NCBI GenBank assembly: GCA_022844345.1
Contig: JALHLU010000018.1
Span: 1 to 37,827, forward strand
Length of the DNA: 37,827 nucleotides
Reading direction: 5' to 3'
DNA from: Hyphomonadaceae bacterium
GTDB lineage: Bacteria; Pseudomonadota; Alphaproteobacteria; Caulobacterales; Hyphomonadaceae
The position numbers and the translations under genes were made by a program. Under the pieces are notes generated by a model. That model searched no databases. It saw only the letters and a list, made by a program, of their open reading frames with translations, and had not been told where the DNA came from. Each line of letters opens with the position of its first letter. Positions within the stretch are counted from its first letter, which is position 1. Positions 1 to 37,827 of the stretch are shown here, piece by piece.

Positions 1-108
1 TCAGATGATGTGTTCAACGACAATCATCTTGGCACTTTGATGCCGCCGTGAGCGCCGTCCACACCATCTCTGGTAAGGTCGTAGTTATCGGCCCGCGGAG
101 ATACTCCA

Positions 109-277
109 ATGACGCGAATCTCATACAAACGGCACCGCTTTCCTCCGGTTGTCATTCAGCGCGCAGTTTGGCTCTATTTCCGCTTCACGCTCAGCTTCCG
201 CGATGTTGAAGAGATGCTCGCGCATCGTGGCATGGATGTAAGCTACGAGACGGTCCGCGCCTGGACACTGAATTCCG
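109..277 (+). pseudogene. IS6-family transposase, 5' remnant
   Basis: The first roughly 56 codons match the N-terminus of the intact IS6-family transposase at 18585-19277, including the MTRISYKR start, the FRDVEEMLA segment and the SYETVRAWTL segment. Similarity stops near position 277, after which the frame runs into unrelated residues and a stop at 291. The DDE catalytic domain is missing, so this is a broken copy. Upstream DNA from about position 70 still resembles the leader of the intact copy, although the terminal inverted repeat is not recognisable. The break lies about 10 bases before the FNR/FixK box that starts the next operon. Confidence 0.85.
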
Positions 278-287
278 CGAACGCTTC

Positions 288-301
288 TTGATGGTTGTCA
301 A
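288..301. promoter_or_regulatory. FNR/FixK-type box upstream of usp operon
   Basis: The site reads TTGAT-GGTT-GTCAA, an exact fit to the FixK/Anr-style consensus TTGAT-N4-(A/G)TCAA. Its centre is about 58 bases before the start codon at 353, a spacing compatible with class II activation. A likely regulator is the Crp/Fnr protein at 4086. Binding is inferred, not shown. Confidence 0.75.
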
Positions 302-352
302 TGTAAATGAACCCGTCCTCGCAAACCTTCATTATATGGAGGCAAAGGCATC

Positions 353-1195
353 ATGAAGGACATTCTCTTTCACTTCGACAGCTATCCGGACCCTACACCC
401 GTTGAAGCGATCGATCAGGCTGTGCATTTCGCTAGTATGCTCGGTGCGGAGATCACGGCGCTGGCTGTCCAGGTTCATTTCAAGCCGTCCGGCAATTGGC
501 TCGCGGAGCGGCTGATCAACTTAAGCGGCCTTTGCGCTCACGAAGAAGAGAAGAGTCTGGCAAACTGCAGGGTGGCGATCGCAGCTTTCACAGACAGACT
601 TGCGACCGAAAATGTCAAAGGGAAAGCTCTCCTTACCAAAGCCGAGCCAGCCCTCATGGGCGATCATGTGAGTGTTCATGCCCGCACGCGCGACCTCTGC
701 CTTGTTCCACTGGTGGACAGCCTCGATGGCCAACGGTCGGTAGTTGAAGCCGTGCTGTTCGGGTCCGGTCGACCTGTCCTCCTTTACCGGCCCGGCGCTG
801 CTGACTTGCCGAGCGGTGAATTGGGATCAGTCGTACTGGCTTGGGACGGGAGCCGCTGCGCCGCGCGCGCCATGTGCGACGCGCTCCCGATCCTCCGAAA
901 AGCGCGCGAAGTGCGGGTGCTCACTGTGGTCAAGGAAAAGCCCGAGGCGACGGCGGGCCAGGGCGCGGATGTCGTTCGTCACTTGAGTCTGCACGGCATC
1001 AACGCCGTAGCCGATGAAGTCGATATCGCGGGGCGAAAGATCGGGCAGGCGATATCCGACTTCGCGAAGGCGCACCACGCCAAGCTGCTTATCATGGGCG
1101 GCTATGGCCGCTCCAAAGTGCGCGAGTTCATTCTTGGAGGTGCAACGCAGCACATGCTGCACGAACCAGACGTTGCAATCATGTTGTCGCACTGA
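353..1195 (+). CDS. Universal stress protein, tandem UspA domains
   Basis: This 280-residue protein has two UspA-like alpha/beta domains, the usual length for tandem universal stress proteins. The C-terminal domain ends in MGGYGRSKVREFILGG, a G-2X-G-9X-G nucleotide-loop pattern in which the residue after the third glycine is G rather than S/T. The first domain lacks this loop. Such proteins are cytoplasmic and help cells survive energy or oxygen limitation; the exact activity is unknown. A GGAGG Shine-Dalgarno precedes the ATG. The gene follows an FNR/FixK box at 288-301 and probably leads an operon with the fusion kinase and second usp gene downstream. Confidence 0.9.
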   Translation: MKDILFHFDSYPDPTPVEAIDQAVHFASMLGAEITALAVQVHFKPSGNWLAERLINLSGLCAHEEEKSLANCRVAIAAFTDRLATENVKGKALLTKAEPALMGDHVSVHARTRDLCLVPLVDSLDGQRSVVEAVLFGSGRPVLLYRPGAADLPSGELGSVVLAWDGSRCAARAMCDALPILRKAREVRVLTVVKEKPEATAGQGADVVRHLSLHGINAVADEVDIAGRKIGQAISDFAKAHHAKLLIMGGYGRSKVREFILGGATQHMLHEPDVAIMLSH

Positions 1196-1277
1196 AGCGA
1201 TGACCTCCTCCGCGACCTGCTGGCCGCGGTTCCGCGCACATCAGAACCACGTGCCCAAAGCGTGAAGGGAGTGGCCC

Positions 1278-2795
1278 ATGCAGGACCTGAAAGCCCTGGA
1301 CGGCGCTGAAGTGATGCAGAGACCCCTAGTTGAGGCCTTTGCCAGCGGGGTGGTAGAGGGTCTGTCGGGGTCGGTCGAGCATATCCAGACACACCTCAAT
1401 CACGTCTTTCTGTCGGGCTCGCGTGCTTACAAGCTGAAACGCGCCGTTCGGTTTCCCTTCGTCGATTTCAGAACGGTCGGCCGGCGCAAGGCTGCCTGTG
1501 AAGCAGAAGTCTTGATCAACACCACGCTCGGCAGCCCCTTCTACGTTGGCTCCACTGCAGTGGTGCGCAGGTCGGACGGCCAATTGTCGCTGGGTGGTAA
1601 CGGTGTCGCGGAGGACTGGGTGGTCGAGATGCGCCGCTTCGACAGCCGTCTGCAGTTTGATGTAATGGCGAGCAGTGGCGCGCTCTCGGTGGAATCCGTC
1701 GAGGCTGCAGCATCCGCAATCGTCGACGTGCATCGCAAAGCACCCGCGGGCCAGTTGGGTGGACACACTGCGGACTACCGACAGACAATACGCACACTTG
1801 AGCGCACAGAAGCGGAGGCAGCCGCCCGTCTCGGGCTCGAGCCGGGCCTTCCATCGCCCTTCGAGGCGCTTGATCGCGAACTGGCGCGTATCAGCCCTAT
1901 TGTAGAAAAGCGTCGGCGCGGGGGTAAGGTCCGGCGCGTCCACGGCGATCTTCACCTACGCAACATCTGCATGTTTGAGGGCCGGACCGTGCTGTTCGAC
2001 GCTTTGGAGTTTGACGATCGGATGGCGACGATCGATGTACTCTATGATCTGGCCTTCCTGTTGATGGACCTTCGGCGAGCCGAGTTGCCGCAGCATGCCA
2101 ACGCCGCCATGAACCGGTATTGGGATGCGGCAGCAGAGGACGAGGACGGGCTCGCGGTTCTGCCTTTCTTCATGGGCTTGCGAGCGGCAGTGCGTATGGC
2201 CGTCGCCGTGGCGGACGGTCGGCTTGAGGAGGCCCAGGACTACCGCACTCTTGCCTTCGGCTTCCTCTCTCGCGCCGAAGGTATGCTTGTTGCCATAGGC
2301 GGGTTGTCCGGGGCTGGTAAGAGCGCAGTCGCGAAGGAAGTGGCCCACCGGCTGCCTGGACCCGCTGGAGCGCGGCTTCTGCGCAGCGATGTGTTGCGCA
2401 AGCGCGCGCTGGGCGTGCCTCTCAATGAGCATGCTGGCGAGGATGTCTATGCCCCGGAGAAACGGGCCGAGGTCTACCGTGATCTTGCCGCTCGCGCAGC
2501 CACCGCTCGACGCGCTGGAGCCAGCGTCGTCGCTGATGCGACCTTCCGTGTGGCGAGCGCAAGAGCAACCCTTCAGTCTACAGAGAGAAGCTTTCGCGGC
2601 TTCTGGTTGGATGTGCCAGTCCACGTCAGGCTGGCGCGCATTGCAGGTCGGAGAAGCGACGCGTCTGATGCGGGTGCGCTGGTCGCCTTGAGTCAGTCGG
2701 AGCCGGGTGATCTGGGCTCCGCCTGGCGCCGGGTCGGCGGGCGGCGGCCGGTAGAGGAGATTGTATCTGACATCGTGCATGAAGCCGTGAAATGA
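1278..2795 (+). CDS. APH-like / P-loop kinase fusion protein (COG2187-COG0645 type)
   Basis: The 505-residue protein joins two kinase-like modules. The N-terminal part is aminoglycoside-phosphotransferase-like, with the catalytic motif HGDLHLRN (H222, D224) and a downstream DALEFDD segment that could supply the second metal ligand. The C-terminal part is a gluconate-kinase-like P-loop ATPase with GLSGAGKS at residues 342-349. Proteins of this architecture include Mycobacterium tuberculosis Rv2004c, a DosR-regulon member; the substrate is unknown and antibiotic resistance should not be assumed. The ATG has a strong GAAGGGAG ribosome-binding site. The stop overlaps the ATG of the next usp gene (ATGA), indicating translational coupling. 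Confidence 0.88.
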   Translation: MQDLKALDGAEVMQRPLVEAFASGVVEGLSGSVEHIQTHLNHVFLSGSRAYKLKRAVRFPFVDFRTVGRRKAACEAEVLINTTLGSPFYVGSTAVVRRSDGQLSLGGNGVAEDWVVEMRRFDSRLQFDVMASSGALSVESVEAAASAIVDVHRKAPAGQLGGHTADYRQTIRTLERTEAEAAARLGLEPGLPSPFEALDRELARISPIVEKRRRGGKVRRVHGDLHLRNICMFEGRTVLFDALEFDDRMATIDVLYDLAFLLMDLRRAELPQHANAAMNRYWDAAAEDEDGLAVLPFFMGLRAAVRMAVAVADGRLEEAQDYRTLAFGFLSRAEGMLVAIGGLSGAGKSAVAKEVAHRLPGPAGARLLRSDVLRKRALGVPLNEHAGEDVYAPEKRAEVYRDLAARAATARRAGASVVADATFRVASARATLQSTERSFRGFWLDVPVHVRLARIAGRRSDASDAGALVALSQSEPGDLGSAWRRVGGRRPVEEIVSDIVHEAVK

Positions 2796-3586
2796 AGTTC
2801 AGGGATATACTCGCGGTCGTTTCTTCTGCAGCCGACGACGGCCACGTAATCTCGTTCGCGGAGCAGTTGCGGCGCCAATGGGCCGTACGTATCACCACGC
2901 TGGTGACAAAATGGAAGCCGGATTTTGTCCTCACGAATGCTGCAGCTGACCTTAGAGCAGAGGTTGAGCGAACGACGACGCGTCTCCGGAGAGAACCGGA
3001 AGTCGGCCCCGTCGTCTCCGAACTAGTTACGATCAATGAAGCGCGAGCATCCATAGGCATGCGAGCGCGACACTTCGATGCTGTCGTCGTGGGGCGCCCC
3101 CCCGGCCCGACATCAGACTGGCCGCAGGCGCTTCTGGAGGGCGCGCTTTTCCAGTCAGGCCGACCTGTATTCGTCGTGCCGGCGGGCTGGCAGACCATGC
3201 CTGTCGGCAACAGGATAATGGTGTGCTGGAAACCGACAAGAGAGGCCGCGCGAGCTCTGACCGCGGCGCATGACCTTCTGCAGCGAGCAGACCGCGTGAT
3301 GGTGGCCACTGCAGGCTCCGGGCATCCTCAGGCCAGCATGACGAGCAAGGAAGGGGAGGATGTTGTCGCTCACCTTGCTCGCAAAAAACTCGACGTCAGT
3401 CTTCTCTCCGTGAACGCCAGCTCTCGCAGCGAAGCGGAGGCGATCCTGGAGCAGGCAATGAGAGTTAGGGCCGATCTTGTCGTCATGGGCGGCTACGGTC
3501 GTTCAGCCGCGACCCAGTTCTTCTTCGGAGGAGTTACGCGCGAGATGCTTGCTTCTTCGAACATACCGCTTCTGATGGCGCACTAG
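2792..3586 (+). CDS. Universal stress protein, tandem UspA domains
   Basis: A 264-residue universal stress protein starts inside the stop codon of the preceding fusion kinase (ATGA overlap), so the two are almost certainly co-translated. It contains two UspA-type domains joined around WKPTREAARAL, and ends with VVMGGYGRS...FFGGVTREML, the same modified nucleotide loop (GG instead of GS/GT) seen in the usp genes at 353 and 4885. It is a clear paralogue of the 4885 gene, sharing the RDILA start, the GRPV.VVP region and the final LMAH. It is presumably cytoplasmic and expressed under oxygen limitation with its operon; ligand and partner are unknown. Confidence 0.9.
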   Translation: MKFRDILAVVSSAADDGHVISFAEQLRRQWAVRITTLVTKWKPDFVLTNAAADLRAEVERTTTRLRREPEVGPVVSELVTINEARASIGMRARHFDAVVVGRPPGPTSDWPQALLEGALFQSGRPVFVVPAGWQTMPVGNRIMVCWKPTREAARALTAAHDLLQRADRVMVATAGSGHPQASMTSKEGEDVVAHLARKKLDVSLLSVNASSRSEAEAILEQAMRVRADLVVMGGYGRSAATQFFFGGVTREMLASSNIPLLMAH

Positions 3587-3900
3587 TGGTGAACATCAAG
3601 ACCGCCGGCATTTGGTGTAACGAAGATTTCTCTCACAGGTCGCACGCGCAAGCAGGCAAACGTCCCGCGGCACAATTGCGTACGGCATGCCTGTCGCTCT
3701 TGTGCGTGCAAATCCCAGCCCAGGCTTTCGTGTATTCTGTATGGCCTTGAGAATCCTCAATGCAGGACCTGCACCTGAAGGGCATGTTTGGGGAGTGTAA
3801 TGCACTAGTTCCATGGGATTTCATCCGACCTGAGAGGGTCTGCGCCCCCCGCAGATCTTCTCCGGCGTTGACCAGGAACCCGGATTCCCGCCATCGCCGT

Positions 3901-3930
3901 CGCGCCCCGCATCTGCTGATGTGGGGCGCG
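3901..3930. other. Strong GC-rich hairpin
   Basis: Arms 3901-3913 and 3918-3930 (CGCGCCCCGCATC / GATGTGGGGCGCG) pair over 13 positions with one G-T wobble around a 4-base loop TGCT. No T-run follows on either strand, so it is not a canonical intrinsic terminator. It may still end the usp operon or stabilise its 3' end. Confidence 0.6.
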
Positions 3931-4003
3931 AAGCGTTGGCAAGCGTCTGCTGATCGAGTGCGGAACCTGCAGTGTGGCGGGCCACATGCCGTTGGAATAG
4001 CGA

Positions 4004-4017
4004 CTGATCGAGATCAA
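4004..4017. promoter_or_regulatory. FNR/FixK-type box upstream of the regulator gene
   Basis: The site reads CTGAT-CGAG-ATCAA, one mismatch from TTGAT-N4-ATCAA. A -41.5 geometry would put the transcription start near 4052, leaving a leader of about 34 bases before the GTG start at 4086. This suggests autoregulation of the Crp/Fnr gene. Confidence 0.65.
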
Positions 4018-4085
4018 GTATGCTATTGTTCCAGCGCAGCTAAATAAAGAGCATGCTTTGCACTGATCGAGGAGGGGATCCGCTG

Positions 4086-4748
4086 GTGGGAGATCTGTTC
4101 AGCGACGCCCCCGGCTGGCTGGCGACCTATCAGCCGGGCCAGATCATATTCGACGAAGGTGACCACGCGTCGCATATGTACCGGGTGGAGTCCGGCTGCG
4201 TCCGCCTGCAGGTCAACGGCGTTGATGGCGAGCGCCAGATCATCAGTTTCTTGTTCAAGGGCGAGCTGTTTGGATACGCGGTCGGCAACAGGCAGATTGC
4301 TGCTGAGGCGGTGAATGAGACGGTGGTCCGCTGCTGGTCCATCTCCTCCATTCTGGCGCTGGGAACCCGCCGGCCGGAGGTCGCAATCGAGCTGGTGAGG
4401 GTCGCGGATCGCCACTTCGGCAATGTCGCCCAGCATCTGCAGCGAGTGGCCCGCCTTACGGCTACCGACCGTGTGAGATGGTTTTTCAGCGGCTTGGTGA
4501 GTTGCGATGGCTTACAACGGCGCGACGGACATCTCGATTTGCCCATGAGGCGTCGCGACATTGCGGACTACCTCGGACTGACTCCTGAAACACTCAGCCG
4601 TTCGATACTTGAACTGGAGGACGACGGTTTCCTTGAGCGGAAAGGGCGGAAGGGCTTCAGCCTGCACGGGCCTAGCCTTGAGCTGAAGGTCAAGTCACTG
4701 GATGAGCTGAAGGTCGTCTCGCGAGAGCGACAGGATGTCATGGGTTGA
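4086..4748 (+). CDS. Crp/Fnr-family transcriptional regulator, FixK-like
   Basis: The protein has an N-terminal cyclic-nucleotide-binding-like beta-barrel (YQPGQIIFDEGD, FLFKGELFGY) and a C-terminal winged helix with MRRRDIADYLGLTPETLSRSI. The E-T-L-S-R of the recognition helix matches the E..SR set by which FNR/FixK proteins read TTGAT half-sites. The N-terminal four-cysteine cluster of oxygen-sensing FNR is absent, so it is more like FixK/Dnr proteins that rely on an upstream signal. I chose GTG 4086 (220 aa): GAGGAGGGG lies 8 bases before it, while the in-frame ATG at 4053 has a weak site and would be nearly leaderless given the box at 4004-4017. Five matching boxes nearby make it the probable local regulator. 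Confidence 0.88.
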   Translation: MGDLFSDAPGWLATYQPGQIIFDEGDHASHMYRVESGCVRLQVNGVDGERQIISFLFKGELFGYAVGNRQIAAEAVNETVVRCWSISSILALGTRRPEVAIELVRVADRHFGNVAQHLQRVARLTATDRVRWFFSGLVSCDGLQRRDGHLDLPMRRRDIADYLGLTPETLSRSILELEDDGFLERKGRKGFSLHGPSLELKVKSLDELKVVSRERQDVMG

Positions 4749-4835
4749 CGTTGCCGCGTTCGATGCAGTGGCCTTCAGGGTGAGACTCATCTCGCGATTG
4801 CGTGACCCGACTATCGGTCAGACGTTTCGCAGTGC

Positions 4836-4849
4836 TTGATTTTCGTCAT
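4836..4849. promoter_or_regulatory. FNR/FixK-type box upstream of third usp gene
   Basis: The site reads TTGAT-TTTC-GTCAT, one mismatch from TTGAT-N4-GTCAA. Its centre is 42 bases before ATG 4885 and 57 before ATG 4900. With a -41.5 geometry the transcript would start at about 4884, which favours translation from 4900. Confidence 0.65.
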
Positions 4850-4884
4850 CGTACGACCGTGCCGGTTGCGGAGAATGTGTCAGG

Positions 4885-5733
4885 ATGGGAAAACCAGACA
4901 TGAGCAGCAGGGACATTCTCGCGATCATTACCTCCCAGGCCGGCGGCGAACATGTGATCGCCCTTGCGGAGCAGTTGGCCACTCAGTGCGATGGGCGCCT
5001 GACCGTGGCGCTGGTCAACTGGATGCCAAGAATTCCAGGCATCGAGGGTTTCTCAATCGCTCCCATTTACGACGAGCTGGTTCAGCAGGCCCGGAAACGG
5101 CTCGCAGGCGAGAAGACCAGGCTTGAAGAACGCCTCGCGCGCGCGCGCGGGGACGCGACGATCGAGACATTCCTGCCAGAGTTCGGGGCGGCGGGATCAG
5201 TCCTTGGGATGCGAGCGCGCCACGCCGATCTCACCGTCGTCGCCCGGCCTGAGAAGGCCGACGCGAGTTCGGCTCAGGCGGTCCTCGATGCAGCTCTGTT
5301 CGAGTCGGGCCGGCCCGTCATCTTGGTTCCGCCAGACTGGCGCGCGGCAGTGCTGGGACGGCACGTGCTTGTCGCCTGGAAGCCTACACGGGAGGCGGCC
5401 CGCGCGCTTGGCGATGCCGACGCCATCATTGCGGGGGCCGAACGCGTTAGTGTCGTGACCGTGGATGCTGGGCCCTCGAGAGGCTATGGCCAGCAACCCG
5501 GAGCTGACATTTCCGCCCACCTCGCGTTTAGAGGCGCAAAGGTCGAACTCTTCAACCTGGATTCGGGTGATCGATCAGAAGCGGCGGCCATTCAGGATCA
5601 GGCACGTTTGGTCGGAGCTGACCTCATCGTGATGGGTGGCTACGGGCGTCCGCGGCTGAGTGAGCTGATCTTTGGCGGCGTAACACGGGAGATGCTGAAG
5701 ACCGCCACTATCCCTGTGCTGATGGCGCACTGA
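4885..5733 (+). CDS. Universal stress protein, tandem UspA domains
   Basis: This protein of up to 282 residues has two UspA domains and is a close paralogue of the usp gene at 2792: both share RDILA, AEQLA/R, GMRARH, WKPTREAARAL and a final GGYGR...FGGVTREML...LMAH. The nucleotide loop again has GG in place of GS/GT. The start is uncertain. ATG 4885 has GGAG at 11 bases, but ATG 4900 (277 aa) aligns with the paralogue start and fits the predicted promoter better. It follows the regulator gene by 136 bases and has its own FNR/FixK box, so it is likely a separate hypoxia-induced unit. Confidence 0.9.
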   Translation: MGKPDMSSRDILAIITSQAGGEHVIALAEQLATQCDGRLTVALVNWMPRIPGIEGFSIAPIYDELVQQARKRLAGEKTRLEERLARARGDATIETFLPEFGAAGSVLGMRARHADLTVVARPEKADASSAQAVLDAALFESGRPVILVPPDWRAAVLGRHVLVAWKPTREAARALGDADAIIAGAERVSVVTVDAGPSRGYGQQPGADISAHLAFRGAKVELFNLDSGDRSEAAAIQDQARLVGADLIVMGGYGRPRLSELIFGGVTREMLKTATIPVLMAH

Positions 5734-6018
5734 TCCTACGGAATGCTTGTTCTGGGTGGGCGAGCTGCCCGCGTGGCTGATGGCGTCCCCGGGGCGGCAA
5801 TCTGCTTGCGTTCGGCTCTCGTCGGGTAGCTAAGTTAACACGCTCGCGGCCTGGTTGATCAGCTGAGACAGACAGTGTGGGGCGGCTGAGCCGCACGCGC
5901 GAGGACGTCGGGTCGGATGGCGTGGAACGGGGACGCCCCTTGCGCAGATGCCCGCGCGACCGACAATGCCGATTGCACCAGTGTCGGATTCTCGACATTG
6001 CAGAGCGGGGGCCGGCCT

Positions 6019-7782
6019 ATGGATGACGCTCATGACATGGCGGCTATGGTGCTGCCAGGTGTGGTATTTCTCGCAGCGACAAGTCTGCTGGTTCCTACAT
6101 TTCGAAAGCTCGGCATGAGCGCCGTTATGGCGTTCCTCGCCATCGGCGTCCTCATCGGCCCTAATATACTCGGCCTCCTGCCGGATCACATCGACTGGAC
6201 GCGTATACTTGTCCTCGATCCCGATGGCCCCGCGCGCTGGCTTGCCGAGCTTGGTGTCGTATTCCTTCTTTTTGCGATCGGCCTGGAGGTTTCCACCTCC
6301 CGGCTGTGGGCTTTGCGCCGATGGGTTCTCGGCTTTGGCCTTGCGCAGGTTGCAGTCACGGCCGTCGCTATCACGTTGATAGCGATCGCGTTCGGCAATG
6401 CGATAGCCGTCGCAGTCGTTCTCGGGTTGGCCTTTGCGCTATCCTCGACCGCGGTTGTCCTGCAGCTGCTCGGCGAAAGGCGGCAGATCTCTGGAGCAAC
6501 CGGCAAGGCTGCTTTCTCCGTGCTCCTTCTGCAGGACCTGGCCGTCATACCGATCCTCTTCGCGGTTGATGCACTGGGCTCCGGGACAGCCGTTCAGGAG
6601 AGCGGGTTCGATGGGCTCGCTGCTGCGGTGGCGACGGCATTCGCATCCGTCGCCGCGATACTGTTTGCCGGACGGTATTTGCTGCGACCGCTTTTTCGGT
6701 GGGTGGCGTCCATCGGCAGTCGCGAGGTATTCGTCGCCGCGATCCTTCTGGTTGCCGTGGCCGCCGCCCTCGCAGCAGAACTGGCCGGTTTGTCCATGGC
6801 TCTTGGCGCATTCCTCGCTGGGCTCCTCCTCGCTGAGACCGAGTACAGACACGAAATCGAAGCAGACATTGAACCCTTCAAAGGGCTATTGCTTGGGCTG
6901 TTCTTCGTCACGGTCGGTATGCAGGTTGATCTTGGCCAGGTCTTGGCGATGCCGTTGCAGATTGTTGCCGGCGTCCTCGGGCTCATCGTGGTCAAGGTCG
7001 CGATCCTTGTGCCGTTGGGTCGGGCATTTGGCCTGTCCTGGTCGCACTCGGTGGAAGTGGCCTTCCTGCTCGCACAGGCGGGGGAGTTCGCCTTCGTGAT
7101 CGTGGCGGCCGCGACGCGCGCAGAAACAATTCCAGCCGACATCGCCGATTTCATGCTCATCGTGGTGGCGCTCTCGCTATTCATGACCCCAGTCGTCGCG
7201 AGCTTAGGCGCAAGTCTGGCGAGACGCCTAACGTCAGAAGCATCTATGGTGCCGCCTGATGACGCCGAGATTGCTGATCATGTCATCATTGCTGGCTATG
7301 GACGGGTAGGGCAAACGCTGGGCGAGTTGCTGCAACAGGAGCACGTCGCGCATATTGCGGTCGACAGCGATGTGAAGCTGGTAGACGCGCTGCGGAAGCG
7401 CAGCTGGCCCATCCACTTCGGCGACGCAAGCCGGAAAGATGTTCTTACCGCGCTTGGGGCCGCCAAAGCGGCGGCAATCGTCGTCACGATGAATGAAAAT
7501 ATGGCGGTCGAGCGTGTGGTCAAAGCTGTGCGGGCGGCATGGCCGCATGTGCCGGTGTTTGCACGTGCGCATGATCCTGCTCAGGCTCGACGGCTACACG
7601 CCGCCGGGGCAACGTTTGCGCATCCGGAGACGATTGAGGCTACACTCCAGTTGGGTGATGCCTTGCTTCAGAGTCTAGGGATTCCTGACGAAGCCGTGCG
7701 GCGCCTGATCGAAGAGCGGCGGCAGCGGGAAATCGCTCGCGCCCGTGTCGCCCCATTGCCCGAGGACATCGGGGCAGATTGA
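6019..7782 (+). CDS. CPA2 cation/proton antiporter with TrkA-N domain (KefB/YbaL-like)
   Basis: An inner-membrane antiporter of 587 residues. About 12 hydrophobic segments span residues 8-400 (Na+/H+ exchanger fold, with GxEVST and LLLQDLAVIP), followed by a cytoplasmic NAD-binding TrkA-N domain starting with AGYGRVG (G426, G428, G431) and ending in a charged tail. Proteins of this class move K+ or Na+ against protons, often gated by nucleotide or glutathione conjugates. I prefer ATG 6019: it directly precedes the first membrane segment, while the upstream in-frame ATG at 5917 adds 34 Cys/Arg-rich residues unlike the family. Only a TTGAT half-site (5855) lies upstream, so membership of the FixK regulon is not supported. 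Confidence 0.9.
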   Translation: MDDAHDMAAMVLPGVVFLAATSLLVPTFRKLGMSAVMAFLAIGVLIGPNILGLLPDHIDWTRILVLDPDGPARWLAELGVVFLLFAIGLEVSTSRLWALRRWVLGFGLAQVAVTAVAITLIAIAFGNAIAVAVVLGLAFALSSTAVVLQLLGERRQISGATGKAAFSVLLLQDLAVIPILFAVDALGSGTAVQESGFDGLAAAVATAFASVAAILFAGRYLLRPLFRWVASIGSREVFVAAILLVAVAAALAAELAGLSMALGAFLAGLLLAETEYRHEIEADIEPFKGLLLGLFFVTVGMQVDLGQVLAMPLQIVAGVLGLIVVKVAILVPLGRAFGLSWSHSVEVAFLLAQAGEFAFVIVAAATRAETIPADIADFMLIVVALSLFMTPVVASLGASLARRLTSEASMVPPDDAEIADHVIIAGYGRVGQTLGELLQQEHVAHIAVDSDVKLVDALRKRSWPIHFGDASRKDVLTALGAAKAAAIVVTMNENMAVERVVKAVRAAWPHVPVFARAHDPAQARRLHAAGATFAHPETIEATLQLGDALLQSLGIPDEAVRRLIEERRQREIARARVAPLPEDIGAD

Positions 7783-7962
7783 GAAACGCCACCAACGACG
7801 GCCCATCGAATCCACAGTTTCGCGAGCTAGCCAGAAAGGCAGCAAACTCATCTAACGGCGTTGTGATGCGATCGGACGCCAAGGTGTCTGCCCGCAGGAT
7901 AGCACAACAGATTCGTACACGCTGTGCAGATGTTTGGAGGTTTCCGACAGGGTGAGATGACT

Positions 7963-7976
7963 TTGATCAAGATCAT
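7963..7976. promoter_or_regulatory. FNR/FixK-type box upstream of fourth usp gene
   Basis: The site reads TTGAT-CAAG-ATCAT, one mismatch from TTGAT-N4-ATCAA. Its centre is about 63 bases before the TTG start at 8033, leaving room for a -10 element and a leader of about 20 bases. Confidence 0.7.
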
Positions 7977-8032
7977 CCTCCGCGGTTGAACTTGAATGCT
8001 CGAGGGATGTTTGCGCTGCCCGGGAGCTCCAG

Positions 8033-8908
8033 TTGAAGCATATCATGGTCGCCACGGATTTTTCGGAGCGGTCGGATCGTGCGCTGCGTCGCGCAACCCT
8101 CCTGGCAAAGCAGTTCGGCGCGCGTCTCTCGCTCGTCCATGTCGTCGACGATGATCGGCCACAAAGGATGCTTGAGAAGGAGCGTGATCTGGCGTCACAG
8201 CTTCTGGACGAGACAGGCGCCTCGGTACGAGGTCATGACGGGGTAACCTGCGACACTCGCGTGGTGCTGGGTGCTTCCTTTGCCGGCATACTGAAAGCTG
8301 TCGAAGATGGAGGTCCAGATCTGCTCGTGATCGGGCCGCACAGGAGACAAGAGCTTCGTGATATATTCGCCGGGACAACAGCAGAACGCACGATACGCTC
8401 GGCTTCCTGTCCGGTCCTTATGGCCAATGCTCCACCTGCCGGCGCCTATCGCAGAATCTTGCTGACAACAGATTTCTCCGAAGAGGCGCGCCGTGCGGTC
8501 GATGCGTTTGTGGCCTTGGGGATGGGGCATGGTTCCGAGATCAGCCTATTGCACCTCTTTGACGTGATGGCTTTTCGCCTCGCCATGGCTGGTTCGATGA
8601 CCGAAAGCAGCCGGATCACATATCTTGAAAACGTGCGCGATGAGGCAAGGAAGGAGCTGGTATCGTTCGCGCAGGCGGCGGCGCTCAGGAGTGTGAAGCA
8701 GATAGCGCGTGAATCACGAAGCTCGACCGCGCTCGACATCCTTGCGGAAGCGAAGGAGACCTCCGCGGACTTGATAGTGGTCGGCACACGAGGCCGAAGT
8801 GGTCTGGGCAAGTTCCTGTTGGGAAGTGTGGCGGAGGAGGTGCTCAGAAGCGCCGATCGCGACGTTCTGGCGGTCCCTCCTCGGAAGAACGCCACGGCAA
8901 CCCAGTAA
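8033..8908 (+). CDS. Universal stress protein, tandem UspA domains, ATP-binding type
   Basis: The 291-residue protein has two UspA domains, each starting with the typical VATDFSE / LLTTDFSE strand. The second domain ends with the full ATP-binding signature GTRGRSGLGKFLLGS (G-2X-G-9X-G-S), unlike the other three usp proteins here, so it is the one most likely to bind ATP. The first domain has a degenerate loop (GPHRRQELRDIFAGT). I used the TTG at 8033: it gives the canonical MKHIMVATDFS start, and GGGAG precedes it by about 7 bases; an in-frame ATG lies at 8045. It stands alone behind an FNR/FixK box and belongs to a different UspA branch from its neighbours. Confidence 0.9.
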   Translation: MKHIMVATDFSERSDRALRRATLLAKQFGARLSLVHVVDDDRPQRMLEKERDLASQLLDETGASVRGHDGVTCDTRVVLGASFAGILKAVEDGGPDLLVIGPHRRQELRDIFAGTTAERTIRSASCPVLMANAPPAGAYRRILLTTDFSEEARRAVDAFVALGMGHGSEISLLHLFDVMAFRLAMAGSMTESSRITYLENVRDEARKELVSFAQAAALRSVKQIARESRSSTALDILAEAKETSADLIVVGTRGRSGLGKFLLGSVAEEVLRSADRDVLAVPPRKNATATQ

Positions 8909-9261
8909 ACTGACTATGGCTGCCGCCTTCCTCGGTTCGAGCCAGCCCGGGTAGGGCCACAGGGTCGGCCAGCAAATCCCAGAGTTGTTTGCAGATGCGC
9001 TGTTCGGGTCAACTCAGGTGATCCTGGTCAAGGGCGGAACCCGTTTACTGCTTTATCTATCCGGTGATTGCTGATTCAGCCGGGAGTACGCGTTGAGTTC
9101 AACAAGGCCGAGGCTTCCAGACGCTTGTTGGCGGACTAGGTTTGGCTCTCTGACGCACCACCCAGCCTATGGAAGGCTTCCTGAGGATACTGGAGCGGAC
9201 ACTTGTTTCCGTGACTCGATCCGCAATTTCCCGGAGATAGCTCTGATCAAAGGCGAAATTC
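8909..9261 (+). other. Intergenic region and long leader of the P-type ATPase gene
   Basis: No gene is visible in these 353 bases. An FNR/FixK box lies at 9018-9031, and an AT-rich stretch at 9051-9060 (CTTTATCTAT) about 32 bases after its centre could be the -10 region. That would leave a leader near 195 bases before ATG 9262. I recognise no known riboswitch in it. Confidence 0.5.
9018..9031. promoter_or_regulatory. FNR/FixK-type box upstream of P-type ATPase
   Basis: The site reads GTGAT-CCTG-GTCAA, one mismatch from TTGAT-N4-GTCAA. It lies 237 bases (centre) before ATG 9262, farther than at the usp genes. Confidence 0.55.
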
Positions 9262-11991
9262 ATGAATGATCAGCGCTCTCAAGCCGTCGCTGATGCCGTC
9301 CGCGCTTACGCACTGCCTGTCGAGAGCGTGCTGACGTCGGTTGAAAGTCGGCTGAGCGGCCTCTCCGAAACGGAGGCTTTGGACCGGCTGGAGAGGTTCG
9401 GGCCGAACCAGATGCCGGACCCGCCCCGTCGTAGCTCCGTCCTCCGCTTCCTGTCACATTTTCACAACGTGCTCATCTACGTCCTGATGGGTGCAGCAGC
9501 CATTACCGGCGCGCTGGGTCATTTTGTCGACACCGGCGTCATTCTCGCAGTGGTGATCGCCAACGCCGTCATCGGGTATGTTCAGGAGGGCCGGGCCGAA
9601 CAGGCGATGGACGCAATTCGGCAGATGCTTGCCCCCAAGACATCAGTATGGCGTGATAACGAGCGCCGCACGATTGACAGCGCAGGCGTCGTGCCCGGCG
9701 ACATTGTCCTGCTTGAAGCGGGTGAGAAAGTTCCCGCAGACGTGCGGCTCGTGGAAGCCTCCGGCTTGCGCGTTGAAGAGGCGATTCTCACAGGTGAATC
9801 CGTTCCCGCCAGCAAAGGCGTGAAATCGGTCTCCGTAGACGCGGCTCTCGGCGACAAATCATCCATGGCCTTCAGCGGCACATTGATCGCAGCCGGCGCC
9901 GGGCGCGGTGTCGTCGTTGCGACGGGCGCGTCGACAGAAGTTGGACGCATCAGCGGCATGCTGTCCACGGTGGAAACGCTCACCACTCCCCTGGTCCGTC
10001 AGATGGACGCGTTCGCGCGATGGCTTACGATCCTCATCCTTCTGCTTTCCGCTGTCCTGCTGACGTATGACTATTTCGTCGGTCACAGGCCGTTCGCCGA
10101 GACCTTCATGGTCGTAGTCGGCCTGGCGGTCGCCGCCATTCCGGAGGGATTGCCCGCAGTCCTCACGATTACGCTTGCCGTCGGCGTTCAGGCGATGGCG
10201 CGGCGCAATGCTATCGTCCGCCGCCTGCCAGCGATCGAAACACTGGGTTCGGTGTCGGTCATCTGTACCGACAAGACCGGCACGCTCACCCGCAATGAGA
10301 TGATGGTGACGACCGTTGCAAGCGGCAACCATATCTACACGGCGACTGGGAACGGCTATGCTCCGGAGGGCGGCATCCTGCTTGGCGGTGATGCGGTCGA
10401 CCTTGCAGACCATATGCAGTTGCAGGCGTTCGCCGTCGCCGCAGGATTATGCAATGACGCCGCGCTCCACAGCGATGCAACTGGCTGGAAGGTTGAGGGA
10501 GATCCCATGGAGGGGGCCCTCAAGGCCCTTGCCGGGAAGATCACGAAACGCGGTGTGGATCCGTTCGCCGAATGGCGGCGGCTGGATGCAATCCCCTTCG
10601 ACGCAAGACACAGATATATGGCTGTTCTTTACCGCGCTGCCGATGGCGGCGTCCACATCCATGTGAAAGGCGCTCCCGAACGGCTTCTTGAGATGTGTTC
10701 GTTCCAGCAGGCTTCCGACGGAAGAGTTGAGCCTCTGAACGCCGGCTACTGGCGTGAGCGGATCGACGACATTGCAGCGCAGGGCCGGCGCGTCCTTGCC
10801 CTGGCGACACGATCAGCGTGTCTCGAACATGAGGTTTTGAAAGAAGCCGATCTCGCCGAGGGGCTGGTGCTCATCGGACTGGTCGGCCTGATCGATCCGC
10901 CGCGGCCGGAAGCAGTCGCCGCTGTTGCAGAATGCCACCAGGCGGGAATTCGGGTTAAGATGATCACCGGGGACCACGCTGGGACCGCATCGGCAATCGC
11001 GCGCCAGATCGGCCTTGAGAACCCCGGCAAAGTGCTTACAGGCGCTGACATTGAGAGGATGGATGACGCTGCGCTGGCGGCGGTCGTGAGTGATACGAGC
11101 GTCTTCGCGAGGACCAGTCCTGAGCACAAGCTGCGCCTTGTGACGGCCCTGCAATCTCACGGCTTGACGGTGGCGATGACGGGCGATGGCGTCAATGACG
11201 CGCCCGCCCTGAAGCGAGCGGATGCCGGAATCGCTATGGGCCAGAAGGGCAGCGAAGCGGCCAAGGAAGCAGCCGAACTTGTTCTGGCTGATGACAACTT
11301 TGCATCGATCGTCGCAGCAGTCCGCGAGGGGCGCACTGTCTACGACAATATCAAGAAGGTGATCAGCTGGACGCTGCCCACAAATGCCGGCGAGGCAATG
11401 ACGCTGGTTCTGGCGTTGCTGTTGGGTCTGGCGCTGCCGATAACTGCTGTTCAGATTCTGTGGATCAACCTTATCACCGGCATCACACTCGGGATCGCGC
11501 TGGCGTTTGAGCCCACCGAGGAAAACACGATGAGGCGGCCGCCAAGACGACGCGAAGAGTCGCTGTTGTCCGGTGAGCTGGTCTGGCACATCGTGCTTGT
11601 GTCCATGTTGTTCCTCGCTGCTGTCTTCGGCATGTTCGCCTATGCTGTTGACAGGGGTTATCCGCCTGAACTTGCGCAGACGATCGCGCTGAACACACTT
11701 GTGGTGCTGGAGATCTTCCATCTGTTCTTCATTCGCAATCTCTACGGTACATCCTTGAGCTGGAAGGCGGTGCGGGGCACGCCTGTCATCTGGACATGCG
11801 TCATCGCGATCACGCTCGCGCAGTTTGCTGTCACCTATCTGCCGCCACTCCAGCAGATATTTGGCACGCAGGCCGTACCTCTCTTCGATGGTGTCCTGAT
11901 AGTCGTGGTAGGCGTCACCTTCTTTGCCGTGATCGAGGTCGAAAAGCAGCTCCGGCTCGTCTTCCGCCGGACCGCCAGACCGGGCTCGTAG
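9262..11991 (+). CDS. Cation-transporting P-type ATPase, P2-like (PacL/CtpF type)
   Basis: A 909-residue inner-membrane ATPase with every catalytic hallmark: cation-ATPase N-domain, actuator motif LTGES, PEGLPA in M4, phosphorylation site DKTGT with D337, and the hinge motif MTGDGVNDAPALK. About ten hydrophobic segments are visible, four after the hinge. In M6, where Ca2+ pumps have N-x-x-T-D, this protein has NLITGITLG, so the key acidic ligand is missing and calcium transport cannot be assumed. The family includes M. tuberculosis CtpF, a DosR-regulon pump, which fits the usp-rich context. ATG 9262 is preceded by AAAGGCGAAA. An FNR/FixK box lies about 240 bases upstream. Confidence 0.93.
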   Translation: MNDQRSQAVADAVRAYALPVESVLTSVESRLSGLSETEALDRLERFGPNQMPDPPRRSSVLRFLSHFHNVLIYVLMGAAAITGALGHFVDTGVILAVVIANAVIGYVQEGRAEQAMDAIRQMLAPKTSVWRDNERRTIDSAGVVPGDIVLLEAGEKVPADVRLVEASGLRVEEAILTGESVPASKGVKSVSVDAALGDKSSMAFSGTLIAAGAGRGVVVATGASTEVGRISGMLSTVETLTTPLVRQMDAFARWLTILILLLSAVLLTYDYFVGHRPFAETFMVVVGLAVAAIPEGLPAVLTITLAVGVQAMARRNAIVRRLPAIETLGSVSVICTDKTGTLTRNEMMVTTVASGNHIYTATGNGYAPEGGILLGGDAVDLADHMQLQAFAVAAGLCNDAALHSDATGWKVEGDPMEGALKALAGKITKRGVDPFAEWRRLDAIPFDARHRYMAVLYRAADGGVHIHVKGAPERLLEMCSFQQASDGRVEPLNAGYWRERIDDIAAQGRRVLALATRSACLEHEVLKEADLAEGLVLIGLVGLIDPPRPEAVAAVAECHQAGIRVKMITGDHAGTASAIARQIGLENPGKVLTGADIERMDDAALAAVVSDTSVFARTSPEHKLRLVTALQSHGLTVAMTGDGVNDAPALKRADAGIAMGQKGSEAAKEAAELVLADDNFASIVAAVREGRTVYDNIKKVISWTLPTNAGEAMTLVLALLLGLALPITAVQILWINLITGITLGIALAFEPTEENTMRRPPRRREESLLSGELVWHIVLVSMLFLAAVFGMFAYAVDRGYPPELAQTIALNTLVVLEIFHLFFIRNLYGTSLSWKAVRGTPVIWTCVIAITLAQFAVTYLPPLQQIFGTQAVPLFDGVLIVVVGVTFFAVIEVEKQLRLVFRRTARPGS

Positions 11992-12174
11992 CAGTCCCTC
12001 GACAGAGGTCGGGCTCGCAACCTCTGCCGGCGCAATGCAGTCGGCAATGCTGACGCCATGTGTCCTGAAGTCTGGAGCACCGTGCGTGATCTCTCCCCGA
12101 TCAAAGAGGGCCATCTTCGGCTGACGTTGGCGTGTTGAATCCATGATACCAAGGATCCCCACGCTGAGGGCGCC

Positions 12175-12185
12175 GTCAGACCTAC
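12175..12185 (+). repeat. IS6-like terminal scar (11 bases)
   Basis: GTCAGACCTAC matches exactly the left end of the intact IS6 copy (18524-18534) and abuts the first base of the IS3 remnant. It may be the stub of an IS6 element interrupted by the IS3 insertion. An 11-base match alone is weak evidence; its position at a module boundary strengthens it. Confidence 0.4.
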
Positions 12186-12590
12186 TGAGGTGCTCCCCAA
12201 CTTTGGACCACCCGGGCGCAGAGTTTTCGACCCGTTTCGCGCCCGGCGGGCTGGTTGCGCCGGGGGCGTAGTGGAATGCAGCCCGGGGGTTTGTTCCCGA
12301 TCGCGCTGTGTGGTCGTCGCTCGTTGCAGTCTCTGCGCCAAGCTTCCAGCTTTTCGCAGGCGTCTTCGAGCCCCAGGAGCCAGTGAGCGTTGAGGCACTC
12401 AGCGCGGAACTGGCCATTGAAGCTTTCCATGAACGCATTGTCGGTCGGCTTACCAGGGCATGAGAAGTCGAGCGCGACGTCATGCTGATACGCCCACAGA
12501 TCGAGATCGCGGGAGACAAACTCCGAGCCCTGATCGATCCTGATCCGCTTCGGATAGCCGGTACGCCGAAACGTCAAACGGAGAGTCGGT
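12186..12590 (-). pseudogene. IS3-family transposase, 3' remnant
   Basis: On the minus strand this encodes the last about 130 residues of an IS3-family OrfB integrase-type transposase. The segment has IRIDQGSEFVSRDLDLWAY (second catalytic D) and FMESFNGQFRAECLN (catalytic E), followed by the usual W..DCNERRPHSAIG tail. The N-terminal part, including the first catalytic D, OrfA and the left end, is missing: similarity breaks at about 12590. The probable element terminus is TGAGGTGCTCCCCAAC at 12186. It is therefore inactive and marks a rearrangement junction between the P-type ATPase and the ABC exporter genes. Confidence 0.85.
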
Positions 12591-12699
12591 GTTCACTCTT
12601 GAACAAGTGGGTCATCGCAGCTGAACAGAATCAATCGCGGGATCCGCAGGTGTCGTAAGGTCAGGACCGACAAGGCAATTGCCGCCTTAGTCCGATCCA

Positions 12700-13884
12700 T
12701 CAGTCCGCGCCGAGTTTAAGCAGTGGTGTTCTTGCTGCGCGAAGTGCGGGCAGTATCCCGCCCAGAAGGCCAAGCAAGAGCGCTAGCTGGATGCCGGCCA
12801 GCACCTGCTGCGGTCCGATGTTGAAGTCGAAGACCACCTGCGTGAATCCGCCGCCGAGGGTTGAGGCAGTCAGCCCGTTGAACAGCAGGTACGCGGCGCC
12901 CGCGCCGACGAGACCGCCTGCGAGCGCCAGCACAATGGACTCGGTGATCGCCCCGGCGAAGGCTGGAAGACCGCCGAAGCCGATGGCGCGCAAGGTTGCA
13001 AGTTCCTTGCTGCGCGCCTCGACCGCCGCATACATGGTGTTCAACGCGCCTGCGAGTGCGCCGAAGCCTAGCGTTATGGAAAGCACCCAACCGAAATACA
13101 CCAGGTACTGGAGTGACTGAGCTTCGCTGGCGAAGTGTTCCTTCTCGGTCTTAACATCGACTTGCAGTCGTGGCTCGCTGTCAACAAACGACTTGATCTC
13201 GGCGAGCGCCGAGGTGGACTCAAGGCGGGCGCGCAGCGCCTGAACGGTTGGGCCCCGATTGAACAGGCTCTGGACCACGGGAAGGTCGGCCCACAGTTCG
13301 CTGTCGAACACGGTTCCGGGAACCTCGAAAATGCCGACCACCTTCCAGGCGCTGCCGCCGAGCTGCAATTCGGTGTCGAGGTCGAAGCCTCTGAACTCGC
13401 GAACGACGCCGGCGCCCACAATCATCTCGTTTGTGCCGGGTTCGAACATTCGGCCCGAGCTAAGACGAAAGCCCGTGCGTAGTTCCGGCGCCCGACTGGT
13501 TACGCCGCGCAATGAAACGTTGGCCTCGCCGCCTCCGGCTCGCCTGTTTGCGCCAACAACGACATAGAGTTCTGGGGAGGTGATTGGTCTGCCTGCGGCG
13601 TCGCGCGCTATGCCGGGCGCCTCCTCGAGCAGGCGCACAGATTCCGATGACATGGTCGAGTTGAGTTCTGCTTCCGAACCAGTGCCGAGGATCATGGCAA
13701 TGTCATCAGAGCCTGTCCCGGCAACCGTCTTCGTGAATCCGTTCGACATGGCGAGGAAAGCCAGGAGAGTGGCGACAACGAGCGCGATCGAGAGGATCGT
13801 TGTGACTGAACCCCAGAAGCGGCTGGGTAGGCCCCCAATGGTCATGCTGACGACAGCCGCCACCTGACGGAAAAGGGAGGTCAT
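12700..13884 (-). CDS. ABC transporter permease, FtsX/MacB type (second permease)
   Basis: This 394-residue inner-membrane protein has the FtsX/MacB permease layout. One N-terminal membrane helix near residues 20-45 precedes a periplasmic domain of about 220 residues, then three C-terminal helices (YFGWVLSITLGFGALAG, AITESIVLALAGGLVGAG, LALLLGLLGGILPALRAA). It is the last gene of the exporter operon, starting 3 bases after the stop of the first permease. Although it ends about 110 bases from the IS3 break, its C-terminus is complete for the family. It probably forms a heterodimer with the permease at 13888 and works with the ATPase at 15048. Confidence 0.88.
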   Translation of the reverse strand: MTSLFRQVAAVVSMTIGGLPSRFWGSVTTILSIALVVATLLAFLAMSNGFTKTVAGTGSDDIAMILGTGSEAELNSTMSSESVRLLEEAPGIARDAAGRPITSPELYVVVGANRRAGGGEANVSLRGVTSRAPELRTGFRLSSGRMFEPGTNEMIVGAGVVREFRGFDLDTELQLGGSAWKVVGIFEVPGTVFDSELWADLPVVQSLFNRGPTVQALRARLESTSALAEIKSFVDSEPRLQVDVKTEKEHFASEAQSLQYLVYFGWVLSITLGFGALAGALNTMYAAVEARSKELATLRAIGFGGLPAFAGAITESIVLALAGGLVGAGAAYLLFNGLTASTLGGGFTQVVFDFNIGPQQVLAGIQLALLLGLLGGILPALRAARTPLLKLGAD

Positions 13885-13887
13885 ACG

Positions 13888-15051
13888 CTAGATCCTCCTG
13901 AACGCCGTGATGACGTTGACACGCATGGCGTTAAATGCCGGGACAGCGCCTGTGATGAAGCCGAGCGCCGCCATGAATCCAGCGGCCGAGAGCGCGATCT
14001 GCGTCGTTATCCGCATGCCGCCGAAGAACTGGTTGAGGGCCGGAATGCTGCTCAGCGTGTGGGTCAGTACACTTGCCAGCGCGAGCCCGAGCATGCCGCC
14101 TAGCAAGGCCAGCAGAAGGGTCTCGCCAACGACAATCCGGCCGATCCGACCCGACGTGAAGCCCAGTGTCTTCATGACCGCTATCTCGCCGGTACGCTCG
14201 CGGATCGCTCCTGCCATTGCATTGCCGACGATGAGAAGGATGGTAACAAATGCGGCGCCCGTGACGCCCAGGATGATGAGCCCGATATTGCCCTGCTGAT
14301 CAATGAAGGCGGCGTTGAACGCCTGTTCGGAAAGAGTTTCCGTTTCAGCGCGCGAGTTTGCGAACTGGCCGTCGACGCGACTGGCGACAGCGTCGTTCTG
14401 CGAAGCATCGGTCGTGACGATCTGAATGATGCCGATCGTGTCGTTGGCGAAAGCGCGAGCTTCGTCGAGATACTCGAAATGCATAAAGACAGAGCCTGTT
14501 GACGTGCTCGTATCCTTGCCGTCGAAGATCGCGCGTATGACGACGGGCCAGACGGATGTGCCGTCACGCCGGCGCCAGATGTTGGACGACAAGGGTATCT
14601 GCTGACCAAGCTGCCAGCCATACTGTTCTGCGACTGCGCGGCCGACCATGATGCTGTCGCGATTTGTGATGAAGGCCTGACGCTGGTCTGCCGGCATCAC
14701 GAACTCGCTGTAGATGCGCGTGTAGCTTTCTGGCTCGACCGCAAAGGTCAGGAGGAAGTTGCGCGGCTCCTGATAGTAGCCGCCAAACCAGTTCGAGTAG
14801 CTGACGTCAGCGACCCCCTCGATGCCCTGAATGCGATTTACGTATGCGAGCGGGAGTGGCTGGGTGAAATTGATGCGATTCGCAACGACAACCCGGTTGC
14901 TGGACGAAACGCCCGCCGCGTTCTCGAGCGAGGACTGGAAAGCCGCGAGCACGCCGTAGATCAGGAACGCGATGAAGATCGCGAAAATCAACAGGCCCGT
15001 CCGCAGAGGCTTTCGCCCCAGTCCCGACAGGATGAGGCGGAAGTCGCTCAC
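13888..15051 (-). CDS. ABC transporter permease, FtsX/MacB type (first permease)
   Basis: The 387-residue inner-membrane protein has an N-terminal helix (TGLLIFAIFIAFLIYGVLAA), a periplasmic MacB-like domain, and three C-terminal FtsX helices. Its ATG overlaps the stop of the ATPase gene by 4 bases (15048-15051), showing tight coupling. FtsX-type permeases of this kind usually act as mechanotransmitters that drive export through the membrane-fusion partner rather than carrying a substrate across the inner membrane. Two separate permease genes suggest a heterodimer, unlike MacB, where ATPase and permease are fused. Substrate unknown. Confidence 0.88.
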   Translation of the reverse strand: MSDFRLILSGLGRKPLRTGLLIFAIFIAFLIYGVLAAFQSSLENAAGVSSSNRVVVANRINFTQPLPLAYVNRIQGIEGVADVSYSNWFGGYYQEPRNFLLTFAVEPESYTRIYSEFVMPADQRQAFITNRDSIMVGRAVAEQYGWQLGQQIPLSSNIWRRRDGTSVWPVVIRAIFDGKDTSTSTGSVFMHFEYLDEARAFANDTIGIIQIVTTDASQNDAVASRVDGQFANSRAETETLSEQAFNAAFIDQQGNIGLIILGVTGAAFVTILLIVGNAMAGAIRERTGEIAVMKTLGFTSGRIGRIVVGETLLLALLGGMLGLALASVLTHTLSSIPALNQFFGGMRITTQIALSAAGFMAALGFITGAVPAFNAMRVNVITAFRRI

Positions 15052-15737
15052 GCCAACCGCTCCTCGAAAGTGCCTTTGTCGAGATGCAGTTCGCGCCGTG
15101 CGTATTTTGCAGCAGCCGGATCGTGCGTGACCATGACGATTGTCTTGCCGAGTTCGCGATTCAACAGCTGCAGCATTTCGAGAATCTCTTGGGCTGTGGT
15201 GCGATCAAGATCGCCCGTAGGTTCGTCTGCCAGGATAAGCTTCGGATCCGCCACGATGGCGCGGGCGATCGCCACTCTCTGTTGCTGCCCGCCAGACAAT
15301 TCCTTGGGCTTGTGCCCGGCGCGGTCGGCAAGTCCCACGATCTCGAGCGCGGTCCTGACGCGGCGTTTGCGCTCCGTCGCGCCAAGTGGCGTCAGCAGCA
15401 AAGGCAGCTCGACGTTGCGCGCCGCCGACATGGTCGGCATCAGGTTGTAGAACTGGAAGATGAATCCGATATTGGCGGCCCGCCATGCGGAGAGTTGGTT
15501 CTCGGACAGTTTTTCGATGGGTGCGCCGTTAAACAGGATCGTGCCGCCGCTCGGTCTGTCAAGCCCGCCGAGCAGGTTGAGGAGGGTTGTCTTGCCGGAA
15601 CCTGACGGTCCCATCATTGCCACGAAGTCACCCGACGGGATCGTCAGATTGAGGTCGGTGAAGATGCTGATGGCCTCTTCGCCACGGCGATACTTCTTTG
15701 CAACATTGCGCAAGACGATGAGGTCGGTTTCGGCCAT
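15048..15737 (-). CDS. ABC transporter ATP-binding protein, LolD/MacB/DevA type
   Basis: A stand-alone 229-residue nucleotide-binding subunit. It contains Walker A GPSGSGKTT, the family-typical Q-loop segment GFIFQFYNLMPTMSA, signature LSGGQQQR, Walker B LILADEPTGDLD and a switch histidine in VTHD. These are the features of the MacB/LolD branch, which pairs with FtsX-type permeases. The gene begins 24 bases after the membrane-fusion gene ends and overlaps the next permease by 4 bases, so the complex is encoded as one operon. Confidence 0.93.
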   Translation of the reverse strand: MAETDLIVLRNVAKKYRRGEEAISIFTDLNLTIPSGDFVAMMGPSGSGKTTLLNLLGGLDRPSGGTILFNGAPIEKLSENQLSAWRAANIGFIFQFYNLMPTMSAARNVELPLLLTPLGATERKRRVRTALEIVGLADRAGHKPKELSGGQQQRVAIARAIVADPKLILADEPTGDLDRTTAQEILEMLQLLNRELGKTIVMVTHDPAAAKYARRELHLDKGTFEERLA

Positions 15738-15761
15738 GGCATCGTCGCTCCGGGTCGGTCT

Positions 15762-16787
15762 CTAGTCGGCCGATCTATCGAAAGTCACCTTCGCGGCCAT
15801 CTGCGGCAGGACGCGTTCATCGCGTTCCTTGAACCCGACGCGAACCTGGATGGTGGCGCGGTCTCGGTTGGCGGTGGGGATGATCGCGATCACCTCACCG
15901 GGGATCTGCCAGTCCGGATAGGCGTCCAGCACAATCGTCGCCAACTGACCCGCGCTTATATCTGAAATCTGGCCTTCGTTGACGTCGACTTCGACTTCCA
16001 GACTGGCCATGTCCACGAGCGTAGCAACGCCAGTCCGGGTGAATTCTCCGCCCCCGGCTGCCGGCGACAGAATCTCGCCAGCCTGGGCGTTTTTCGCGAT
16101 GATGACGCCCGCGAATGGGGCCCGTACGATATGGCGTTCGACGAACTCCGACTGCCGATTGATCGCGGTTTGAGCAACGGCGGCATCCGCCAGTGCTGCG
16201 CGCTGCTGGGCTGTAAGCGTTTCAATGCGGGACACGGCAGTGTCGTACGCTGCGGCCGAAACCGCGCCTGAACTCACCAGCTTCTCCGCGCGCTGGCGCT
16301 GGGCCTCTGCCTCCACCATCTGCGCTTCTATGGAGCTAATTTCAGCATTCGCGGCTTGCAAACGTCCGCGAGCGAGTTGCAGATCGTATCGCGCAAGGTC
16401 GGCGTCTAGGCGGGCGAGGATCTGCCCCTTTTCAACGACCGCCCCTTCTTCGAACAGCACGTCGGTGAGGCGACCGGTAATGTCCACGGATACGGTGGCA
16501 GACCGGCGCGCGACCACATAGCCTGATGCCACGAGCCCGCCACGGGGTCGGGTCGTTGCTTCCGGCGCTCCAGAGGCGGCACTTGGAGGCGATGCTCCGA
16601 CAGGTTGTAAAGGTGTCTCGGAAGGACCGTTGCTCCGGCCAAATACAGCCCATGCAATCGCAATCAATGCGACACCACCCGCGATCATGGCTGGCAGTTT
16701 CCAGCCGCCAGTTGGCCTTGCGGCCGTCGAGCGGTCGATCGACAGCGATTTCAGTTTCTCGGAGATGTCCATATCCGAACTAACCAT
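15762..16787 (-). CDS. HlyD/MacA-family membrane-fusion protein of ABC exporter
   Basis: The 341-residue protein has one N-terminal membrane anchor (AMIAGGVALIAIAWAVF, about residues 32-48), then a periplasmic region. A lipoyl half-motif (VEKGQILARLDADL) precedes a coiled-coil hairpin rich in A/E/Q from about residue 135 to 210, followed by the second lipoyl half and a beta-barrel domain ending VGFKERDERVLPQMAAKV. It is the first gene of the exporter operon and should connect the permeases with an outer-membrane channel. No TolC gene is in this operon, so it may borrow one. The arrangement resembles DevBCA/MacAB exporters; cargo cannot be read from the sequence. Confidence 0.88.
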   Translation of the reverse strand: MVSSDMDISEKLKSLSIDRSTAARPTGGWKLPAMIAGGVALIAIAWAVFGRSNGPSETPLQPVGASPPSAASGAPEATTRPRGGLVASGYVVARRSATVSVDITGRLTDVLFEEGAVVEKGQILARLDADLARYDLQLARGRLQAANAEISSIEAQMVEAEAQRQRAEKLVSSGAVSAAAYDTAVSRIETLTAQQRAALADAAVAQTAINRQSEFVERHIVRAPFAGVIIAKNAQAGEILSPAAGGGEFTRTGVATLVDMASLEVEVDVNEGQISDISAGQLATIVLDAYPDWQIPGEVIAIIPTANRDRATIQVRVGFKERDERVLPQMAAKVTFDRSAD

Positions 16788-17192
16788 ACCCGTCCGCCTA
16801 GCATTATTCGACTCACCTTACTGGCGAGTGGTCAAACGCGATTGTCCCAGGTCTCGGTACGCAAGCCGGGGACGAGCGGATTGGGTGGCAACAGTCGGCC
16901 GATAGCCAATCATTCGATCTTGAGGATAGGGCGCAAAGCGCCGCCACCCGGAACTAGCGCGCTCTGCCATCTGTGAGGCGTTCCGCTGCCTTGGCTATGG
17001 ATGGAGCGGGGCGTGGTTGTTCGGCGCCGCCAGAGACGGGTTTTGGCCCGGGCGCAAGTGACGCATGGCTGGGGCGACTTCTTCCAATGACAGAAACCCG
17101 ACCTTTCGACTGTGCCTGCCGCAGCGGCGCGCCTTGCGTGTGGGTTGACGTGCGCGCAAGGTTGGTGCGCGTTGGCATCGTGGAGATTGTGA
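16788..17192. other. Divergent intergenic region between ABC exporter and P450
   Basis: About 405 bases separate the minus-strand exporter operon from the plus-strand P450 gene, so promoters for both must lie here. I see no FNR box, strong hairpin or convincing small gene. Open frames present lack ribosome-binding sites and family resemblance. Confidence 0.5.
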
Positions 17193-18539
17193 ATGCAGCT
17201 GATCAGCCAGACGGCGGTCGAGGGAGTTCCAGGACCGACCTTTTCTGAGGCCTATCCGCGGCTTGAAGGGCTGAAATTCAACGACGGGAAACTGTTTACG
17301 CAAGGGCAGCCTTACGACGCCTTCGCACAGCTGAGGCAGGCTGCGCCTGTGTGCTGGCATCCGGAGCCTGAAGGGTGGCCGGGGTTCTGGGTTGTCACGC
17401 GGCACGCGGATGTGATGCGGGTGAATGGCGATCCGGAGACGTTTTCCTCGCAGCGCGGCGGCATACTGATGAACACGCCGAAGCCGGGCATGGGGCACAT
17501 GCTGCTGGGCCGCGCCTCGCAGGACACGATGATCAATCTCGATGCGCCGCAGCACATGCAACTGCGTCGGGAGCACATGCCGTTCTTCACGCCGGCTTAT
17601 CTGCGTGGGCTGACTCTAAAAGTGCAGACTGAAGTCACGCGCCTGATCGACGGGATGGCGGCCAAGGGGCCGTGCGATATGGTGGAGGAGTTCTCCTCCC
17701 GCCTGCCGCTCTACACGCTGTGCGAAATCCTTGGTGTGCCCGAAGCGGACCGCTCGAAATTTCTGCGCTGGATGCACTATCTGGAGATGGCGCAGAATCT
17801 TGCGGCCGAGCAGGCCGCAGTGCCGGTGGCGCCGAGCCTCGAGCTGATCCAGTTCGTCTCCGACTTCAACAACAACGTCGAAGAGATGTTCGCCTACGGG
17901 CAGCACATGCTGCACAAGCGGCGGCAGGATCCGCAGGCCGATCTCATGACCGCTATCGCGCGCGCTCAGGTCGACGGCGAGTTGCTGAGCGATGAATATC
18001 TTGACGGGTCCTGGCTGCTGATCGTGTTCGCGGGCAATGACACGACGCGCAACACGCTGTCGGGGGCGATGAAGCTGCTAACCGAATTCCCGGACCAGAA
18101 GGCGAAGCTGATCGCCCAGCCGGACCTTCTTTCGAACGCCGCCGACGAGTTTATCCGGATGGTAAGCCCGGTGATCTACATGCGGCGCACGGCGTTGCAG
18201 GATGCGATGATCGCGGACCAGAAGGTGGCGGCCGGCGAGAAGGTGATCATGTACTATGGCGCCGCCAATCGCGATCCTGCGGTGTTCGAGAACCCGGACG
18301 CGCTCGATGTTGCGCGTGGCAACGCCAACAAGCATGTAGCCTTCGGCTATGGCCCGCACGTCTGCCTGGGCAAGCGCGTGGCGCAAATTCAGCTGGAGGA
18401 GGCGTATCGCCAGCTGCTTGGCCGCATGCCGGATATCGAATGGACTGGCGAGATCGACATAGCGCCGAACAATTTCGTGCATGCCATCCGCAAGCTGGGT
18501 GTGAAGTTCTCAACTCGGCTGCTGTCAGACCTACGCTAA
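17193..18539 (+). CDS. Cytochrome P450 monooxygenase
   Basis: A soluble bacterial P450 of 448 residues. Visible landmarks are the I-helix oxygen-binding motif AGNDTT (A280-T285), the K-helix E-x-x-R in DEFIRM, and the haem loop FGYGPHVCLG with the cysteine ligand C391. The AGNDTTRNT..G stretch resembles CYP125/CYP142/CYP153-like enzymes that hydroxylate sterol side chains, terpenes or alkanes, but the substrate is not settled. GGAG lies about 7 bases before the ATG. No ferredoxin or reductase gene is adjacent. The last codons (S-D-L-R) and the TAA stop are inside the left end of the IS6 copy, so the native 3' end was replaced, with probably little effect on the fold. Confidence 0.93.
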   Translation: MQLISQTAVEGVPGPTFSEAYPRLEGLKFNDGKLFTQGQPYDAFAQLRQAAPVCWHPEPEGWPGFWVVTRHADVMRVNGDPETFSSQRGGILMNTPKPGMGHMLLGRASQDTMINLDAPQHMQLRREHMPFFTPAYLRGLTLKVQTEVTRLIDGMAAKGPCDMVEEFSSRLPLYTLCEILGVPEADRSKFLRWMHYLEMAQNLAAEQAAVPVAPSLELIQFVSDFNNNVEEMFAYGQHMLHKRRQDPQADLMTAIARAQVDGELLSDEYLDGSWLLIVFAGNDTTRNTLSGAMKLLTEFPDQKAKLIAQPDLLSNAADEFIRMVSPVIYMRRTALQDAMIADQKVAAGEKVIMYYGAANRDPAVFENPDALDVARGNANKHVAFGYGPHVCLGKRVAQIQLEEAYRQLLGRMPDIEWTGEIDIAPNNFVHAIRKLGVKFSTRLLSDLR

Positions 18540-19332
18540 CCAGTCTCCAGGTAGACCGTGTTCATTGGCCTTCGGGAGACCCCAATGACGCGAATCTCGT
18601 ACAAACGGCGCCGCTTCCCGCCGGCCGTCATTCAGTACGCGGTGTGGCCGTACTTTCGTTTCACACACAGCCTGCGTGATGTCGAAGAAATGCTCGCGCA
18701 GCGGGGCATCGATGTGAGTTACGAGACGATCCGCACCTGGACATTGAAGTTCGGGCCAAAGATCGCAGCCGACCTGCGTCGGCGGAAGCTGGCGCCGTCA
18801 CCACGCTGGCACCTCGATGAGATGGTCTGCAGGATCGGCGGCGAGGGTGTGTTCCTGTGGCGCGCTGTCGATGATGAAGGCGAGGTGCTTGATCTCGTCG
18901 TTCAGAATCGGCGCGACACGCGAGCAGCACTGAAACTGTTGAATCAGTTGCTTTGCAGCCAGCCGATAGAGCCGGAAAGCATCGTCACCGACGGGCTTGC
19001 ATCGTACGGCTCAGCGCTCCGGGTCTTGGGTCGTGAAGCGATTCATCGTCCGGGCCGATTGCGTGAGAACAACTGCGCCGAGAACTCACATCTGCCGATC
19101 CAACGGCGCGAGCGAAAGATGCTTGGGTTCAAATCACAAAGCTCCGCGCAGCGATTTCTGACGACGCACGCGGCGGTCTACAACGCGTTCGATTTTCAGC
19201 GACACACGATCAGCCGGCCGACACTCCGCATCTTCCGAGCGCGGGCGGACTCCGCCTGGACGAGGGCGGTCGGTTAGGCAGATTCGCGCTCCCGTCTTGG
19301 GAGTCCGTGCCGGCAAAATAACCTGACAGTCC
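18517..19332 (+). mobile_element. IS6-family insertion sequence, apparently intact copy
   Basis: The element is about 0.8 kb with one transposase gene. Its left end reads GG-N4-TGTCAGACCTACGCTA, and the right end, read inward on the minus strand, is GG-N4-TGTCAGGTTA. These share a short GG...TGTCAG inverted repeat typical in style for IS6. No 8-base target duplication is evident between flanks, suggesting later recombination or cointegrate resolution. It lies in the same orientation as the decayed copy at 33.1 kb. Exact ends are estimates. Confidence 0.7.
18585..19277 (+). CDS. IS6-family transposase
   Basis: A 230-residue transposase of normal IS6 length, with an N-terminal HTH-like region (SLRDVEEMLAQRGIDVSYETIRTW) and a DDE catalytic core. 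The three acidic residues are visible in WHLDE, VTDGLASYGSA and NCAENSHLPIQRRERKM. ATG 18585 has GGGAG 6 bases upstream and aligns with the other copies; a GTG at 18558 is in frame but less likely. It is the only copy here with an unbroken frame and so the candidate source of activity for the remnants in the window. Confidence 0.92.
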   Translation: MTRISYKRRRFPPAVIQYAVWPYFRFTHSLRDVEEMLAQRGIDVSYETIRTWTLKFGPKIAADLRRRKLAPSPRWHLDEMVCRIGGEGVFLWRAVDDEGEVLDLVVQNRRDTRAALKLLNQLLCSQPIEPESIVTDGLASYGSALRVLGREAIHRPGRLRENNCAENSHLPIQRRERKMLGFKSQSSAQRFLTTHAAVYNAFDFQRHTISRPTLRIFRARADSAWTRAVG

Positions 19333-19449
19333 CCTGTTCCCGGCTCGTTCATTAAGGGAGCCGGCCGTTGGCCGAATGGGCCAGGCGTTACTTGCTTGTT
19401 GATGCAGGACGGAGGAAGTGGTGCAGTACCGTCAAGTAAACCTGCCTAG

Positions 19450-20160
19450 ATGGAGACTCCCTTGACCGAAGCACTTCGTCAGAATGAGCGCCGCACATTT
19501 CTCTCACGCCTTGGCATGGGCGCTGGCGCGTTGGGACTCGCATTGAGTGCGGGCGCTCTTAGTGCTCGTCCGGCAGTTGCGCAGACCAACGCCTTCAAAC
19601 CGCGGCGTCATTCAGAAGACGCATGGATGGACGCGCCCAATGTCGCGCACAGGATCGTGATCGATTCCGCGTTTCCCGCGGGTGGGGGCGCGGCTCTTCT
19701 GTATGCCAACAACAATTTCCTTGCGAACAAGTCCGGCTACGGACTCGAAGTGCACGAGATGGCGATCATCGTCGTGCTGAGACATCTCTCGACGCCGTTT
19801 GCTTTCTCGGATGCAGTCTGGGCCAAGTATGGCGAGGTGCTCTCGACGGTCGTTGATTTCAAGGACCCCAGGACGAATGCCGCGCCCACCATGAATGTGT
19901 ACAATTCGCCGGTTGCGGGCCTTACCAATCGCGGCGTCACCCTCGCGAGTCTGGCCGAGAAGAATGTCCAGTTCGCAGTCTGCGGCTCGGCGACACGGGC
20001 CATGGCCGGAGCCGTAGCCCAAAGCGTGACGGGCCAAGCCGATGCGATCTACAAGGAGTTAACTGAGAGCCTCGTGCCAAACTCACACCTCGTCCCGGCA
20101 GGTGTGGTTGCGGTGAACCGGGCGCAGGAATATGGCTACACCCTGCTGACGGCCGTGTAG
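19450..20160 (+). CDS. Tat-exported DsrE/DsrF-like protein
   Basis: The 236-residue protein begins with a twin-arginine signal (RRTFLSRLG followed by GAGALGLALSAGALSA, with a probable cut after AVAQ near residue 45). The mature part resembles the DsrE/DsrF fold: HRIVIDSAFP opening strand, VQFAVCGSATRAMA with a single cysteine, and LVPAGVVAVNRAQEYGYTLL at the end. DsrE relatives often carry sulfur on a cysteine, but most are cytoplasmic. The start is uncertain: ATG 19450 has no good ribosome-binding site, while TTG 19462 has GGAG 6 bases before it. It is convergent with the multicopper oxidase and lies just inside the metal module. Confidence 0.75.
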   Translation: METPLTEALRQNERRTFLSRLGMGAGALGLALSAGALSARPAVAQTNAFKPRRHSEDAWMDAPNVAHRIVIDSAFPAGGGAALLYANNNFLANKSGYGLEVHEMAIIVVLRHLSTPFAFSDAVWAKYGEVLSTVVDFKDPRTNAAPTMNVYNSPVAGLTNRGVTLASLAEKNVQFAVCGSATRAMAGAVAQSVTGQADAIYKELTESLVPNSHLVPAGVVAVNRAQEYGYTLLTAV

Positions 20161-20251
20161 CGGGCTGGAGGCATTGTTGCTTGCGGTTTCGGGCCGCAAA
20201 AGCAGCGTCGGAGTTCCACGCCCTCTGCGCCAGACTGACCGGCCTAGCCAG

Positions 20252-21736
20252 CTATGCGGTGGTATACTGGCCCATCATTCCGCCATCCTCATGTTCAAGA
20301 ATGTGACAGTGGAACATGAAGGGGAAGTTGGGGGTTGCAGGCTGCGTGAAGGTCATCAGAAGCTCGGCCGGCTCGTTTAGGAGGATGGTGTCCTTGCCGC
20401 CAGCCAGATGGGAGGCAGGCGCTTTGCCGCCGATCGACAGCACGTTGAAGATGACGCCGTGGACGTGGAACGGGTGCGCCATCATGTTTGGCGTGACCTC
20501 CCAGATCTCAGTGTCGCCGAGCTTCGGAGCGAAGTCGATGCGGCCCATATCGTAGACTTGGCCGTTGATGCCCATCGGTGGTCCCATTCCTCCACCCATC
20601 CTCATACCACCCCCAGCACCTTGCCCACGCATCATTGCCGGCCCCATGTCGAGCGATACGCGGCGCCTTCGTATGGCTCGCTCGGGATCACTCGTGGCGA
20701 GGGCGACAAGCGTTTTCGGAATGGTATGGGTCGCTGCGGCTGATGCGGAATGAGGCTCGAAACGCAGTAGCTCGCCGCCGACGCTCTCCATCATCCCTGC
20801 CATCATCCCGCCCCCCATCCCACGCATCATGTTGTCATCAGGCGCTGTCTCGAGAACGGCGACTTTGCCGTCAGAGAAATCGACAAGCACTTCGAACCGC
20901 TCGCTCGGAGCAATGATCAGTGAGGTCATGCCGATGGGCGCAGGCAGGTACCCGCCGTCGGATGCAATCACGTGGAATGTACGCCCATCGGCAAACCGCA
21001 GATCGAAGTTTCGGGCGTTGGCGGCGTTAAGAAGACGCAGGCGAACGAGACCGCGAGGAACCTTCGCGAATGGCGAGATGGCGCCGTTAACAACCAGCGT
21101 GTTCCCGCGCATGCCCATCATTCGGGTGGGACCGACGTTGTTGTAGACGAGAGCACCTTCCGCATCGAGCTGGCGATCCTGAAGAATGATCGGCAGGTCG
21201 TCGATCCCGTAGGTCCGTGGCAAACCTAACCGCTCGCCCACGCCATCTTCGACAATCATGAGTCCGGCGAGGCCCCTATAGACCTGCCGTCCTGTGTCTC
21301 CATGGGGGTGAGAGTGATACCACGCCGTGGTCTCAGGCTGGTCAATCTTGAGGACAGGTCGCCAGATTCCACCCGGCGGTATCAATAGGTGCGGCCCGCC
21401 ATCGAGCGCTGCCGGTACGAGCACGCCATGCCAGTGCGCTGTCGTGCCTCGGTCAAGTCTGTTCTCGACAGTGAATTCGACTTCATCGCCTTTGTGCACG
21501 CGGACGACCGGTCCCAGATAAGGTGCGGAAAATCCGTAGGTCCTGGCCGGACGGCCGGGAACGAAAGCGTGCTCACCATCGGCGGCTACCAGTGCGATCG
21601 CGCCGTTCTGCTTGCGCGCATCGACGAGTTCGGGAATTGGCAGTGGGGTTCCCGCGTTCTGGCCCTCCGCGGTGCAGCCGCCCATGACGGCGACAGCACC
21701 TAAGCTGCCCTCGAGAAATCTGCGGCGGGTGAACAT
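20252..21736 (-). CDS. Multicopper oxidase, CueO/CopA-like, Met-rich
   Basis: A 494-residue periplasmic multicopper oxidase. The copper motifs are all present: HWHG, WYHSHPHGD, HPFHVHG and the C-terminal HCHILEH (H476, C477, H478, H482) with M487 as probable type-1 axial ligand. Two Met/Gly-rich segments (around NMMRGMGGGMMAGMM and GGGMRMGGGMGPPMG) resemble the copper-binding loops of CueO. The N-terminus MFTRRRFLEG is a Tat signal, followed by a possible lipobox ending at C21. I chose ATG 21736 because GAAGGTG lies 8 bases upstream and the signal peptide starts there; the open frame extends to 21817. It likely oxidises Cu(I) to Cu(II). Confidence 0.92.
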   Translation of the reverse strand: MFTRRRFLEGSLGAVAVMGGCTAEGQNAGTPLPIPELVDARKQNGAIALVAADGEHAFVPGRPARTYGFSAPYLGPVVRVHKGDEVEFTVENRLDRGTTAHWHGVLVPAALDGGPHLLIPPGGIWRPVLKIDQPETTAWYHSHPHGDTGRQVYRGLAGLMIVEDGVGERLGLPRTYGIDDLPIILQDRQLDAEGALVYNNVGPTRMMGMRGNTLVVNGAISPFAKVPRGLVRLRLLNAANARNFDLRFADGRTFHVIASDGGYLPAPIGMTSLIIAPSERFEVLVDFSDGKVAVLETAPDDNMMRGMGGGMMAGMMESVGGELLRFEPHSASAAATHTIPKTLVALATSDPERAIRRRRVSLDMGPAMMRGQGAGGGMRMGGGMGPPMGINGQVYDMGRIDFAPKLGDTEIWEVTPNMMAHPFHVHGVIFNVLSIGGKAPASHLAGGKDTILLNEPAELLMTFTQPATPNFPFMFHCHILEHEDGGMMGQYTTA

Positions 21737-21930
21737 TCGCCAATCACCTTCAATTGGATGCCTAGCCGACCTGCTGATATCGAGAACCAGGCTCGGCTCA
21801 TTTTGGGTGTCTATCAATGGAGCTTTCAGGCTTAGACCATTTTCTGGTCAGTCATCTCTACCAACCGCATTGTACCCGATTTCGTCTTGAAGTTCGGTGC
21901 CGCCCTCCGGGCCTCGAGCCCCACGCTTGC

Positions 21931-21964
21931 CGGACCGCCCGTCAGAAAAAAGACGAGCGGTCCG
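21931..21964. terminator. Hairpin between TonB receptor and multicopper oxidase genes
   Basis: Arms CGGACCGCCCGTC (21931-21943) and GACGAGCGGTCCG (21952-21964) pair with one mismatch around an A-rich 8-base loop. It lies 18 bases past the stop of the minus-strand receptor gene. No T-run follows the stem, so it may be a weak or Rho-assisted terminator or an mRNA 3'-stabilising structure. Confidence 0.45.
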
Positions 21965-21981
21965 CAGCGTTGTTTGGAGGA

Positions 21982-24075
21982 TCAGCCTGCCGCTGAAAGC
22001 CGGACAAAGACCCCACGGCCGGCCCCCGGTAGGCGCGATCCAAGTGCAACGTCTGATCCACTGATCCGGTTGTAGCCGGCGAGGTGGTCCTCGTACTTGT
22101 GATCAAGCAGGTTCTCGACGCCTGCCGATAGTTTGACCCCATCGCGGACTGTCCACGACCCGAATGCGTTCAGAACTATGTAACCTGCTGATGGCGCTTC
22201 GGAGTTTGTGGCCGACACATTCTTTTGTTCCGCCACGGCCCTGGCTTCGAAAGTCGCTGACCAGACGCCTGGCTCGTAGGTCAATCCAGCGGTCAGACTT
22301 GGAGGAGCAACACGGTAGAGATAGTCATCAATGTCGCGACGCTCGCCGTGGACAATGCTCAGCACCGCGTCGATGCGCCAAAACGCGTCAAGTACAACGC
22401 CCGCGTCAAGATCAAGGCCGTAGAGCAAGGCGTCGACATTCGCGAAGCGCAGGGGAGTGGGGTCGCCGCTGCCGTTCGCGATCATCTCCTGCGGCGTATC
22501 AATGACGCCAGGGGTGCTATCAAACGCCACGCCCTGAACGTAATCGTCGATCTGGCGAACGAACACCGTTGGACGAAGGTACGCGGTTGCGGATCTATAG
22601 TCGAACCCGGCCTCGGCAATCCATGCAGTCTCGGGTCTCAGGTCTCGGGCTCCCATATAGATGTTTCCATCGGCAAGGCCGCCACTCGTGTTGCTCGGCA
22701 GCCAGAGGAAGCGTTCGACATGTCCTGGAACCTTCTGCTTGCGGGCCAGCGTAAACCGCCAGACCAGGTCATTGGCCTCCATCGTCCAGAACCGGGCCAC
22801 GAGATCAGTGGTCGTATCGTCGAGCGAGCGGTCACTGGAATTGAATGCATTCAGAAGGGTTGTCGCAGCTGGCGGAAGGCCGGGGCCGATCGATGCAACG
22901 CCGGCGCTCGCCTCATGGCGGTCAGCGCGTGCGCCGAGTTGGGTCTGTAGCCCGCCAATCTCGCCGCGCCATTCCAGGAACAGCCCCTGTCTCTGCTGCT
23001 GGATATCTGGGAGGCTGCGGATAAAGAACGCGGCGTTGGTCGGATTTGTGATCGTCACGTTGCGATCAATGTCCTCGCCGTCAACGCCGACGCTGGCCTC
23101 GCCGCCGAGCGCCGGAAGCGCTGCGGCTATGGACGCGCTGCGGGTTGTTGCGGTGGCGAACGCATCGCGCTGCTGGGCGGCGACCGGCGAGGGCCGCAGC
23201 GTGTAGTTATCCATCAGGTGGGCCACGTCCGCGTAGCCGAGCGAGGCTGCAAGATCGAGGTCGCCCCATGACCCTTTGTACCCAGCCTTTGCGAAGTCGG
23301 TATCGAAGTAAATCATGTCCATCGGGAAGGGTGGATTGCCCGACGGCCCTGTGTTCTGGCGACGCAGGTCCAGACTGAACTCGTGTTCGCCAGCTCGTGC
23401 GCCTGCGGACACACCGTAGACGCCGCGCTCGAACGAGGAGGCGGCAATCGTGCCACCCGGAAATCGAGTGTCATTTCCACTCTCGTAGGAGCCGAGAGCG
23501 TTGATCCGCCAGGTGTCGGTTGAAGCCCCGATCACTCCGCCGAAGGACACGCTATCGTCGATACTGCGTGCATCGGCGGTGATGTCATAGCCAACACGCG
23601 GATCAGAGCTCGTCGTATAGTCGATCCGTTTGAAGACTGCGTCCATCCCGCCCGCAAGGCCAGGCCCATCGCTGACGGGGCTGACGCCGCGATCGATCAC
23701 CAGTTCGGCAACAAGCGTTGTCGGCGCGTAGTGGAAGGTCGGGTCCATCAGGTTGGGGCCGCCTGAGGCAAAGCTCTGTCCATCGACCCTCAGGTTCAGC
23801 CTGTCGCCGAATACGCCGCGGTACTGTGCCTGGCCTGACAGTGCGCCATTCCCTACGCGGGCGGCGCCTGGGACCCTGGAGAGCAACTGAGTCACGTCAG
23901 GCCCTTCAACGGGCTGTTGGTCAGGCCGGGCCGTTAACGTTGTTGCGGCCTCTTGTCTGGCGGCTGTAACAACTACGACGTCTTTGAGAGGGTCACCGTT
24001 GGTGGTGGGCTGGGCGAAAGCCGGTGTACCACCTATGGCGAGTGTCGCCACTCCGGCGAGGTAAGCAAGTCTCAT
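21982..24075 (-). CDS. TonB-dependent outer-membrane receptor, probably metal (copper) related
   Basis: The 697-residue protein has a Sec signal (MRLAYLAGVATLAIGGTPAFA), a plug domain (VVVVTAARQE box near residue 33, VTQLLSRVPGAARVG, LNLRVDGQSF) and a long beta-barrel rich in alternating aromatic residues, finishing after VALGSRLPGAGRGVFVRLSAAG. The segment FASGGPNLMDPTFHYAP resembles the MDPP-type plug loop of OprC/NosA copper receptors. The substrate is therefore probably copper or a copper chelate, supported by the multicopper oxidase downstream. GGGAG precedes the ATG by about 8 bases. It lies 68 bases after the DUF2946-like gene, probably in the same operon. Confidence 0.88.
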   Translation of the reverse strand: MRLAYLAGVATLAIGGTPAFAQPTTNGDPLKDVVVVTAARQEAATTLTARPDQQPVEGPDVTQLLSRVPGAARVGNGALSGQAQYRGVFGDRLNLRVDGQSFASGGPNLMDPTFHYAPTTLVAELVIDRGVSPVSDGPGLAGGMDAVFKRIDYTTSSDPRVGYDITADARSIDDSVSFGGVIGASTDTWRINALGSYESGNDTRFPGGTIAASSFERGVYGVSAGARAGEHEFSLDLRRQNTGPSGNPPFPMDMIYFDTDFAKAGYKGSWGDLDLAASLGYADVAHLMDNYTLRPSPVAAQQRDAFATATTRSASIAAALPALGGEASVGVDGEDIDRNVTITNPTNAAFFIRSLPDIQQQRQGLFLEWRGEIGGLQTQLGARADRHEASAGVASIGPGLPPAATTLLNAFNSSDRSLDDTTTDLVARFWTMEANDLVWRFTLARKQKVPGHVERFLWLPSNTSGGLADGNIYMGARDLRPETAWIAEAGFDYRSATAYLRPTVFVRQIDDYVQGVAFDSTPGVIDTPQEMIANGSGDPTPLRFANVDALLYGLDLDAGVVLDAFWRIDAVLSIVHGERRDIDDYLYRVAPPSLTAGLTYEPGVWSATFEARAVAEQKNVSATNSEAPSAGYIVLNAFGSWTVRDGVKLSAGVENLLDHKYEDHLAGYNRISGSDVALGSRLPGAGRGVFVRLSAAG

Positions 24076-24143
24076 TTGTTTGTCTCCCGCGCGTATCGCC
24101 GAAGGCGCCGCGCTTCCAATGTCTGAAGCGTTCCAGTTGGCGT

Positions 24144-24575
24144 TCAGATCGCGGCGGGCGGGCCGGTCGCAGGAGGGAGTGGGGAGGCAGGCGCTGGACT
24201 GATGCCTGAGGCAATCTCTATCTGGTCTTCTGCGCCACCTTCGACGGGCTCAATTGCCGCGTCGGCAGTCGCTGCAGCTACTAGAAAAGGCGCGGACGCA
24301 AAGAAGCAGGGCCCATGCGACTGGCTTTGATTGGACCGCTTGCTATTCTTAATATCTGCGAGGGGGATCGTACGACCTGTATCGAGGTCGATCGCTTCGG
24401 TAGGCTGTTGATGCGCGTCGCATAGCTCCATGACAACAAATCGTCCGCCCGGCGTTTCGGCGGACGCCAGCATGAAGCCGGTTGGAATGACGCCACGCAA
24501 AATGGCGACCGCCGCGATCAGCAGGATCGCAAGCGTGCGAAGTATACTGCGTCCCTGTTGAGATCGTTGGCGCAT
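24144..24575 (-). CDS. DUF2946-like small membrane protein
   Basis: A 143-residue protein with one N-terminal hydrophobic segment (ILRTLAILLIAAVAILRGVIPTGFM, a signal/anchor) and a periplasmic tail containing VVMELCDAHQ and HGPCFFASAPFLVAA. The spaced Cys/His residues and the PTGFM motif resemble DUF2946 proteins, which often sit beside TonB-dependent copper receptors. The function is unknown; metal binding by the C and H residues is a guess. It is the first gene of the minus-strand unit leading into the receptor and multicopper oxidase. The Pro/Ala-rich C-terminal tail is low in complexity. Confidence 0.65.
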   Translation of the reverse strand: MRQRSQQGRSILRTLAILLIAAVAILRGVIPTGFMLASAETPGGRFVVMELCDAHQQPTEAIDLDTGRTIPLADIKNSKRSNQSQSHGPCFFASAPFLVAAATADAAIEPVEGGAEDQIEIASGISPAPASPLPPATGPPAAI

Positions 24576-25102
24576 GCAAAAAATCTAATATATACCTATT
24601 CAGCAAATGGTATGCGACAAATGCAGTCGTGACATGACTGGCGACGCAATTCTCACTTTTCAGGTATCGCCAGTCACAGATGAACTTGGCTGATCCAGGT
24701 CAAAGGCGATGGGCACGGCCAGCCAAGCATGATCGGCACTGCGCGCTTTGGTAAGCGCCCATTGGCCTCTTGCTCTTCAGCGCCTTACCGGCTGCCCAGG
24801 GGAATTGCCTCAGGAGTGGTCCTCGCGCCAGGCGTCCTCTAATGCGTTGCGGAGCGACGCGATCGATCCTGATTGCTGTGGGATCCAGCGCGTCGACAAC
24901 AAGTCGTAGATGGTCAGGAACGCTCTCCGGGCGGTGGTGATATGATATGTGCATGTCGGCATAGGTAGGGCACGGTCCGCTAGAAGATTACTCGGCACTT
25001 CGACTGGCGCTCTGAGCCGCCGGAGCCGAGGACGGGCTATCTGGACTTGATTTGTCAGCGCGATTGCCGAGTTAAGGCAACATTTCCTTCGGATAGGCCT
25101 GC
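24576..25102. other. Intergenic region between DUF2946-like and TolC-like genes
   Basis: No credible gene is present in these about 527 bases: short minus-strand frames at 24700-24954 and 24810-25115 overlap each other and resemble no family I know. The region should contain the promoter of the minus-strand DUF2946-like/receptor unit and the end of the efflux operon. It includes an FNR-like box (24690-24703) and a weak bulged hairpin with arms GGTAAGCGC and GCGCCTTACC (24750-24789). Confidence 0.5.
24690..24703. promoter_or_regulatory. Possible FNR/FixK-type box near metal module
   Basis: The site reads CTGAT-CCAG-GTCAA, or TTGAC-CTGG-ATCAG on the minus strand, one mismatch from TTGAT-N4-GTCAA. 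It lies about 120 bases upstream of the minus-strand gene starting at 24575. A single site without the close spacing of the usp boxes could be coincidence. Confidence 0.35.
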
Positions 25103-26326
25103 TCAGTCCAACCACATCTCATGGGAGTCGATCTGAAGTTTGAGGATCGCGAAGTGAGCTCGTGTGCGGGCTTCCTGTTCGAGCATGCGGGCGCTGAGGT
25201 AGCGACGTTCGGCAGTGAGTAAATCGATCAGGCTGGAGGCGCCAATGGCATAGCCATCGCGTAGGCGTTGTACAATGCGTGTGCTGTCGTCGAGACCCAA
25301 CTGCGCCGACTGCCAGGCTTCATACTCGGATGTGGCCTGGATGGCGTCGCCCTCTGCGATTTCGGCGATCTGGCGACGGACGCTGCTAGCCACCTGTCGC
25401 GCCGCTGACGCTGCGGCCTGCTGCTCATAGGCGATTGCTTGTCGCGCGCCGCCGCCGATCGGAATAGAGAAGGTAACCCCGACACCAGTTTCATCGCCAT
25501 CGCGTTCGCTGAAAACGCGCAGGCCTAGCTGTGGGTCTGGAGTTCGGTCTGCCCGCGCCTGGTCTGCGACGGCCCCCGCCCTTAGCGCGAGGTCCTCGAC
25601 ATAGCCAATCTCGTGGCTGTTCTCGATGACCGCCTGACGTAGCCTGTCGAGATCCTGAGGCAATTGAGGCGCTGAGATGGGACCGGGAGTATTGGGAAGA
25701 GGAAGGTCAGGAAACAAGGTCGTCAATCTCGCAAGTGTCCGCGCGACCTGCCCACGGCTCCGTGCAGCTGCTGTTCTTGCCTCGGCCAACGCGGCGCGCG
25801 CCATCTCGACATCGATGGCCGCTGCATCGTTGATCGAAAGGCGCTGCTCCACAGCGCCGAGTTCCCTCTCGAAGGTTGCCAGCTGCTCATCATGGATTGC
25901 GTCGATCTCACGAGCCGATAGCCATTCCAGCCAAGCGCCCATGAGCAGTAGGGCGGCCTGATGGCGTGCATCTTCAGCCGCGTTCTCCGCCGCAGACACG
26001 CCGTACTGGCCAATCCTGCTGTCGATGTCGGACTTCCCCGGAAGGCGGAAGCCCCTCGTCACACCAAGATCATACTCGCCAAAGTCTCCCATGCCGGAGA
26101 TGGAGCGCTGCTGATAGCTTCCCGACAACGTCCATTCGTAAGGCCCTTCCGCAAGCCGCCTGGCTTCACCGTGCGAACCGACAGCGCGCGCCTTTGCCGC
26201 CAGAACCTCCGGATGGCTTGAAAGAACTCGATCCGCAATCTCGGCGGGCGGCAGGAAGTCCTGAGCGATGGCTACCGGTGCGAGGCAGACCAGGCCGGTG
26301 ACTGAGCAAACCAGAAGGAACTTCAT
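25103..26326 (-). CDS. TolC-family outer-membrane efflux protein (CusC/CzcC-like)
   Basis: A 407-residue outer-membrane factor with a Sec signal (MKFLLVCSVTGLVCLAPVAIAQ) and two OEP repeats dominated by long Ala/Arg/Glu-rich coiled-coil helices. The conserved SHPEVLAAKAR start and VTFSIPIGGGARQ segment are visible. It should form the trimeric channel through which the HME-RND pump expels metal. It is the last gene of the efflux operon and its ATG overlaps the stop of the DUF3240 gene by 4 bases. At just over 400 residues it is on the short side, as is common for CzcC-type members. Confidence 0.9.
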   Translation of the reverse strand: MKFLLVCSVTGLVCLAPVAIAQDFLPPAEIADRVLSSHPEVLAAKARAVGSHGEARRLAEGPYEWTLSGSYQQRSISGMGDFGEYDLGVTRGFRLPGKSDIDSRIGQYGVSAAENAAEDARHQAALLLMGAWLEWLSAREIDAIHDEQLATFERELGAVEQRLSINDAAAIDVEMARAALAEARTAAARSRGQVARTLARLTTLFPDLPLPNTPGPISAPQLPQDLDRLRQAVIENSHEIGYVEDLALRAGAVADQARADRTPDPQLGLRVFSERDGDETGVGVTFSIPIGGGARQAIAYEQQAAASAARQVASSVRRQIAEIAEGDAIQATSEYEAWQSAQLGLDDSTRIVQRLRDGYAIGASSLIDLLTAERRYLSARMLEQEARTRAHFAILKLQIDSHEMWLD

Positions 26327-26634
26327 GTCAGGCGGCCTGCAGCAAGGACGGGTTCGATCCAGAAGGTGAGGTGGGGTATTGGAGCCTGTTCGCGCACCGT
26401 CTCGAGGACACGCTCAATTGTTTCGCGCGACATTATCGATGTCAGGATTGCACGGGTGACCTGCCCGCTGACGCGCTCACTGTGCGTGGCGTTCTCAAAT
26501 CCGAGGCCGTGCCCGGCGCCGCGCCACGTCGTGAAGCCGGGCAAGGGCGGGTCCATGGCCAGCATCAGAGCCAGCAAAGGGGGCTCAGATGCCGGCGGAT
26601 AGACCAACGTCAATCTGCAGAGATCAGTGACCAT
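26323..26634 (-). CDS. DUF3240 small protein of metal-efflux operon
   Basis: The 103-residue cytoplasmic protein has a short ferredoxin/PII-like pattern: CRLTLVYPPASEPPLLALML at the start, GFTTWRGAGHG in the middle, and HLTFWIEPVLAAGRL at the end. These are DUF3240 hallmarks; such proteins recur inside czc/cus-type operons and their role is unknown, possibly sensing or modulating the pump. It overlaps the RND pump gene by 25 bases at its start and the TolC-like gene by 4 bases at its end, so its synthesis is coupled to both. AAGG precedes the ATG by about 8 bases. Confidence 0.8.
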   Translation of the reverse strand: MVTDLCRLTLVYPPASEPPLLALMLAMDPPLPGFTTWRGAGHGLGFENATHSERVSGQVTRAILTSIMSRETIERVLETVREQAPIPHLTFWIEPVLAAGRLT

Positions 26635-29600
26635 GTTGCAGCCTTCTGACTGGTGCGCACCGAGCCGGGCGAGACGCCGTAGCGACGGAAGAGGACGGGA
26701 AGCAAGAGCAGGGTAAGGACAGTCGATGAAACCAGGCCGCCGATCACCACGATCGCGAGTGGCTTTTGAATCTCGGATCCGGGGCCATCGGCAAACAGCA
26801 GAGGAACAAGACCGAAGGCCGCGATGGCGGCTGTCATCAACACAGGCCGGAGCCTGCGTATCGAGCCCGTGCGGACGGCCTCGTCCACAGTATGGCCAGC
26901 CGCCAGCAACTGGTTGAAGTAGCTGACCAGTACCAGGCCATTCAGTACTGCGATGCCAAGCAGGGCAACAAAGCCGATGGATGCCGGGACCGAGAAGTAT
27001 TGCCCGGATACATAAAGCGCGAGGATGCCGCCGATGAGCGCTAGCGGAACGTTTGCGAAGATCAGGATCGACTGCCGTATCGATCTAAGGGTCACAAAAA
27101 GCACCACAAAGATCATCGCCAGCGCAACTGGAACGACAAGGCCAAGTCGCTCAGATGCGCGACGCTGGTTCTCGAACTCACCGCCCCATTCAAGCCGATA
27201 GCCTGGCGGCAGGACAACCTTGGTCGCGACTGCCGATTGCGCGTCTTCCACAAAGCCAACAAGATCCCGCCCATCGACAAATGCCTGCACGAGAGCAAAG
27301 CGCGATGCGTTCTCGCGTTCAATCTTCACTGCGCCCGGTTCGCGCCTGATTTCAGCGATGTCTCCGACGTGAATGGAGCCTCCGCCTGCAGCCATGGGAA
27401 CATCGGCAAATCTCTCTGGGGATTCCCGGAGTACGCTGTCCCCACGAACGACAATCGACGTGCGGCGACCCGGCTCGATCACCGTTCCTGCGTTGATGCC
27501 CTCCAGCATCGCGCGAAGCTCGTCTTCGGCCTCTGAGATGGTGAGCCCACTTGCGCCAATGGCCAACCGGTCCATGTTGAGCTGCATGAAGTCTGTTGTG
27601 TCGTTCGAAAGGGTGAAAACTTCCGCGGCGCCCGACACGGTCTGGATTGTCGTTTGAATCCGACCAGCCAGGTCGGCAAGGGTAGAAAGTTCAGGCCCGA
27701 AAATCTTGACCGCGAGGTCGCCCCGGGCGCCTGTCAGCATTTCCGAGGTCCGCATTTCGATGGGTTGGGTGAACGCGGGCTCAATGCCCGGAAGCGTTTC
27801 CATCGTCTTGCGCATCTCATCGACGATCCATGTTTTGTCGGGCTTTCTCCACTCGCTCTTGGGCTTGAGCACCACGAACATGTCAGACTCATTCAACCCC
27901 ATCGGATCGAGGCCGAGTTCGTCGGACCCAACGCGGCCGACGATGCTTTCAATCTCCGGGACATCAGCTAGCAGGGCCTTCTGAACTGCGAGATCCGCTT
28001 CCACGCTACGGTCAAGGTTTACCGATGGCAGCTTGGCGGTCTGCATGATGATCGAGCCTTCATCCATCGTTGGCATGAAGATCTTTCCGACCTGCGTGTA
28101 GGCAGCGGCGGCTGCAACCAGACCCAACGCCGCGACGGCGAACAGTCCAAACGGGCGCTTCAGGCTGAGGTTGAGTACGCGGGTGTATGCTGGCGTCAGG
28201 ATCCGCATGAGCAGCGGCTCCTTGTGTCTGGTCCTGGTGAGCATAAAGGAGGAAAGGACCGGCACCACGGTAAGGGACATCACCAGGGATCCTGCCAGCG
28301 CAAAAATTATGGTGAGTGCGACGGGCCGGAACAATTTTCCCTCAAGGCCTTCAAGTGCCAGCAGAGGCAGGAAGACGAGGCAAATGATGAGGATCCCGGA
28401 TGCAACCGGCGTCGCCACTTCGCTTGCAGAACGGAAGATCAGATGGACCCACGGGTTGCGCGCGCCTGCGGGTTCATGAGCCAGACGTTCAACGGTGTTC
28501 TCGACCACCACAACTGCAGCATCGACGATGAGGCCGATCGCAATCGCAAGGCCGCCCAGACTCATGAGGTTGGCGCTCATGCCCGTGAGCTGCATCATCA
28601 GAAACGTAAAGAGCGCTGCCATGGGGAGCATAAGCGCGACGACGATCGATGCCCGCAAGTTGCCGAGGAAGATGATCAGAAGGACAACCACGAGAACAAT
28701 AGCTTCGAGGAGGGCCTCCTCCACTGTCATGACCGCGTGCGATATGAGTTCGGAGCGATCATAGAACGGCTCTACGGTCACGCCCTCGGGTAGGGATGGC
28801 GCAAGTTCGTCCAAGCGTGCGCGGACATCTCTGACAATCGAATTGGCATCCGCTCCACGCAGTGACAGCACTATGCCCTGGACAGCTTCGCCTTCGCCAT
28901 CCTTGGTAACCGCCCCATAGCGCGTGAGTTCTCCGAAGCGTGTTTGTGCAACATCCTGCAAGAGAGTGACTGCGCCGCCATCGCGGCGAACCACAATGCT
29001 GCCGAGGTCGCTGAGCGTACGTATCGCGCCGACCGATCGGACGATCAGGGCTTCGTCGCCGACGTTGATCCGACCCGCGCCATCATTGCGATTCGCGCCC
29101 TCGATGGCAGCGGCGAGATCGGAGGTCGTGAGGCCAGCAGCCGCCAGTGCTGCCGTGTCCGGTTGGACTTCAAAGGTGCGGACTAGTCCGCCCAGCGTAT
29201 TCACGTCCGCGACACCCGGAAGTGTGCGCAGCGCGGGCCGTATTGTCCAGTCAAGCAGCGTACGCCGCTCTTCAGCCGAAAGATCACCGCCTTCAATTGT
29301 AAACATGAAGACGTCGGAAAGCGGCGTCGATATTGGCGCTAGCCCACCTGAGATGTTTGCCGGCATCGTGTCGGCAGCAGCCGCCAGTCGTTCGGAGACC
29401 TGCTGGCGCGCCCAGTAAATGTCCACGCTGTCTTCAAAATCAATCGTGATGTCCGCGATCGCATACTTCGCAACAGACCGAAGAACGCGTTGTTTGGGGA
29501 TGCCGAGCAGCTCCATCTCAAGCGGCGCTACGACGCGCTGCTCCACTTCTTCTGGCGTCATGCCAGGCGCCTTGAGGATCAACTTTACCTGGGTGGTCGA

Positions 29601-29726
29601 GATGTCCGGGAAAGCGTCGATCGGAAGACGCAGTGTCGCGAAAATTCCGGATGCGATGAGAGCCAGTGCTACCCCGAGAACAAATATGCGCTGCGTAAGG
29701 GCAGCTCTTACCAGCGCGGACAGCAT
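26610..29726 (-). CDS. Heavy-metal efflux RND pump (CusA/CzcA family)
   Basis: A full-length 1038-residue HME-RND proton-driven pump with twelve predicted membrane helices and two large periplasmic loops. The opening PIDAFPDISTTQV and the TM4 relay motif GGLAIAIGLIVDAAVVVVEN are diagnostic. The TM4 sequence resembles CusA/SilA-type monovalent pumps more than the DFG type of CzcA, while the periplasmic IEMRTSEMLTGARGDLAVKIFG-like region recalls CzcA, so Cu/Ag versus Zn/Co/Cd is not decided. The multicopper oxidase and copper-type receptor nearby favour copper. Its ATG overlaps the stop of the membrane-fusion gene by one base (TAATG). Confidence 0.93.
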   Translation of the reverse strand: MLSALVRAALTQRIFVLGVALALIASGIFATLRLPIDAFPDISTTQVKLILKAPGMTPEEVEQRVVAPLEMELLGIPKQRVLRSVAKYAIADITIDFEDSVDIYWARQQVSERLAAAADTMPANISGGLAPISTPLSDVFMFTIEGGDLSAEERRTLLDWTIRPALRTLPGVADVNTLGGLVRTFEVQPDTAALAAAGLTTSDLAAAIEGANRNDGAGRINVGDEALIVRSVGAIRTLSDLGSIVVRRDGGAVTLLQDVAQTRFGELTRYGAVTKDGEGEAVQGIVLSLRGADANSIVRDVRARLDELAPSLPEGVTVEPFYDRSELISHAVMTVEEALLEAIVLVVVLLIIFLGNLRASIVVALMLPMAALFTFLMMQLTGMSANLMSLGGLAIAIGLIVDAAVVVVENTVERLAHEPAGARNPWVHLIFRSASEVATPVASGILIICLVFLPLLALEGLEGKLFRPVALTIIFALAGSLVMSLTVVPVLSSFMLTRTRHKEPLLMRILTPAYTRVLNLSLKRPFGLFAVAALGLVAAAAAYTQVGKIFMPTMDEGSIIMQTAKLPSVNLDRSVEADLAVQKALLADVPEIESIVGRVGSDELGLDPMGLNESDMFVVLKPKSEWRKPDKTWIVDEMRKTMETLPGIEPAFTQPIEMRTSEMLTGARGDLAVKIFGPELSTLADLAGRIQTTIQTVSGAAEVFTLSNDTTDFMQLNMDRLAIGASGLTISEAEDELRAMLEGINAGTVIEPGRRTSIVVRGDSVLRESPERFADVPMAAGGGSIHVGDIAEIRREPGAVKIERENASRFALVQAFVDGRDLVGFVEDAQSAVATKVVLPPGYRLEWGGEFENQRRASERLGLVVPVALAMIFVVLFVTLRSIRQSILIFANVPLALIGGILALYVSGQYFSVPASIGFVALLGIAVLNGLVLVSYFNQLLAAGHTVDEAVRTGSIRRLRPVLMTAAIAAFGLVPLLFADGPGSEIQKPLAIVVIGGLVSSTVLTLLLLPVLFRRYGVSPGSVRTSQKAATWSLISAD

Positions 29727-30790
29727 TACTGGATTTCCTGCATGGCGAGGGATTTGAGCTCGGTCAGGCCGGTCGTGGCGACAGCTTCGCCATGTCGGAG
29801 GCCGCCGCTGATTGTGGCGGCCTCCGCCGTCTTACCGACGACGTTGACGGGAGTGGGGGAAAAACCGTCTGTGGTGCGTCGGAAGACATGATCAACTCCT
29901 GCAAGCTGAACGACCGCGCGTGCAGGGGTCTGAACCAAATCGCCAGCCTCTGCCGGCCTGGACAGCTTTGCGCGAAGGAGTTGGCCATCGAAGGCGACGA
30001 ATCCGTCGGGCAGGGCGGCAGTCGCAGAAGCTGACCGGGTTGTTGGGTCGATGATGTCGGTCACGGAAAGGATCGCAGCGGAAATTCCCCCCGGGAGCGT
30101 CACGATGTCTCCAGGCGCGATTTGCCCTAGCATGCGGATAGGAATCTGGAACTCGACCCAGAGCGAGTTCGAGGTAGTCAAGGATGCCAGAGGAGACATG
30201 CCTTCGATGCTGTCACCGACGTGCGCCGCCAGATTGCTCAGCCGCCCGCCGGCGGGCGCGCGCACGACATAAGAGCCAGACTGCCCGTCGGCGCTCGACC
30301 CGGCGCCACCCAATGATTGTCTTTCTCTGACCTGTGCATTCGCACTTCTGACGCGCACCTCGGCATTTTCGAGTGAGGACTTTGGCGCCAGCCCCAACTC
30401 CACAAGCTGCTTCTGTCTTGCAAGTGCAGTCGCCGCGGCGCTCGCTTCTGCTTTGGCCTGCTCCAGAAGAGAAACAGTTGAAGCAAAGTCGCGGCTTGCA
30501 ATCGTCGCGATCGGAGCGCCAGCCTTGATATTTGCCCCGGGCAGAACGTGGATCTTGGTGATAGTCCCGGCAAATGGTGCAACGACTGTCGCCGTGTCAT
30601 CTGGCGCGCGCATAACCCGCCCGACGAGTTCGAAGAGCGCTACGGAATTCGCCTTTTCGACCGTCTGGACCGTGATCCCGAGCCGTTCCACCTGCTGCGC
30701 GGAAAGGGTGATTGCCGAGAAATCCTGCGCATATGCGGTACCCGACGACAGAACAATGGCCGCCAGCGCCGTGATCAGCTTGATGCGCAT
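29726..30790 (-). CDS. RND periplasmic adaptor (CusB/CzcB-like membrane-fusion protein)
   Basis: The 354-residue periplasmic protein has a Sec signal (MRIKLITALAAIVLSSGTAYAQ), a lipoyl domain (VVAPFAGTITKIHVLPG and YVVRAPAGGRLSNLAAHVGD halves), a short coiled-coil hairpin between them (about residues 108-160), a beta-barrel and a membrane-proximal domain ending ISGGLRHGEAVATTGLTELKSL. It joins the RND pump to the TolC-type channel. No N-terminal Met-rich or YHS-type metal site is seen. It is the first gene of the efflux operon, divergent from the two-component genes; the shared 156-base spacer holds a strong inverted repeat. Confidence 0.9.
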   Translation of the reverse strand: MRIKLITALAAIVLSSGTAYAQDFSAITLSAQQVERLGITVQTVEKANSVALFELVGRVMRAPDDTATVVAPFAGTITKIHVLPGANIKAGAPIATIASRDFASTVSLLEQAKAEASAAATALARQKQLVELGLAPKSSLENAEVRVRSANAQVRERQSLGGAGSSADGQSGSYVVRAPAGGRLSNLAAHVGDSIEGMSPLASLTTSNSLWVEFQIPIRMLGQIAPGDIVTLPGGISAAILSVTDIIDPTTRSASATAALPDGFVAFDGQLLRAKLSRPAEAGDLVQTPARAVVQLAGVDHVFRRTTDGFSPTPVNVVGKTAEAATISGGLRHGEAVATTGLTELKSLAMQEIQ

Positions 30791-30858
30791 GCGCCGTCTC
30801 CTACCACCATTGAATGCCGCTGGCTTAAACGTGCGGCCTGACGCCTACTTGAACTGAT

Positions 30859-30900
30859 CCTGAAACGAAGCTGACAATCCCAATTCAGCTTCGCTTCAGG
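30859..30900. promoter_or_regulatory. 16-bp inverted repeat in divergent efflux/two-component promoter
   Basis: Arms CCTGAAACGAAGCTGA (30859-30874) and TCAGCTTCGCTTCAGG (30885-30900) match at 15 of 16 positions, separated by 10 bases, so arm centres are 26 bases apart. The position, midway between the adaptor gene (start 30790, minus) and the response-regulator gene (start 30947, plus), suggests an operator for the adjacent OmpR-type regulator, possibly controlling both directions. Confidence 0.6.
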
Positions 30901-30946
30901 CGGGGGGCGTAGATGCCTCGGCCGAGGACAGGCGCTGGAGTCTCGA

Positions 30947-31600
30947 TTGCATATCCTGCTGGTTGAAGACGACGACGAGTTGGCCTCCCGCCTGGCGCGT
31001 GGATTGGGGCAGGCGGGCTTTGTCATCGAACGCGCATCTGACGGTCACGATGGACTTGAACTCGCGCTGCAGCCGCAAATGGATGTGATTGTCCTAGACC
31101 TCGGCTTGCCGGGAAAATCGGGCCTGGAGGTGCTCCGCGAAATCCGCAGTCGCGGCATCACCACGCCCGTGCTTGTGCTGACGGCACGGGGCACCTGGGC
31201 CGACAAGGTCGGGGGCCTCAACGACGGCGCAGATGATTATCTCACCAAGCCGTTTCACCTCCCTGAGCTCATCGCAAGACTGAATGCACTGCGGCGCCGT
31301 ACGGGTGGCCACGCATCGAGCGCACTTCTCTTTGAGGACCTGTCGCTGAATATTGCTTCCGGCGAGGTCACACGCGACGGCGTCCCCCTCGACCTGACGG
31401 CTCTTGAGCTTCGCATGCTGAAGTACTTCATGCACCGCGTCCGCCACGTGGTTTCGCAGAACGATCTTGTCGAGCATCTATACAGCGTCGACGACATGCG
31501 CGAGTCCAACACTATCGAAGTCTACATCAGCCGTCTGAGGCGCAAGATCGGACCGGACAAGATCAAGACAATCCGCGGTCTTGGATACAGGTTTGGATAG
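30947..31600 (+). CDS. OmpR-family response regulator
   Basis: The 217-residue regulator has a receiver domain with acidic pocket EDDDE (residues 7-11), phospho-acceptor D51 in VLDLGLPG, T79 and K101 in YLTKPF, then a C-terminal winged helix (ALELRMLKYFMHRVRHVVSQNDL, IEVYISRLRRKIG). Start is TTG at 30947: it has GGAG 6 bases upstream and gives the canonical HILLVEDD opening, with no in-frame ATG upstream. It is followed after 2 bases by its sensor kinase. Placed divergently from the efflux operon, it probably activates metal-efflux genes via the inverted repeat at 30859-30900. Confidence 0.93.
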   Translation: MHILLVEDDDELASRLARGLGQAGFVIERASDGHDGLELALQPQMDVIVLDLGLPGKSGLEVLREIRSRGITTPVLVLTARGTWADKVGGLNDGADDYLTKPFHLPELIARLNALRRRTGGHASSALLFEDLSLNIASGEVTRDGVPLDLTALELRMLKYFMHRVRHVVSQNDLVEHLYSVDDMRESNTIEVYISRLRRKIGPDKIKTIRGLGYRFG

Positions 31601-31602
31601 TC

Positions 31603-32958
31603 ATGCAGTTTCCGAACTCACTCCGCTTTCGTCTCGCGCTGGCGGCGGGCCTCTGGGCCGCCATTGCCATGGTTGCTGGTTTCTTCGTCCTCTCGTCGAT
31701 CTTTCGTGCGCATGTGACCGAGCAGTTCTATGAAGAACTTCGCGTCCATGTCGAGGAGCTGGAGCGCCTCAACAGTCTGGAGGAGGGGGCCACTAGAACG
31801 CTACAGGCAAGGTTCAGCGATCCGCGTTACGATCTGCCGCTTTCTGGATACTACTGGGAGGTCCGCAGTGCCCAGGGCGGGGGAACGTCCAGCGCTTCTC
31901 TCGTCGGGCGGAGCGTCGGCGAGATTCCCGAGGATGACCGGCAGCTGGGTGACCTGCATTCCCATCGTATCGCAGGGCCAACCGGTTCGCTCCTGCTGGT
32001 AGAGCTTGCGGTTCCCTCGTTCACAGGCGAGCTGACCTACATCGTCGGCACTGACGAGAGGCATCTGGAACGGGCCGTCGGCGAGTTTGACCGTGTCCTT
32101 ATCGTCAGCCTTGCTGGTCTTGGCGGCGTCCTCGTTGCTTCGGTTCTCGGCTTTGTGGCGTTCGGACTGGCCCCGTTCAATGCACTCGCCCGAGCTATGC
32201 GACGCGTCCGGTCCGGCGACGTCTTGAGTGTGGAGGGGCGTTATCCCTCGGAAGTGCAGCCCCTGGTCAACGAACTCAACTCCATGATTGTCGGGCAGCA
32301 GGAATCCCTGCAGCGCGCCCGCGCCCATGCAGGAAACCTTGCTCATGGCCTCAAGGGGCCACTGGCGATCATCGCCGATGAAGCCTTCCAGCTGGAGGAG
32401 AGGGGCCAGGCTGCAACGAGCGAGGTCATTGCAGAGCAGTGTCGCGCCATGCAGTTGCACATCGACCACCACATCGCGCGCACGCGGGCGCAAGCGATGG
32501 CTCGAACGCCAGGCACACGCTCTGACGTCGGAAAGACTGTCGCTGGCGTTGTAACCGCGCTGTCGCGTCTGCACGCTGCCAGCGGAGCAACCCTCGACTG
32601 CAATGTGCAGCCGGGCCTCTACTGCGCGCTAGATGGTCAGGATCTCAACGAGCTTCTGGCCAACCTCGTCGACAACGCTTTCAAGTTTGCAACATCGAAG
32701 GTCGTCATTCGCGCGAGCAAGGCCGACGATGCTGCAGTTAACATAACAATTGAAGACGACGGCCCGGGCCTGCCGCCCGAGGCGCACGAGGTCGTCTTTT
32801 CGCCGGGCGCCAGGCTCGACGAAAGCAAGTCCGGGACAGGGCTCGGCCTAGCCATCGTGCGCGACCTTGTCGAATTGTACCGAGGCAGGATTGTTCTAAG
32901 TCAGTCGCATTTTGGCGGTTTGCAGGTACAACTCTCGCTGCCGGCGCCAGCGGCTTGA
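31603..32958 (+). CDS. Sensor histidine kinase
   Basis: A 451-residue inner-membrane kinase with two membrane helices (about residues 8-30 and 164-188) around a periplasmic sensor loop of about 130 residues. The HAMP-like linker is followed by the phospho-acceptor region NLAHGLKGPLAIIADEA; the H-box has GLKGP rather than the common ELRTP, closer to the PhoQ type. The ATP-binding domain shows N-box NLVDNAFKF, G1 EDDGPGLP and G2 GTGLGLAIV. No Met- or His-rich metal site stands out in the sensor loop, so the signal is not identified. It is cotranscribed with the response regulator. Confidence 0.92.
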   Translation: MQFPNSLRFRLALAAGLWAAIAMVAGFFVLSSIFRAHVTEQFYEELRVHVEELERLNSLEEGATRTLQARFSDPRYDLPLSGYYWEVRSAQGGGTSSASLVGRSVGEIPEDDRQLGDLHSHRIAGPTGSLLLVELAVPSFTGELTYIVGTDERHLERAVGEFDRVLIVSLAGLGGVLVASVLGFVAFGLAPFNALARAMRRVRSGDVLSVEGRYPSEVQPLVNELNSMIVGQQESLQRARAHAGNLAHGLKGPLAIIADEAFQLEERGQAATSEVIAEQCRAMQLHIDHHIARTRAQAMARTPGTRSDVGKTVAGVVTALSRLHAASGATLDCNVQPGLYCALDGQDLNELLANLVDNAFKFATSKVVIRASKADDAAVNITIEDDGPGLPPEAHEVVFSPGARLDESKSGTGLGLAIVRDLVELYRGRIVLSQSHFGGLQVQLSLPAPAA

Positions 32959-33086
32959 TTTCCCGGGAGGGAGGTTTTCGTCCACGCGAGTCTGGGTACT
33001 AATGTTTCTGCGCTTGTTTGATGCGAATTCTCCGAGACCTCGGCACAACGGCGGGCTGAAGTCTTCCTCGCAATCGCTGTTCAGTT

Positions 33087-33897
33087 GGTGGTGTCAGACC
33101 AACGCTAACCAGTCTCCAGGTCGGCCGTGTTCATAGGCCTTCGGGAGACCCCAATGACGCGAATCTCGTACAAACGGCGCCGCTTCCCCCGGCCGTAATT
33201 CAGCACGCGGTGTGGCTGTGCTTTCGTTTCACGCTCAGCTTCCGCGATGCCGAAGAAATGCTCGCGCTGCGGGGCATCGATGTGAGTTACGAGACGATCC
33301 GCGCCTGGACATTGAAGTTCGGGCCAAAGATCGCAGCCGACCTGCGTCGGCGGAAGCTGGCGCCGTCACCACGCTGGCACCTCGATGAGATGGTCTGCAG
33401 GATCGGCGGCGAACGTGTGTTCCTGTGGCGCGCTGTCGATGATGAAGGCGAGGTGCTTGATCTCGTCGTTCAGAATCGGCGCGACACGCGAGCAGCACTG
33501 AAACTGTTGAAGCAGTTGCTTTGCAGCTGATCGTTCGAGCCGGCGAGGATCGTCACCGAAGGGCTCGCATCATGTGGCTCGGCGCTGCGGGCGTTCCGTA
33601 GGGAAGGGGTTCACTTGCCAGATTGTCAGCGCGAGAACATCCGCGTTGAGAATCTATGTCCGCCGATCTGACGGCACGAGCGAAAGATGCTTGGGTTCAA
33701 TTCCCGAGATTCAGAGCAGCGATTTCTGAAGATGCATGCTGCGATCCACAACGCGTTCGATTTGCGGCGCCACATGATCAGCCGACCGACGTTACGCATC
33801 TTTCGGGGACAGGCGGACTCCGTTTGGGCGAAGCCGGTCGTTTGAGCGGAATCCCTTGTCCTGCAGGAGATTCTGCGTTTCGGACTTAAGGCAGCAG
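33087..33897 (+). mobile_element. IS6-family element, decayed copy in direct orientation
   Basis: The left end reads GG-TGG-TGTCAGACCAACGCTAACC and the next 60 bases nearly equal the leader of the intact copy at 18.5 kb. The right end has lost the CTGACAG motif and fades into GACTTAAGGCAGCAG just before the aminopeptidase stop at 33914. Orientation matches the intact copy, giving direct repeats about 14.6 kb apart around the metal module. Confidence 0.75.
33154..33845 (+). pseudogene. IS6-family transposase, frameshifted and with premature stop
   Basis: The gene aligns end to end with the intact transposase at 18585-19277. Near 33190 one base is missing within a C-run (CTTCCCCCGG versus CTTCCCGCCGG), shifting the frame after the first dozen codons. 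Further on, TGA at 33528-33530 replaces a sense codon after LLCS. The 3' third, including the catalytic glutamate region, has many substitutions and at least one more indel. The part from about 33240 to 33520 is almost identical to the intact copy, so decay is uneven along the gene, suggesting either recent divergence plus recombination or gene conversion. Confidence 0.85.
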
Positions 33898-33913
33898 CTA
33901 CCGCTGCACCTGC

Positions 33914-35536
33914 CTATTGGCCGCCATCGCCTACACCACGAGGAACTGGTTTCCAATCAAGCACGAGTTTCTCGAGAAGGCGCACACCCCAGCCATTCGA
34001 TCCGGCCGGCATCTGATCGGTAGGGCCGCTCCATGCAACACCTGCAATGTCGATATGCGCCCACGGCGTCTCGCGATTCACGAACTCGCCAATGAAGTGG
34101 GCGCCCGTCCCAGCGCCGGGTCCACTATCGCTGGAGTTCTTGATATCCGCGATGGTTGAAGATGTCCGGCCTGCATACGCATGATGCAGCGGCAGGCGCC
34201 AGACCGCCTCGCCAGTGGCGCGGCCCGCAGCGTCGATCTGACTCGCAAGCGCGTCATGACGGCTGAACAGGCCAGCATAGTCTTCGCCAAGCGCCGTGCC
34301 GACGGCGCCGGTCAGCGTGGCAACGTCAATGATTGCCGCTGGCTGCAGCTTGGCGTCCGCCCAGGCGACTGCATCGGCCAAAACCAGCCGCCCCTCGGCG
34401 TCCGTCGATATGATCTCGATGGACTTGCCGTTCATCGCAATGAGGACATCGGCGGGCCGGATCGCGCCGCCGTCAGGCATATTCTCGGACAACGCCGCAA
34501 TCGCCGCCACATTGACCGGTGCGCCGGATTTCGACAGCGCGAGCACGGCGCCAACGACGGCGGCTGCGCCGGACATGTCCATCTTCATGTTGCCCATGTT
34601 GGCTCCGGGCTTGATCGAGATGCCGCCCGTGTCGAACGTGATACCCTTTCCTGCCAGCACGATCGGACCGCCCGCCGGGGCGCTTGGTGCCGTATATCTC
34701 ACGACGAGAATGCGGGGCGGACGCACCGATCCCGCGCCCGATCCGAGGATCGCCCCCATGCCAAGCTGCTGCATCGCGGGGACGTCCAGAACGTCGATCG
34801 TCACGCCCGGAATGCCGGCAAAGGCTGCCCGTGCGCGATCGACAAAGCTCTCGGGGTAGATGACGTTGCCGGGTTCGTTCGAGACATCGCGCGTCCAGGC
34901 CATCGCATCGATCAGTGCTCGGCCACGCCCGCGATAGAGTGCGCGCGCAGCATCACTGACGCCGGACACGATCAGCGTCGGACCCGGAGCCGTGGCGGCG
35001 CGACGGCTGGCCTGGTACAGGTCCGACCGGTACTCTCCGAGGCCCATGCCGGTCGCGAATTCGCCAACCGCGATGGCGTAAAGTCCGGATGCCAGAACAG
35101 TTACATTCCCCGGTTCATTGAGAAGGGCGCGGCCCGCAACAGAGCCGACTGACTGCACGGTATTGAGGTCTGTTCCCTCGCCTAGCCCCACGATCAGTAT
35201 CCGGTCCCAACTGCCGATGCCTCGTAGAGACAGGGTTTGTCGTGCGCCATAGCTGAAGCGTGCTGACGACAGCGCACGCGCAATCGCATCCCTGTCCTGC
35301 CGAGAGAGGGGTTGCGCTCGGCTCGCAAGATCCCGCTCGGCGCCGAGCGGGATGACCAGTGAACCGCTGTAGCCATCTGGGCGCGCCGCGAATGTCACCT
35401 CTCGCTGTATCGGCGCCGGGGCCGGGGGGGTGCCGCCAACCACTTTCTGGATTTGCGCGGCCGCAGGCGACGGAAGGGATGTCGCGAACGCCACGACGGA
35501 AAATGCCACGCACACGAACAAACCAATGCGAAACAT
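33914..35536 (-). CDS. M17-family leucyl aminopeptidase, exported
   Basis: The 540-residue protein has a Sec signal (MFRIGLFVCVAFSVVAFATSLPSPAAAQ) in front of a complete M17 leucyl aminopeptidase: an N-terminal macro-like domain, then the di-metal catalytic domain with GKGITFDTGG (metal-binding K and D), KMDMSGAA and STDAEGRLVLADA (canonical NTDAEGRL with S for N). It releases N-terminal residues from peptides, here likely in the periplasm, whereas PepA is normally cytoplasmic. I chose ATG 35536 because the signal peptide starts there; the frame is open upstream to 35731 through an inverted-repeat element. It lies between two IS6 remnants. Confidence 0.92.
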   Translation of the reverse strand: MFRIGLFVCVAFSVVAFATSLPSPAAAQIQKVVGGTPPAPAPIQREVTFAARPDGYSGSLVIPLGAERDLASRAQPLSRQDRDAIARALSSARFSYGARQTLSLRGIGSWDRILIVGLGEGTDLNTVQSVGSVAGRALLNEPGNVTVLASGLYAIAVGEFATGMGLGEYRSDLYQASRRAATAPGPTLIVSGVSDAARALYRGRGRALIDAMAWTRDVSNEPGNVIYPESFVDRARAAFAGIPGVTIDVLDVPAMQQLGMGAILGSGAGSVRPPRILVVRYTAPSAPAGGPIVLAGKGITFDTGGISIKPGANMGNMKMDMSGAAAVVGAVLALSKSGAPVNVAAIAALSENMPDGGAIRPADVLIAMNGKSIEIISTDAEGRLVLADAVAWADAKLQPAAIIDVATLTGAVGTALGEDYAGLFSRHDALASQIDAAGRATGEAVWRLPLHHAYAGRTSSTIADIKNSSDSGPGAGTGAHFIGEFVNRETPWAHIDIAGVAWSGPTDQMPAGSNGWGVRLLEKLVLDWKPVPRGVGDGGQ

Positions 35537-35640
35537 AACAGCAAAGACTCCGATCCTGATCGGAGGACAATAACCGGATCGCCAAAGCCAGTGCAATCGC
35601 AGCAGGTCGCCGATCGTCACGCGCTGGGTTCTGTCAGGAT

Positions 35641-35732
35641 TGTGAACAGGCGTCCGAAGGTGGCTCCTCCTCAGGCTCCAAAAGCAATCCTTCGGTGCGC
35701 CGAGCCTCGTCGGGTCCTCGCGCCTGTTCACA
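35641..35732. repeat. 92-base inverted-repeat element (possible MITE or structured RNA)
   Basis: Perfect 12-base arms TGTGAACAGGCG (35641-35652) and CGCCTGTTCACA (35721-35732) enclose 68 bases. Inside, CCGAAGG (35654-35660) pairs with CCTTCGG (35691-35697), so a branched structure is possible in either strand. It lies about 105-195 bases upstream of the minus-strand aminopeptidase start, and 8 bases from an IS6 remnant. It could be a small palindromic repeat, a leader element or chance. Confidence 0.45.
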
Positions 35733-35740
35733 GCAACGTT

Positions 35741-35872
35741 ACATGATCAGCCGGCCAACGCTCCGGGTCTTTCGGGCGCGGCCGGACTCTGTCTGGGCGA
35801 CGGCGCCCACCTGAGCGGATTTCCGCGTCCTGTCCGAGATTCTACGCTTCCAGATTAGGCTGACAGTCCCAG
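35741..35872 (+). mobile_element. IS6-family 3' remnant
   Basis: The first 75 bases encode the transposase C-terminus MISRPTLRVFRARPDSVW followed by a short tail and TGA, matching the end of the intact copy. The rest matches the non-coding right end and finishes with CTGACAGTCCC, whose inward reading GGGACTGTCAGCCTA is a good mate for the left end TGTCAGACCTA. The 5' part of the element is missing. Orientation is the same as the other copies. Confidence 0.8.
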
Positions 35873-35976
35873 CCAAATCGGCGCTCCGGTTGGAGGGCGC
35901 GCTTCGAGCGATGCCCGACGAGCGCCCGGATCGGTGTGCGCAGTCATCGCAAATCTAGTCTCTGCAAAGGCCGTGG

Positions 35977-36981
35977 CTATTGGCGCGGGGGCGGAGCAGA
36001 ATTTGCAATCTCTGAACCGAGGGCATCGCCCGACTGCCACGCGAGCTCTAGGCGCGGGCCTAAACGCCAGTCGCCGCATACTCCAATTCCCAAACCCGCG
36101 TCCCAGGCAAAGGGTCTCCCAGTAGAAGTCTGCACCTGAGCATAGCGCCACCGATGTGCAGACGCGTGCAGAGGTTGCACACCGATGTGCGCGAGCTCTG
36201 AAAATTCCCGCGCGAGCGCGTCTGCAACCCACTCCGCAGATTGCTCGATGTTTTCTCTCGACCAGTCCGGCTTTGCATGAAGAACCCAACAGGAGTACGC
36301 GCTGCTATTCCTTTTCATTTGAGCCACCCACGCAAGCGGGGATGAGCCGCCCACACGCGCTGCTTCGAAGTCCACCCCAACAGGCGACGCGAACACGAGC
36401 ATTGCTGCCCAGCACGGTGATGTGCGCGCAGCCTGCGCCTCGTGCGCCAACGATGGCGCGATCGGCAAAAGCAGTTCCGCGGCCTGTTCCGCTGGCACTG
36501 CGATCACGACGTTATCAAAAGGGCCTGTGCGGACCTCGTCTGAAAGAGCGAGCGCCCATCCATGTGCGTCCCGCGTACACTCTCTGATGCGGCTGGAAGT
36601 CTCGACGTCCAGCCCGTCCGCCAGTGCTTTCGCCATCGCGTTCATGCCTGGCGTGCCGACAAAGCGTGGCTCGTCAGGGAAAAGGGTGCGCGCTGTATCG
36701 GTTATGCCAATGACGCTGTTTGGATAACGCTCGACAGCGCCGGCAGCGACAAGGCGATCCACCAAGGCACGAAAGGCCGAATCTCTAGCTGTGAAGTACT
36801 GCGCTCCATGGTCGAAGCGCAGATCTGAATCACCAATCTGCATGCGTCGCGTGGCCGCTCTGCCGCCAACACCCCGACCCTTGTCGTAGATTGTTACCGC
36901 ATGTCCGGATGCGACGAGCTGCCTTGCACAGGCAAGGCCAGCGATGCCTGCTCCAACAACCGCGACACGTCTGATGACCAT
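35977..36981 (-). CDS. Renalase-like FAD/NAD(P)-dependent oxidoreductase
   Basis: A 334-residue flavoprotein starting with the Rossmann motif VAVVGAGIAGLACARQL (G10, G12, G15) and the downstream YDKGRGVGGRAATRR second FAD segment. The middle has DHGAQYFTARD, and the C-terminus GIGVCGDWRLGPRLELAWQSGDALG binds the FAD ribityl/pyrophosphate as in amine-oxidase folds. It belongs to the predicted NAD/FAD oxidoreductases of COG3380, relatives of renalase; the physiological substrate is unknown. ATG 36981 starts right before the Rossmann strand; the frame is open to 37050 but would overlap the divergent DUF393 gene. Confidence 0.88.
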   Translation of the reverse strand: MVIRRVAVVGAGIAGLACARQLVASGHAVTIYDKGRGVGGRAATRRMQIGDSDLRFDHGAQYFTARDSAFRALVDRLVAAGAVERYPNSVIGITDTARTLFPDEPRFVGTPGMNAMAKALADGLDVETSSRIRECTRDAHGWALALSDEVRTGPFDNVVIAVPAEQAAELLLPIAPSLAHEAQAARTSPCWAAMLVFASPVGVDFEAARVGGSSPLAWVAQMKRNSSAYSCWVLHAKPDWSRENIEQSAEWVADALAREFSELAHIGVQPLHASAHRWRYAQVQTSTGRPFAWDAGLGIGVCGDWRLGPRLELAWQSGDALGSEIANSAPPPRQ

Positions 36982-37043
36982 GGCAGTGACCCGGGAATAC
37001 AAAACAGATTGCGTTGTCGGTTGGTGCGCACCATCTATGGGCA

Positions 37044-37397
37044 ATGACAAGGCCCAGACTTACGGTGTGGTTCGACGGGGGATGTCCGCTTTGCCGGCGT
37101 GAGATTTCACTCATCAGGCGCCTCGATTCGCGAGGCGCGATTCAGTTCGTGGACGTGGCCAGCGAGAAGGGCGATTGTCCGCTTGATCGCGCCGAACTCC
37201 TGGCGAGGTTCCACGCCAGGGAGCAGGGTGGTCCGATTCTTTCCGGTGCGGCGGCGTTCGCTGCAATGTGGAGAAGCATCCCTCTGCTGCGTCCGTTTGG
37301 GCTACTCGCGAAGGGCGGCCCGGCTCTATGGATTCTCGAGCGGCTCTACGTCCTGTTTCTGCGTGTTCGACCCGTCTTGCAAAAGCTTGCACGCTAG
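37044..37397 (+). CDS. DCC-family (DUF393) thiol-disulfide oxidoreductase-like protein
   Basis: The 117-residue protein has the DCC signature FDGGCPLCRREI near its start, with D11, C14 and C17 forming the CxxC, followed by FVDVASEKGDCPLD and a hydrophobic C-terminal helix (ALWILERLYVLFLRVRPVLQKL). The family is predicted to be thioredoxin-like, but its substrate is unproven. I chose ATG 37044 because it leads straight into the conserved domain; an ATG at 37014 adds ten unsupported residues. It is divergent from the renalase-like gene with 62 bases between starts, and the two may share a promoter region and a redox role. Confidence 0.88.
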   Translation: MTRPRLTVWFDGGCPLCRREISLIRRLDSRGAIQFVDVASEKGDCPLDRAELLARFHAREQGGPILSGAAAFAAMWRSIPLLRPFGLLAKGGPALWILERLYVLFLRVRPVLQKLAR

Positions 37398-37432
37398 AAG
37401 AATCGCGGAAGGCTGTGAGGCCGGTCGATGGG

Positions 37433-37639
37433 TTACTGGATTGGCCGCGCGACAATGTCTCCTGCTTCAATAGCCGCGACACAAACGATGATGTTATCCC
37501 AGGCCGCCAGCCCCTCGGCGTCGCCGATTGCCGCAAACTCGGCCGCCCGCATGACTGCAATCACCTCGGCATCGCTTCCATACTGGCCGATCAGCGCTAA
37601 CGCCGTAGACATGGTCTGCTCATCAAAGGTCCGCGTCAT
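37433..37639 (-). CDS. Small hypothetical protein (68 aa)
   Basis: A short acidic alpha-helical protein with no signal peptide or membrane helix. The pattern AEVIAVMRAAEFAAIGDAEGLAAWDNIIVCVAAIE, given here only as two helices around residues 22-60, resembles small uncharacterised alphaproteobacterial proteins with the AxGDxxGxxxW spacing (DUF6961-like), but I cannot assign it securely. It has no obvious partner and converges with the DUF393 gene. The ribosome-binding site is weak. Confidence 0.5.
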   Translation of the reverse strand: MTRTFDEQTMSTALALIGQYGSDAEVIAVMRAAEFAAIGDAEGLAAWDNIIVCVAAIEAGDIVARPIQ

Positions 37640-37684
37640 GAGTGGCTATTTCCAACTTCATCGTGGATGGCATACGGGCGCGTT

Positions 37685-37705
37685 GGTGATGTCAGACCTA
37701 CGCTA
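37685..37705 (+). repeat. IS6-like left end at window edge
   Basis: GG-TGA-TGTCAGACCTACGCTA matches the left terminus of the IS6 copies at 18517 and 33087. After CGCTA the sequence differs (CCCCGTCTTGTG instead of ACCAGTCTCCAG), so this is either a related but different element or a stub. The remaining 120 bases contain no gene I recognise. Confidence 0.55.
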
Positions 37706-37827
37706 CCCCGTCTTGTGTGGACGGCGCTGGATTGGCAAGGGGATTGGGCGAACGATCGGTCGGGTACGGTCTTGTGTTCGGCCTGTTGATGCAGCGACTG
37801 GGCTGCTGGCCCTGATGTCGTCCGTTG

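Follow-up and report, generated by a model that had tools for sequence, protein, structure and literature searches.

An island at positions 288 to 11,991 of the window (the whole stretch of 37,827 nucleotides from a Hyphomonadaceae bacterium that was analysed) is probably a FixK/FNR-type low-oxygen stress regulon that includes its own FixK-like regulator. A regulon of this type is very likely because its sites are in excess over chance, they are conserved where the island core recurs on contig C7, related regulator genes carry the same box upstream, and perfect boxes also stand before nrdJ, moaA and a double-MFS gene. Thus, the FixK-type regulon of the original prediction is well supported by the site statistics, by the conservation on C7 and by the same box standing before microaerobic and anaerobic genes.

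Five sites matching TTGAT-N4-RTCAA with at most one mismatch each had been proposed at 288, 4004, 4836, 7963 and 9018, all upstream of island genes and one of them upstream of the regulator gene. We found each of them where it had been placed, on the forward strand, as are the genes. Box 1 (TTGATGGTTGTCAA, 288..301), which has no mismatch, precedes universal stress protein (Usp) 1 (353..1195; Pfam Usp E 1.5e-11), an APH-like phosphotransferase fused to an AAA_33 kinase domain (1278..2795; Pfam; 82% identical copy on C7) and Usp 2 (2792..3586; Pfam Usp E 5e-11). Gene spacing suggests that these three genes form one operon, which Usp 2 would share. Box 2 (CTGATCGAGATCAA, 4004..4017, one mismatch) precedes the gene of a Crp/Fnr-family regulator of FixK type (4086..4748, 220 amino acids from GTG; Pfam cNMP_binding and HTH_Crp_2), and box 3 (TTGATTTTCGTCAT, 4836..4849, one mismatch) precedes Usp 3 (4900..5733; Pfam Usp E 1e-13). 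Alignment to the C7 copy places the Usp 3 start at ATG 4900 rather than at ATG 4885 as proposed. Box 4 (TTGATCAAGATCAT, 7957..7976), in which two readings at 7963 and 7957 overlap with one mismatch each, precedes Usp 4, a protein with tandem Usp domains (8033..8908; Pfam Usp E 6.8e-54, two stretches). Thus, Usp 1, Usp 3 and Usp 4 each have a box upstream. Box 5 (GTGATCCTGGTCAA, 9018..9031) precedes a PMR1/SERCA-like P-type cation ATPase gene (9262..11991; Pfam; NCBIfam TIGR01522 at 630 bits, under the cut-off of 798), and a TATCTA lies downstream of it at 9054. Two features speak against the regulon reading: box 5 is 237 bp from its gene and has one mismatch, and the CPA2 cation/proton antiporter gene, KefB/KefC-like (5917..7782; Pfam, NCBIfam), has no box of its own at up to one mismatch. 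An ORF at 3760-4047, which would cover box 2, was rejected as a gene; it has no Pfam match and weak codon bias. Outside the range originally claimed, a further one-mismatch box (CTGATCCAGGTCAA, 24690..24703, reverse strand) lies 121 bp upstream of an ORF on the same strand that ends at 24575.

The island core (Usp, APH-AAA, Usp, regulator, Usp) occurs twice in this genome, the other copy being at C7:30718-36159 and 78-82% identical. This copy keeps the counterparts of box 1 before the first Usp gene (C7:30722, TTGACGGTTATCAA), of box 2 before the regulator gene (C7:34434, TTGATCGAGATCAG) and of box 3 before the third Usp gene (C7:35262, TTGACTTGCGTCAT), as well as a palindrome found at 3747 in the window. 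The mismatch of box 2 has moved from one end to the other, with CTGAT..ATCAA here and TTGAT..ATCAG on C7, so that both are one step from the consensus. Across the four sites 49 of 56 columns (88%) are identical between the copies, compared with 392 of 632 ungapped columns (62%) outside them (Fisher 4e-5, with columns that are not independent). Window by window the conservation is not extreme: of 545 ungapped 14-column windows, 72 match boxes 288, 4004 and 4836 in conservation and 33 are conserved as well as 3747. Further along C7, a perfect box at 65040 precedes a Usp gene and then a P-type ATPase 64% identical to that of the island. The retention of these switches in the second core copy suggests that the boxes are probably real.

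The regulator gene most likely starts at GTG 4086 and not at ATG 4053 as first proposed, since an RBS-like GAGGAGG lies at 4069 and, in the C7 copy, the frame is interrupted upstream by a stop codon. Its product combines a cNMP-binding-fold domain with a Crp-type helix-turn-helix (Pfam PF00027 and PF13545, both above cut-off). The predicted E..SR recognition helix is present as PETLSR, and P-E-T-(L/V)-S-R is common to all six aligned subfamily members. Likewise, the predicted lack of Fe-S cysteines holds: from GTG 4086 the protein has just C38, C83 and C140, with no N-terminal set, and so it does not carry the four cysteines that bind the 4Fe-4S cluster in FNR proteins. The best PDB match is FixK2 (E 7e-21) and the best NCBIfam model is FixK (NF050806), which it matches at 114.1 bits against a cut-off of 300; the genome encodes two further FixK-like proteins that are also under that cut-off (117.7 and 167.3 bits). 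Thus, the regulator is FixK-like and not that FixK equivalog. FixK proteins are defined as members of the FNR/FixK group without the Fe-S cysteine set (PMC2908626), and by its best matches the regulator may belong to this group. At the position of the redox-active C183 of FixK2 the regulator has an arginine in the alignment, and the solved FixK2 chain has a serine there. The original conclusion, that the regulator has to receive its input signal from another source, was too strong. The subfamily has an invariant cysteine of its own, C38 (six of six aligned members), and a thiol-based input within the regulator protein itself is therefore conceivable.

Four proteins of the genome carry E-T-x-S-R recognition helices: the island regulator, its 90% identical C7 paralogue, and proteins encoded at C5:134 kb and at C7:50.6 kb (the last, a FixK-like gene, with no FixLJ among the 10 neighbours scanned). 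The recognition motif is nearly identical among FNR, FixK and DNR proteins (PMC2908626), and FixK2 activates the genes of other CRP/FNR regulators (PMC9104804). Hence the boxes may be true FixK/FNR-type sites that are worked mainly by the other three proteins, with the island regulator downstream, minor or differently tuned, like Bradyrhizobium FixK1 and NnrR under FixK2. We regard this as a serious possibility, if one that falls somewhat short of being probable. Against it, the upstream box is a feature of the regulator's subfamily and is not general to Crp/Fnr genes of this genome: it was found in five of seven testable subfamily genes (two had none), but in only one of the nine other Crp/Fnr genes tested here. 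Eight subfamily genes were listed, of which the one in genome G053 starts at the contig start, without upstream DNA. The nine come from 14 HTH_Crp_2 matches, of which two are the island genes and three weak ones (C9:131535, C10:70547 and C3:334896), below the cut-off and resembling other helix-turn-helix proteins, were left out. Additionally, the subfamily regulator of genome G009 also lies in a box-rich contig, of 55 kb.

Close relatives of the regulator numbered none in a first scan of genome contigs and one in a second, with a three-row alignment. At E<=1e-35 relatives occur in at least five of 398 genomes of the order, its own included, and in at least one of 385 genomes of the class, namely its own; these counts are lower bounds because up to seven candidates per genome were scored. 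Among plasmids, 1,063 records match the regulator, all below 60% identity, and the 30 of these matches that were listed are about 35-37% identical and all from Sinorhizobium.

Overall, the original interpretation is supported in part. For autoregulation the support is a conserved box before the gene in most testable subfamily members, and the three other E-T-x-S-R regulators could occupy the island boxes. Because the 90% identical paralogue and two further regulators could use them, autoregulation of the island regulator is plausible and we do not put it higher. Alternatively, the regulator might repress its own gene in a negative feedback that would limit the response, with box 4004 as an operator and not an activator site. 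There is precedent in Bradyrhizobium diazoefficiens, where FixK2 is auto-repressed (PMC9104804), and box 4004 is followed by a poor -10-like match (3/6). However, box 4004 lies 75 bp from the start codon, a distance similar to that of the other boxes, and its C7 counterpart has a 4/6 -10-like match at the same place. We consider auto-repression unlikely.

To estimate chance occurrence, the seven intergenic stretches of the island (1,822 bp) were dinucleotide-shuffled 500 times. Six windows at five places match the pattern, against a mean of 0.12 in the shuffles, which bears out the rough figure of about 0.1 given originally; no shuffle reached six windows and the shuffle maximum was two. The 10,173 bp of coding DNA in the island contain no match. 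When all 13,312 strict palindromes with 5-base half-sites and spacers of 0-12 were scanned, TTGAT-N4-ATCAA was in a three-way tie for the top, with three windows at up to one mismatch. Another of the top-tied palindromes, TGATC-N2, fits 4004 and 7963 exactly by eye and thus represents largely the same signal. Genome-wide, 164 forward matches at up to one mismatch in 4.19 Mb correspond to 0.47 expected per 12 kb. The backward control gave 43 such matches, and four perfect ones compared with 25 real. It is very improbable that the sites match by chance a degenerate consensus picked after viewing the sequence: four of the five sites have a mismatch, the strict palindrome only ties for the top and the genome-wide density would give 0.47 matches in 12 kb, but the shuffles, the genome-wide excess over the backward control and the conservation in the second island all stand against it, and the last already contradicts it.

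A sigma-70 promoter scan of positions 1-12000 found two promoters, compared with 2.9 in shuffles. TATAAT-likeness peaks at a distance of 21-23 bases downstream of the box, which is the arrangement of class II promoters; this is a weak effect among 22 hand-picked sites, and sites with at least four TATAAT matches show no pile-up at that distance.

Elsewhere in the genome, perfect boxes stand upstream of nrdJ, of moaA, of a double-MFS gene/ftrB-like pair and, on C9, of a weak Usp match. Between ccoN and a short gene leading to hemN lies a box with one mismatch. Six of the 25 perfect boxes of the genome fall within 85 kb (C18 plus C7:30-77 kb), where 0.5 would be expected (binomial 9e-6), an interval that was picked after the sites were known. 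Of these six, 31355 falls within a Usp gene, and both 69931 and 76167 fall within ORFs as called.

The palindrome at 3747 (TTGAGAATCCTCAA, 3747..3760, forward strand), a variant FixK-type box conserved on C7 as TTGAGAATCGTCAA, had been overlooked in the original prediction. Downstream of it, on the same strand, 3822..3944 is a structured non-coding stretch with two long hairpins, an uncertain candidate for a leader or small RNA. Its minimum free energy z-score is -6.2 in the window compared with -0.4 in the C7 copy. Rfam gave no match at the gathering score in the whole window, 3586-4090 included, and at E<=5 the single match of 3586-4090 was a human lncRNA model (E 4.7). Conserved RNA structure was rejected because the C7 copy does not share the high stability and because only one of 42 predicted pairs is changed on both sides. 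A DNA relative of the stretch occurs in one of 105 family genomes, its own. For these reasons the RNA structure remains a lead. A more far-reaching idea, which we regard as a long shot, is that the island is a portable, self-contained low-oxygen dormancy cassette: a rare FixK sub-lineage of its own that is recognisable by the invariant Cys38 (GCVRLQ), its possible redox input, two copies in the genome with cross-acting autoregulated regulators, and a small RNA (hairpins 3822-3944) driven by box 3747.

Returning to the low-oxygen stress regulon, we propose a model for how it may work. FixK-type dimers would bind the TTGAY-N4-RTCAA-like boxes and activate transcription as oxygen falls. The induced products would be the four Usp proteins, the APH-AAA kinase-like protein and the P-type cation ATPase. 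Positive (or limiting) feedback may come from the box upstream of the regulator gene, and this box may let the other FixK-type regulators of the host switch the cassette on. We infer that the island regulator itself binds, that the signal is oxygen, that binding activates rather than represses, and that the geometry is class II.

The island resembles the FixK2 regulon of B. diazoefficiens in that the regulator has no Fe-S cysteines and the boxes are of the form TTGA(T/C)-N4-(A/G)TCAA, with one-mismatch and TTGAG forms included (PMC9104804, PMC6515984). Published FnrL boxes include such forms as well, like those of the island (PMC9104804, PMC2908626). In B. diazoefficiens Usp proteins are induced in microoxia, and the CRP/FNR gene bll6060 and the Usp gene bll6069 have nearby locus numbers (PMC9104804, PMC6515984). 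Unlike the island regulator, with its aligned arginine, FixK2 has the redox cysteine Cys183. The expression of FixK2 depends on FixLJ. The box is also that of the alphaproteobacterial FNR/FnrL core regulon (Dufour et al., 2010; Rhodobacter capsulatus FnrL), whose targets include uspA, ccoN and hemN as well as the gene of the regulator (PMC2908626, PMC4634722), whereas the island regulator is without the cluster cysteines of FNR-type oxygen sensors. Sphingopyxis granuli TFA likewise has two FNR/FixK proteins (fnrN/fixK), a TTGAc/t-N4-g/aTCAA box and a uspA box centred at -41.5; a self-contained duplicated Usp island like ours is not described in the available sections of that paper (PMC7713065).

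In gene content the island is partly like the mycobacterial DosR dormancy regulon, although DosR is an unrelated, two-component type of regulator. The DosR regulon holds many Usp genes, and Rv2004c has an APH-AAA architecture. Rv2004c is under DosR (PMC5483032), which also governs the calcium P-type ATPase ctpF (PMC9180918).

Usp genes under FNR/FixK boxes and FixK genes that are partly autoregulated have already been published. According to Dufour et al., common targets are lacking among FixK proteins except in Nitrobacter, Bradyrhizobium and Rhodopseudomonas, the roles of the others are unknown, and autoregulation is possible for only 20 of 76 FixK genes (PMC2908626). The island appears to provide one such case, a FixK-like regulator whose set of local targets is clear. 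Its two diverged copies form a natural mutagenesis experiment on the boxes. Last, it is a further case in which Usp, APH-AAA and P-type ATPase genes are under apparent low-oxygen control, one that may be compared with the mycobacterial DosR set.

The original prediction of five FixK-type boxes, at 288, 4004, 4836, 7963 and 9018, was confirmed: each matches TTGAT-N4-RTCAA with at most one mismatch. By called gene starts, the first 12 kb of the island contain 1,822 bp of intergenic DNA, where such matches occupied six windows at five places (7957 and 7963 overlap). Shuffled sequence gave a mean of 0.12 windows, and none of 500 dinucleotide shuffles reached six. The island's 10,173 bp of coding DNA contained no match at this stringency. 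A control for selection effects, covering every strict palindrome built from 5-base half-sites (13,312 in all), gave a weaker result because a strict palindrome shuts out the G/A and C/T variants; here TTGAT-N4 tied three ways for the top, with three windows. Over the whole window, 54 matches with up to two mismatches were found versus 34.6 expected. An extra one-mismatch box (CTGATCCAGGTCAA, 24690-24703) adjoins TonB and multicopper oxidase genes and lies 121 bp upstream of a 143-aa ORF without a Pfam match.

The island encodes four Usp proteins (353-1195, 2792-3586, 4900-5733 and 8033-8908), an APH and AAA_33 protein (1278-2795), the regulator (4086-4748), a CPA2 antiporter of the KefB/KefC type (5917-7782) and a P-type ATPase of the PMR1/SERCA type (9262-11991), which scores under the curated cut-offs of those models. 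No box was found upstream of the KefB-like gene. RND, multicopper oxidase and TonB genes are also present in the window, which is one of the 18 contigs (C18) of a 4.19 Mb genome. Pfam identified an integrase core transposase piece (12182-12577), an IS240-type DDE transposase piece (18558-19277) and another transposase piece (33210-33530); a left-end fragment (109-291), which by eye resembles the start of the IS240-type piece, ends right by box 288. Transposase genes or fragments at four places suggest that the island is mobile or rearranged.

Part of the island recurs on contig C7. In a BLAST comparison of the window with C7:14-74 kb, 284-3584 matched C7:30718-34029 (78% identity) and 3846-5733 matched C7:34278-36159 (82%), with the same order and strand and with proteins 79-90% identical; the KefB-like protein had no match among the proteins compared. 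The boxes of Usp 1 (288), the regulator (4004) and Usp 3 (4836) have counterparts at C7:30722 (TTGACGGTTATCAA), C7:34434 (TTGATCGAGATCAG) and C7:35262 (TTGACTTGCGTCAT), and a fourth palindrome at 3747 (TTGAGAATCCTCAA) has one at C7:34169 (TTGAGAATCGTCAA). Together, the four boxes are identical in 49 of 56 columns, versus 392 of 632 other ungapped intergenic columns; of the seven columns that differ, three show T/C or A/G changes within the consensus, and in two the mismatch has moved to the other end. Box by box, conservation is unexceptional, being equalled by 72 of 545 ungapped 14-column windows for three boxes and by 33 of 545 for 3747.

Between Usp 2 and the regulator, at 3747-3944, the conserved palindrome is followed by two long hairpins. 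In the window this fold is very stable (z -6.2), unlike that of the C7 copy (z -0.4), and Rfam returned no family at gathering score. It is possible that this stretch is a small RNA or leader. Further along C7, a relative of the P-type ATPase (64% identical, C7:66069) lies behind a Usp gene that has a perfect box at C7:65040. C7:14-77 kb is a large stress region that holds, besides the paralogous island, genes for DabA and proton antiporters and more Usp genes, together with a Zn-alcohol dehydrogenase, a PHA synthase, another FixK-like regulator and a second APH-AAA-like protein (53% identical).

Genome-wide, TTGAYNNNNRTCAA occurred 25 times with zero mismatches versus four times for the backward control. 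Six of these fall in the window or in C7:30-77 kb, together 2% of the genome (binomial 9e-6, for an interval picked after the sites had been seen); three of the six are inside ORFs as called, including one within a Usp gene. By a simple gene caller, the 19 perfect boxes outside both stretches divide into 12 intergenic ones and 7 in called genes. Intergenic perfect boxes precede nrdJ and moaA (identified by Pfam domains), a double-MFS/FtrB-like pair on C13, and a C9 gene whose Usp match is weak and under the cut-off. A one-mismatch box at C5:131423 has ccoN on one side and, on the other, a short gene leading to hemN. With such neighbours, the box seems to belong to the organism's low-oxygen/nitrate regulon.

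The regulator likely starts at GTG 4086, since an RBS-like GAGGAGG lies upstream and the C7 copy has an in-frame upstream stop. The E-T-L-S-R recognition helix is present and the N-terminal cysteine cluster is not; FixK2's Cys183 has no counterpart either. C38 (motif GCVRLQ) is found in all six aligned subfamily proteins, two more (one from G294 and that of G053) having been left out, and in none of three other FNR/FixK-like proteins of the genome. In the same alignment, C140 is common only to the regulator, its C7 copy and the protein of another genome, G009; C83 occurs in these three and in a protein from contig C5. An FNR-like protein on contig C10 (L080:7640-8338) has an N-terminal CxxCx5C motif and the helix Q-V-H-V-S-R, not E-T-x-S-R, and may recognize a different motif.

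The subfamily is rare. At E<=1e-35, it was found in 5 of 398 sampled genomes of the order, source genome included, and the class sample (385 genomes) held no member beyond the source genome. Five of seven subfamily genes (the window's, C7's, G009's, G116's and one of G294's three), the first two of which are not independent, have a box with no more than one mismatch in the 250 bp upstream, as does one of nine other tested Crp/Fnr genes of the source genome. The G009 regulator, 48% identical along its length, lies beside Calvin-cycle genes (aldolase, PGK, GAPDH and transketolase; G009:C33, 8779-17240); its other neighbour is a cytochrome c'-like gene. Of the five perfect boxes of that 55 kb contig, three lie upstream of the regulator's own gene, a DnaJ gene and a cytochrome-c-like gene (borderline Pfam match), one lies within a called Usp gene and one within an unnamed ORF.

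In earlier papers, uspA is under FNR/FnrL boxes in Rhodobacter and Sphingopyxis (PMC2908626, PMC4634722, PMC7713065), Usp proteins of Bradyrhizobium are induced by microoxia, some being FixK2-linked (PMC6515984), one-mismatch and TTGAG boxes are described (PMC9104804, PMC2908626), and some FixK genes are autoregulated (PMC2908626). In the open-access literature searched, we found no paper on this type of island.

Across 22 hand-picked sites, likeness to TATAAT was highest 21-23 bases past the box (mean 1.73-1.86 of 6), versus at most 1.64 at other offsets from 10 to 49; the effect is small, and good matches (at least 4 of 6) were equally or more common at some other offsets. In class II FNR promoters, the -10 element lies about 21-23 bases past the box. 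Box 9018 has TATCTA at 22 bases, and box 4836 has GAGAAT at 21 bases (GATAAT on C7); -10-like matches at boxes 288 and 7963 are poor. Based on the TATAAT likeness at class II spacing, we favour a model in which oxygen limitation would lead to activation through the boxes, with the regulator gene itself among the targets; binding, signal and direction are what we infer. The island regulator may not have this regulon to itself, because FNR, FixK and DNR have one common motif (PMC2908626) and the genome encodes several such regulators.
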